From Escallonia rubra (taxonomy: Eukaryota; Streptophyta; Magnoliopsida; Escalloniales; Escalloniaceae), in assembly GCA_033065855.1 (NCBI GenBank), contig JAVXUO010002250.1, positions 37,851 through 101,850 of the forward strand: 64,000 nt of DNA. Reading direction: 5' to 3'. The notes under the pieces are model-generated. The model ran no database searches, was not told the DNA's origin, and was given only the letters and a program-made list of their open reading frames with translations. Both the position numbers and the translations under genes were made by a program. Shown piece by piece: positions 1 through 64,000 of the stretch. The first letter of the stretch is position 1, and the number at the start of each line of letters is the position of its first letter.

Positions 1-1339
1 TTCAAGGATGGCTCATGTTCTTGCAGGGATTATTGGTGATTGCAACGCAGGTGGATGTGGATATCATCCAAAAGCCAAGTCTTGAGTTAAGTTTATGACA
101 ATGCATATCCATACATACACGGTTCCTGGACGTCTCATGTCAGAGAAACCCATAGTTTGTTAGGATCATATCATCTGCCTTCAGAGTATCCACTCTGCGA
201 CGGATAGATGAAACGTTGTTGGAATCATCATGCACTGTATTTGTTGGATGCTGTTGATTCACGAGTACAATTAACCAAAGTATACTGTACTTATAGGGCG
301 TTAAGGAGCTGAAGCTCATACAACCTCAGATACTATTCTTTGGAAATTAGCAAACCTTTTAGTCTAGCTTATATATGCTGCTATTCCCTGGGGAATGTCT
401 CTTTTTCAACTCAGGAATTCCTTTACGTTCTTCTTCGTTTTTGGTCCCCTGTTTTCTCCTTTTCGTTAAGTACGAGTAACTAAGTTCATTCATGCCCCAG
501 TTGTTGCACTACAAATGTAACTGCTGAGAAGTCAAATAGTTTCTACATGTACAATTCAGGGGTTTATTTCCGCATTGCCAATACTTTTAGCCTGCATTTT
601 GGGGGGATTGGGAATTCTCTTGATTGTACAATCGAGAAGTACCCTTCAGATGTGCCTGAAGCCCACAAGAAGGAGCGTTTCAACTGGCCCGTGATAGTTC
701 CCTTTCGTTTGAAATGATCAGCCACATGCTTTTTTTCGAGGTTAGTGTTGAATTGCTGTCCATTAAATTGGTCGTATCTAGGGTTTCATTTGAGAAGCTA
801 AAACCTATATACAATTGCGTTACCGCGTTCACAGGCAATACGTTCCTAACGTGTAGTAGAGCGGGGAAGAAGATGCTGGATGGGATTGACGCAGTGGGGA
901 TTGAAAGCTCTGGTGGCTCTGAAGCACGGATGCGGATACAACACAGGTGCGGATACAAGGATACGGCTTAGTGCACAAGTCCTCTCCCATTTCCTGGAAG
1001 CAAAAAAGAGAAGAAGGCTACGGTCCGATCTACATGAAGATATCTTGAGATTGATCATGGAAAGACTGTATCTTGTAGACCCAGTTTACCCGCGTGCAGC
1101 TAGTCAGAGTTGGCGGCTTGATGGGACTAAATCTCTTCATAAATTGCCATGGCTTTACGTGCAATAAAAGGGGACCACTTTCACTTTGCGACCCATTTCA
1201 TGACTGAAAAGTGCTCGGTTTGAGCCTACCTCATGGTGGCAAGATGGTCCCGTGGTTGTCACCGTAAAATTTGTACTTCAAGCGAGGGTTGGCTTTTGAT
1301 GGCAAGTTTATGATATGGAGGAGCAGAGTTGCTTCTCGT
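1..1339. other. Left flank; possible last exon of an upstream gene
   Basis: The first 85 bases are open on the + strand, with a TGA at 83-85. They could be the end of a gene that starts outside the window, with the following AT-rich bases as its 3' UTR, but I do not recognise the short peptide. The rest holds only short overlapping frames with no domain I can name. No transposon ends were found. Confidence 0.25.
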
Positions 1340-1420
1340 TTTTGTACGGTCCTGCAACGATGTAAGTTGTCAAGCTAAGCAATCTTTTCCCTGTATCTGA
1401 CTACTAATTACGGTGTCTTC
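1340..1420 (+). repeat. Relic of the cluster intergenic repeat
   Basis: A stretch built around TTGTACGGTCC, AAGTTGTCAAGCTAAGC and a following CTGACTAC matches the intergenic sequence at about 45.40-45.48 kb and 60.22-60.30 kb, in the same orientation. It is evidence that duplicated kinase-cluster material continues to the left of unit 1. Confidence 0.6.
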
Positions 1421-1512
1421 TTTGTCTGTTCTCATTCATTGGACAGACTTGGGCCCATTTGACACTTACTTTTTTTTTTTCAGTTTTGGAAATTAAAAAA
1501 AAACGGGTTTGG

Positions 1513-1808
1513 TAATAATTTTTTTTTCTTATCTAGTTTAAAAATCCAATTTTAAAACTGAAGAAAAAATAAAAACTCCAAAAATGAGTTTTTTCATTCA
1601 CTTTTGGTTTTTTATTTTTGATACCACTATAACCACCACCCTCTCACCGTCGGCGACTGCCGGCAAGGCCACCGCTACGCCCCACTACTGCCATCGCAAA
1701 ACACCAAATCTTTTTTTGGGTTATAAAAAAAAAAAATTTAAACTGTTCTTTAATTTTTTTTTTAGAAACTAAAAATAAAGAAAAAAAGTTTTATCAAACG
1801 AAGCTAAC
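1513..1808. mobile_element. Possible MITE with T/A-rich inverted ends
   Basis: The left end (GTTTGGTAATAA followed by a T tract and CTAGTTT) and the reverse complement of the right end (GTTTGATAAAAC followed by a T tract and TTAGTTT) resemble each other over about 45 bases, giving a fold-back of about 300 bp. The interior has a short GC-rich centre. I could not fix a target duplication, so ends and class are tentative. Confidence 0.35.
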
Positions 1809-2379
1809 CCGTGGATATATCAGCTCCCTACCTAATTAGAACTCCCCTAAACCTTACATTTTGGTTTTGAGGTTATTCTAGGTGCTTTGAACGGCTTTGT
1901 ACTTTAATTTTGTTGCATGTCTTCTTCTTTATTTTTTTGTTCTTCAGAGCTTGTGCTTCCGATACTAAATAGACATTCCTGAAAGGTTTAGAATGAGTCA
2001 TTAACTCTCGTTTAGGAGATTATAAACGACATTAACCTATGGTGTGGCTCTGCTGAGCATAAATATTTGCTACGATGATACATGCCAAGGTGGTCATACT
2101 CGGTTTAACGGATCAAAGTAGATGATGATGCGCTGACCGAGCCTCCAGATCTCATCCTTAAATCTAAGAAACTTGCCTCATGAGGAACTGGCCCAACATG
2201 AACCCTCATCCTCTAATTCTACTAGAGTTCAAATCTTGGCCGATATAAAAGGGACCGACCTATATAATGGAGACCTTTATGTACGCAAAGCACAATTGCA
2301 CATGACCTCTTTTTGTTGCCTTTTCAAAGTCGCCGTCGCTGGAACTGCAGCAGTTGAGCAGTGACTAAAGCATCGTTTA

Positions 2380-2740
2380 AGTACCCTGCCGGAACCATAA
2401 CAGTGGTGAATTAAGCATTGTTAACAACTCTGCCGGAACTGTAGTAGCCCCTTAGGGCTATTGCACATCTTTAGTTTCCTTTGTAAACCGCTCTAAAATC
2501 GAGCAATGCTATAGCTGCTGAATACTATAGCTGCTGCTTTTAATTCACTATCTAGGCAAAAATTAAAGACATCAAGGATATATTTCAAAGATCTTTATCA
2601 AGTGGAGCTATTGCAAATCCTTTACTTTCCTTGTAATTTGCTCTACAATCGAAAAATAAAGCTATGGCTCTTCTTCTGAGGCATTACCTTGGGGATACGA
2701 TGAGCATCTTGAATTTTATCGAAAGAAAGAAGAAAAACTT
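2380..2740 (+). repeat. Relic of a kinase-B 3' flank
   Basis: The motifs AAGTACCCTGCCGGAACC, CTATAGCTGCTGCTTTTAA, ATTCACTATCTAGGCAAAAA and ATTTGCTCTAC follow one another as they do at 48.07-48.33 kb (3' flank of B3) and, in reverse, at 11.29-11.56 kb (3' flank of B1). This fragment has the orientation of units 2-4 but no kinase exon beside it. It is probably what remains of another unit. Confidence 0.65.
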
Positions 2741-2973
2741 TTCGTATCGTTTAAATCACCAGACATCTTAAAGGGCTATAGTGGATTGTAGAACCCTTGG
2801 TTAAACTTTAATTGCCCCAAAGTCAAGTTGCCAGGTCCAATCCTTGCAAAAGTTTAATTGTAAATACTTCTCTTGAGGTATATATTGTCTTCTAACTTAA
2901 AACTCATCAGAGTTTCGATTGTATCACTAACATCCTAACGTTTATCGATTGGACCAAAAAATTGTCTCTGTTA

Positions 2974-3921
2974 AGAAAAAAGTGGACGGCAATCCGCAAG
3001 GAGGGGCAAACCAATCAATCGCTTTCTTCTTCGTACCCTCTCTGTCTTCGGGCATCGGAGATGGTAGAACAAGAACAATGAAATGAAATAACGAGATTGA
3101 GCAACTCCTTTCTTCATTGAAGCAGGCCACCAATACCATTCCTTTCCTTCCCCGGCTTGAAAAGTGTTATAGATAGATGATACCACATCTGCAGTCTCCT
3201 AATCTCTGCTGCCAGAGAGTCTGCCGTTGAAATTTCTACTGCCTAGGACTTTCTTCTTCCCCGAACCATTCGAACCGACGCCATTACCATACCCATAATC
3301 CCTTTACACCCACCCATGACCAACACCATCATCAACCCATCATCACCACATCACAGATCTACACCAGACCACCACGACGTCTGAAGTTGCCTCCATGGCT
3401 TACCGTAACCACCTCCACCAAGTGCCCATTGTACCTCCACCTCCATTAACCTCCATCTTACAGATCTATTCCATTTGCCGGGTTGATGAACACCGCTTGT
3501 GGTGTTGGACGGCGAACGAGGCTAGGCTGGAGCTGGGTGGACGAGGCTAGGTTGTTGGACGCACTGTCTGTGATGGCGGGCGGCTGTGAATTGACAAATC
3601 TGGGCTATAGGTGTTGCGAGCGGCGGCGGACAAGGCTGGGTTGGAGGAGGGTGGACATGACTAGGCTATGGGTGTTGGATGGGGCGACTGACGGGGTTGC
3701 GCCAATGGTCGGTAGACGAGGCTGGGTTGGTGTCGACGGCTGTGGGTTAAGCGGGCTGGGTTAGTTGAGGAACAGATTGTGGTGGTAGAGATATGGTGCG
3801 TTAGTGGTGGTTGGGATTGGAGGGCGAGAAAGAAGACCTGTAAGTCTACAGGATTTTGCCTCTCCAAAACAATCGCGTGAAGGACATATGATGACTGCCG
3901 TCCACTTTTTTCGGGTTCAAT
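2974..3921. mobile_element. Candidate TIR element, about 0.95 kb
   Basis: GAAAAAAGTGGACGGCA at the left end has its inverse, TGCCGTCCACTTTTTTC, at the right end. The interior is G-rich on the right and holds irregular GGCTGGGTTGG-like repeats, with no recognisable protein. A partial inverted copy lies at 27.30-27.60 kb, which supports a dispersed family. The target duplication is unclear, so the superfamily is not assigned. Confidence 0.4.
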
Positions 3922-4726
3922 TACAACAGTTGATTATCATTAGGGTGCTATATGAGTACAATTGAAACCCTCTGATTTAAAGTGAGATCATGATGCAAAC
4001 CGTAGGAGAAAAAAGAGGAAGGAAGAGAAAACGGGGGGACTCAGGCAGGTGGCGCCTACGATTTATTGTTCTTCAAGGAGGTATTAGAGGTAAACAATTC
4101 TTATTAAATTTGTTAAAAAGGAACTGGTCCGTGACCGTCCATTCCAGCTTGAATTGGGGCAAGGGGGATCGATCCCCTCCGCCACAGCCACCGCGTACCA
4201 GCGGAAGCCGTCAATGACGCGCTCCTTCTGTTCGCACCAAAAGTCGAACGCCTCAATTGGGCTCTCGGCACTCGACCTCAGAGCTCGTTGTTCAAGACTG
4301 GGGGTGCCATTATACCTCTTCCGACCTTTATCTCCACCCTGGTAAAAGAAATCTTTTAAATTTCTGTCTTCATTTGTTAATCTTCTTCTTCTGCTCAAAT
4401 TTGCCTACATATGCGGTGTTTTGACTTTTGCCTGAATATGAGGTTCTCGTGTATTGTTGATTACAGTATTTAACCGTTTTAACGGCTATCAGCGTGGCTT
4501 TAACTGTCGATGTTCGTTAGGGTTAGAAAAAAGAAGAAAGAAAAAACAATTCAGAGGAGGCTGTGATTAAAAAAGCTGGATAAGGTTAAATAATTAGGGA
4601 GGAAAGACTTTTCCTTGCCGTGCCCAGCAGCTAACCAGGAAACTAATGATTAGGATGAAGAAGAAGAAGAAAAATGGTGCCTTGAAAGGTTTCTCTCATC
4701 TTCCACCTTCACTGCCTGCTAGAAGC
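3922..4726. other. Upstream region of kinase A1
   Basis: From about 4580 the sequence matches the upstream regions of A2 and A3, including the purine-rich stretch before the start codon and the AGAAGCATG start context, so it probably holds the ancestral A promoter. Between 4084 and 4398 the minus strand is open for about 100 codons, but I recognise no domain and do not call it a gene. Confidence 0.4.
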
Positions 4727-6983
4727 ATGTTCCCAGTTTCCACCCTCAGCTACTTCTTTCTCTTGTATCATCTTACCGACGCGTATAACTTTCCCGCGCC
4801 TTATGATCAATCTCCTCTTAATAACGTTGTTGACTCAAAGTTTTGTGAGGAGCCTCCGCGACATGGTTCCACTTCTTGGACTCCAACGCTGCGAAGAGTG
4901 ATTAATTCGGTTGTGACGGACTTGGTACTTTTCATCACCCTGCTGAATATCTTTGTTTATAAGCTGAGACAACTTCATGAAGAAAACTCCGGTAATCAAG
5001 TTAGACCGTCTGCCTACTTTACGGAGCATCTATGCCGTCAGTTTTCTCTTGCCGATATCCAATTGGCCACCTGCAACTTTGATGATGCTTTGGTCATCGG
5101 ACGGGGAGGGTTCGGAAAGGTGTACAGAGGGGTCATCGACAATGGAACGACTACCGTGGCCATCAAGCGGCTGAGTTCCATGTCCAGGCAAGGAGCCCCC
5201 GAGTTTTGGACAGAGATCGAGATGCTTTCCAAGTTTCGACACAGTCACCTCGTCTCTCTCATTGGTTACTGCGACAACGTCCACGAGATGATCCTTGTTT
5301 ACGAGTACATGCTCCTTGGTAGCCTTGCTGACCATCTGCACAAGCGTGACAGAAGTGGTAAATCTCCTCTTTCTTGGGTGCAGCGCCTCAAGATATGCAT
5401 CGGCGCAGCCCGTGGATTGGACTATCTTCACATGGTACTAGTATCCTGCACAGAGTTATACATCGTGATGTGAAGAGCTCAAACATCTTGTTGGGTGAGA
5501 ATTGGGCAGCTAAGATAGCCGACTTTGGGATGTCAAAATTAGGCCCGACAAATCAGTCATGCAGCCATGTAAGCACCGATGTGAAAGGCACATTTGGGTA
5601 TATGGATCCCGAGTATTACTTGACCCGCCGACTAACGAGGAAATCGGACGTGTATGCCTTTGGCGTGGTATTGTTCGAAGTGCTGTGCGGGAGGCCAGCA
5701 GTAGATGTGACGCTGGACGAGGAGCAATGGGGTCTGGCCGTATGGGCCAAATACTGCATCAAAGAAGGAATACTAGATCAGAGTATTGATCCCAGTTTGA
5801 GGGGGAAAATCTTGCCGAATTGTTTGATTGCAGTTGTGAAAATTGCGGAGCAATGCCTGCACAATCTTCCCATGAGACGCCCCACAATGGCTGAGGTCAT
5901 TGTCCAGCTTGAGTATGCATTGGCACTGCAGGAGAAAACTACTGATTCCCCTGTAATAGAGAAAGCCTTTCATGTCATCGCCGACACCGTAGAATCTTCT
6001 CTACTTGAGGAGATAGATAGTAGTACTGGTGGGTCTTCTGGCATCCAAAACAATGCAGAGTCTTCTGCAGTACAGGAGATTAGAAAGCCGGACAGGAGAA
6101 TGACTTTTAAAAGAAAGGTGCGACAGTTTCTCTCTGTCACGGCTCGGATGATTTCAGGTAAATCGTATATGCCAACCTCCTCTTGTGCCGGTTTAGGGCT
6201 TTATTCTCTTAGGATAGAAACTGATTGGACTTAAACTGGTGCCGATGCTAGCTTATTTTGTATCTATGTATGTGTCTTGTACATGCATGCAATATCTATT
6301 GATCTCCTGTTCCTCGTAAACGGGCGTACGTATGTAAGAACAAAGAAAGACACACAATATCAGGATAAATTAATAGCAATAACATGTGATGATATTGCAA
6401 TTTGATCAGAGTAACACATCTTACATATATTTGAAAACATTGCTTCGACTTTCTAATTATAAATCTCTAGAAAAAGCACTAAATCATTTTTATTCAATTT
6501 GAGTAGTTTGGGCAGCGACACTTAGATGAGCAAACTAATCCTTGTTTAAGAATGCATAATTTTGCAATTCTGTATATCCAATTCACTATGAAGAAGAGTT
6601 TATTTACCGAATTAGAATCGAAACGTGTACTAAATTATATACCTTACTTTGCTTTTGACCATTTTGTAGGACCAAGTAAAAAGCTGCCTAAGAGAAAAAG
6701 AGCAACGGAGACTGGATTCGGATGTGGTCAGTATACTTTGACAACCACCAAAGACAAAAAACTTGAGAATGGTGACATGGCATGGATAGAATATATTGAG
6801 CAAATTATCAGTGAAAATATAGCCTCCTTAGCTGGCCTAAGTCCAGAGGCTTTGGGTAATCTTGAATTTGAGCAATGCAGGAATTCCATGAACTTCTGCT
6901 TCAGGTTATGGAAATGGATGGTCATATTTGTATCGGCTCTTTTTATAGTCCCAGTTGGCCATTATTTGGCTCTAGCTGATTAG
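4727..6983 (+). pseudogene. Kinase A1: CrRLK1L-type receptor-like kinase, frameshifted
   Basis: Family role: CrRLK1L kinases (FERONIA group) are plasma-membrane Ser/Thr kinases that normally read cell-wall and RALF-peptide signals through a malectin-like ectodomain. Seen here: a start at 4727 aligned with that of A2, a hydrophobic signal segment, about 50 extracellular residues, and a membrane helix (VLFITLLNIFVYKL). The kinase domain follows, with the glycine loop [11 protein letters not shown], the lysine in VAIKRL, HRDVKSSN, DFGMS and GTFGYMDPEYY. Compared with A2 one base is missing at about 5432/5433, just before the HRD motif, which breaks the reading frame. The downstream half stays open to 6234. 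A possible last exon is at 6670-6983: the donor after 6157 (CAG/GTAAAT) and the acceptor before 6670 (TTTTGTAG/GACC) keep the frame. About 33 bp of the ectodomain stub present in A2 is also missing. The malectin domain is absent. Confidence 0.82.
6670..6983 (+). other. Candidate C-terminal exon of kinase A1
   Basis: This 104-codon open segment begins after a good acceptor (CATTTTGTAG) and joins in phase 1 to the donor after 6157. It starts with a basic patch (KKLPKRKR), then a segment with ENGDMAWIEYIEQ, and ends with a hydrophobic stretch. I do not recognise the domain. The homologous region of A2 (minus strand, from 24399) keeps the acceptor but has an in-frame TGA at 24352-24350. In A3 a deletion has removed the acceptor. 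Confidence 0.45.
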
Positions 6984-7133
6984 TCTAACGGTATCATGGT
7001 GTTGTGCGTCTTATCTTTGCATTACGTACAGTTTTTAGCCTGTCTACACATAAAAAATGTACATGATTTTTTTTTTTTGGGCCTAAGATAATACTTTAGT
7101 GTACTATATCAACAGCTACCCAGGTTGAAGGAA

Positions 7134-7309
7134 GATTCCTACAACCCTTTCTATAGCAACAACTAATTTTCACTTAATGTTTTTAGTGGCTTTTATTATT
7201 GACGGTAAAAAAGTACTATTAAGAATGGTCGCTGAAAGTGTTATCAGAAAAGCCACTAAAAATATTTAGCGTCTATTAATTATCGCTATACAAATGGGTT
7301 GCAGGAATC
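7134..7309. mobile_element. MITE, 176 bp, AGGAA target duplication
   Basis: The ends GATTCCTACAACCC and (inverted) GATTCCTGCAACCC form terminal inverted repeats of about 25 bp, ending in CTATAGC on both arms. AGGAA flanks the element at 7129-7133 and 7310-7314. A related element with GGCTACAAC-type ends is at 30.05-30.23 kb. It is non-coding. The superfamily is not certain. Confidence 0.6.
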
Positions 7310-7538
7310 AGGAAAGCAGTTAAATTTTTTCCATTTGGATATAGTTCCATTCTAGGCCTTCATGTTCCACTACCATTGTCAACTACCACATCACTATCCA
7401 ATTATGCTCTCTGCCCTTCCGCATCTTTGTGGTTTGTCTCAGCCAAATGGACAAGTATTGTCCACATCATGAATCCCTCCTTATGAGGCTTGATTCTTCT
7501 ACAGTTCCCACAGGTACCCCTTTATTTTTGTCTATCTA

Positions 7539-10500
7539 TTGGGTAATTTTTGTGTATCCCATTTGTCTGGGTCTCTCCATTGGTACCGAGAGAGGGAGAT
7601 GGGGGGAGAGTATGGGTATTTCCTGGCTTCTCCTTCTTCTGACCAAAGCCCTAGCACCACTGGCCAGTTTAGCTCAGGTTCCCAACATATATATTATGTG
7701 ATTCAACTTCCCTATTTTTTTGGTCTCAGTATGTATTATGTGGTTTTACTAATTTATTCTAGTTTCTTGATTTGGGTATTATTTCTTTTTCATAAGTAGT
7801 TACTCAATTTCATTAATACGATGTGCTTGCATCTCATTTTCGGTATTGTTGGTTTGAAGTAACTTCGTTCTTTGATCCCAATTCAGGTTCTTCTTGGGCA
7901 GAACCAACCACTAGGTCTTTTCAATTTTCCATTGCCAGAATAACTTGTGTTTAGTAACTATGTAGCTTTGTTGTCAAACTTTCAGTAATTTTTTATCTAG
8001 GTTTTTTTTTTTGGGGTTCCAAAGCTACTGAATATTCCTCTTAGTTTAGTTGGTCTGCAAATCTCGGGCAGGCAGACTCAATTGTAGTAGAAACAATATT
8101 CCCATACAGTTGTTTTTAACTTGTTGTGCAGTTTTGCTTCTTTTTCTGAAGAACTTAAATTGTTAGTCATTTAGCTGCTTGTTGACGATCATTACCGGAT
8201 TTCCCTGCTTCTTTTCTAATCTTTTTGGAACTTAACTTCTTTGTTTTTTTGTCTGTACTTTTGTGTTTCAGTACGTATATCACAAGCAACTAGCAACATA
8301 GCATCTTCAGGCGGTAGAAACGCTGTTTCCGCGAACAGTGCATTCTCGGCAGCAAGTGGAGGTGATGAGGTGTGTCCGATCTTGCCCCTTCCCAGCTTAA
8401 GGATTTTCAGTTTCTCAGAGCTGAAGGTTGCAACTAGGAATTTCAGACAAAATACGGTGTTGGGAGAAGGAGGTTTTGGGAAAGTTTACAAGGGATGGCT
8501 TGAGAAGGCAAACTCGAGGAATGGAAGTGGATCTGTAGTTGCTATCAAGAGGTTAAATTCAGAGGGTCTGCAAGGGTTAAAAGAGTGGCAGGTACTTCTT
8601 CTTGTAATAACCAATTAGTTATTTGAATGATTCAAGAGTCTGATGCATTCTTACTTATTAGCATTTGATGTTTTAGGATAATGCTTGAATGTAATTCATC
8701 TCCAACTCATCTAAGAATGTGTGTGCGCATCTGTGTGATTGGATGGGTGGGTTTCTATTTGTGCACCTGTGTTGGCCGTGGTAGTGGGGTTGGATGGGGT
8801 ATCTGTACTATTTTCAATTGACAAGAAACCTAAAGTCATTTACACATACATTGCCATGTTCTGAGGCTTCTATTCATTTGATGCTTTAAAGTTTAGATGT
8901 GTTAGACTCTTACTTGATAGCTTTACCGGGTTTCTAATTGACAACTACAAATTGGTTTTCGGATCCGCAGTTACTTGATTTGTATAATGTATTACTTCCA
9001 GCTGAAAGCTTAATATGGAATATGGGGCCAATTTTTGATTCATCATTCTGTATACAATTCAGATTGCAGCTGGAGAGTTGAAATGTGAAATTATTTTAGG
9101 ATTAAGAAATTACAGCCTCTGCTATTTTCAAAGTAAGTTTTATGGCAAGGGACATCTCAAATTTCACCTCTTTTCACGAATCTTAGGTGATTATATGCAT
9201 GTTACACGTCCTCTCATATTCATCCGGAATCAGCTGCAGACAAACTCAAATGTTATCGTGCTTCCAAGCCTTCATGTGGCAAATGGAAACGAAATAATTG
9301 ATTAAAGCAGTGGATTGGAACATTTTGCATGATCTTTTATGCATTCTTAGAAACTTTAATGTGCAATGTTCCTACACTGTAGGGGCTTCAGCTAGTTTAG
9401 CTTGTAAACTCTCTTGGTGCTATACCAAGAGACCAGGGATCATCCAGGCTTTTCTTTTGTGGGGTGGGGGTGTACAAAAGGGAGCTGGATATTAGCCACT
9501 TCTTGATATCCTAGTATCCTATAGCCTATATACAATGGAATAGTCTATGCTATGGAATAATCATTCCTGGCAAGAACTAACTATCTGATTGTTGGTAATT
9601 ATTGTGAATCCTCTCTGCTGATGTTTATTCATTTATTCATGCAGTCTGAGGTGAACTCCCTTGGGAGGTTATCTCATCCAAACCTTGTTAGACTATTGGG
9701 ATACTGTTGGGAGGAGACAGAGCAACTGCTTGTCTATGAATGAATGCAGAAAGGCAGCTTGGAGAGCCACCTTTTTGGAAGTAAGATATAATGCTTTAGA
9801 GTAGAGCTAAACCACACCATGAAACTCTCACCAAAAATTTTACCCTATCAAGTTTTTCTGCTCTCCTTGATGTCGCAGGCTCAGCTGTTCAGCCACTTCC
9901 ATGGGACTTACGGATTAAGGTGTTGATAGGAGCTGCTCGGGGCCTGGCATTCTTGCACGCATCTGAGAAACAAGTAATTTATAGAGACTTCAAAGCCTCA
10001 AATATACTGCTAGATGGTGTAAGTTCTATAGCAGTTGGTTCAAACAATATAAATGACCTACTCATTTTCTCATTAAACCAGTCTAAGAGTTTTCTGCTGT
10101 TCTGTCAGTCCTATAACGCAAAGTTATCAGACTTTGGGTTGGCAAAAATGGGTCCCTCAGCTGGTCAATCACATATTTCAACTCGTATTATGGGAACATA
10201 TGGTTACGCTGCTCCCAAGTATAATGCTACAGGTAATCCTCTTAATCATTTGAGCTTTAGTAGCCCTGTTCTTGAAAATTGAGCACAAACACATTAATGG
10301 CATGTCATAATGTTGGCATTGTGCTCATATAACAGGGCATTTGTACGTGAAGAGTGATGTCTACGGTTTTGGTGTTGTATTAGTTGAAATGCTAACAGGA
10401 TTAAGGGCACTTGATACAAATCGCCCAAGTGGGCAACATAATTTGGTTGACTGGGTCAAACCCTTTATTGCTGATAGAAGAAAGTTAAAGAGCATAATGG

Positions 10501-10679
10501 ACTCCAGGTTGGAAAAAAAATATCCTCTCAAAGCGGCAGTTCACATTGCTGAGCTTGCTTTGGCATGTCTTACACCTGAACCCAAAACTAGGCCACCAAT
10601 GGAAGTGGTAGTGGAGAAACTGGTACGAGTCGATGCTGATAATGCCGATGCTGTTAATGGAAGGCTACGGAGGCCTTGA
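7539..10679 (+). pseudogene. Kinase B1: RLCK-VII (PBL-like) kinase, six exons, dead copy
   Basis: RLCK-VII kinases are membrane-anchored cytoplasmic Ser/Thr kinases that relay signals from surface receptors. Exons from conserved splice sites: 7539-7677, 8272-8591, 9645-9780, 9879-10018, 10109-10232 and 10336-10679. Motifs: glycine loop [44 protein letters not shown], and a C-lobe with [16 protein letters not shown]. Three lesions mark it as a pseudogene. The first codon reads TTG where an ATG is expected before GNFC, the myristoylation/palmitoylation site. A TGA at 9741-9743 replaces the Phe codon seen in B2-B4. The APE motif reads APK. Exon 1 ends in an SPSTTGQFSS stretch as in other RLCK-VII proteins, so it is probably the true anchor exon. 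B1 is the only copy that keeps this exon. Confidence 0.82.
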
Positions 10680-11601
10680 GTAAATTCTTCACACTTCATT
10701 CAAGACAGGATGTAAATTCTTCGTACTTATCAAGTTGGGCAGCAACCTTTGCACCATCGTTCCCCACTTCATTCGAGACAGGATGTAAATTGATCCTTCC
10801 GAAGCTCACCACAAGCATGGTTACTTCAGCTTTACCACTTCCAACGAAGAGGAGTTCCTTCGATCAAGATGGTAAATGGTAGTCTCATGGAGTATTATTT
10901 GTTTTTGTTTGCATTATTCTACTAAGTAACAATGAACTCATGCATGAAACATTTCCTACGGGACTGTCAATGCCATACTTTTGAAAATATGACAATAACT
11001 CGTTAAAAAAGTAGTAAAAGATAACGTTAATGCGAATCTACTTGCAGATTTGTTAAGAAGCTTTGCGCTTGCCAAGTGATTCAAGCATTTGCAAGATGTG
11101 ATGAGGTCAAATCTAGCATCTATATCTATGGAGCAGCGGTTCCAACTTTATTGTGGATGTGGTTGGGCAACCCTGTGCTAGATTTACATAGATTCAAGTG
11201 TGATTCAGGTTTGCTGAAAACTGGTTTTCTGATTCCAAGTCATGTTCCGGTAAAATTTAACATCTTCATTGTATCCCCTAGGTAGTGCCTTAAATTGCTC
11301 GATTTTTAGAGCAAAGTACAAGGAAAGTAAAGAAGAACTCCACTTGATAAGGGTCTTTGATATATTTCTTGATGCCTTTAATTTTTCCCTGGGCAGTGAA
11401 TTAAAAGAAGCAGCTATAGCATTCCTTGATTTTAGAGTGGTTTCGAAGGAAAATTAAAGATTTGCAATAACCCCAAGGGACTACTACGGTTCTGGCAGGG
11501 TACTTGACGATGCTTAAGTCACTGCTGCTACGGTTCCAGCAGGGGTACTTAATGATGCTCAAGTCAAAGCATTGTTATAGGGAGAAAACTTTGAAAAAGT
11601 A
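10680..11601 (+). repeat. 3' flank of B1, shared with the other units
   Basis: This flank is repeated in inverse orientation beyond B2 (about 16.76-17.18 kb) and B3 (48.07-48.83 kb). It contains a decayed extra coding-like stretch and a short duplicated motif around CTACGGTTC (11.48-11.56 kb) that recurs at 45.96-46.07 kb. It shows no independent gene and is useful mainly for marking unit boundaries. Confidence 0.6.
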
Positions 11602-11618
11602 ACAGAGGTGTAATGTGC
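11602..11618 (+). repeat. Target site duplication, left
   Basis: ACAGAGGTGTAATGTGC, a 17-base direct repeat of 12347-12363, flanks the retroposon between them. Confidence 0.85.
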
Positions 11619-12346
11619 CTGAAAAAACTTGTAGCATCTAACTCCTCCCAAAAAAACCCTTCTCCATCTTTTCTCTTTTGAAGACCAGCTGCTGCCCCTT
11701 CCTCCTTCGGCTTCCATGGCTCTGAGGATGGAAGGAGAGGCCCTCACATCGGTCCTCCTTCTCCTGTTCCTTTTTCTCACGTCTTTTGTTCCCCCAACCT
11801 TGGCAAAACACCTGTGCCGTCATTCGCCACCACCCTCCTCCACCTACCGATCTCCCCCCATCGACAGATCGGGAGCCCTTTAACCACAATCTTACTCCCT
11901 CCCACTTGCTACCCACAAATCAGAAAGTTTTTTCCAGATCCGTCATGGTCGCCGGACTTCCGATCCGATTAGTTTGGGTTGACTCCTCTGACGCGGGTCC
12001 GATATGGCGGGATTGTGGCGGGAAGAGGACGGATCTAGATGAGATGGAGAACATCGTCTCCTTTCGAGCTTCGGATCATTCAGATCCGGCCTTGGGAACT
12101 CGATCCACCTCTCTTGGATCTGAAGAAAACCGCGGCAGTAATTATTAAACTGCCACTTCAAGTGACCCTTGGAATTGATGCCTCACTGCAGCTCTTCCAT
12201 TTGATCTGAATTTTGTAAATCCAACAATGGTAATTTTTTTCAATTTCTGTCAAGGCTATGTTGGCCAAACATTTGTTTGTACTCTTTAGGTTGTACTTGG
12301 CGTTCTAATTTAATGCAATTTCTGTTTCGACAAAAAAAATAAAAAT
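11619..12346 (+). mobile_element. Retroposon (short LINE-derived or non-autonomous), 728 bp
   Basis: The element lies between perfect 17-bp direct repeats and ends in an A-rich tail (ACAAAAAAAATAAAAAT). The 3' region, with TTTGTACTC, TTTAATGCA and a T-rich stretch before the tail, resembles plant L1-type 3' UTRs. Long variable target duplications plus an A tail are the hallmark of target-primed reverse transcription. The pyrimidine- and GC-rich 5' half has short open frames but no endonuclease or reverse transcriptase, so it needed enzymes from elsewhere. It could instead be a processed copy of a host transcript. Confidence 0.72.
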
Positions 12347-12363
12347 ACAGAGGTGTAATGTGC
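12347..12363 (+). repeat. Target site duplication, right
   Basis: This is the second copy of the 17-base repeat at 11602-11618. The two are identical, which suggests a fairly recent insertion. Confidence 0.85.
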
Positions 12364-14822
12364 AGTTGTGTTTTGCGTACCTAGAAGCCTAGAGGTCTCC
12401 TTTATATACGTCGGTCTGCTTCATATAGGCCAAGATTGGAAATCTAGCAGTGTGGGAGGATTAGGGTTCATGTTGGGCCCGTTCCTTAAGAGGCTGTTTC
12501 TTAGATTTTAATGAGGAGATCTGGAGGGTCAGTCAATGATTCTTGACCCACTTTGGTCGGTAAAACTGGGTATGACCGACCACCTTGGCACATGTTGGCG
12601 TAGCAAAATTCTATCCTCAGTTTGAGCCAAACCACAGGAACTTAAAGGCTTTGACCCTTTTTTTTTAGTACTATACAAACTTCATTACACTTCAAAAAGC
12701 AGTTACATCGCTTACAAATAAATTACAGACATAACAAATATCTACCCAAAGCCCCAACACACAGCCCCCGTAGCATCTTTTAGATTGTGTGTGTGTGTGT
12801 TGGGGGGGGTGGGCAAGGTCGACATGGGGCTTACTGAATTTGCACGAGTAAGGACGAACATATTAGCAACAAAGATGATCCAATAATTAACATTTCAGTA
12901 CTCGTGCAATGTGCATTATAACAACTAGCTTTATAGTATAAATCAGTAGTGGATTTATTTGTCGTTATCTAGATATGATGTTTGAGTATTTTTAAATTTT
13001 TTTTTTAACACAAATTTGAAAAAATATTAAAAATTTGAGAAAATCTGTTAGACGTTTTAGTCACGCATTACTTGTGAGCAAAAAGATAAGTTTTTCTTAC
13101 ATACTTAATTATTAAAAAAAAAACACTTGTCCCAATTTGGTTTTTTGAAGAAACTTTAAGAAGTATATAAGAGAACATTCATTGGCTTCTTAGTACCATG
13201 TGTTTGAGTCATAGATTCGCATGCGCAAGGAGGGAAGGACGACTTTATGAAACGTGCATATGCAGTGTGACAACATTTTGGTCTTTTTCCCAGAACTAAT
13301 ACGAGACAATCGTATGCTATTTGTATAATAAAATATAGCTGTTAGGCTACCCATGTTAATGCACAGTTATTGCCATTATTCTCACTAATTCCAATTTTTA
13401 TTACCCATAGTCTTATTTTTTATTGTAGCATTTTTTTTCATAAATGAGTTTGAGAATTAATCATTTCTAACATCTCATGAACAACTACTTCATATTAAAT
13501 GTTAGACCTCTACCTTATCTATAAAATAAGTCTTTTCTCATACTTTTCATACATACTAACTTGAGCTTTCTCTCTTTCACATTCTGATTTTTTATACACT
13601 TAAACTTGTGGACACTTAAGTAAAATACTTAAAGAAACTTATGCTTCATCCGTTTGTTCAGAATTACAAGTGATGCAACAGTTAGAGTTGGACTTTTTCA
13701 TTCGGGAGGCAACATGTTAAGAACTTTGCTACACCGGTGATAATATGAAGGAGCGCAAATTGTTTTAAGAGAGCGACCTAATCCGCTCTTCAGCCAAGCT
13801 AACTACTACCTTATTTGGGGATTTTTTTTTCCCTTGCATTTTCTTGTAAACACTTCTAACAATCTAAGACGATTCCGTGGCACATTCCATTACCACTTTG
13901 TCACTCTTGCTACTTACTCGAATGAGTTGAGTAAGCGATTCCATTTTGGTGGACAAAACTTTAAAAGGCGGGTTAGCAAAATAATGTTTATCTCAAGTTG
14001 ATAAAGGTGGTTTGCATTCTGATCGCCAAGAATCCAAGAAATAGATATAAAACATATCAATGAGAAAGAATTGGCGGAGCATGAGAACTATGTTGTGAAG
14101 TGGGAAAATGATGAAGAAGATTGTCGTAATTAGTTGTTAAATTTTCTTTCTGATGAGCTTCATGATTATTATGCTCACACTTAGAATTCTGCCCAAAAAT
14201 GTAAAAAGCAATGCAGGAAAAATACAATTTCGAGGAGGCAGGAAAAAAGAAGTATGCATGTTGCTGTTTTTTTCAACTACAAGATGTTGGAGAATATGAG
14301 AGATGTAGCTCAGATGCAAGACCTCCAAATAATTGTTCACATATCATTCCTGAAAAAATTCATGTAGATGAACAAATGGTCTAATAATAACGACAAATTG
14401 CCAAATTTGTGGAAAAGAATTCTAAAAAGGCCTCCGTCACAAGTAATCTGGATCGTCCATTGTGAACCTCACGGCGTGACTTTGAATTCGGGAGGAAACG
14501 AGAAAGTAAGGCAAAAAAAAATAAAAAAATGAAGCTCTTTTCAATAACACACATGTCCGAAGCCAACAACAACAATCAAGATAACGGTAATGATAAAGTT
14601 TAGAGATACACTCCCAAGGGTCTAAATAATTATCAACGGTAAATTAATTTTTTAAATGCTAGAGGCAAACATATAATAAAGCAAAAGGTTTCAAAAATCA
14701 TCGTGACCTGAAGATTTCATGGAAGACGGTCAGTCGTCGACGGTTGTTCAGGCAAGCCCTTCCAGGGGAGAAAACAGTAATTAACATGACAAGATGGAAA
14801 AAAGAAGGGGATGGCTTAGACC
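12364..14822. other. AT-rich intergenic region with decayed coding-like stretch
   Basis: No gene is supported. There is a short GT microsatellite followed by a G run at about 12.79-12.81 kb. From about 14.0 to 14.6 kb the + strand reads for short distances as charged, retroelement-like peptide interrupted by stops. It may be an old gag fragment but cannot be assigned. From about 14.70 kb the sequence is an inverted paralogue of 58.68-58.86 kb. Confidence 0.4.
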
Positions 14823-15156
14823 GAGTTTTTGTCCTTAATAATCTGTTTTTAAAACTTAATTACTCTATTTTGAACCTTATTTACCTATGTAGCCCTTTTT
14901 TGAAAATCACGGTTTCAAAGTGAAATTTCAAGGAAAGAAAACATGATTTGAAACAAAAATTTGTTTTGAAATTTTGCTTCCTAACAGAGATTTCATACGC
15001 TTTTTAAAGAAATATCGGTTTCAAACCACGTTTTCTTCCCTTAAAATCTTACTTTGAAATCCCGATTTTAAAAAAAGGCTACACAGGTAAATAAGGTTCA
15101 AAATGGAGTAATTAAGTAATTAAATTTTAAAAACAGATTATTAAGGGCAAAAACTC
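14823..15156. mobile_element. Mutator-type MITE, 334 bp
   Basis: The left end GAGTTTTTGTCCTTAATAAT and the right end, ATTATTAAGGGCAAAAACTC, are inverted copies, and the similarity continues for roughly 100 bases on each arm (ACTTAATTACT, TTGAACCTTATTTACCT). The 10-bp sequence GGCTTAGACC stands on both sides (14813-14822 and 15157-15166). The paralogous sequence on the other strand at 58726-58735 has this site once, with no insert. Long TIRs starting with GAG and a 9-11-bp target duplication fit the Mutator superfamily. There is no coding capacity. Confidence 0.78.
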
Positions 15157-15503
15157 GGCTTAGACCTCAAACTTTCTTTGTAGTAACAATGTTTGGAATG
15201 TGTGCAATCCCGGATGACAAAATAATAATAATATGTAGTAATAATAATAATAATCTCTAAGAAGTGGAACAAGGCAATGGAACTATGCACATAATTTCAG
15301 GGGTCTGCCGTAAAGCATGTACATATGTGTTGCTGCAATAAAAAAAACCACGTTAAATATATTTTGATGACGAAAGTTGCCGCAATAAATTCTAGTAATC
15401 ATGAAACATTAGTTAACTACTTTTAGCGGCTCGATATCTTGATTTATGACACTACTACTAAATCCACTATCTTTTTTTTTTACTTTTTAGTTAGACGATA
15501 AGT

Positions 15504-15740
15504 AGTATCCTTGGCCCATTTTTAATATTAACATAAACTAAATCCCTTCTCCGAACAATTTTAAATGTGCCCCGAGATCATGGGCAAATCTCTTGCATGA
15601 CCGGGGGGGGGGGGGGGGGGGGAGTATCCTTGGCCCATTTTTAATATTAACATAAACTAAATCCCTTCTCCGAACAATTTTAAATGTGCCCCGAGATCAT
15701 GGGCAAATCTCTTGCATGACCGGGGGGGGGGGGGGGGGGG
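15504..15740 (+). repeat. Recent tandem duplication with G20/G19 tracts
   Basis: A unit of about 118 bp occurs twice, 15504-15622 and 15623-15740. The copies look identical apart from the length of the terminal G run (20 against 19). Such runs can form G-quadruplexes and are prone to polymerase slippage. A very recent duplication or an assembly error are both possible. Confidence 0.85.
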
Positions 15741-17184
15741 ATCAGGCACCCCCCAACTTTTGAGAATTTTTTTTTCATATTTACACAAATGCCATTATCT
15801 TGAAACATTAATTAATTAGAGTTTTTTTTTGTTGTATTTTTCACTCTTTATGCTACTGGTCGTCATAATCTTCTTCTTTCTCATTTTCTTGCTGCATCTC
15901 CCTTCTTCTAAATTCTATATTTCAAATCTCCTGATCATGAAAAAACACGAATTGATCAAGGTTAGTTTTTTTCGAAGTTTAAATTCTTATAATATGTTAA
16001 CTTATACGTGACTATTGTACTCATACAATTAATAATCGCATTAGTAATTCATTTATAGAGTAAGAGTTAAACTTCTTCATGCAAGATTAGTAATTCGTTC
16101 TTGATTAACCTTGCCAAGTTAAATAAATCATTATGAGAAGCAAAATTAAATGATTAGTAGTCAAACTGAACAATTCTTTTATGTTAGTCATCAAATTTTG
16201 AATACATTTATGACCCCCCTCGATTAGACTTTCTGGATCTACCCCTGCCCAAGATCATCCGATAATAATCTATTACCACCAGACAAGTCCCTTGGGTTAC
16301 TACCAGTACTAATCCATAGTTCAATCACTTGTTGCCGGTATTAATAACACACAGCGCACCAGTGCACCTATAATTGCCACACAACACACTATAACAGTGG
16401 CCTACTACCATACTGCTAATCACCACTCTATTGACAGTAAAATGAACACACATAAGTCAAGTTAGTTGAAAAAATTATTATTAAAACCAGTCGCCGAAGA
16501 TATTTGCAGAAATGTTATTGGCAATATTTAGAACTGTAGCAAGAGAATCAATATCCCGAAGGTGAAAACAGAGCATCAAGACAGACCCCAATTGGTAATA
16601 ATAATTTGTCCCTGATTTCATATGGATTTCAGAAGTTTCAAATTTTTGCCATGGGTCAAAAGTTGTTTTTCATGAGGGACTTTTCAAAATTATTTCTGAG
16701 CAGGAATCTGCCGAGGATCACAGACCTAATGGGGCGTAATTGATATTCTATAGTATATGCTTATCAGTTTTGACCTTTGAATCACTTGGCAAACGTAAAG
16801 CTTTTTAGCAAATCTACACGTAGATTCACATTAACGTTAGTACTTTTCTAACGAGCTATTGTCATTTTTTCAAAAGTATTTGACATTTTTATCTGGAAAC
16901 ATAAGATATATATAAATACTATTGACGCTCCCGTGGGAAATGTTACATGCATGAGTTCATTGTTACTTGGTAGAATAATGCAAACAAAAACAAAAAGTAC
17001 TCCATGAGACTGCCATTTACCATCTTTGTCCAAAGCCCACCTCTTCGTTGGAAGTGATAATGCTGAAGTTACCATGCTTGTGGTCAGTTTTGGGAGGATC
17101 GATTCAAATCCTGTCTCGAATGCAGTGGGGAACGATGGCGCAAAGGTTGCTGCCCAACTAGATAAGTGGAATTGTGTGAAGAAT
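15741..17184. other. Intergenic DNA downstream of B2
   Basis: This is AT-rich DNA without a supported gene. At 16.32-16.47 kb it matches, inverted, 30.32-30.47 kb, and its end resembles 44.06-44.10 kb. From about 16.75 kb it is the shared B 3' flank. Confidence 0.5.
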
Positions 17185-20100
17185 TTACTGAGGCCGTCTT
17201 GGGCTTTCATTATCAGCATCGACTTGTACCAGTGTCTCCACTACTACTTCCATTGGTGGCCTAGTTTTGGGTTCAGTTCTAAGACATGCCAAAGCAAGCT
17301 GAGCAATGTGAACTGCCGCTTTAGAAGGATATTTTCCTTCCAACCTGGAGTCCATTATGTTCTTCAACTTTTTTCTACTAGCCAAAAAGGGTTTGGCCCA
17401 GTCAACCAAATTTTGCTGCCCACTTGGGCGTTTTAGATCAAGTGCCCTTAATCCTGTTAGCATTTCAACTAATACAACACCAAAACCGTAGACATCACTC
17501 TTCACGTACAAATGCCCTGTTTCATGAGTTTAATGCCAACATTATGACATGCCATTAATGTGTTTGAGCTCAATTTTTAAGAACAGGGCTACTAAAGCTC
17601 AAATGATTAAGAGGATTACCTGTAGCAATATACTCGGGAGCAGCGTAACCATATGTTCCCATAACACCAGTTGATACATGTGATTGACCAGCTGAGGGAC
17701 CCATTTTTGCCAACCCAAAGTCTGATAACTTTGCGTTATAGGACTGACAGAACAGCAGAAAACTCTTAGACTGGTTTAATGAGAAAATGAGTAGGTCATT
17801 TATATTGTTTGAACCAATTGCTGTAGAACTTACACCATCTAGCAGTATATTTGAGGCTTTGAAGTCTCTATAAATTACTTGTTTCTCAGATGTGTGCAAG
17901 AATGCCAGGCCCCGAGCGGCTCCTATCAACACCTTAATCCGCAAGTCCCATGGAAGCGGCTGAACAGCTGAGCCTCCTGCATCAAGGAAAGCAGAAAGAC
18001 ATGATATGTCAAGATTTTTGGTGAGAGTTTCATGGTGTGGTACAGCTCTTAAGTAAATCATTGTCTTACTTCCAAAAAGGTGGTCGTCCAAGCTGCCTTT
18101 CTGCATGAATTCATAGACAAGCAGTAGCTCTTTCTCCTCCCAACAGTATCCCAACAGTTTAACAAGGTTGGGATGAGATAACCTTCCGAGGAGTTTCAAC
18201 TCAGACTGCATGAATAAATGAATAAACATCAGCAGACAGGATTCAGTATAATTAGCAACGATCAGATAGTCCTTGCCAGGAATGAATATTCCATAGCATA
18301 GACTATTCCACAGTATATAGGCTGTAGGATATCAAGAAGTGGCTAATATCCAGCTCCCTTTTTGTCTACCCCCCACCCAACAAAAGAAAAAGCCCGGATG
18401 ATCCTGGGTCTCTTGGCATAGCACCAAGAGAGTTTATAAGCTAAACTAGCTGAAGCCCCAACAGTTTAGGAACATTGAACATTGCACATTGAAGTTTCTA
18501 AGAATGCATAAAAGATCATGCTAAATGTTCTAATTCACTACTTTAATCAATTATTTCGTATCCATTTGCCGCATGAAGGCTTGGAAGCACGATAATCTGT
18601 GTTTGTCTGCAGCTGATTCGGGATGAATATGAGAGGGCATGTAACATGCTTAGAATCACTTAACATTCGTAAAAAGCGGTGAAATTTGAGGTGTCCCTTG
18701 CCATAAAACTTACTTTGTAAATAGCAGAAGCTGTAATTTCTTAATCCTAAAATTACTTCACATTTCAACTCTCCAGCTGCAATCTGGATTTATATAGCAT
18801 GATAAATCAAAATTTGGCCCCATATTAATTAAGCTTTCAGCTGGCCGTAATACATTATAAAAATCAAGTAACTGCGGATCCCAAAACCAATTTGTAGTTG
18901 TCAATTACAATTAGGAACCCTGCAAAGCTATCAAATAAGAGTGTAACACATCTAAACTTTAAAGCATTAAATGAATAGAAGCCTGAGAACATGGCAATGC
19001 ATATGCAAATGACACTGTGGTTTCTTCTTAATTCAAAATAGTACAGATACCCCATCCCACCCACCACCACGGCCAATACAGGTGCACAAATTGAAACCTA
19101 CCTATCTATATCTATATATATATAAAAAGCTGAAGCCTTCGCTTAGAATCGCGACACGTAGGATTTTTAGAGCTCTATATTTACGCCACGTAAGACTTTT
19201 TAAGAGCATTCTCCTTCTGCCACGTAAGCTTCAACTCTGCATGTGGTAGTTCCCTAACTTAAGTGGGCTCTTTATATTTAGAGTCCAACTCTTTTGAATT
19301 AGATATATATAATCAAGAATCCTATTTGTTTTGGTATTCTTTTCCTTTCCTACTATATTTAACTCTTTCTTATAATTTATTATTAAAAAATTCGTAGGTC
19401 TACTTTACCCTATATTTGTAAACTTTATAAAATTAAGAAACTAATTTTACACCTTCTAAAACTCTACCTAATTAATATACTCATATATTAAGCCTTAATT
19501 TTGCTTATTAAAACCTCAAAAGTACTTTGAAATAACAATATAAAATCTCAAAAATATAAAGTGCGAAAATCATACCCTACTTACTAATTCTTTTTGTAAT
19601 TTTACAAAGTTTCATTCTAATCTATCATACAAATGTAGGCATAATCAATTAATTCGTAATTATTTTAACTTCATTTACATGTAAAACTTTTAATATACAA
19701 GGCTGTGTCTTTTTTACAGTACATCAAATATCAACTTAAAAATTAGGTATTGCAACTACAACAATATGTACCATTTGACAATAATTTAGCACTTCGCATT
19801 ATTAATTGGTTAACTTACTAGAATTTAATTTGATTAGTAGCACTTAAATAGACTTTTAATATGAAAAATATTTACAATCCTACTTCCTAAGTTTTTACAA
19901 TGGTTTTTACTAAACATTTTGTAGGTATATTTGGCCGAAGTTTTGTAAACCTTAACTATAAAACTGGAATATCAATTTTACATATTTTAAATCTCTATCT
20001 AATCAATCTATATTCTTATTAAGCCTTGAATTTTGACTAATAACACCTTAAAAGTACTTAAATATAACAAAATCAAATATGACAAATGTATACATGAGAA

Positions 20101-21378
20101 ACAGTAACTATCTTTTCTCTATACGGAACATACAAAACTTAGTTTTAATTCTATAACCTCAAACTCTTTTATAAGTCACATTCTCTAATAGACGCAGGAA
20201 AAAAAAAATCATACCTGATATGACTAAATTTTCAAAAGTACTTTAAGATATAAAAATAGCAAGCTACTCTAATTTTGCACTAAGTAACCTCACATTCTAA
20301 AAGTTCATCTCATCAACTAATTAAGGTATTAGGATTTAATTTGATTACTAAAGCTTAAATAAATTTTAAATTCAAAATAATGTTTCCAATAGTATGTGAA
20401 ATAAAAACCTAAACCAATATAGCTCATAAGTCTAAAATTATAATCATTTAAGCATATTATTTGATATAAACTCAATCAACCATTTACAGTCTATTTAACA
20501 ATAAGCATAAGCATAATCATCATTATATGATTATCTATCTCAATCTTTTTGCAAAATTTGTATTAACTATTATGACACTTTTTTGATAAATTTAGTTCAC
20601 TAATAACTGTAAAATGTACATATTAGGCCTTAAATTTCACTTTTAACATCTAAAAAAAAATTAAAACAACAACACAAAATATTACCAAGGTAAATTATGA
20701 AAATCATTTGTGAAATCTTAATATTAATACTTCATAAGATAAAAGATTTCTTCTTTTTTAATTGTTTGACCTCAATATTGTAAAGTGTTACATGGGTAAG
20801 AATAGTCTTCATTTTATAACTGTTTAACCTCAATCATATGCAAAACTTTTGTAAAACACTCTAAAAAATTTATAATGAATTAAGATAATCATTAGTACTA
20901 CATTGTACGCATATGTTTAAATTTATTGTCTTAGAAAGTCTTCAAAAATACATTAAAGCGAATGGTCAAAAAATCATCAAACATGACCTTGAAGAAAACA
21001 ATTACACACAGATATTGCCAATACATAATGCTATATAATCTATTTTTATAGGGTGTTTATTTGAAAATAAGTGAAATAGCTCAACGTGCTTTATTTTTTA
21101 TTACAAAGTTTCACGGCATGTTATAGTAAGTTAGTTAAGTCTACCCAAATATTTACTAAATAACGATTTGTGTCCTTTTTACCTTCTTTTATGAGTTTTA
21201 ATACAAATGACTCTCAATTGTATTCAATTTAATAATAGTCATCAACTACATCAGAATCATCCATAAAAATGGGAATGTTGATCAATGATGTGAACTGTAA
21301 AATGAAAAAGAAGAAAATGCCTACATTTACTTAGATATAATATTGATATAAAAAAGTTCATCCAACGGTTAATAAGTA

Positions 21379-21469
<91 letters not shown>

Positions 21470-22767
21470 TGATTTCTTGAATGTTTAAGCTCACTTTTTT
21501 TTGGTGCAAAACTAAAATTAGTTCTAACATTACCTTTAAAATGGAGTAAAATTATAATTTGATGTGCAATAATTGATTATTTATTGCATGCTTTACTTTT
21601 TGAATGTTTTATTTTGTATGTTTTAATATTACTATTATTAATAATTTTGAGTATATAAAAAAATTAAACGATTACAAACTATATGCAAATGTCCCCATTA
21701 AATTTTACAAATCTAAATTCAAAGACAATAAAAATTTTATAAGACACAAGTTTTTTTTTTTGTATATGTGTAAGTACGATAAGCTAGGCATGAGTAAAAG
21801 TTCTTCTCCATTTGACATTTCTTTTACTCAAATCACGTAGTAAAATATTATTTCTAGCAATACATGTTACATAATAATTAAAAGAGGATATAAAGAATTA
21901 GAAAATAAGAATGTTAGTGAAAACTAAATACATTTTCACTTTTATAGTAGTTTTAGATACATTGATATAATCTATTAGCATAGTGATGTATCAAAATGAG
22001 ATACATTTTCAGTATTTTACACAGTTTTGTCAATATAATTCTAATAGTATTAAGTAATGCTATTTGATTCGTGAAATCTATATTCATGAGTAATGTCAAT
22101 TATTATGATTATTCATCGATGCAGCGAAAGTCATTATATTTGTTATTATTTTGATTTAAAGCATTGTTAACTATATTATAATATATGATTAATGAGAAGT
22201 AAATTATATCTTAAACCGACCAAATAACATCTCTACCCGTGCATTTGCACGGGTCTATTAGCTAGTCTACTTAAACACAGATGCACACACACGTCTTAGA
22301 TGAGTTGGAGATCAATTACATTCAAGCATTATCCTAAAACAAGTTGAAGAAGAAATCAAATGGTAGTAACTAAGAAATGCATCAGACTCTTGATTCATTC
22401 AAATATAACTAAATGATAATTACAATAAGAAGTACCTTAAACTCTTTCAACCCTTGCTGGCCCTTGGAATGTAACCTCTTGATAGCAACTACAGATCCAC
22501 TTCCATTCCTCGAGTTTGCCATTTCAAGCCATCCCCTGTAAACTTTCCCAAAACCTCCTTCTCCCAACACCGTATCTTGTCTGAAATTCCTAGTTGCAAT
22601 CTTAAGTTGTGAGAGAGGGAAAATCTTTAAGCTGGGGACGGGCAAGATCTGCCCGGTGGGACACGCCTCATCACCTCGACTTGCTGTCGAGAATGCACTT
22701 TTCCCGGAGACGGCAACGTTGATACTGCCTGAAGATGCTGTGTTGCTAGTTGTCTGTGATATACGTA
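17185..22767 (-). CDS. Kinase B2: RLCK-VII (PBL-like) kinase, exons 2-6
   Basis: Exons in order of transcription: 22767-22436, 18205-18070, 17976-17834, 17743-17620 and 17516-17185. All junctions are GT-AG and all phases agree, giving about 355 residues. The kinase domain is complete: [45 protein letters not shown] and a normal C-lobe. The activation segment reads STGVMGT where B3 and B4 have STRVMGT. No first exon is visible. Aligning the upstream sequence with B1 shows that the exon-1 segment is missing, joined as CCGGTTG/TATTATG, so the N-myristoylation start is gone. The intron after exon 2 is about 4.2 kb because it holds a Helitron. With no start codon in place, the gene may be dead, may use a new first exon, or may be transcribed from kinase A2 upstream. 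Confidence 0.75.
19105..22265 (+). mobile_element. Non-autonomous Helitron, 3161 bp, in B2 intron 1
   Basis: The element starts with TC (TCTATATCTATATATATA). It ends with the hairpin CCCGTGCA-TT-TGCACGGG (22236-22253), 12 nt and the terminal CTAG, and it is inserted between A and T. The paralogous introns of B3 (about 50.77 kb) and B4 (about 62.82 kb) read CCTA/TCTACTTAAAC without the insert, so both ends are exact. It is very AT-rich, includes a long AT dinucleotide run, and shows no Rep/helicase gene. It is oriented opposite to B2. Confidence 0.92.
21384..21466. repeat. AT dinucleotide microsatellite
   Basis: This is an uninterrupted run of about 40 AT units inside the Helitron. Confidence 0.9.
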
Positions 22768-22996
22768 CTGAAACACAGAAGTACAGACCCAAAACAAAGA
22801 AATTAAGATCCAAAAAGATTAGAAAAGAAACAGGGTATCCGGTAAAGACCATCAAATAGCAGCTAAATGACTAACAATTTAAGTTCTTCAGAAAGAGAAG
22901 CAAAACTGCATAACAAGTTAAAAACAACTGCATGGGGATTTTGTTTCTACTATAATTGAGTCTGCCTGCCCGAGATTTGCAGACCAACTAAACTAA

Positions 22997-23615
22997 GGCC
23001 CTGTTCGTTTCACAGAAATCGTTTTCCGAATTTTCTGGTGTTTGGTGCGTGAAAATCATTTTCCGGTGTTTGGTGCATGTATAAGATTTTACAACGAAAA
23101 ATGATTTTCAATCAACTTGTTTTGAAGAACAAAATGTCGGAAAACCACTTACTGACACACACCCACACCCGCACCCACCTACTACCTACACACATGCGTG
23201 AGCGCGCACGCGCACACTGACACGCCTGGGCGCGCACGAACCCACACACCCACATACCGCACTGCCCACACACCCACACCCGCACCCACCCACTACCTAC
23301 ACACACACACATTGACACCCGCACACATACACACGCACCCACCCACTACCCCCCCCCCCCCCCACACGCATCCGCACACACACACACGCAAATACACAGC
23401 CATGAAGCAAATGATTGACCCATCATATCATCCGATGCCCAAGCAGCGAAAATAGTGAAAAACATATCTTTTTTTGGTATAGATATTTGTATTATTGCAC
23501 AACACCCAAGCAATGTAAAATTTATGAAAATGTTTTCATGAACTCCTATTTTCTGGAAAGCATACTCCGGAAAAAGTATTTTCCGGAAAGCATTTTCCGT
23601 GAAACAAACAGGGCC
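22997..23615. mobile_element. Tourist-type MITE (PIF/Harbinger), 619 bp
   Basis: The terminal inverted repeats are GGCCCTGTTCGTTTCAC and, on the other arm, GTGAAACAAACAGGGCC, flanked by TAA (22994-22996 and 23616-23618). The paralogous site upstream of B3 (about 51.50 kb) has no insert. Subterminal motifs around TTTTCCGGAAA repeat in both arms. The centre (about 23.15-23.40 kb) is a CA-rich low-complexity tract, so the long frames across it are not genes. TAA duplication and the ends fit PIF/Harbinger. Confidence 0.85.
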
Positions 23616-24349
23616 TAAGAGTAATATTCAGTAGCTATTTTGGACCCACAAAAAAAATAAAAATAAAAATATCTAGATCAAGAAAGTAGAGGAAATTATT
23701 GAAACATTGACAAAAAAAGCTACATAATTACTAAACACAAGTTATTCCGGCAGTGGAAATTGAAAAAACCTAGTTGGTTGGTTCTGCCAGGAAGAACCTG
23801 AATTGGGATCAAACAAAAAGTTACTTCAAACCAAGGATAGCAAAAATGAGATGCAAGCACATCGAATTAAATGAAATTGAGTAGCTACTTATGAACAAGA
23901 AATAATACCCAAATCAAGAAACTAGAATAAATTAGTAAAGCCACATAATACAACCGGGGTAGTCGTTGGTATAGTATTCTAAAGCACTATTTCTGGCAAC
24001 AAACAATTCATGTACACTTTTAAGACGTATACAGGTTAAATATTGTAGGTAGTGCACAAAGATAAGATGCACAACACCGTGCTACCGCTGAATTAATCAG
24101 CTCGAACTAGATAATGGCGAAATGGGAGCCGATGCAAATATGACCATTAATTTCCATAACCTAAAGCAGAAGTTCATGGAATCCCTGCGTTGCTCAAACT
24201 CAAGATTTGCCAAAGCGACTGGACTAAGGCCAGCTAAGGAGGCTATATTTTCACTGATGATTTGCTCAATATATTCTATCCATGTCATGTCACCATTCTC
24301 AAGTTTTTTTATCTTTGGTGGTTGTCAAAGTATACTGACCACATCCGAA
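23616..24349 (-). other. Spacer between kinase A2 and kinase B2
   Basis: This is conserved spacer, also seen in unit 3 (about 51.5-52.2 kb) and, in reverse, in unit 1. Around 24.10-24.29 kb the minus strand keeps the remains of the candidate A C-terminal exon. No separate gene is supported. Confidence 0.5.
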
Positions 24350-24399
24350 TCAAGCAGTCCCCGTTGCTCTTATTCTCTTAGGCAGCTTTTTAATTGGTC
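24350..24399 (-). other. Candidate C-terminal exon of kinase A2, truncated
   Basis: After an acceptor (TTTGTAG) the reading frame, in phase with the donor of A2, gives 15 codons and a TGA (24352-24350). In A1 the same exon runs for about 100 codons. The stop comes from a local length change (CTGCTTGATTCGG against CTGGATTCGG). Confidence 0.4.
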
Positions 24400-24656
24400 C
24401 TACAAAGAGGTCAAAAGCAAAGTAAGATACATAATTTAGTACACGTTTCAATTCTAATTCGTTAAATAAACTAAATATACTAAACTGCAAAATTATGCAA
24501 TCTAAAAGAAGGATTAGTTTGCTCATCTAAGTGCCCTCCCTACCCAAATTACTCACATCGAACAAAAATGAAGATTTAAGTGCTGCATCTAGAAATTTAT
24601 TTAGAAAGCCGCGAAGCAATATTTTGCGACTAGTTGACGTCCAATCAGTTATTATC

Positions 24657-26186
24657 CTAAGAAAATAAAGCCCTAAACTGACACAAGATCGAGGAGGTTG
24701 GTATATACGATTTACCCGAAATCATCCGAGCCGAGATAGAGACAAACTGCCGCACCTTCCTTGTAAAAGTCATTCTACTGGCAGGAGAAGATTCTGCATT
24801 GTTTTGGATGCCAGAAGACCCACCAGTAGTACTGGTAACTATCTCCTCAAGAAGAGAAGAATCTACGGTGTCGGCGATGACATGAAAGGCTTTCTCTACT
24901 ACAGGAGAATCAGCTCTCTCTTGCAATACCAGTGCATACTCGAGCTGGACCATGACCTCAGCCATTGTAGGGCGTTTCATAGGAAGATTGTGCAGGCATT
25001 GCTCCGCAATTTTCACAACTGCAATCAAACAATTCGGCGAGATTTTCCCCCTCAAACTGGGATCAATACTCTGATCTAGTATTCCTTCTTTGATGCAGTA
25101 TTTGGCCCATGCGGCTAGACCCCATTGCTCCTCATCCAGCGTTACATCTACTGCCGGCCTCCCGCACAGCACTTCGAACAATACCACACCAAAGGCATAC
25201 ACGTCCGATTTCCTCGTTAGTCTGCGGGTCAAGTAATACTCGGGATCCATATACCCAAATGTGCCTCTCACATCGGTGCTTACGTGGCTGCATGACTGAT
25301 TTGCCGGGCCTAATCTTGACATCCCAAAGTCCGCAATCTTAGCTGGCCAATTCTCGCCCAACAAGATGTTTGAGCTCTTCACATCACGATGTATAACTCT
25401 GTGCAGGACACTAGTACCAGTGTGAAGATAGTCCAATCCACGGGCGGCGCCGATGCATATCTTGAGGCGCTGCACCCAAGAAAGAGGAGATTTATTACTT
25501 CTATCACGCTTGTGCAGATGGTCAGCAAGGCTACCAAGGAGTATGTACTCATACACAAGGATCATATCGTGGACGTTGTCGCAGTAACCAATGAGAGAGA
25601 CGAGGTGGCTGTGTCGAAACTTGGAAAGCATCTCGATCTCTGTCCAAAACTGGGGGGCTCCTTGCCTGGACATGGAACTCAGCCGCTTGATCGCCACGGT
25701 AGTTGTTCCATTGTCGATGAGCCCTCTGTACACCTTTCCGAACCCTCCCTGTCCGATGACCAAAGCATCATCAAAGTCGCGGGTGGCCAATTGGATATCG
25801 GCAAGAGAAAACTGACGGCATAGATGCTCCGTAAAGTAGGCAGACGGTCTAACTTGATTACCGGAGTTTTCTTCATGAAGTTGTCTCAGCTTATAAACAA
25901 AAATGTTCAGAAGGGTGATGAAAAGTACCAAATCCGTCACAACCAAATTAATCACTCTTCGCAGCGTTGGAGTCCAAGAATTGGAACCATGTCGCGGAGG
26001 CTCCTTGGGTTCCAACTTGCCTAGATGGTTGCCGGAGTAACAAAACTTTGAGTCAACAACGTTATCAAGAGGAGATTGATCATAAGGCGCGGGAAAGTTA
26101 TACGCGTCGGTAAAAATTAGTAGTAGATGATAGTACAAGAGAAAGAAGTAGATGAGGGTGGAAGTTGGTGATGGAGCCCGGAACAT
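24657..26186 (-). CDS. Kinase A2: CrRLK1L-type receptor-like kinase with minimal ectodomain
   Basis: This is an intact 509-residue frame. From the N-terminus: a strongly hydrophobic signal peptide (about 1-27); a short outer segment of about 45 residues containing FPAPYDQSP; a membrane helix (about 82-103, VLFITLLNIFVYKL); a juxtamembrane region; the kinase core with [30 protein letters not shown] and GTFGYMDPEYY; and a Ser-rich tail. The sequence is FERONIA-like throughout the kinase, but the roughly 350-residue malectin-like ectodomain of that family is absent. It is expected in the plasma membrane, facing the cytoplasm. Without a ligand domain it may act as a co-receptor or adaptor, or as a decoy; that is inference. 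Kinase B2 lies downstream in the same direction. A donor (TTTCGG/GTAAAT) near the end allows an alternative C-terminus. Confidence 0.85.
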   Translation of the reverse strand: MFRAPSPTSTLIYFFLLYYHLLLIFTDAYNFPAPYDQSPLDNVVDSKFCYSGNHLGKLEPKEPPRHGSNSWTPTLRRVINLVVTDLVLFITLLNIFVYKLRQLHEENSGNQVRPSAYFTEHLCRQFSLADIQLATRDFDDALVIGQGGFGKVYRGLIDNGTTTVAIKRLSSMSRQGAPQFWTEIEMLSKFRHSHLVSLIGYCDNVHDMILVYEYILLGSLADHLHKRDRSNKSPLSWVQRLKICIGAARGLDYLHTGTSVLHRVIHRDVKSSNILLGENWPAKIADFGMSRLGPANQSCSHVSTDVRGTFGYMDPEYYLTRRLTRKSDVYAFGVVLFEVLCGRPAVDVTLDEEQWGLAAWAKYCIKEGILDQSIDPSLRGKISPNCLIAVVKIAEQCLHNLPMKRPTMAEVMVQLEYALVLQERADSPVVEKAFHVIADTVDSSLLEEIVTSTTGGSSGIQNNAESSPASRMTFTRKVRQFVSISARMISGKSYIPTSSILCQFRALFS

Positions 26187-26421
26187 GCTTCTACGTGGTA
26201 GGCATTATTGAGGTTGAAGATGAGAAAAACTTTCCAAGGCACCATCTTGTCTTCTGCTTAATCCTAATACCAGTAGTTTTCCTGGTCAGGTGCTGTCGGC
26301 TGCTTTTGTGGACAATATACAGCCAATGACTTGTCAAATGAAAGGGCAGGAGAAGTCTTTCCACCCTAATTATTTAGTGCTAACCAACTCAGCGTCCCCT
26401 ACTGACTACACTCAGGAGCAG

Positions 26422-26452
<31 letters not shown>

Positions 26453-26931
26453 AAGGGGGTGTAAAAATTATATCGAATTCACCAAAAAAAATTATTACTA
26501 AAATGGAATGTGATTTCCGGTGCATGCAAGGGTTTCAATTCGCCATCTTCCTTTCCACAAAAAAGGTACAACAAAAAATGAAAAGAAGAATAAGTTTATG
26601 TATGAATGTAGTTCTCTAGAATTGTTTGTGCATGGAAGGACATGTCCCGACGAGAGAACTGGTAATCATTCCAAAAGAGAAGTACGTACAATCAGAAGTG
26701 ATTGGTGTGGAACTCACACCAAAGCCAAGCAACGAAAAAGAAAGAAAAATTAAAAATACTACCTAGAGAACTTAAACGTCTCAAAACATTTGGCAGGTGG
26801 AAAGTCAATTAATTGGTTGTTTCCTTTTTCCTTTGATTTGGCTCCAAAACTTTTGCTTTGCCTCCAAGCAAATCCACTTCACCTCTTATACATGTACATA
26901 TGTCGTGTGAGTCTTGGATGACACCTTAGAG

Positions 26932-26974
<43 letters not shown>

Positions 26975-27299
26975 CTTCACATCCGAAGCTCTCTCTCTCT
27001 TTGTTTAGTATTATATCAAATTTCTTTGATACACTGTGATGTTTTAGTCCACATATTTTGCTATTGTGTGAGCAAAGGAAATCAATAAGAAATTCAAAGA
27101 AGTCTTAGATAGGCCAGATGTTAAGCAGAAAATTGATGCTTTGAATGTTGAAATAAAGAAGTCTAGAGGGGAGTTCGACTAGGGGCTGAAGAAAAAATTC
27201 GTGCAAGTTAAGGAATTTCTTTGATACACTGTGCAAGTTCACCACATATTTTTGCTATCAAATTTCAAAAGTCAGGGGGTGGACTAGCCCCCCCTAGTC
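26187..27299. promoter_or_regulatory. Upstream region of kinase A2
   Basis: 26.19-26.40 kb is conserved upstream of A3 and A4 (for example GTAGTTTTCCTGGTCA and TACAGCCAATGACTTGT, which includes a CCAAT box), so it probably holds the shared A promoter. Beyond it come a T run (about 26.43-26.45 kb), AT-rich DNA and a CA microsatellite (about 26.94-26.97 kb). No gene was found. Confidence 0.45.
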
Positions 27300-27600
27300 C
27301 TAATGTAGTTCCGCCTATGTATGTGATACTAGTGGTGGTGGGTTTGAGGACGGTGTTGGTCGTGGGTGTAAAGGTGGTTATGTGCATGGGTGGTGACGTC
27401 AGTTGGAATGGTGGAGCGTGGCGGCGGTTTGGATGGTGGAGCAGTGTTGGTGGTGTCGGTCAAAGGAGGGAGAAGAGTGCTGATAAAAAGGATAGAGAGA
27501 GTACGAAGAAGGAAACGATTGATTGGTTCGCACCTCCTCCACGTGGACGGCCCTCCACTTTTTTTAACAGAGAAATGATTGTAAATTTAATCACAACGGA
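27300..27600. mobile_element. Partial inverted copy of the 3-kb TIR element
   Basis: GTGGACGGCCCTCCACTTTT, GAAGGAAACGATTGATTGG and TGTAAAGGTGGTTATG match 2.97-3.37 kb in reverse. Only the part near one end is present. The long frame across it reflects the repetitive G-rich sequence. Confidence 0.5.
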
Positions 27601-28199
27601 CTTAAAGCGTTCGGCTGTTTTGTGATAAAACAAGAACCTGAATTTTATGTGAGACAACGATATAACGCACATAGGGTTATTTGCAATTTAGCCTTCCTAA
27701 ATTTTAGGTCTTCTTTTGGCTTGAATCTCGAGTTGGTCTTTACAAGAGTCGATTGATTCAGTTTTTTGAGCGAGTTGTATGATTCAATTTTTTTTGTGTA
27801 GTGTTATCAATTTTCTTCTCAAAACAATTACTATCAAATTAGTTTTGATTCTGTACATTATTTAAAAAAAAAGAAGCATTTTATTTTTAATTAAAATGAA
27901 GTGTCACTAAATAATAGTACTATTACAAATTACCAAACTATTGTTTTGGGACAAAGATAAGAAACGGAAAGCAAAATAGAAAGAAGTAACATGCCACAAC
28001 GATATGCAAACACTTGAGAAAATTAGAGGTACGAATTCAAAGAGCTAGAACTTAAAGAATGGGATTGTAATTAACTACAAGAAATATGGTGGAATAAGAA
28101 AAAGATTAAAAACCAATTGTAGAATGCAATATGGTTAAAGATCTATGGAGCTGAGCATGATAAATGGTACAAAGAATGTCGCCACATTGCCGACTTCTA

Positions 28200-29120
28200 A
28201 GTATTGCAAACCAACATTAAACCTAAATGTAGTAAACACGATGAATTATGCAAAAATTCTGGATTGAAGATCACTGTAAAAGTAAATAAAATTATCAAGG
28301 GTAATGAATGGAAGTTACCACTCAGCAGATCAGAGGAATTCAGGAGAGTAACTAGCATTTTGGCCCATAGCCCTGTACCTAATGTTGGCAATCAAGATCA
28401 AATATGTGGAAATTGATCCCCATTGGTGAATTCACTGTCAAAACAGCATGGGAAGGGATTAAAACCAGAGCACCAAAGACTCATCGGTGTAAACTGGTAT
28501 GGTTCACAGGACACGTACCAAAATGTGCAATAATATTATGGTTGTTATGTAAAAAGGGATTAAGAACAAAGGCAAGATTAAAGGCTTGGAATGTGATTCC
28601 AAATGATCAGTGTGTGCTATGCATGAATCATCATGAGAATGAAGATTATCTTTTTGTGCAATGCTCCTATGCAAAAAGAATGTGGACTGCAACATTTAGT
28701 AAAATGAAAATGAGCATCCCCCTGGTATCATGACAGGAACTTCTTTAGCATTTCACTAAACATCTCAGAGGAAAAAGTCTCAAAGCCAGACTTGGTAAAC
28801 TTGTAGTAGTTGTGGTTACCTATGGGAATTGGCTAGAGATAAATGCTAGAATTTTTTAGTATAAACAAGCTGAGGTAAGAGGATGTCCGTAGATGGTTAC
28901 TCAATGGATAGAGTATAGAACACTAAGCTGGAGGAAGAACCCAGCAACTGCACGAAACCAAGAGCTATGCTAAGAATAGGGACTGGATGCTCAAAAAATT
29001 TTGGTAGAATAATGTACATACAATAGCAGGGATGTTGAGGAAACTGTAAATAGATGAAGAAGGTTGTAATTGTTTGTTTGAGCTTATATGAATACAAGGA
29101 CCATTGACCAAAAAAATATA
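28200..29120 (+). mobile_element. Degenerate LINE (non-LTR) 3' fragment
   Basis: Two frames carry the end of a plant L1-type ORF2. The first (to about 28.40 kb) resembles the linker after the reverse transcriptase (IIKGNEWKLPLSRSEEF). The second (28404-28733) is the reverse-transcriptase zinc-binding domain, with FTVKTAWEGI, WLLCKKGLRTKARL and CVLCMNHHENEDYLFVQC. A frameshift separates them. The 3' end runs to GACCAAAAAAATATAT at about 29.12 kb. The surrounding DNA (28.08-28.25 kb) matches 58.14-58.32 kb, where the insert is missing, so the left boundary is near 28253. Confidence 0.75.
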
Positions 29121-29128
29121 TATATTAG

Positions 29129-30639
29129 GCGAAAAGAATTGATTGCGCAATAATCAAAATGGAAGAAAAGAAAAAAAAGTCAAAAATATATCCCGCACAT
29201 ACTGAAAAAATATGTTAATAAACAAAAAAATTATTGTAGCACCGAGAGGGGGATTGAGGATGTTATCACAAAGCCAATCTTCTTGAGGTTCCAATCACAC
29301 TAAAGCTGCTTATTTAGACAGGTTACATTTACAAGGAAGAGAGAAATAACAAGAAGAGATATAAGGACGTTTAGATCTAGTAATTAAGAAAAATAGTTAT
29401 AAAAACATCAAAGTTAAGAAGAAAATTGTAGTAAGTGTCACTATATTGTTTGCATTACGAAGAACATAAAGTTTAATGTTGCTTGACATATATGCACATC
29501 TCGACTAAATCACATTTATGCAGTTGCTACGCTTACTGTAATCTGCATGTTCAAAAAAAACATCACGAAGATTGAGAAAATGAAAGATAGTCTTGCTCGA
29601 GCATAAATCATATACAAAACATAAACATGTATGCTTACATGGTGCCCAGATTGAGACCTGGCAACTTGACTTTGGGGTGACCGGGCAACCAAAGTCACCC
29701 CTTGACTTTGAGGTGGCTTTGGTTGCTAGGTCTAGTCCCTGGAAAATTTGTTACAAGCTGCACACAGGGAAGGTTACGCAGTCTATTTCTGGTTAGCAAG
29801 TATGGCGCTGCTCTGTTTGAAGATATATGCTTTCTGCTGCCTTCACACAAAACATGCTTTGACTGGTAACAAGCATATATCTAGGAAAGCAATTACGCCC
29901 GATTTAATAAGTGATCCTCGGCAGATTCTTGCGGAAAAACAACTTATGACTCAAGGCAAAATTTTGAACTTCTGAAATTAATACGAAATCAGGAACAAAG
30001 CATTCTTACCAATTGGGGTCAGTCTAGTTGCTCTGTTTTCACTTCCAGAAGATTTTGGCTACAACTCCGGTTGTAGCCCTCTCGCTACAGTCCTAAATAT
30101 TGTCCATGACAGGTTTTAATGATAGTTTTTTTTAGAGTCGCTAGTTAAATGCAGTACTGACCATATTTAGCAACAGTTAGGTACCGTTTCGTAGAGAATT
30201 GTGGCCTCTTTGAGCAACCCAGGTTGCAGCCAAAAAAATTCATTTTATTTCCTCCTACTTTTTACCATGGTTCGTTATTAGTGCAATCCTTCACAAAAAT
30301 CATTTTGAAGCACGTTGTTGGAAATTAACTTGGCTTATGTTTGCTCATTTCATTATCAAGTATCAACATGGTGGTGATTATCGGTTTGGTAGTGGGCCTC
30401 TAGTATAGTGTCTTGTGCAGATATTATACGTGCACTGTGTTTTGTTTATTTAATACCGGCAATAAGTGATTGAAATTTATATATATATATATATATATAT
30501 GAAAGTCGAAGTTGAGAGAATATTGTCCAGTCATCGCGTACTTTGACACTCTCTTAATTCGCCATATGGACTTTCCTATTTTGAAATTTTAAAATATTTT
30601 AAATTTACTTACATTTGTAATAATTATTTGAACTATCTT

Positions 30640-30705
<66 letters not shown>

Positions 30706-31398
30706 ACACACACACAAAAATTGATTTGGATTCCTTTCTTCTATTTAAAATTCAACCAATTATATAGATTTTACATTTCTCTCTTCTATGTCAAACATGT
30801 CCTACTAAATTTTTTTATTTATATCTTTAAAATTTCATTAATTGCTAGATTTTGATAAAAGTAATTCTCCATATATTCCTTTTTAATCTTAATCTTTTTT
30901 ATTGTTTAGAAAAACAATAATATTCTCCATCAGTTTTTCTATTAAACTATCATAATTTCCTTCCTTTTATTTCATTACAAGTTTTATATATAGTTTATGC
31001 TCCCATTTTTTTCAATCATTATTATACACTGTTACTCTTTTCTTGATGATCTTGAGTAATACAATCTCAGCACACGAGTTATTTTTGTTACTATTATTAT
31101 TGCTATTACTATTAGTTAAGAGAGACTATTTTTATTAATTCATATACTATTCTTCATCTTCATTTGTCACTAAAAACTAAAAATTATTGCCCAAGTTCAT
31201 TTCTAATGATAAAAATTGGTAAGAGAACTCCTTTAAAAAGGTAAAAAAAATAAATTTTTGATTCTTTTATTGTCACTACCAATTTCGTAATTATTATTAG
31301 GCATACAAATACGAAATCTCTTAACAAGTATTTTGATAGTTGTTGTTTCCTTGTGCAACGCATGTGATCAAAACTAGTAATAGATCAATACCGACAAT
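29129..31398. other. AT-rich intergenic region with microsatellites
   Basis: No gene is supported. Contents: an imperfect duplicated and inverted GACTTTG/GGTGGC segment at 29.66-29.73 kb, a MITE at about 30.05-30.23 kb, an AT run at about 30.48-30.50 kb, and a CT-then-CA microsatellite at about 30.64-30.71 kb. 30.32-30.47 kb is an inverted paralogue of 16.32-16.47 kb. Confidence 0.5.
30053..30233. mobile_element. MITE related to the one at 7.13 kb
   Basis: TTTGGCTACAACTCCGGTTG at the left and, inverted, TTTGGCTGCAACCTGGGTTG at the right form imperfect terminal inverted repeats. The interior (TTTTTTTAGAGTCGCTAG) resembles that of the 7.13-kb MITE (TTTTTAGTGGC). I did not resolve a target duplication. 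Confidence 0.5.
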
Positions 31399-31560
31399 TC
31401 CTCAAGAGGTTGGTTTAATGATCAAGAAGCTTTGCTCCCTTCCTATTTCCTGAGTACAAACCTTGGAGCCAGCAACCCGAAGAAAATTTTCTCTAAATGC
31501 ACCAAGGCAGTGTTGGGGATGCACCCTTAAAATCGACCTGAAATGAGACTTAGTCTCGTT
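31399..31560 (+). mobile_element. Possible tRNA-derived SINE
   Basis: GAGGTTGGTTTAATGATCAA resembles an RNA polymerase III box A region, and GAGTACAAACCTTGG, about 50 bases on, resembles a decayed box B (GGTTCGAATCC type). The spacing and the TTTGCTCCCTT between them are as in plant SINEs. No clear tail or target duplication was found. Confidence 0.4.
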
Positions 31561-31639
31561 TGACGCTAAAGCAGGTCTGAGGATAATCCTGACCGTCTTA
31601 TAAAGAAAAAGTATTGGTCCGAGGATATTCCTAACCGTC

Positions 31640-31868
31640 CTATAAAGAAAAAGTACTGAATATATAGTACTATTAAAGATCAAGATACTTAATTGTAACA
31701 GTTTTAACCAAATCATTGTGTTGGAAAGAAAAAGTACCGAATATATAGTACTATTAAAGATCAAGATACTTAATTGTAACAGTTTTAACCAAATCATTGT
31801 GTTGGAAAGAAAAAGTACCGAATATATAGTACTGAATAGATAATACTATTAAAGATCAAGTTCACGAA
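31640..31868 (+). repeat. Tandem duplication, about 80-bp unit
   Basis: AAGTAC(T/C)GAATATATAGTAC through AAATCATTGTGTTGGAAAG is present twice nearly unchanged, with a third partial copy. A single related copy is at 58.40-58.47 kb, so the amplification happened after the segments were duplicated. Confidence 0.8.
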
Positions 31869-33166
31869 CTTGTGTTGAAAACTAAATCATTTATATCTTC
31901 ATCGTTTGATATGAAGGATATGGGGGAAGCCAATGTTATTTTGGGAATGAAAATAATTAGATCATCGGATTCTATTTCTTTGTCGCAGTCTCATTATATT
32001 GAGAAAATTTCAAAGAAATTTAATCACGAGAATTGTGCCCCGGTTACTACCCCATATGACCCTTCTATTAAGTTGAGGGCAAATGAAGGGAAATGTGTTT
32101 CAGCTAGAGTATTCTAGTGTTATTGGCAGCTTGATGTATATTATGCAATGTACCCGACCAGATATAGCCTTTGCGGTCGGTGTTTTGAATAGGTTTACTC
32201 ATAACCCTGGGCAAGTCCATTGAAATGCTGTGTTTAGAGTACTTAAGTACCTTAAGGGCACAATGAACTATGCATTAACTTACAAGAAATTTTCTGCCGT
32301 TTTGGAAAGGTACACATATGCAAACTGGATCACGGACACAGATAAAATAAAGTCCACAAGTGGTTGGATATTTACCATAGGTGGAGGTGCTATTTCTTGG
32401 GGTTCCAAGAAGCAAACTTTGATTTCGTATTCGACCATGGAGTCCGCGTTTATTGTTTTGGCAATGGCGGTCAATGAAGCAGAATGGCTAAGAGACCTGT
32501 TGATAGAGATTTCTCTATGGCCTAAGCCAATGCCTGTTATTTCTATATTCTGCGATAACGAGGCAGTGTTAACGCGGGCATATAGTAAGGCTTACAATGA
32601 GAAGTCTAGACATATAAGTCTTAGACATAGTTATGTGAGAGAACAATTAAGCAAATGAATTGTTACTGTTAGTTATGTAAAATCCAAAGGTAATTTGGCG
32701 GATCCCTTTACAAAAGGCCTAGGCAGGGATATAATATGGCAGACTTCCAGGGAGATGGGTTTGAAGCTCATGAAATAAGAGAGATAAGATGGACGTGGAA
32801 ACCAACTAGATAATAGAGTAACCTCTAGTCTTCTAGTTCAATGAAAAAACACGTTGTATTTATAACCAAAGATGCACTAAAAAATGAAGATTTTGATCTC
32901 CATGCAATCTCAAGGTAGTGCATACTTGTATGGAGAACAAGAGGAGGGTGGGAGTTATTTCCTTAATAAATCTATGTCCTTAAAGGGGGGTGTAAGTCAT
33001 ACAAGTGCACCTTAGTAGATTTAACTATATAAGTGTGGGAAGTGGGGCCGCTTCTACGAGATTTGAGCTAATCTCTATGGCATTTATGAAAATCTTAAGA
33101 TGTAGCACAAGGCCGTAAATGTGCAGGTATTTGAAAATTTGGTTGTGAAGTTCTACACATAGTAGT
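31869..33166 (+). mobile_element. Ty1/copia remnant, left part
   Basis: The + strand reads as the end of a copia polyprotein: late reverse transcriptase (MKDMGEANVILGMKI; later [15 protein letters not shown]) and RNase H (TYANWITDTDKIKSTSGWIF; later ISYSTMESAFIVL). Stops are present at about 32115 and 32221. A polypurine tract (TAAAGGGGGG, 32981-32990) is followed by TGTAAGTC, the likely start of a 3' LTR, which is interrupted at 33166 by the Tat element and resumes at 43077. The 5' part of the element is missing. Confidence 0.8.
33162..33166 (+). repeat. Target site duplication of the Tat element, left
   Basis: GTAGT, repeated at 43072-43076, a 5-bp duplication as expected for gypsy integrases. 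Confidence 0.88.
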
Positions 33167-33558
33167 TGATATGGGAGAAAAACCATGGCTTAGGATGAAG
33201 ACACATGTCTTCATCCGAAAAGAGTCAAACTATTCTTCAGAATCAACAGAGCCGTTGTAAACTCCATTAAGTCTGGTAACTCCCCATTTAATGGTACTAA
33301 ACTGTCCATTCAATAGTTTAATGGACCATTTAGTAGAGTAACCCCCTCATAAATAAAGTGCTATATAAAGAAAATGAGGAGATGAACAAATGTAAGGTCT
33401 AAATCGAGAAACCACATTCTCTCTTTTATACAGATTTCTGACTTAAGCATCAGAGTTTTCCTCACCAGAAACTCTTCTGGCGAATCACCAGTGTTGACTG
33501 TGTTGTGCAGGTCTATTCACAAGGAAGTCAAGTTGCGTCCCAGATTTCATCAGCAACA
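33167..33558 (+). repeat. 5' LTR of the Tat element
   Basis: It starts TGATATGGGAG and ends CATCAGCAACA, 392 bp. TGCTATATAAAGAAA at about 33.36 kb is a likely TATA box for genomic transcription. Confidence 0.93.
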
Positions 33559-33561
33559 TTT

Positions 33562-33580
33562 TGGCGCCATCCGTGGGACC
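33562..33580 (+). other. Primer-binding site
   Basis: TGGCGCCATCCGTGGGACC begins three bases after the LTR. The TGGCGCC start is typical of Tat and Athila elements. I do not name the tRNA. Confidence 0.75.
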
Positions 33581-33597
33581 GATCTTGTGAATAGACG

Positions 33598-35145
33598 ATG
33601 GCTGAAAATCCAAACCCCCCTCCCATAAATCAAGATGGTGCTCTTGCTTCTAGCTCGTCATCTTCTTCTGAAATTCGAAATTTAGTTCTCGGAGGAACCA
33701 CTTCTCAACTGCGTCCTGATCGTGGTAAAGGGGTTGCCAATACTCCAACGTCCACCACGTTGCCAATCTCACCTCCGGTAAACCTCAGAGTTGTTCTCCC
33801 GTCACCTTTACCAACCGCTGGCCCGTCCAAACTTCCAACTCTCATAGAAACAACGACAGCTGCCACTTACACGACACCCGCCATCAGGAACACACAAGTT
33901 GATCTTTTGGCTGTCATCTCTTCAATGCAAAAATCTATTGAGAACTTGCAAGCGGCAATTGAACAACGATCTGAACCACGTTCAGACCCACACCTTATAG
34001 CCGCACACACCAACAATGCACACAAACAACCGGATCGTAATCACGAGAAGCACAAAAATGCAACTACGTACACACACGACCCGAATCAGTATTTCATTCA
34101 CATCGATGATGAGCGGCGCAATCCTTGGCATAGGAGACAAGAAGACTCTTATGACGTCCATACTAGGAGAGAGACATCTAGGCAAACGGAGATAAACTAT
34201 CATGAAGCTCCTTCTACCCGAAGGACAGTACTTCTCCGCTCTAAAGAGCATCGACCTGAATTCTACACGAATGCGCCCGTTATAGTTGGACGTCCATTTA
34301 CGGAAGACATCGAATTCTTTCCGACTCCAACACATTTCAAAATGCCCCAGTGTGATGCATATGACGACACAGGAGATCCAATGGAGCACTTGGCCCGCTT
34401 TACATCATGCATGAACTTGCACCTTGTCCCGGATCAAATCATGTGCCGAGCTTTTCCTGTTACACTAAAGGGAGCCGCACACGCCTGGTTCCAGCATTTA
34501 TCACCCCGCTCCATATCTTGTTGGGCGCAGTTGGCTGAATCTTTTCATGGAAATTTCCTAACAAGTCGGATTCAGAGGAAAAATTCTTCTGCACTCTTCC
34601 GAATAGTGCAAGGGCCTAAAGAATCCCTGAAGTCCTATTATGCACGCTTTAACGCGGAAAAACTCATTATCGATCACCTCGATTCGGGAGTAACCTTTGC
34701 GGCAATGGCCAGAGGAGTACGGCCAGGAACGCCCTTGCGCTTTTCGCTAAACAAGAGGCCGCCAGAGAATATGACTGATCTTCTAGACAGAGTAGAAAAA
34801 TACCTCCGAGCTGAGGAAGACTCGGCGCACCCTCAGGAAGAGCCAAGTTCAAACCAGAAGCGGCGAGATAGAACTGAGAACCGCGATCCGGATAACGAGT
34901 TAAAACGACCTCGGATCACAACGCCCAGACCTTTTACGCCTCTTACTGCCTCTCGAGAGCACATTCTTAATCAAGTCAAAGGGCAAAACATTCTCAAATG
35001 GCCCAAACCTATGAGACTGTCGGCTGACAAAAGAGATGACAAGTTGTACTGCCACTTCCATAAAGATCATGGTCATACAACTGAAGAATGCAAGGTCCTC
35101 CAGCGCGAGATCGAGAATCTCATCAGTAAAGGGCATCTCAAGTAA
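33598..35145 (+). CDS. gag: Gag of the Tat element
   Basis: A 515-residue frame starts 18 bases after the primer-binding site. A low-complexity N-terminus is followed by the retrotransposon Gag domain (FTEDIEFFPTPTHFKMPQCD, later HAWFQHLSPRSISCW) and a variant zinc knuckle near the end (YCHFHKDHGHTTEECKVL). Gag packages the element RNA in cytoplasmic particles. The frame closes at a TAA (35143-35145). Protease and reverse transcriptase continue in the same frame beyond it, so this stop probably arose by mutation within a single gag-pol frame. Confidence 0.85.
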   Translation: MAENPNPPPINQDGALASSSSSSSEIRNLVLGGTTSQLRPDRGKGVANTPTSTTLPISPPVNLRVVLPSPLPTAGPSKLPTLIETTTAATYTTPAIRNTQVDLLAVISSMQKSIENLQAAIEQRSEPRSDPHLIAAHTNNAHKQPDRNHEKHKNATTYTHDPNQYFIHIDDERRNPWHRRQEDSYDVHTRRETSRQTEINYHEAPSTRRTVLLRSKEHRPEFYTNAPVIVGRPFTEDIEFFPTPTHFKMPQCDAYDDTGDPMEHLARFTSCMNLHLVPDQIMCRAFPVTLKGAAHAWFQHLSPRSISCWAQLAESFHGNFLTSRIQRKNSSALFRIVQGPKESLKSYYARFNAEKLIIDHLDSGVTFAAMARGVRPGTPLRFSLNKRPPENMTDLLDRVEKYLRAEEDSAHPQEEPSSNQKRRDRTENRDPDNELKRPRITTPRPFTPLTASREHILNQVKGQNILKWPKPMRLSADKRDDKLYCHFHKDHGHTTEECKVLQREIENLISKGHLK

Positions 35146-38100
35146 TTTGTCAAAGCAAATAACCGACAAGGACACAGGGGAAATCAAAGAAGGCCAGACA
35201 AAGCACCGCCGAGGGACCCTCCTGTGATCAACACCATTTCTGGAGGACCAAACGTTGGAGGATTAACCAACTCTTCCCGCAAAGCTTACGCCCGACAGGT
35301 TAATTCAACTTAGGGTCCTGCAAAATGGTCGAAAGCTTCAACATCATTGGAATTCACTGATTCTGATCTGGGAGGAATGATTTGTCCCCACGATGATGCT
35401 CTTGTCATCACTTTGCAAGTGGATGCATACAGTGTCAAACGTATCCTAGTCGACACTGTCAGCTCAGCGGATATTATCTTTGAGGAAGCCTTCTCACAGA
35501 TGGGAATCTCTAAAGAAAGAGTAAAACCCATCTCTTCACCTCTCTATGGTTTTACCGGAGCATCTACCCCAGTCGAAGGAATCATTCCACTTACGGTCAT
35601 TGCGGGAACTACACCTCTTCAGAGTGTTCAAACCATCGACTTTCTTGTGGTCAACATCAAATCATCGTATAACGGGATTTTAGGCCGAACATGTCTAAAT
35701 AAATTGCGAGCCGTTGCTTCCACTTATCACCTCGCAATGAAATTCCCTACGCCATAAAGAGTTGGTGTAGTGAAAGGAGATCAAGCGACGGCCCACAAAT
35801 GTTATATAGCGTCGTGCAAAGTAGAGACGTTCAACATAGACGATCAGCGTGATGAACAAATGATGAAGCACGCCACCCCTATTGAAAAACTGGTATCCAT
35901 ACCACTGAAAGACGGAGACAATGAACGTCTATTGCGAATAGGTTCTACCTTAGATCCCACCATCCGGGATTAGCTGACCGCTTTCCTTCGCTCTAATGCA
36001 GATGTCTTCGCATGGAGTGCAGCGGATATGCCGGGGATTGATCATTCTGTGATCACCCATCGTCTCTCGGTTGATCCTAAGCACAAACCGGTCCGACAAA
36101 AGAAACGCCCGTTCGCTCCAGAAAGGCACGCCATAATCAAACAAGAGGTAGACAAACTCCTGATGGCCGACTTCATCACATAAATTGACTATCTAGAATG
36201 GATAGCCAATGTAGTCATGGTACCCAAGGCAGGCACTGGCAAATGGCGCATCTGCATCGATTACACGGATTTAAACAAGGCATGTCCCAAGGATAGCTAT
36301 CCTTTGCCACGCATCGACACTCTAATCGATGCCACATCCGGACATGAACTCTTGAGTTTCATGGATGCCTTCTCCGGGTACAACCAAATCCGAATGCAGG
36401 AGGAAGATGTGGCCAAAACGGCCTTCATCACGGATCAAGGCCTCTTTTGCTACAAGGTCATGCCATTTGGATTGAAGAACGCTGGAGCTACTTACCAACG
36501 ACTGGTTGACAAAATTTTCCAACCTTTGGTGGGCAAGAATATGGAGGTGTACGTAGATGACATGCTCGTCAAGAGCTTGCAAGAACAGACCACATCTCAG
36601 ATTTGGAAGAATGCTTTGCTGTACTACGTAAGTATAACATGCGCCTCAACCCAACAAAGTGTGCTTTTGGAGTATCCTCTGGAAAGTTTCTGGGCTTCAT
36701 GGTTTCTCACAGGGGTATAGAAGCTAATCTAGAAAAAATCAAAGCCATTCAAGATATGGCAGCACCACGAAGAATAAAGGAAATTCAAGTACTGACGGGT
36801 CGTATAGCCGCCCTAAACCGTTTCCTTTCCAGATCGGCTGAGCGTTGCCTCCCATTCTTTACTGCTCTTAAGAACATCAAAAATTTTGAGTGGACAGCTG
36901 AATGCCAAACATCATTCGAGGCATTGAAAGAATATTTGGCATCCCCACCTCTTCTCTCCAAGCCAATTGAAGGAGAAATGCTCTTCCTCTATCTAGCGGT
37001 AACCGATTTTGCCGTCAGTGTAGTACTCATCCGAGAACAGGATAGCAAACAATTCCCCATATATTATATTAGCAAAGTACTTCAAAGAGCCAAATTGCGC
37101 TATCCCACTACAGAAAAGCTCGCCTTTGCCCTTCTCATAGCCGCGAGAAAGCTCCGTCCGTACTTTCAATCACATACGATAACAGTGCTCACGGACAAGC
37201 CACTCAGACGGATACTGCACAAACCTGACTTATCTGGTCGTCTGGTTCCTTGGCCGGTTGAATTGGGAGAGTTCGACATACAATACAAGCCTCGTCTTTC
37301 TATTAAAGGTCAAGCATTAGCTGATTTCATTGTTGAATGCACCCTTCCAATTGATGAAGCCGAACCACACGTCCCCAACCAGAAATATTTGCATGGACGC
37401 TTTACGTCGATGGGTCGTCAAATACTATGGGCAGTGGAGCAGGACTTATCCTCAAAGGACCAGAAGGACTCGTTGTTGAATATGCCCTTCGTTTTAATTT
37501 TCAGGCATCTAACAACGAAGCCGAGTATGAGGCTTTGATAGCAGGAATGCACCTGGCTCATGCAATGAAAGCGCAAACCCTCCATGCTCATAGTGACTCT
37601 CAGCTTGTCGTGAAACAGCTATCAGGTGAATATGAAGCCCGTGACCCGAAGATGGCAGGTTATCTTCATAAAGTAAAAGAACTCGTAACATCTTTTGCGC
37701 AGTTCCGCATTGCTCACATCAGCCGAATAGACAATGTATCAGTTGATGCACTCTCGCGTCTAGCTTCGCTTGACCCGTCAGGATTTGGTCACACGGTCCA
37801 CTTGGAACTACTACATGAATCGAGCATCATTAGGCGTGAAACTTTGCAAATTGCGCAGGAACCATCCTGAATTGATCCCATCAAAGATTACCTTCTGAAA
37901 GGTACCCTGCCTCTTGACTCTAAAGATGCCAGACGGATCATTTCACGCTCAGCTCGCTATGCGGTAGTCGAATATGTACTTTACAAGCGATCATTCAGTC
38001 TCACCTACCTTCGTGCCTCACCCCAAAGGAGGCAGATTACGCTCTTCGTGAAGTCCATGAAGGTATTTGTGGCCAACACCTTGGGGGACGAGCCTTGGCT

Positions 38101-39103
38101 CATAAAGTCCTTCGACAAGGGTATTATTGGCCAACCATGTAGCATGACGCCTTGGAATAAACAAAGAAATGTGATGCATGTCAGCGCTTTGCCTCTATTC
38201 CCAAACAAGCGCCCATTCCTCTAAACATAATGAAAAGCCCAATACCTTTCATAATGTGGGAAATTGACATATTAGGCCCTTTTCCCCCTGCCTCCGCACA
38301 GCGTAAATTCGTAATTGTCACGATTGATTACTTCACCAAATTGGGTAGAAGCTGAGGCTTTAGCTACAATCACAGAAAAGAAATGTGAATAGTTCTTCTG
38401 GCGCGCTGTCATCTGTCGTTTTGGCATCCCACGTGTGCTTATCACTGATAATGGGAAACAGTTCGACAACGCAACATTTTGCACGTTTTGTGCTAACCTG
38501 ACTGTCGAGCATCATTTCACCTCGGTGGCGCATCCACAAACCAATGGACAGACAGAAGTTACCAACCGTACTCTCCTACAAGGATTAAAGAAAAGACTTG
38601 ATGGAGCGAATGGATTATGGGTGGAAGAGCTACCTAAAATTATCTGGGCGTACCATACCACGACACGCACCGCCACAGGTGAAACTCCATTCAGCTTGGC
38701 GTTTGGAACAGAGGCTCTCATTCCTCTCGAGATCGGTTTGCCATCAGTTCGGCTCATGACATACAATCCTGACACCAATGATAATGGCCTACGAAGCAAT
38801 CTGGACCTCCTCGAGGAAAAGCGTGATCAGGCCGCCATTCGCCTTGCTGCCTACCAGCATAGAGTGGCCAAGTTCTTTGATAAAAAAGTCCAACCACGCG
38901 CTTTTCGTATTGGAGACCTTGTTTTACGTCGATTGGACGCTTCATTTCCACGGGATGCTGTTGGAAAGCTCTCGCCAAATTGGGAAGGTCCATACAGGGT
39001 GGTTAAATTGGGAGGCCCAGGATCGTATCATTTGGAAATCCTGAATGGAAAAAAAATTCCCCGGACGTGGAACGCCAGAACTCTACGACGATATTATTCA
39101 TGA
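35146..39103 (+). pseudogene. pol: Pol of the Tat element (protease, RT, RNase H x2, integrase), broken
   Basis: Order seen: aspartic protease (35347-35757), with active site DTV where DTG is expected; reverse transcriptase (about 36.0-36.7 kb) with YVDDM; first RNase H (to about 37.3 kb); a second, archaeal-type RNase H (about 37.40-37.83 kb, NNEAEYEALIAGM, AHSDSQLVVKQL); integrase zinc finger (KCDACQRF at about 38.17 kb); catalytic core (ITDNGKQFDN, HPQTNGQTE); and C-terminal domain to 39103. In-frame stops lie at about 35143, 35311, 35755, 35971 and 36181, and several more between 37.87 and 38.43 kb. Frame changes occur near 36.59 and 37.39 kb. The element is dead for autonomous movement. 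Its last 670 bases remain open. Confidence 0.85.
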
Positions 39104-39389
39104 ACAAGACCAAAGTTGGGGGCCACCTACTCCTATATATTTTGCATCTTGCTCATGACCATGACCGTTCATTCTTCGGCTTTAGCCCAATTTTATTCTC
39201 TTCGGCGACAGCCCAATTTCATTTTTTCGCCCTATTGTATTAATCTTCTTTTCAGTCGGCTCAATATAGCTCGAGGTTTTTTAATGCAGTTGATATAAGA
39301 TAATCTCTTGCAAAAGGAGACTTTAATTCCATTAACATAATGTTTACATAGAAATCTCTAGTCTTAAAGTCAATTACAAAATAAAGATC

Positions 39390-41479
39390 CTACTCAGCAG
39401 CTTCGGGTGATGCGTCCTTCTCAGTATCCTGGGGTAGCTCAGCTCCTATCTCCATACACTGAGGAACCATCACCACTGCTGAAACAACACCAGACATCCC
39501 AAGACTTTGACTAGTTGAAGGACTAAGGTGCGCAGGGGCCTGAGAAATCACCCGAGCTTCAGCCACCTCCCTCCGATTGCTCTCGTCAGGAGCAACTTCA
39601 CGAGCATACTTATGCTCGTAAATACTTAGGTCCATATCGGCATAATCTTTCAAGATATCTTTCTTGCAAGCATTATAACCGTAGACCAAGGCTCTCTTCG
39701 AATCATGCAGACGCTGATCAGTATAGGCCTTAGACCTCTTGAAACTCTGAACAACATTCAGTCCAACATTCCTCTTCTCAGCCTCGAGTCGTTCAATTCG
39801 AGCCGCAAGAGAAACTTCAGAGAGTTGCACCTTTTGCAACGCCCTACTCAAGTCTTGCACTTTCTTCTCTGCTTCTCGACAAAAGTTATTTTCCACATGA
39901 ACACGTTTCCTCTCTTCATCCAGTACCTTCTCGGCAGCGATCAATTTCTCGGCCCCAATCTGCACTTGAGCTAGCGCCTGCAGAAGAAAGCGAGAAATAA
40001 AAAAACTAACAAAAATAAGAGGAAGAAAGGAAAAGAGCGCTCGCCATAATCTTACCTGCGAGGTTAGCTGAACCATCCCATTGGCTGTATTGCTAATATC
40101 ATAGCCAGAAAGTGTGACTCGATCCATTGGAATAATCCCCTTACTTGACCATTCCCAAGCCGTGCGGGAACTCTTAAAAATAGACTCCTTGATTGACAAA
40201 TTCCAGTCAGGCCTATGAGGAGTATCAGACCTAGCAGAGGATGAGGTACCAGCCCTGACCACTCTCTTCCTTTTGGATTGCTCATTTCCCTTGTCTTTAC
40301 TCGCAAGCCCAAGAACAATATCCTCAGTCATTGATCTCTTCGGCTGAGGTTCTTCCGTTAAAGCATCGAAATCCAAGTCCTGGACTCCTTCATCCACTCC
40401 ATGAACAGATGCCAATTCGTCTGGAATTATTTCTGCTAATACCCCTTGGGTATTAAAAAGGGGAGAGTCCACACGGCTGCCACCGACGCTTCCACAAGTA
40501 CCTTTTGAAGACATGGTTTCTGCAAAAGAAAAAGTGATGAGATCAAGGCAAACCATGACAAACTAAGACACTCATGCATAAGTACATTACCAGGATCATT
40601 CTCGCCCTCCTCTTCTTCGTCCAAATCCTCCTCGAGTGAAAAAATGATTCCACACTCACGAAGTTGGTCATTACTTAAGGGGTACTTTGACTCTAAAGGC
40701 TCGGCCGCTTTGAGCTTCTCAATATGATCTAGGTCAGTTTCATTCAGATTCTTTTCTTTCAACATATTACACGTCCTAGTATCACATTCTGGATGCCATA
40801 TATTATTGACGACATTTCTTTGAAACTTTGGAAGTTTCACGAATAGAAATCTATCTTTCCAGTGGTGGTTTGACGATGGAGGATGAGGAAACAAGTTGGC
40901 TTTAGCCTTTGAGCGCCGAGTTAAAAAATACCACCCAACTTGTCTAGTAATAGTACAAACGGTGAAGAACCACCTGAACACCCTCAATCTAGGTCGTAGA
41001 CCAAGCCTATGGCATTGGAATATAAAGAAAGATAAAAAGCGCCAGGCGTGAGGAGAAAATTGGCCGGGCGCCAAACCATATGCATTATTCAACACCCTGA
41101 TAAAGAAAGGATGTATTGGCACCCTAAACCCATTAACAACTGTGTCATAGTAAACCCCTATCTCATTTAAGGTAGACATATTGGCTGCTTCGCCGTCGCC
41201 AGGCAACCTCAAATTTACGCTTGGAGGAATTTCACATTTTTTCCTCAATGTCTTGAGATCATAACTACTCAGCCTACTCCTTAACGTATGAGCATCAAAA
41301 GGCTTAGGGCTCTGAGCCTTGTCGGCTAGAATCTCCTTAGCAGAAAGTCCCCTTGGCTCCTGATAAGGAATCAAAGGAATTCTTACTTCTAAGAATAAAG
41401 GGTCAAAAGTAGGTTCAACCCTAACGGATGTAGTACCTCTACTTAACTCAGAAACATGTTCATCTTCTTCTCTAGACAT
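39390..41479 (-). CDS. Antisense three-exon gene inside the Tat element
   Basis: Exons in order of transcription: 41479-40591, 40519-40056 and 39977-39390. The introns are 71 bp (40590-40520, GTAATG...TTTGCAG) and 78 bp (40055-39978, GTAAGA...TCTGCAG). Phases match, for 646 residues. Exon 1 resembles the plant family annotated as putative gypsy-type transposon protein (Pfam PF04195): VPIHPFFIRVLNNAYGLAPG, then AWRFLSFFIFQC. It ends in an acidic stretch. Exon 2 is Ser/Arg- and Lys-rich (KRKRVVRA). Exon 3 begins with a long Glu/Lys/Arg-rich coiled coil. The gene converges on integrase. Additional ORFs of either orientation are known in the 3' region of Tat elements, and their function is not established. 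Unlike pol, this reading frame is unbroken. A TATA box is about 190 bp upstream. Confidence 0.75.
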
Positions 41480-41668
41480 ATTTTCTGGATCTACAACAAG
41501 GAATTCAAAAGAAAATAAATTTGAGACTTCCTTGAAGAAAGAGAAAAACCTTCAAACACAAAGAACTCAGAATTTTCCTCCGGCGAACTCTCGAAATCAC
41601 CCACTTCTTCCCTCAACTGAAAGAAAAGTGAAAAGTGAAAAGTGAAGAATGAAAGTGAAAGAACCCTT

Positions 41669-41680
41669 CTTTTATAGGGA
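41669..41680 (-). promoter_or_regulatory. TATA box of the antisense gene
   Basis: On the minus strand this reads TCCCTATAAAAG, a strong plant TATA box about 190 bases before the start codon at 41479, followed by a pyrimidine-rich leader. It suggests that the antisense gene has its own promoter inside the element. Confidence 0.6.
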
Positions 41681-41774
41681 ATTTGCCCTGGACAGATCCC
41701 AAGGTAAAAAGTGGACACGTGTCGCCCATCGGTTAAAATAGTAAGAGATCAAACTTACTTCTATACCCCCCGAC

Positions 41775-42630
41775 ATCAACTACGCCTCTACTCGCTCGGC
41801 CGAGTAGACGAGCTACCCCACCAGGCTTACGCCTCTACTCGCTTGGCCGAGTAGACGAGCTGCCTCACAAGGCTTACGCCTCTACTCGTCAGGCCGAGTA
41901 GACGAGCTGCCTCACCAGGCTTACGCCTCTACTCGGCAGGCCGAGTAGACGAGCTGCCTCACCAGGCTTACGCCTCTACTCGGCAGGCCGAGTAGACGAG
42001 CTGCCTCACCAGGCTTACGCCTCTACTCGCTTGGCCGAGTAGACGAGCTGCCTCACAGGGCTTACGCCTCTACTCGGCAGGCCGAGTAGACGAGCTGCCT
42101 CACCAAGCTTACGCCTCTACTCGCTTGGCCGAGTAAACGAGCTGCCTCACGGCTTACACCTCTACTCGTCAGGCCGAGTAGACGAGCTGCCTCACCAGGC
42201 TTACGCCTCTACTCGGCAGGCAGAGTAGACGAGCTGCCTCAAGGCTTACGCCTCTACTCGCCAGGCCGAGTAGACGAGCTACCTCAAGACTTACGCCTAT
42301 ACTCATCTGGCCGAGTAGAAGAGCAGCCAAGCACTCTACTCGCTAAGCCGAGTAGACGAGCTGCCTCAAGGCTTACGCCTCTACTCGTCTGGCCGAGTAG
42401 AAGAGCAGCCAAGCACCCTACTCGTCTAGCCGAGTAGATGAGTTGCATCCATGCTTTAGCTCTCTACTCGTCTGGCCGAGTAGATGAACTGCATCCATAC
42501 TTCAGCTCTCTACTGAACTGGCCGAGTAGATGAGCTGCATATATGCCTTGGCTCTCTACTCGTCTGGCCGAGTAGATGAGCTGCATATATGCCTTGGCTC
42601 TCTACTCGTCTAGCCGAATAAACGAGACAC
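41775..42630 (+). repeat. Array of about 19 palindromic 47-bp repeats
   Basis: The unit is close to 47 bp. Each has a dyad of the form CTACTCG-(6 nt)-CGAGTAG followed by ACGAGCTGCCTCA. Early copies are regular and later ones (from about 42.29 kb) diverge. Tandem repeats in the 3' region are known for Tat/Retand elements and can seed satellites. The array lies between the antisense promoter and the 3' LTR. Confidence 0.9.
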
Positions 42631-42660
42631 CTATACTAAAATCCCACGCTCGTTCACGAG

Positions 42661-42679
42661 TATAGGATTGGGGGGCAAA
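42661..42679 (+). other. Polypurine tract region
   Basis: AGGATTGGGGGGCAAA ends directly at the TG of the 3' LTR, the place where plus-strand DNA synthesis is primed. Confidence 0.75.
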
Positions 42680-43071
42680 TGATATGGGAGAAAAACCATG
42701 GCTTAGGATGAAGACACGTGTCTTCATCCGAAAGGAGTCAAACTATTCTTCAGAATCAACAGAGCCGTTGTAAACTCCATTAAGTCTGGTAAGTCCTCAT
42801 TGAATGGTACTAAACTGTCCATTCAATAGTTTAATGGACCATTTAGTAGAGTAACCCCCTCATAAATAAAGTGCTATATAAAGAAAGGGAGGAGATGAAC
42901 AAAGGTAAGGTCTAAACCGAGAAACCACATTCTCTCTTTTATACAGATTTCTGACTTAAGCATCGGAGTTTTTCTAGCCGGAAACTCTTCCGGCGAATCA
43001 CCAGTGTTGACTGTGTTGTGCAGGTTTATTCACAAGGAAGTCAAGTTGCGTCCTAGATTTCATCAGCAACA
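42680..43071 (+). repeat. 3' LTR of the Tat element
   Basis: This is 392 bp, the same length as the 5' LTR, with about 17 differences by eye, mostly transitions. It is followed by GTAGT (43072-43076). Confidence 0.93.
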
Positions 43072-43076
43072 GTAGT

Positions 43077-43972
43077 GATGATCAATCACCAATGATTCTT
43101 AGTTCAAGGCTAAGGTTACTCAGAATTCTGATTGACCTCATTGCTATATGGTAAAGGTTCAAGTCGGAAGATATCTTTATCTTAGTAGGACCTATCAAAT
43201 GATAGAGAGAGGTACATTTCTTAATTATGAATGGGATAAAAATCCAATTTTAGAATATTGGGGAAAATTGTTGGGAATTTTGCAACAATTGATTCCTACC
43301 TTATTAAAGATTGTACTACAAGGTATAATATGCAAAAAAAGAATCAATCAAATTGATTGATTGATTGATTTGAAAGATATTAACTCTCAAAGATTGACAT
43401 TTAATAAGGTTGAAAAGGGTCATGATGTGAGTTTCCACATGGCTTGAAAAATGAAAAGGTTTAAAAGGGTCATGATGTGAGTTCCCACGTGCGCATCGTC
43501 GCTAAGAGCCCTTGTCCCGAGCCCAGCCTTAACTTTTTGCGACAAATTCAGCCTGTGAGTTGTTTTATTGACTAAAACAGTGTGATTGTTAGCGAAATTA
43601 AACAGATTTCTTATCTGTTTAAATTTGAAAAGGCACTTGTTTATGGTGTCCTTCAGTTCAAATATTACACCTCTTTGTTGTGTTTACAGATTGTGACTGT
43701 TAAGTGACATCTGTAGAATCACTTAACTGTCACTATTATTTGCACCTGTTCAAGGCACCTTTTGGTGTCTATAAATAGAGCTGATAGTCAGATCATTTCT
43801 CACTTCAAAAATTTCTCTCTTGCTCTCTCTCAAATTTATGTCTGTTGATTGCAATCTGCTGTGATCGATCAACAGAGTTCGCCTGTTTTATCTTCGAAGA
43901 CAGATTTGCTGTTACCCTAAGCAGATTATAAGGGAACAAATACTGTCTTAAGGAAAGAGTGTAACGCATTCA
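43077..43972 (+). mobile_element. Ty1/copia LTR, right part
   Basis: This continues the LTR-like sequence cut at 33166. It contains TATAAATAG at about 43.77 kb, then a CT-rich leader, and probably ends at CA (43971-43972). From about 43.98 kb the sequence is cluster DNA shared with 58.92 kb. Together with 32991-33166 this gives an LTR of about 1.07 kb. Confidence 0.55.
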
Positions 43973-46071
43973 ACTCAGGCTTTTCCAGTTCAGTTTTCTC
44001 CATACTGCCTTATTTTTCAAAATAATATCTTCACAAGAACTATACCTACTACGAAACCGATAATCACCGCTCTATTGATAGTGAAAGGAACAAACATAAG
44101 TCAAGTTTCCCTTCCTCGTCAGCTTCTTCCTGTTCGTTCTGCTGTATCTTCCTCTTTCTTCTTTCTCCGTCCATTTTTATAAAGTACTAACTTTTGATAT
44201 GTGAACACGCACGCCCACACACACACAGGGAGCTCCCTGATTGGTGAACAACTGCATTAAGGTTAACTCTATATATAGATCGGTGGGCGGTTTGACTGAA
44301 CAGTTGATACCACAAAAGTCTTTTGTTTCCCAAAACAAGTACTCCTCTGCTTAGTAACAAAATAAACGTTAGGTGGCGAAGTTAAATCCTGCATTATTTG
44401 CCTCCCAGCATGCGTTTCACGATCGTAAGCAAATGCCAAAATCAAAATTCTTATCCGAGTGCACGGATTATTAACTTGTATAATAATTACGCAAAAATTC
44501 ATGAAAATGGGGAATGCTTTAACTAATTCACTTTATCATCTCACACAAGATTGGATCGAGTAAAGAAAGTAGTTTGGAGTTGATCACTGCATTTCTAAAA
44601 TCAATCGATGGCCTTTCAAATTGTGTTGACACCCCTCTATCATCGTTTATCGTAAACCATATATATATAATCGCATATGAAAGTACTTAGAAAAACCCAG
44701 ATTGCAGTCTAAATTTATTTTAAACAACAAATTATCACTTTTTTGGAAGAAGCCGTAGTTATTATATTTTGTTTTACAATTCAATTGTAAAAATGCATTA
44801 ATTAACAGTAATAAGAAAGAAGGGGATAAATATAATATTAGGGTGATCCATTGGTAGGGAATATAATCGTCATTTGGTGCGTCATTGCTTACCAATCTGT
44901 TCTTCTCCTCCGTGACGCCCATACCATGACAGGTGATGTTGTGGAGACATGCAGTCAGCAGTATTTGTTAGGAGAACCAACTTACCAACCCCTTGGCTCA
45001 TCTCGTCCCCACTTCTTCACCTCTCCCCCTTTCATGTTCTTGTACGTGTTCACGTTTATATTTGTTTATCTTGACTAAAGTCTGGGATCCGCTCGTGTTG
45101 ATTAAGAGATCGATGAGAAGTTTTGTTCAAATTGGTATTCATTAGGATCAACGAAAACTTGTGATTGACTCAGTTTGTTAGATGAGCTGAATCTAAGCTC
45201 TTGAGCTCGGTTCAAACTCGGATGTAAGCTACTATGATTGAACTTGACTCAGTTGATCTTAATCGTGCGAGTTATTTATGAATTTTACAGGAATCAAGCT
45301 TTAGTCTGATAGAAAATTTCATTTTGATAGTAGAAAAAAAGTTACTATAAAACAAGATAAACGAACGTGATAACGAATGGCCTAATGCTCTTCAACCTCT
45401 CGTTGTTGTACGGTCCTTGCAACAATGAAGTTGTCAAGCTAAGCTACATTGTCCTTAAATCCGACTACAAATGAAAGGTGATATTTAGATAATTTTTATT
45501 TGTAAAAAGTGCTTAAATTAGTTTTACTATGATAAAATGACCATAGATGACACTTAATAAATAATTTTTCTATAACCATTTAGAAAGGTGATGTTAAGAT
45601 GACTTTCATTTGTAAATAACTATATTATATAAGTAAATTATCAAAAAGTTATTTTCATCCACCTACAAATGTTGTTTGTTTTTTAATTTAAATTAAAAAC
45701 ACTCACGATCTCACATTAGTGCTTTATAGTACAATAACTTTCAAAATTACTTAAAGGGTATGAAATGTCTTTTTGTGATAAATATGAGGATAGTATGGTA
45801 AATTAGAATGTCAAACCTGATTATGAGAAAAATAATTATTTTATAATTCTCATTTTTCAGGATTATGGATTTAATCAATTTTGAAGTTTTTGAGATAGAT
45901 TAAATCTCTTAATCTATTTTGTCAAACGACTATCGCAAAATTAATCTCTAACACATCCCTGCTAGAACCGTAGCAGCAGTAACTTAAGCATTGTTAAGTA
46001 CCCTGCTAGAACCGTAGCAGCAGTAACTTAAGCATTGTTAAGTACCCTGCCAGAACCGTAGTAGCCCCTTG
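43973..46071 (+). repeat. Intergenic duplication shared with 58.9-60.8 kb
   Basis: About 1.9 kb is shared with 58917-60800 in the same orientation, starting at CTTTTCCAGTTCAGTTTTC. It includes a 76-codon frame (44851-45078) with a partly conserved equivalent at about 59716-59925, not recognised and possibly non-coding. The end carries a direct repeat of about 42 bp around CTAGAACCGTAGCAGCAGTA (45.96-46.05 kb). Confidence 0.75.
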
Positions 46072-46489
46072 GGCTGCGTTTGGCGCGCCGGATAAGTCAG
46101 TCGGATAAGAGAGGAAAAGGCCGGATAAGCCAGGATAACATATCCTGGCGGATAAGGCCGGATAAGATAATTATCCTGTCCAGTGTTTGGATCCAACCAG
46201 GATTACATGCCAGATAATCAGTTATATCCTGCTGATTGCGTTTGGCAGCACACCGGATATAGGTCAGATAAGATAAAAATTAAAATAAAAAAAAACGAAG
46301 TCTCCTTTACACCATTTTGTCTTCATAAAAAATTTGTTATTAGTACTATTAGCAGTAGTTACGTGCACAACCATCGCTAAAACAAAAGGTTTTCAAGCGC
46401 AATTCCTATGCAGCAAAACCTCTTGAATCTGCAAATGAATCTCCTCAAGAACAAGGTAAATTGCAATCGCTTCATCTCTTTCATCAGCC

Positions 46490-47017
46490 ATGTTACGCAA
46501 TCGAACACCACTAATGCATAAAAAAAAAAGCACAGTCAATGAGGACACAAAAAAAGGCACAGTCAATGGCATGTTTTCTCTACTTTCTCTAATTCAGGTG
46601 CATTTGGCAACCCAAAAGTCAACAGAGTTACAAGCAAAACAGCAATGGGCAAAAGGAGACACAGTACTGTGTGTTTTTCACACACCTGCACACACACTTA
46701 TAACAAGCAAAACATTTTCACACACCTGCACACACACTTATAACAAGCAAAACATCTGGCAACCCAAAACTCAACAGAATTCAGGTACATTCACACAGCT
46801 AGCAGAACTCATGCTCCAGCTCAACCAGAGAGATGATTATGTTGAGTTTATAGTCATGTATTACAGGATGCCTTCAGCCTTTGAACTTGATGCCGGCTGC
46901 ATTAATCAGAAGACTGTTGTTACACCTTTACTGAAGAAAATTGATTCTGGAAGTTTTGTTCACAAACAACTAATTCAACTTATACATGGCAGGTTCAATA
47001 AAAAACTAGTTGGTTGA
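46490..47017 (+). CDS. Unrecognised frame within the Harbinger-like element
   Basis: This 175-codon frame has a low-complexity first half, made partly by a 41-bp direct repeat (TPAHTLITSKTFSHTCTHTY region). Its second half looks like normal protein (LMLQLNQRDDYVEFIVMYYR, ending IHGRFNKKLVG). The second half could be a captured host exon. No domain is recognised, and nothing shows that it is translated. Confidence 0.25.
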   Translation: MLRNRTPLMHKKKSTVNEDTKKGTVNGMFSLLSLIQVHLATQKSTELQAKQQWAKGDTVLCVFHTPAHTLITSKTFSHTCTHTYNKQNIWQPKTQQNSGTFTQLAELMLQLNQRDDYVEFIVMYYRMPSAFELDAGCINQKTVVTPLLKKIDSGSFVHKQLIQLIHGRFNKKLVG

Positions 47018-47676
47018 TACGGAGTCTCTCTTTTTATTTACACGATTTCTTCTGTATTGGTGGGCAATATAGTAAATCCTGTAGCGCTATAACTAGCAAA
47101 TTTTATGACTATGATGACCATTAACCAACTGTCTGGTCTGTGTGTGTATGTGTGTGTGTGATAAACTATCTTGTCTAAAATCTCACATATTCCTAAAGCT
47201 TCCTTATCTGAACAACTTTGTACATGCAGCTCATCAAATCCATGGGTTACACTCGGATCATCTACCATTTAGCCGGGGTTATTTAAGGAAGAGGTGCAGC
47301 ATAAGGCTTTCTTTGTTAGGCGATGGTGATCCCACTATTAGTTGCAGACTGGTGGGCTTAAGGATACAGTGTTTAACCATTCACAAATTGAAAAGGATGG
47401 AACACCTCTTGCCCTTTGCATCAACTGATGATGGTGTAGCTGTTAATGGCAGTCCCCAAGCAAGTAATTACAAGCACAAATGAGAACTCCCCTCCTCGTA
47501 CAGAGAGGTGATTGTAACAGAGACCAACATAGACCAACATAGAACTCCCACAAACAATGGAGACTGTATTTTCCTAGATCTGGAAGTAATGGGTCCGTTG
47601 ATTCGGAATCGAGAAGAAGATTAAAGAGACTGAAGACATTGACGGAGAAAGAAGGCAGAAAATGGCGTACCTGTCG

Positions 47677-47850
47677 GCGGCGGAGGAAGACGAGAGAAGA
47701 CTCTGCTCGTCGGCGGCGGAGGAAGACGAGAGAAGACTCTTCTCGTCGGCGGCGGAGGAAGACGGGAGAAGACTCTGCTCGTCGGCGGCGGAGGAAGACG
47801 AGAGAAGACTCTTCTCGTCGGCGGCGGAGGAAGACGGGAGAAGACTCTGC
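47677..47850 (+). repeat. 36-bp tandem repeat, about five copies
   Basis: The unit TCGTCGGCGGCGGAGGAAGA plus CGAGAGAAGACTCTGC is repeated in register, with alternating CTGC/CTTC and GAG/GGG. It reads as a 12-residue SSAAEEDERRL(C/F) repeat in one frame and an Arg-rich repeat in another. Confidence 0.85.
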
Positions 47851-48833
47851 TCTCCTTTCTTTGTGCTTTGGTTTCCTTTTCTAACCTATCCCTAATTTCT
47901 TATCCGAGTGCTCCTGGATTAAAACAATACCACCCCCCCCCAGGTACAAAGTTATCCCACTTAAGTGGGATAAAACCCATCCTCCGGATTTCTTATCCGT
48001 CCATTATTAGCGTGTCCAAACGCCGGATAGGATAAAAATAATCCCTATCCGGGGTCTTATCCGGCGCGCCAAACACGGCCTTGGGGTTATTGCAAATCTC
48101 TAATTTTCCTTCTAAGCCACTCTAAAATCAAGGAGTGCTATAGCTGCTTCTTTTAATTCACTGCCTAGGGAAAAATTAAAGGCATCAAGATATATATCAA
48201 AGACCTTTATTAAATGGAGTTCTTCTTTACTTTCCTGATAATTTGCTCTAAAAATCGAGCAATAAAGCTATAGCTTTTCTTTTAAGGCACTACCTAGGGG
48301 ATACAATTAAGATCTTGAATTTTACCGGAACATGACTGGGAATCAGAAAATCAGTTTTCAGCAAACCTGAAACAAACTTGACTCTATGTAAATCTAGCAC
48401 AGGGTTTGCCCAACCACATTCACAATAAAGTCGGAACCGCTGCTCCATAGATATAGATGCTAGATTTGACCTCATCACATCTTGCAAATGCTTGAATCAC
48501 TTGGCAAGCGCAAAGCTTCTTAGCGAATTTGCAAGCAGATTTGTATTAACATTATGTATTACATTTTTAACGAGTTATTGTCATGCTTTCAAAAGTATTT
48601 GACATTTTTATTTAGAAATGCAATATACGTACCAAACCCACCTTAACACTCCATGAGACCACCATTTACCATCTTGATCGAAAGACCTTCTCGTCGTTGG
48701 AAGTGGTAATGCTGAAGTTACCATGCTTGTGGTCAGTTTTGGGAGGATCGATTCAAATCCTGTCTCGAATGCAGAGGGGAACGATGGCGCAAAGGTAGCT
48801 GCCCAACTAGATAAGTGGAATTGTGTGAAGAAT

Positions 48834-51274
48834 TTACCGAGGCCGTCTTGGGCTTTCATTATCAGCATCGACTCGTACCAGTGTCTCCACTACTACTTCC
48901 ATTGGTGGCCTAGTTCTAGGTTCAGGTACAAGACATGTTAAAGCAAGCTGAGCAATAAGAACTGCCGCTTTGGAAGGATATTTTCCTTTCAACCTGGAGT
49001 CCATTATGTTCTTCAACTTCCTTCTATTAGCCAAAAAGGGTTTGGCCCATTCAACCAAATTTTGTTGGCCACTTGGGCGATTTGTATCAAGTGCCCTTAA
49101 TCCTGTTAGCATTTCAACTAATACAACACCAAAACCGTAGACATCACTCTTCACGTACAAATGCCCTGTTTCATGAGTTTAATGCCAACATTATGACATG
49201 CCATTAATGTGTTTGAGCTCAATTTTTAAGAACAGGGCTACTAAAGCTCAAATGATTAAGAGGATTACCTGTAGCCACATACTCGGGAGCAGCGTAACCA
49301 TATGTTCCCATAACACGAGTTGATAGATGTGATTCACCAGCTGAGGGACCCATTTTTGCCAACCCAAAGTCTGATAACTTTGCGTTAAAGGTCTGACAGA
49401 ACAGCAAAAAACTCTTAGACTGGTTTAATGAGAAAATGAGTAGGTCATTCATATTGTTTGAACCAACTGCTATAGAACTTACACCATCTAGCAGTATATT
49501 TGAGGCTTTGAAGTCTCTATAAATTACTTGTTTCTCAGATGCGTGCAAGAATGCCAGGCCCCGAGCGGCTCCTATCAACACCTTAATCCGCAAGTCCCAC
49601 GGGATTCGATAATCTGAGCCTCCTGCATCAAGGAAAGCAGAAAGGCTTGATAGGGTAAGATTTTTGGTGAGAGTTTCATGATGTGGTATAGCTCTACTTT
49701 AAAGCATTATCTCTTACTCCTAAAAAGGTGCACCTCCAAGCTGCCTTTAGGCATGAATTCATAGACAAGCAGTAGCTCTTTCTCCTCCCGACAGTATCCC
49801 AACAGTTTAACAAGGTTGGGATGAGATAACCTTCCGAGGAAGTTCACCTCAGACTGCATGAATAAATAAATGAATAAACATCAGCAGACAGGATTCAGAA
49901 TAATTAGCAACAATCAGTAGTCCTTGACAGGAATAAATATTCCATAGCATAGACTATTCCATAGTATATAGACTGTAGGATATCAAGAAGTGGCTAATAT
50001 CCAGCTCCCTTTTGTCTACCCCAAACCCCACAAAAGAAAAAGCCCGGATGATCCTGGGTCTCTTGGCATAGCACCAAGAGAGTTTATAAGCAAAACTAGC
50101 TGAAGCCCCAACAGTTTAGGAACATTGCACTTTTTTTTTTTTTTGGCCGTAGGAACATTGCGCATTGAAGTTTCTAAAAATGCATAAAAGATCATGCAAA
50201 ATGTTCTAATCCACTACTTTAATCAATTATTTCGTATCCATTTGCCGCATGAAGGCTTGGAAGCACGATTATCTGTGTTTGTCTGCAGCTCATTCCGGAT
50301 GACTATGAGAGGACGTGTAGCATGCTTAAAATCACTTAACATTCGTAAAAAGCGGTGAAATTTGAGGTGTCCCTTGCCATAAAACTTACTTTGTAAAATA
50401 GCAGCAGCTGTAACTTCTTAATCCTAAAATTACTTCACATTTCAACTTTCCAGCTGCAATCTGGGTTTATATAGCATGAAGAATCAAAGATTGGCCCCGT
50501 ATTCCATATTAATTAAGCTTTTAGCTGGCCGTATTACATTATACAAATCAAGTAACTGCGGATCCCAAAACCAATTTGTAGTTGTCAATTAGGAACCCTG
50601 TAAAGCTATCAGGTAAGAGTTTAACACATCTAAACTTCAAAGCATAAAATGAATAGAAGCCTGAGAACATGGCAATGCATATGCAAATGACTTTGGGTTT
50701 CTTGTTAATTCAAAATAGTACAGATACCCAATCTCACCCACCAACACAGGAGCACGAATAGAAACCTACCTATCTACTTAAACGCAGATGCACACACAAG
50801 TCTTAGATGAGTTGGAGATCAATTACATTCAAGCATTATCCTATAATAACAAGTTGAAACAAGAAATCAAATGCTAATAAGTAAGAATGCATCAGACTCT
50901 TGAATCATTCAATCACTACTTAATTATTACTATAAGAAGTACCTGCCACTCTTCTAACCCTTGCAGGCTCTCTGAATTTAACCTCTTGATAGCAACTACA
51001 GATCCACTTCCATTACTCGAGTTTGCCTTCTCAAGCCATCCCTTGTAAACTGTCCCAAAACCTCCTACTCCCAACACCGTATCTGGTTTGAAATTCCTAG
51101 TTGCAAACTTCAGTTCTGAGAAACTGAAAACCCTTAAGCTGGGGAGGGGCAAGATCTGCCCGGTGGGACTCGCCTCATCACCTCCACTTGCTGCCGAGAA
51201 TGCACTGTTCCCGGGGACGTCAACGTTGCTACCGCCTGAAGATGCTGTGTTGCTAGTTGTCTGTGATATACGTA
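48834..51274 (-). CDS. Kinase B3: RLCK-VII (PBL-like) kinase, exons 2-6
   Basis: Exons in order of transcription: 51274-50943, 49853-49718, 49622-49483, 49392-49269 and 49165-48834. All are open with matching phases. Glycine loop [50 protein letters not shown] and a complete C-lobe are present. Exon 4 starts [11 protein letters not shown] instead of [12 protein letters not shown], a local rewrite without loss of frame. As in B2, the exon-1 segment is missing upstream with the same junction (GGTTG/TATTATG), so the deletion came before the duplication that gave B2 and B3. No ATG was found in frame near the exon-2 acceptor. It could be a kinase with a new start or an untranslated relic. Confidence 0.75.
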
Positions 51275-52633
51275 CTGAAACACAGAAGTACAGACCCAAA
51301 ACAAAGAAATTAAGCTACAAAAAGATTAGAAAAGAAACAGGGTATCCGGTAATGACCATCAAATAGCAGCTAAATGACTAACAATTTAAGTTCTTCAGAA
51401 AGAGAAGCATAACTGCATAACAAGTTAAAAACAACTATACGGGGATATTGTTACTACTTTAATCCAGTCTGTCCTGCCCGAGATTTGCAGACCAACTAAA
51501 CCAAGAATAATATTGAGTAACTATTTTGGACCCAAAAAAATACCCTAGATGAAGAAAGTAGAGAAAATTAGTGAAACTTTGACAAAAAAGCTACATAATC
51601 ACTAAACACAAGTTATTCCGGCAACAGAAAATTGAAAAAACCTAGTGGTTGATTCTGCCCAGGAAGAACCTGAATTGGGATCAAAGAAAGAAGTTACTTC
51701 AAACCAATGATAGCGAAAGTGAGATCCAAGCACATCAAATTATATGAAGTTGAGTAGCTACTTATAAACAAGAAATAATACCCAAATCAAGAAACTAGAA
51801 TAAATTAGTAAAGCCACATAATACAACCTGGGTAGCTTTTGATATAGTATACTAAAGTTCTATCTTTGGCAAAAAAATAATTCATGTACACTTTTGAGGT
51901 GTATACAGATTAAATACTAAACGTAGCGCAAAAATAAGATGTAAATACCGTGCCACCACTGAACTAATCAGCAAGAACCAGATAATGGCCAAATAGGACT
52001 CTAGGAAGAGCCTATACAACTATGACCATCAATTTCCATAACCTAAAGCAGAAGTTCATGGAATTCCTGCATTGCTCAAACTCAAGATTTCCCAAAGCCT
52101 CTGGACTTAGGCCAGCTAAGGAGGCTATATTTTGCTCAATATATTATATCCATGTCATGTCAGCATTCTCAAGTTTTTTTTCTTTGGTGGTTGTCAAAGT
52201 ATACTGACCATATCCGAATCCAGTCTCTGTTGCTCTTCTTATCTTAGGCAGCTTTTTAATAGCAAAGCAAGGTATATAATTTAGTACTCGTTTCAATTCT
52301 TATTCGGTAAATAAACTATTCTTCATACTGAATTGAATATACTAAATTGCAAACTTATGCAATCTAAAAGAAGGATGATTTTGCTCATCTAAGTGTCGCT
52401 ACCCAAATTACTCGCATCAAATAAAAAATGATGATTTAGTGCCTTTTCTAGAGATTTATTTAGAAAGGGGAAGCAATATTTTGGAATTGTTTATGCAAGA
52501 TGTGTTACTTTGATCAAATTGCAATATCATCACGTAATGTTGCTATTTATCCTGAGGTGTGTCCTTCTTTGTTCATATATACGTGCGCTCGTTTACGAGG
52601 AATAGGAGATCATGCATGATCTCCTGTACCAGT

Positions 52634-54121
52634 TTAAGTCCAATCAATTCCTATCCTAAGAGAATAATGCCCTAAACTGACACAGGAGGAGTTTGGTATA
52701 TACAATTTACCTGAAATCATGCGAGCCGTGACAGACAAAAACTGCCGCACCTTCCTTGTAAAAGTCTTTCTACTGGCAGGCTTTCTAATCTCCTGTACTG
52801 CAGAAGGTTCCGCATTATTGTCTTGGATGCCAGAAGACCCACCAGTATTACTAACTATCTCCTCAAGTAGAGAAGAATCTACGGTGTCGGCGATGACAGG
52901 AAAGGCTTTCTCTATTACAGGAGAGTCGGTAGTTCTCTCCTGCAGTGCCAATGCATACTCAAGCTGGACCATGACCTCAGCCATTGTGGGGCGTTTCATA
53001 GGAAGATTGTGCAGGCATTGCTCCGCAATTTTCACAACTGCAATCAAGCAATCCGGCGAGATTTTCCCCCTCAAACTGGGATCGATACTCTGATCTAGTA
53101 TTCCTTCTTTGATGCAGTATTTGGCCCATACGGCTAGACCCCATTGCTCCTCATCCAGCGTCATATCTACTGCCGGCCTCCCGCACAGCACTTCGAACAA
53201 TACCACGCCAAAGGCATACACGTCCGATTTCCTCGTTAGTCTGCGGGTCAAGTAATACTCGGGATCCATATAGCCAAATGTGCCCTTCACATCGGTGCTT
53301 ACATGGCTGCATGACTGATTTGCCGGGCCTAATCTTGACATCCCAAAGTCCGCAATCTTAGCTGCCCAATTCTCGCCCAACAAGATGTTTGAGCTCTTCA
53401 CATCACGATGTATAACTCTGTGCAGGAAACCAGTACCAGTGTGAAGATAGTCCAATCCACGGGCGGCGCCGATGCATATCTTGAGGCGCTGCACCCAAGA
53501 AAGAGGAGATTTATTACTTCTATCACGCTTGTGCAGATGGTCAGCAAGGCTACCAAGGAGTATGTACTCATACACAAGGATCATCTCGTGGACGTTGTCG
53601 CAGTAACCAATGAGAGAGACGAGGTGGCTGTGTCGAAACTTGGAAAGCATCTCGATCTCTGTCCAAAACTGGGGGGCTCCTTGCCTGGACATGGAACTCA
53701 GCCGCTTGATCGCCACGGTAGTTGTTCCATTGTCGATGACCCCTCTGTACACCTTTCCGAACCCTCCCTGTCCGATGACCAAAGCATCATCAAAGTTGCG
53801 GGTGGCCAATTGGATATCGGCAAGAGAAAACTGACGGCATAGATGCTCCGTAAAGTAGGCAGACGGTCTAACTTGATTACCGGAGTTTTCTTCATGAAGT
53901 TGTCTCAGCTTATACACAAAAATATTCAGCAGGGTGATGAAAACTATTATGGCCGTCACAACCAAATTAATCACTCTTCGCAGCGTTGGAGTCCAAGAAG
54001 CGGAACCATGTCGCGGAGGCTCCTCGGGTTCCAACTTGCCCAGACGGTTGCGGGAGTAAACAAAACTTTGAGTCAGCAACGTTACCAAGAGGAGATAGAT
54101 CATAAGGCGCGGGAAAGTCAT
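52634..54121 (-). CDS. Kinase A3: CrRLK1L-type receptor-like kinase, new signal peptide
   Basis: A 495-residue frame. The kinase part is nearly the same as A2 ([41 protein letters not shown]) with a membrane helix VVTAIIVFITLLNIFVYKL. The N-terminus differs. At the position of the A2 start the frame meets a TAG, but an ATG 50-60 bases on opens another frame that reads as a hydrophobic signal peptide (MTFPRLMIYLLLVTLLTQSF). An extra T then brings it into the A2 frame at about the tenth residue before GKLEP. The malectin domain is missing. The tail is one of the longer versions. Unlike A1 and A2, the acceptor of the downstream candidate exon is deleted, so this copy probably ends at 52634. Confidence 0.8.
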   Translation of the reverse strand: MTFPRLMIYLLLVTLLTQSFVYSRNRLGKLEPEEPPRHGSASWTPTLRRVINLVVTAIIVFITLLNIFVYKLRQLHEENSGNQVRPSAYFTEHLCRQFSLADIQLATRNFDDALVIGQGGFGKVYRGVIDNGTTTVAIKRLSSMSRQGAPQFWTEIEMLSKFRHSHLVSLIGYCDNVHEMILVYEYILLGSLADHLHKRDRSNKSPLSWVQRLKICIGAARGLDYLHTGTGFLHRVIHRDVKSSNILLGENWAAKIADFGMSRLGPANQSCSHVSTDVKGTFGYMDPEYYLTRRLTRKSDVYAFGVVLFEVLCGRPAVDMTLDEEQWGLAVWAKYCIKEGILDQSIDPSLRGKISPDCLIAVVKIAEQCLHNLPMKRPTMAEVMVQLEYALALQERTTDSPVIEKAFPVIADTVDSSLLEEIVSNTGGSSGIQDNNAEPSAVQEIRKPASRKTFTRKVRQFLSVTARMISGKLYIPNSSCVSLGHYSLRIGIDWT

Positions 54122-55344
54122 AGGCGTCTGTAAAAATTAGTAGTAGATGCTAGTACAAGAGAAAGAAGTAGATGAGGGTGGAAGTTGGTGATGGAGCCCG
54201 GAACATGCTTCTACTAGTAGGCATTATAGAGGTGGAAGATGAGAAAAACTTTGTAAGGCCCCCTTTTTGTTTCCTTTTTCTTAGTCGTACTTGTAGTTTC
54301 CTGGTCATGTTCTGAGCCGGTGACTTGTGACAGGAAACGAAGGGAGAAGTCTTTGCTCCCTAATTATTAATTAACGGTAACCAACTTCTTTAATCACAGC
54401 TACCTTCCCTTTTTCTTTCTTCTTTCCGCGTGACCCTACAAACGTCAATAAACAAAACGAAGCCGATAGCCATTAATTTTTTGAGTTAAATGAAATCCGC
54501 TGACTGCAATCAACTTGTTTGTGAGTTTTGGGAGCAGAGAAAAGACAAAAAAGAAAAAGAAGAGAAGGGAATACAGTTTTATTTATCTTGTTTGTGAGTT
54601 TAAACTCATTCATTTGCTTGTTTGTGAGTTTTGCCATAATAATGGCAGACGAGTGTTCGTGTAGCCTCTCCAGACCATACAAGTGCGCGTTGAACCCCAT
54701 ATCTGTATTAAAAGAAGCTCAAGAGCAAGCACTGATGGTCGAGTAGTCTTTCGACATTGAAGTCTTGATAATATGGCTCCTAAACTAGAATGCTTTATAC
54801 TTTAGGAAAAAACATAAAGAAATCAATCACCCTACATCATTACATTCCATTTAGGATTAGGCGTAAGAGTTGAATCCTTTGAGGAAAGTGGCTTGACTCT
54901 CAAAATCAGAAGACTCATTTCATCCCTCGCAGAGGAGCACTCGAGTAAATGTGCGTGCAGTTCGAAAGGGGAGTTAGCAAAGTTAGACGAGATAGAACAT
55001 AAAATAAAAGATAAAACTTTGCATATATATTCTTATACAACAGTGTGATAATTCAAACAAAAACTTTAAAGCATGATCCTAACTAAGAAAATAATTCAGG
55101 CGAAGAAAAAAATTGGTCATCAAGGACGTCACATAAAGTTTATATCATAATAATGTTATGAGTCACATATCATCGATTAATACCACAATAAAAAAAACAC
55201 ACAAACTATTCATGAGTTGACTATAAACATCCGATCATCCAAATCTAATTAAAGTTAGACAAAAAAAATATAACAATCAGTCAAGAGTCAACTCTAGCAC
55301 CCAAATATCCTATCAGCGATAATTTGAACCTCTCATCATTTTTT
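54122..55344. promoter_or_regulatory. Upstream region of kinase A3 and AT-rich spacer
   Basis: 54.12-54.45 kb matches the upstream DNA of A2 and A4, so it probably holds the A promoter. The 54.48-54.62 kb part with GTTTGTGAGTTT motifs is shared with the end of the window. From about 54.75 kb I see only AT-rich DNA. Confidence 0.45.
54642..54746 (+). CDS. Short frame of 34 residues
   Basis: ATG at 54642 gives MADECSCSLS, later KCALNPISVLKEAQEQALM, ending at 54746. The composition looks protein-like and the frame points away from kinase A3, so it may be the first exon of a divergent gene whose remainder is lost. I do not recognise it. Confidence 0.25.
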   Translation: MADECSCSLSRPYKCALNPISVLKEAQEQALMVE

Positions 55345-57700
55345 TTAACATGAGCTTGTGCCGCTCGGATAGACAGCCAAATAAAGCCTTCGGCTTTTCG
55401 GGATTTTTACCTGATAACTAGCTACCACTTTTGCCACTTCTTCGGTTTGTTTGTAATAAATAGTATGACATATATATATATGTTCCCAACCTATTCTGGT
55501 CGTACCCAAAGGCCCACTGCGGCCCCATTTCGCATGACACGTCCGCACAAGCAACATACATTTTCAACGCTCACAACCGGTCAAAGCATGCACGCTCAAG
55601 TAACGTGACCAAGCCTCCTGACACTTCGACCGTCGCACTTCGCCCGTCGCCCGTCGACGCGCCATGACACTTGCCCAAGGAAGTTGGCCTTGGCCTCCCC
55701 CTTGGGGTCGGCCTCGGCCTCCCCATTGGGGTCGGCCTCGGCCTCCCCATGGGGGTCGGCCTCGGCCTCCCCTTGAGGTTGGCCTTGGCCTTCCCCGAAG
55801 GATTGGCCTTTGGTCTCCATACTTAACATTTTCACTTCTCTTCAAGAGGCCTTCCATCCTCCGCGACGCCCTTCGCCCGTCGTCCGGACGTCAACTCCGC
55901 GACCCCCGTCGCCCGTCGTCCGGACGTCAACTCCGCGACCCCCGTCGCCCGGACACAACTCCGCGACCCCCGTCGCCCGGACACAACTCCGCGACGCCCG
56001 TCACCCGTCGTCCGGACGTCGTCGCCGGACCCCCGCACCAACGTTCGCCCGTCACACTCCAACGCTTCGTCCGCGCCCGAACGCGTCCGCGCCCCAGCCG
56101 TGCGCCGCGCCCCTAGGCTCTCTGTCACACTACCGTGCCCTCCGCACTATACACACTATGTCGCGCCCATGCGCCACCATTGACACCAACGTGCCCCCGG
56201 CACCTTACGTACTCTGTCGCGCCCATGCGCCACCATTGACACAAACATGCCCCCGGCACCTTACGCACTCCGTCGCGCCCATGCGCCGCGCCATTGACAT
56301 AGACGTGCTCCCGGCACCTTACTCACTTCATCGCGCCCATGCGCCACAATCATGTCATCATGCCCCCGGGCACCACACTCATTCATCACACCATGCGCAC
56401 CTTGCCTTGGTCATGGAACATGCTTCAACCCACTCTCCGGAGTGTACATCATCCGCGGGGATAGGCGACTCCTCCGGGACACTATCTCTGCCAGGGAGCT
56501 CTTCAACTCCCCTTCCGCCAGGTAGACGGCTCCTCCGGGATGCTACCTCGGCCAGTCGGGTAGACGGCTCCTCCGGGATGCTACCTTGACATGCTCCGAG
56601 TGCTCCGGCATAAGGACTCACCCGCGGGGATAGGCGACTCCTCCGGGACACTATCTCTGCCAGGGAGCTCTTCAACTCCCCTTCCGCCAGGTAGACGGCT
56701 CCTCCGGGATGCTACCTCGGCCAGTCGGGTAGACGGCTCCTCCGGGATGCTACCTTGACTCGCTCCAAGTGCTCCGGCATAAGGACTCACCCGCAGGGAT
56801 AGGCGACTCCTCTGGGACACTATCTTTGCCAGGGAGCTCTAAGTGCTCCGGCACGAAGACTCCCCTTCTGCCAGGTAGACGGCTCCTCCGGGATGCTACC
56901 TTGGCCGGCCCGGTAGACGGCTCCTCCGGGATGCTACCTCGGCCTGCGGAATAGGCGACTCCTCTGGGACACTATCTCCGTCAGGGTGCCTGCGTGACTG
57001 GCCTACGTGCTCCGGCACTGGGGGCTTGCGTCGGCACCCCTAGGGACTATGACCCCCGGGTCACTTCGAGACGGGAGCAGGTCTTCGGAGGGCATCGCGC
57101 CTAGTTCACCTGGCAGTTGGGCGTCGGGTCTTCCCCACCGCTGCCAGGCCTGTGGGACTCCGCAAGGGCTTGGATTGGAGGCTAGATCAAGGGGGTTCTC
57201 TGGCCACACCAACGCGGTGGGAGCCAGTCTTTCCAGACAGACAGAGCGACGCTGTGCGGGGCAGGCCGGTTGAATATGCGATCCGACAGTCCATGGAGCA
57301 CCGGCACCCGTGGACCCCCTGGTGACGTGTCACTCCCGGGGAGCGCCACGTGTCGGTTTATGACATCATCATCTCAATCTCTATAAATAGAGGTCTTGAG
57401 AATTCATTTGGACAGGAGATAACGGTTGGACTTCTTCTTCACTCTCACATTTTCACTTTCTCACTCTAGAATCCTAGAGAGAGAAACATACAGGACCTTG
57501 ACTCTGGACCTAAGCATCGGACTGTGACTGTCATCGTGTATTCATCCCGCGCCATCGCCCTCGCAGCACTGCCACCCTCAAGCTCTGTTTGGGAAGCCCT
57601 TGGTCTCTGCCCTTGTTCCACCCTTGCTGTGTCTCACATCGACATACTTGGAAGCTGACTCGGACTGCAGCCTTTGTGGCACCTCCACGTAAGTACGAAC
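55345..57700 (+). mobile_element. GC-rich minisatellite island, probable retroelement 3' end and LTR
   Basis: This is a sharp GC-rich block in AT-rich DNA. It holds four successive tandem arrays: 24-bp units (about 55.69-55.80 kb, GGCCTCGGCCTCCCC), 36-bp units (about 55.86-56.02 kb, CCGTCGTCCGGACGTCAACT), units of about 57-60 bp (about 56.15-56.37 kb, GCGCCCATGCGCCACCATTG) and units of about 169 bp (about 56.45-56.97 kb, ATAGGCGACTCCTCCGGGAC). They are followed by LTR-like DNA with CTATAAATAGAGG at about 57.38 kb and a transcribed-leader-like stretch. Tandem arrays before an LTR recall Tat-type elements. The long open frames across it are by-products of the repeats. The edges are not resolved. 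Confidence 0.5.
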
Positions 57701-58916
57701 CCACTTTCCTTGGCATCAATATATATTTTAAGAAACCCTAGGACTTAAAATTGTTCCTTTTTCACAATGGACTAGTTCCTTGTTCACAATTTTCTATTAA
57801 AATTGTTTACCTCTACCTCTTTAAAGAGTAATAAATCAACCCAGCAAATGAAGTAGATCTGTAAGATAGTGGATAGGGAGGTGGAGGTACGATGGGCACT
57901 GGGGTGGGCAGCGGCAACCAGTTTATTCTAGTGGAGTTATGAGGAAGAACAAATGTATATATTTTAGTTCGCTAATGAATGAATATTACATATGTATACA
58001 ATTGATGACAAATTCGAGACGGTACCGAGACTCTTACGTATTGTTTTACGGAAAAATTCGGTACGCATTTCTTTATGATATTCATAGCTATGGTACGAAT
58101 GCAAAAAGCTAGAACTCAAAGAATGGGATTGTAGCACTACAAGAAATATGGTGGGACAAGAAAAGATTAAAACCAACTGTGGAGTAAAATATGGTTAAAG
58201 ATTAATAGAAAAGTAAGCTTAGCATGATAAGATGGTACAAAGACCTAATGTTGACGCATTGCTGAATTTAAGTATCGCGCGAACCAAAATTTAGCGTAAA
58301 TGTAGTAAACAAGATGAATTAGGCTAAAAGAAAGTACCGAATACTCTAAAGCTGTAACAGTTTTGATTAGCCGGTCCGAAAATACTCCTTACCGTCCTAT
58401 AAAGAAAAAGTATTGAATAAATAGTACTATTAGAGATCAAGATACTTAACTGTAACAGTTTTGATGAGCCGCTAATAAAAAATAATTTCCAGTTTACTTG
58501 TATTACGCAACTACTAGAATTTAACACAATAATTTTTGTCATGAATAAACATTTAACGTGGTTTTTGTATTGCAGCAACACATGTACATATTTCACAGCA
58601 GACCACTGAAGTTATAAGCAGAGTTGCATTGCCTTACTCCACTTTTAAAACATGAATTTCACAATTAATTATCATCCAGAATTGCACACATTGCAAAGAT
58701 TAATGTTACTACAAAGAAAGTTTGAGGTCTAAGCCATCCCCTTCTTTTTCCTTCTCGTCATGTTTACCACCCTTTTCTCCCTTAGAAGGGCTTGCATGAA
58801 CAACCCTGGACGGCTGACCCTGACCGTCTTCCATGAAATCTTCGGACCGGAACGTCGGATTCCAAGTGGTGGCCGGTTTCTCTTCATTGCCCAACTTCTG
58901 TTCCTCCCTGGACTTT
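57701..58916. repeat. Duplicated intergenic segments
   Basis: 58.14-58.32 kb matches 28.08-28.25 kb (same strand, without the LINE). 58.34-58.47 kb matches the 31.6-kb repeats. 58.68-58.86 kb is an inverted paralogue of 14.70-14.82 plus 15.16-15.20 kb and has the empty Mutator-MITE site at 58726-58735. Short frames on both strands at 58.71-58.95 kb may descend from an old coding sequence, but none is recognisable. Confidence 0.6.
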
Positions 58917-60800
58917 TCCAGTTCAGTTTTCTCCATGCTGCCTTATTTTTCAAAATAATATCTTCACAAGAATTATACCTACTACGAAACCGATAATCAC
59001 CGCTCTATTGATAGTGAAAGGAACAAACATAAGTCAAGTTTCCCTTCCTCATCATCTTCTCTCTGCTCATTCTGCTCTATCTTCCTCTTCCTTCTTTCTC
59101 CATCCATTTTTATAAGCTTATACTAAGTTTTGATATGTGAACACACACACACACACACACACACAGAGCTCACTGATTGGTGAACAACTTGCATTAAGGT
59201 TTGACTCTATATATAGATTGGTGACTGCTTGACTGAGCAGTTGATACCACAAAAGTCTTTTTCTTCCCAAAACAAATACTTCTCTGTTAGTAACAAAATT
59301 CATGAAAATGGCGAATGCTTTAACTGATTCACTTTGTCATCGATCTTGCACAAGATAGGATTGAGTAAAGAAAATAATTAAAAGTCGATCAGCGCATTTC
59401 TGAAAGCAACCACTCGTCTTTCAAATTGTACTGACACTCCTCTATCATCGTTCATCGTAAACTATACATACATAATCGCATATGAGGGTACTTAAAAAGA
59501 CCCAAATTGCAGACCAAATTTATTTTAAACAACAAATTATCACTTTTTTGCAAGAAGTTGTAGTTATTGTGTTTTGTTTTGCAATTCAATTGTAAAAATG
59601 CATTAATTAACAGTAATAAGAAAGAAGGGGATAAAAAAAAGAAAAAACGTAATCGATTAAGATTAATATTAGGGTGATCCATTGGTAGGGAATATAATCA
59701 TCATTTGGTGCGTCATTGCTTACCAATCTTGTTCTTCTCCTCCGTGACGCCCATACCATGACAGGTGATGTTGTGGAGCCATGCTGTCAGCAGTATCTGT
59801 TAGGAGAACCAAACCCTTGGCTCATCTCGTACCCATTCCTTCACCTCTACCCCTTTCATGTTCTTGTACGTGTTCATGTTTATATTTGTCTAACTGAATT
59901 AAAGTCTGGGATCGGCTCGTGTTGATTAAGAGATCGATCAGAAGTTTTGTTCTTACTGGTACTCATTAGGATCAACCAAACCTTGTGATTGACTCAGTTT
60001 GTTAGATAAGCTAAGCTTAAGCTCTTGAGCTCGGTTCAAACTCGGATGCACGTTATTATTACTGAACTTGGCTCAACTAGTCTTAATTGTGCGAGTTATT
60101 TATGAATTTTAGGCTAATCAAACTTTAATCTTATAGAAAATTTCATTTTGATAGTAGAAAAAAAGTTACTATAAAACAAGATAAACGAACGTGATAACGA
60201 ATGGCCTAATGCTCTTCAACCTCTCGTTGTTGTACGGTCCTTGCAACAATGAAGTTGTCAAGCTAAGCTACATTGTCCTTAAATCCGACTACAAATAAAA
60301 GGTGATGTTAAGATAACTTTTATTTGTAAAAAGTGCTTAAATTAGTTTTACTATGATAAAAGGACCAAAGAGGACACTTAATAAATAATTTTTCTATAAC
60401 CGTTTAGAAAGGTGATGTTAAGATGACTTTCATTTGTAAATAACTATATTATACAAATAAATTGTCAAAAAGTTATTTCCATCCACCTACAAAAGTTGTT
60501 TATTTATTCCTTTAAATTAAAAACACTCACGATCTCACATTAGCGCTTATAGTACAATAACTTTCAAACTTAGTTAAATGGTATGAAATGTCCTTTTGTG
60601 ATAAATATGAAGATAGTATGGTAAATTAGAAGGTCAAACTTGATTATGAGAAAAGTGATTATTTCATAATCCTCATTTTTCAGGATTATGAAATTAATCA
60701 ATTTTAAAGTTTTTGAGGTAGATTAAATCTCTTAATCTGTTTTGTCAAACGACTATCGCAAAATTAATCTCTAAGGAGTAACTTAAGCATTGTTAAGTAC
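58917..60800 (+). repeat. Intergenic duplication shared with 43.98-46.0 kb
   Basis: This is the second copy of the block at 43973-46071, with small indels and a CA microsatellite at about 59.14-59.16 kb. At about 60.80 kb it joins directly to the terminal flank of B4 (GTTTACCATCTTGATCG), so about 0.6 kb of the B3-type 3' flank is missing here. Confidence 0.75.
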
Positions 60801-60972
60801 CGTTTACCATCTTGATCGAAAGACCTTCTCGTCGTTGGAAGTGGTAATGCTGAAGTAACATGCTTGTGGTTCAGTTTTGGGAGGATCGATTCAAATTCTG
60901 TCTCGAATGAAGTGGGGAAAAATGGTGAAAAAATTTGCTGCCCAACTTGATAAGTGAAATTGTGTGAAGAAT

Positions 60973-63308
60973 TTACTGAGGCCTTCTTGGGCTTTCATAA
61001 GCAGCATCGGCCCGTACCAGTGTCTCCACTACTACTTCCATTGGTGGCCTAGTTCTAGGTTCAGGTACAAGACATGTTAAAGCAAGCTGAGCAATAAGAA
61101 CTGCCGCTTTGGAAGGATATTTTCCTTCCAACCTGGAGTCCATTATGTTCTTCAACTTCCTTCTATTAGCCAAAAAGGGTTTCGCCCATTCAACCAAATT
61201 ATGTTGCCAACTTGGGCGTTTTGTATCAAGTGCCCTTAATCCTGTTAGCATTTCAACTAATACAACACCAAAACCGTAGACATCACTCTTCACGTACAAA
61301 TGCCCTGTTATATGAGCACAATGCCAACATTATGACATGTCACTAAAGTGGTTGAGCTCAATTTCTAATAACGGGATTACCTGTAGCCACATACTCGGGA
61401 GCAGCGTAACCGTATGTTCCCATAACACGAGTTGTTACATGTGATTGACCAGCTGAGGGACCCATTTTTGCCAACCCAAAGTCTGATAACTTTGCGTTAT
61501 AGGACTGACAGAACAGCAGAAAACTGTTAAGACTGATTTTCATGAGAAAATGAGTAGGTCATTTATATTGTTTGAACCAACTGCTATAGAACTTACACCA
61601 TCTAGCAGTATATTTGAGGCTTTGAAGTCCCTATAAATTACTTGTTTCTTAGATTTGTGCAAGAATGCCAGGCCCCGAGCAGCTCCTATCAACACCTTAA
61701 TCCGCAAGTCCCATGGAAGCGGCTGAACAGCTGAGCCTCCTGCATCAAGGAAAGCAGAAAGGCTTGATAGGGTAAGATTTTTTGTGAAAGTTTCATGATG
61801 TGGTATAGCTCTACTTTAAATCATTGTCTTACTTCCAAAAAGGTGGTCCTCCAAGCTGCCTTTCTGCATGAATTCATAGACAATCAGTTGCTCTTTCTTC
61901 TCCAAACAGAATCCCAACAGTTTAACAAGGTTGGGATGAGATAACCTTCCGAGGACGTTCACCTCCGACTGCATTAAATGAATATCAATCAGCAGACAGG
62001 ATTTAGAATAATTAGCAACAATCAGATAGTCCTTGCCAGGAATGAATATTCCATAGTATATAGACTGTAGGATATCAAGAAGTGGCTAATATCCAGCTCC
62101 CTTTTGTCTACCCCCCACCACACAAAAGAAAAAGCCCGGATGATCCTGGGTCTCTTGGCATAGCACCAAGAGAGTTTATAAGCTAAACTAGCTGAAGCCC
62201 CAACAGTTTAGGAACATTGCACATTAAAGTTTCTAATAATGCATAAAAGATCATGCTAAATGTTCTAATCCACTACTTTAATCAATTATTTCGTATCCAT
62301 TTACCGCATGAAGGCTTGGAAGCACGATAATCTGTGTTTGTCTGCAGCTGATTCCGGATGATGATTGAGAGGACGTGCAACATGCTTAAAATCACTTACA
62401 TTCATAAAAAGCGGTGAAATTTGAGGTGTCCCTTGCATAAAACTTACTTTGTAAATAGCAGAAGCTGTAATTTTTTAATCCTAAAATTACTTCACATTTC
62501 AACTCTCCAGCTGCAATCTGGATTTATATAGCATGATGAATCAAAAATTGGCCCCATATTCCATATTAATTAAGCTTACAAATCAAGTAACTGCGGATCC
62601 CAAAACCAATTTGTAGTTGTCAATTAGGAACCCTGTAAAGCTATCAAGTAAGAGTTTAACACATCTAAACTTTAAAGCATAAAATGAATAGAAGCCTGAG
62701 AGCATGGCAATGAATATGCAAATGACTTTGGGTTTCTTGTTAATTCAAAATAGTACAGATACCCCATCCCACCCACCACCACGGCCAATACAGGTGCACA
62801 AATTGAAACCTACCTATCTACTTAAACACAGATGCACACACACGTCTTAGATGAGTTGGAGATCAATTACATTCAAGCATTCTCCTGTAATAACAAGTTG
62901 AAACAATAAATTAAATGCTAATAAGTAAGAATGCATCAGACTCTTGAATCATTCAATCACTAATTAATTAGTTTACAATAAGAAGTACCTGCCACTCTGT
63001 TAACCCTTGCAGGCTCCCGGAAGTTAACCTCTTGATAGCAACTACAGATCCACTTCCATTCCTCGAGTTTGCCTTCTCAAGCCACCCCTTGTAAACTTTC
63101 CCAAAACCTCCTTCTCCCAACACCGTATCTTGTCTGAAATTCCTAGTCGCAACCTTCAGTTCTGAAAAACTGAAAATCCTTAAGGGCAAGATCTGCCCGG
63201 TGGGAAACGCCTCATCACCTGCACTTGCTGCTGAGAATGCACTTTTCGAAGAGACAGCGTTGGTACCGCATGAAGATGCTGTGTTGATAGTTGTCTGTGA
63301 TGTACCTA
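60973..63308 (-). CDS. Kinase B4: RLCK-VII (PBL-like) kinase, exons 2-6
   Basis: Exons in order of transcription: 63308-62989, 61968-61833, 61739-61597, 61504-61381 and 61304-60973, all open and in phase. It has [50 protein letters not shown] and a normal C-lobe. Exon 2 is 12 bp shorter than in B2 and B3, without loss of frame. Exon 1 is deleted by a different break from that in B2/B3: DNA equal to that before B1 exon 1 (TCAGCCAAATGGACAAGT, ATCATGAATCCC) is joined straight to CATACAGTTGTTTT of the following intron. Upstream lies only the start of a deleted kinase A, so this copy has no obvious start of its own. Confidence 0.75.
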
Positions 63309-63422
63309 CTGAAACACACAAGTACAGACCCAAAACAAAGAAATTAAGTTCCAAAAAGATTACAAAAGAAACAGGGCAATCCGGTAATGACCATCAAATA
63401 GTAGCTAAACAATTTAAGTTCT

Positions 63423-63551
63423 TCAAAAAGAGAAGTAAAAACTGCATAACGAGTTGAAAACAACTGTATGGGGATTCATGATATGGAGAACACTTGTCCA
63501 TTTGGCTGAGAGAAGCCACGAAGATGGGGAAGGGCGGTGATCGAGGAACAT
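63423..63551 (-). pseudogene. Kinase A4 remnant fused to B4 upstream DNA
   Basis: The A-type start context (AGAAGCATGTTCC) is intact at 63551, but after two codons the sequence jumps to DNA that precedes exon 1 in B1. The resulting frame has 42 residues and then a stop. All of the kinase A coding region is missing. The conserved A upstream region continues from 63552. Confidence 0.65.
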
Positions 63552-64000
63552 GCTTCTACTAGTAGGCATTATTATAGAGGTGGAAGATGAGAAAAACTTT
63601 CCAAGGCATCATTTTTTTTTTCTTTTTCATAGTCGTACTTGTAGTTTCCTGGTCATGTGCTGGGCCGGCTGCGCTTGTCTTAACAGTATACAGCCAATGA
63701 CTTGTGACATGAAACGAAGGAGGAAGTCTTTCCACCCTAATTATTTAACGCTAACCAATTTCTTTAATCACAGCGTCCTCTAGACTGTTTTTTCCTTTTT
63801 CTTTCTTCTTTCCGTGTGACTCTACCAACGTCAATAATCAAAACGAAGCCGATAGCCATTAATTTTTTGAGTAAAATGAAATCCACCGACTACAGTCAAC
63901 TTGTTTGCGAGTTTTGAAAGGAGAAAAAAGACAAAAGAGAAAGAGAAGAGAAGGGAATACAATTTTATTTCTCTTATTTATTTGTGAGTTTAAGCTCATT
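63552..64000 (-). promoter_or_regulatory. Upstream region of the A4 remnant
   Basis: This matches the upstream regions of A2 and A3, including GTAGTTTTCCTGGTCATG and TACAGCCAATGACTTGTG (CCAAT box). It could now drive transcription into B4 about 240 bases further on. The region continues beyond the window. Confidence 0.5.

Follow-up and report, generated by a model that had tools for sequence, protein, structure and literature searches.

A probable spliced antisense TRP28 gene beside a palindromic array in a Tat/Retand-type retrotransposon of Escallonia rubra

On the strand opposite to gag and pol, a Ty3/gypsy retrotransposon of Escallonia rubra carries what is best explained, as a whole, as a TRP28 gene of three exons with its own TATA promoter, encoding a regulator that binds the DNA of its own element; we give this reading a probability of about 0.7. 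We infer transcription, splicing and the action of the protein from a gene model, a domain, an element and an array that can each be read off the DNA. The analysis covered a window of 64,000 nt, i.e. the whole stretch of contig JAVXUO010002250.1 (assembly GCA_033065855.1) under study, and all coordinates are window positions. As a class, such genes are already published as antisense PF04195 ORFs (PMC11963269, PMC7264820), and to judge from its sequence the present one is very probably the aORF-3R/TRP28 gene of a Ty3/gypsy retrotransposon of the Tat/Retand lineage.

The antisense gene runs on the minus strand from 41479 to 39390. As proposed in an earlier, sequence-only reading of this DNA, it has a TATA box, a start codon and three exons, which together give 646 codons and a stop, with no internal stop. 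The 190 nt between TATAAA and the start codon (41669-41480, minus strand) contain no ATG. Its parts are the following.

41676-41671, minus strand: TATAAA of the putative antisense promoter
40591-41479, minus strand: exon 1, 889 nt, with the ATG at 41479
40955-41149, minus strand: PF04195 (Transposase_28 / TRP28), residues 111-175, E 6.8e-15, 55.5 bits with a cut-off of 26.2
40520-40590, minus strand: intron 1, GT-AG, 71 nt, phase 1, 46% T
40056-40519, minus strand: exon 2, 464 nt
39978-40055, minus strand: intron 2, GT-AG, 78 nt, phase 0, 53% T
39390-39977, minus strand: exon 3, 588 nt with the stop

Splice sites were scored with general plant site frequencies rather than fitted ones; pairs were considered if their sites lay 60-200 nt from each other and both exceeded 2 bits. 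The two introns that had been proposed, with matching phases, outscored every other donor-acceptor pair of the region, 40055/39978 ranking first with 13.6 bits and 40590/40520 second with 12.1 bits; the third-best pair reaches 9.4 bits, and the best pair in gag or pol, on either strand, 7.8. Among 3000 Markov sequences of the same dinucleotide make-up, 33 held one pair of at least 12.1 bits and none matched both introns. Taken as single sites, the acceptors 40520 and 39978 rank first and second of 174, the donor 40055 ranks first of 120 and the donor 40590 only fourth. The exons contain 25-30% T, against the 46% and 53% of the introns. Furthermore, the longest stop-free run on the minus strand, reading through intron 2, spans 390 codons, whereas none of 2000 Markov sequences exceeded 172. 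The whole gene sits between the end of pol (39103) and a tandem array, and hence is not the shadow of a sense coding sequence. Altogether, this makes it very probable that the antisense frame is a spliced gene. Intron 1 alone is required by the frame, intron 2 being itself open (ORF 40556-39390); retention of intron 2 would add 26 residues in frame, most of them hydrophobic. Codon usage, scored after training on gag and two kinase ORFs from the window, gave the annotated frame a slight advantage in every exon, yet a short intron scored equally high in one frame, and this measure was therefore set aside as non-discriminating.

By its structure, the host element is a Tat/Retand-type Ty3/gypsy retrotransposon with 392-bp LTRs, a 5-bp target site duplication and two RNase H domains.

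33162-33166 (left) and 43072-43076 (right), no strand: target site duplication GTAGT, 5 bp
33167-33558, plus strand: 5' LTR, 392 bp, TGATAT...GCAACA, from alignment to the 3' LTR, with ends TG...CA
33598-35145, plus strand: gag ORF, open, 515 aa, PF03732 with E 1e-12
35146-39103, plus strand: pol, broken, with RT, RNase H, RVT_3 and integrase pieces in order
42665-42679, plus strand: purine-rich tract, a putative PPT, read from the letters just before the 3' LTR
42680-43071, plus strand: 3' LTR, 392 bp

The two LTRs align without gaps and are identical at 375 of 392 positions, and the 17 differences correspond to a K2P divergence of 0.045. In pol, Pfam places RVT_1, RT_RNaseH, RVT_3, Integrase_H2C2 and rve in this order across 36184-39100, distributed over three frames, with the Integrase_H2C2 and rve matches falling under their Pfam cut-offs. 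RT_RNaseH is matched with E 1e-16, and RVT_3, found in the next piece of pol with E 8.1e-19, is taken as the additional RNase H (aRH). An aRH besides the RT-linked RNase H is described as a mark of the Tat clade, and its position between the first RNase H and the integrase as a mark of Ogre and Retand elements within that clade (PMC6317226). Both are found here, which supports the Tat gypsy assignment made in the sequence-only reading, as is the antisense TRP28 ORF between pol and 3' LTR that is expected of Retand (PF04195, minus strand, 41149-40955). Likewise, the region from pol to the 3' LTR (3576 bp, 39104-42679) and the LTR length of 392 bp lie inside the ranges given in the Retand survey, 2933-6566 bp and 315-1194 bp, respectively (PMC11963269). 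No second locus matching the exons or gag was detected in the 64-kb window (tblastn, E 0.01), and no relatives were retrieved from viral_contigs (exon 1, RT piece and integrase piece) or genome_contigs (exon 1), collections that we assume to be poor in plant elements.

Elsewhere in the window, three similar receptor-like kinase ORFs form, judged by eye from their translations, a local gene cluster (4646-6234, plus strand, split over two frames; 24657-26186, minus strand; 52634-54121, minus strand), and there are more kinase-like pieces at 17570-18229 and 22409-22855 (minus strand). Just upstream of the element, an ORF at 32230-32658 (plus strand) looks by eye like the RNase H end of a copia-type polyprotein. 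A 36-bp unit is present in five head-to-tail copies with 95% matches at 47673-47852.

It had been proposed that sense gag-pol has collected many stops and that the antisense gene was thus either lucky or kept. The first part holds for pol, where our own reading of three frames, leaving out the stop that ends gag, counts 8 in-frame stops and 4 frame changes, but not for gag, which is open over 515 codons. We computed the stops expected since insertion from the LTR-derived rate and its transition bias, with bounds set by the 95% limits of the 17 LTR differences. For the readable pieces of pol (3645 of 3958 bases), 2.66 stops are expected against the 8 observed, so that the contrast with pol is real; the probability of at least 8 is 0.006 as a point estimate, 0.013 with rate uncertainty and 0.068 at the upper bound. 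For the antisense gene 1.44 stops are expected (0.84-2.31 at the 95% bounds) and none is observed, an outcome with P = 0.24 (0.43-0.10 at the bounds) that does not discriminate between luck and retention; the intactness of the antisense gene can hence be understood without selection on this copy. In gag, 1.09 stops are expected and none is observed (P = 0.34). If the excess in pol is real, decay of pol may have preceded the last jump, which the element would have made with borrowed enzymes. Since gag is open as well, the excess points toward such earlier decay of pol rather than toward a special protection of the antisense gene. Comparing lesions by raw length, the 12 in pol versus none in gag and the antisense gene give 0.0005 (0.008 for the antisense gene alone), and by stop hazard the 8 stops all in pol give 0.005 (0.03 for the antisense gene alone). 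This contrast was dropped as proof of selection, because the gene was picked for its intactness, the placement of an intron may mask a frame change, and the lesions were counted by ourselves.

The same figures bear on an account that is compatible with our main reading, namely that the gene works in the family while this particular copy is just young and expresses nothing. An expectation of only 1.44 stops, a gag that is open too and a pol already broken all agree with such a relic, nothing in the sequence opposes it, and we consider its chances about even; it concerns this copy, not the family. For the family, TRP28 is present in 61 of the 63 Retand clusters tabulated in the survey and missing in two (Vicient 2025, PMC11963269). 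Table 1 of that survey has, by our count by eye, 15 rows out of 63 from which GAG, AP, RH or INT, or more than one of these, is missing; TRP28 is retained in each of the 15, once in a short ORF, whereas the text speaks of ten defective clusters (PMC11963269). The table is in line with a decay of pol before the last jump, and the keeping of TRP28 in defective clusters accords with a gene acting most effectively in cis; TRP28 is so common, however, that the contrast in retention by itself proves nothing.

Turning to the encoded protein, the PF04195 region that the sequence-only reading had suggested for exon 1 was recovered by HMM search well above the cut-off, whereas Pfam gave no match for exon 2 and at best E 0.14 for exon 3. 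Exon 2 contains KRKR at residue 379 of the spliced frame, within SKRKRVVR, and exon 3 contains KRSK; going by a general consensus, we take both SKRKRVVR and KRSK to be NLS-like. AlphaFold2, run on the single sequence, models exon 3 as one helix over residues 2-127 of the exon, with a pLDDT of at least 90 at 102 of 195 residues. Heptad periodicity of exon 3 is best in one register (P = 0.07). Of the coiled coil proposed for the last exon, the long and confident helix is thus borne out while the periodicity is weak, which leaves a coiled coil plausible but weakly supported. The corresponding single-sequence run on exon 1 gave no usable fold (mean pLDDT 36.5), and a search of PDB sequences returned weak matches alone (E 0.17 and above).

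Upstream of the antisense gene, three further features are found.

41714-41723, no strand: GACACGTGTC, a palindrome centred on a putative G-box, 37 nt upstream of the antisense TATA
41781-42640, minus strand: tandem array preceding the antisense promoter on its upstream side, with 18 units, each 37 or 45-47 bp long, plus a truncated one
42706-42729, no strand: perfect 24-bp palindrome centred on GACACGTGTC, in the 3' LTR

The array holds 19 palindromic cores of the type TCTACTCG-N6-CGAGTAGA. By eye, three types of unit can be told apart, which differ in their linkers and have this core in common. Mean column conservation over the 19 cores is 0.97 in the arms, 0.84 in the linkers, of which 7 of 27 columns are fully conserved, and 0.75 in the spacer. 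Of the 19 units, 14 have two exact arms when 7 bp are counted and 13 when 8 bp are counted; where a core departs, it does so on one side, and compensatory arm changes are absent from the 19 cores. On its plus strand the window contains CTACTCG 17 times, always inside the array; the complement is also present 17 times, 16 of them in the array and one at 54740. At 0.90, the array has a higher CpG ratio than the LTRs (0.35 and 0.57) yet resembles gag (0.92) and pol (0.83), and the ratio was thus discarded as a special feature.

GACACGTGTC itself occurs twice in 64 kb, in the antisense promoter and in the 3' LTR, where the 24-bp palindrome around it is the longest even perfect palindrome of the window apart from (AT)n; the copy in the 5' LTR (33193-33216) carries one central difference. 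Among 2000 Markov versions of the 110-bp promoter stretch, 146 had a word of at least 10 bases in common with the LTR (P ~0.07). A shared ten-base word is hence not rare, and the idea that one host factor controls both LTR and antisense promoter via GACACGTGTC was reduced to a lead and is only that.

We propose that RNA polymerase II would transcribe the antisense gene leftward from near 41645, and that the two short introns would be removed from the transcript; these introns would outlast transposition, since reverse transcription acts on the sense RNA alone. The protein would enter the nucleus via KRKR and pair through its helical C-terminal part, and its PF04195 region would bind the element's own DNA, the palindromic array that immediately precedes the promoter being the most plausible site; transcription or silencing of that copy would thereby be regulated. 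TRP28 is predicted to bind DNA, its function still to be assigned according to the 2025 survey (PMC11963269). That the protein is a nuclear regulator which binds DNA and controls transcription or silencing of its own element is put forward tentatively, at slightly less than even odds, and that the array is its target appears doubtful, though the array is a candidate by position and form. Only about half of the recently active Retand elements are reported to contain arrays (PMC11963269), so an array can be no universal target; moreover, array units can stay alike through unequal exchange without any function. Going further, gene and array might form a single self-recognition module, in which the paired protein sits on TCTACTCG-N6-CGAGTAGA sites and shields its own copy from silencing in the manner of VANC proteins acting for VANDAL transposons, a proposal by analogy that we regard as unlikely.

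Alternatively, the antisense transcript rather than a protein could act, by pairing with the sense RNA and giving rise to siRNAs or blocking reverse transcription. The layout indeed implies opposed transcription, and the possibility has been raised before (PMC7264820), yet a spliced frame of 646 codons, a conserved domain and introns that keep the frame would not be needed for it, and we judge it improbable. Less probable still is that two separate antisense ORFs, one with TRP28 and one helical, lie side by side, with intron 1 merely marking where the frame shifts from one to the other. Of the 104 antisense ORFs in the survey, 57 contain TRP28 (PMC11963269), the ORFs 41479-40436 and 40556-39390 could each stand by themselves, intron 2 can be read through, and the low rank of donor 40590 as a single site fits as well. 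Against this, the best acceptor of the region, 40520, sits where the frame must change, with a fitting donor 71 nt before it, and the T-rich introns have, as a pair of pairs, no match in the Markov sequences. Capture of a host gene fragment in reverse orientation, for which introns would be expected from captured genomic DNA, is very improbable given a domain found in nearly all tabulated Retand clusters and described as without similarity outside TEs (PMC11963269).

A spliced antisense gene is thus the reading that we retain. It resembles the Retand antisense TRP28 ORFs in its domain, its antisense orientation, its position between pol and 3' LTR and an array in the region; the survey counts ORFs and gives 'Smc' as an additional domain matched in the elements (PMC11963269), whereas in our gene model TRP28 and the helical region belong to exons of a single gene. 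The antisense gene of maize Grande, GENE23, is likewise reported to have its own promoter and to encode a nuclear protein (via PMC7264820), promoter and nuclear location being predictions in our case; this likeness is one of description. The 2020 review called for a look at spliced antisense transcripts (PMC7264820). The word 'intron' is absent from the main text of both PMC11963269 and PMC7264820, and the matches listed in a literature search included no description of splicing in a plant antisense TRP28 gene. From HBZ of HTLV-1, which is similarly an accessory gene, it is known that an LTR element can influence transcription through a spliced antisense gene; unlike the present gene, HBZ starts in the 3' LTR, and the likeness is a functional analogy only (PMC1459196).

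For the neighbourhood of gene and array, VANC and the VANDALs, which are DNA transposons, offer an analogy of layout only. VANC is a TE-encoded protein whose targets are often tandem repeats in the noncoding DNA of the TE itself (PMC5735166, PMC10398659); the motif of VANC21 is a non-palindromic nine-base word, unlike the palindromic cores of the array described here. An anti-silencing factor of the VANC kind is recognized by sequence-specific binding to noncoding repeats of its own element and by a loss of methylation, and the element agrees with this in layout.

In summary, the gene model is real, well-formed and ordinary in its class, and, owing to its spliced structure and the palindromic array next to it, TRP28 function becomes easier to test. 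The 2025 survey has antisense TRP28 genes in almost every recently active Retand element that it covered (PMC11963269), and a model that specifies exons, splice sites, a promoter and putative targets makes the question of TRP28 function testable. One spliced gene may explain antisense ORFs that have been counted separately; should splicing be the rule, ORF-counting surveys would have broken single genes up into several. If true, the proposed self-recognition module would at one stroke assign a role to TRP28 and to the family-specific Retand arrays, and would explain why the antisense gene is kept where parts of gag or pol are lost.
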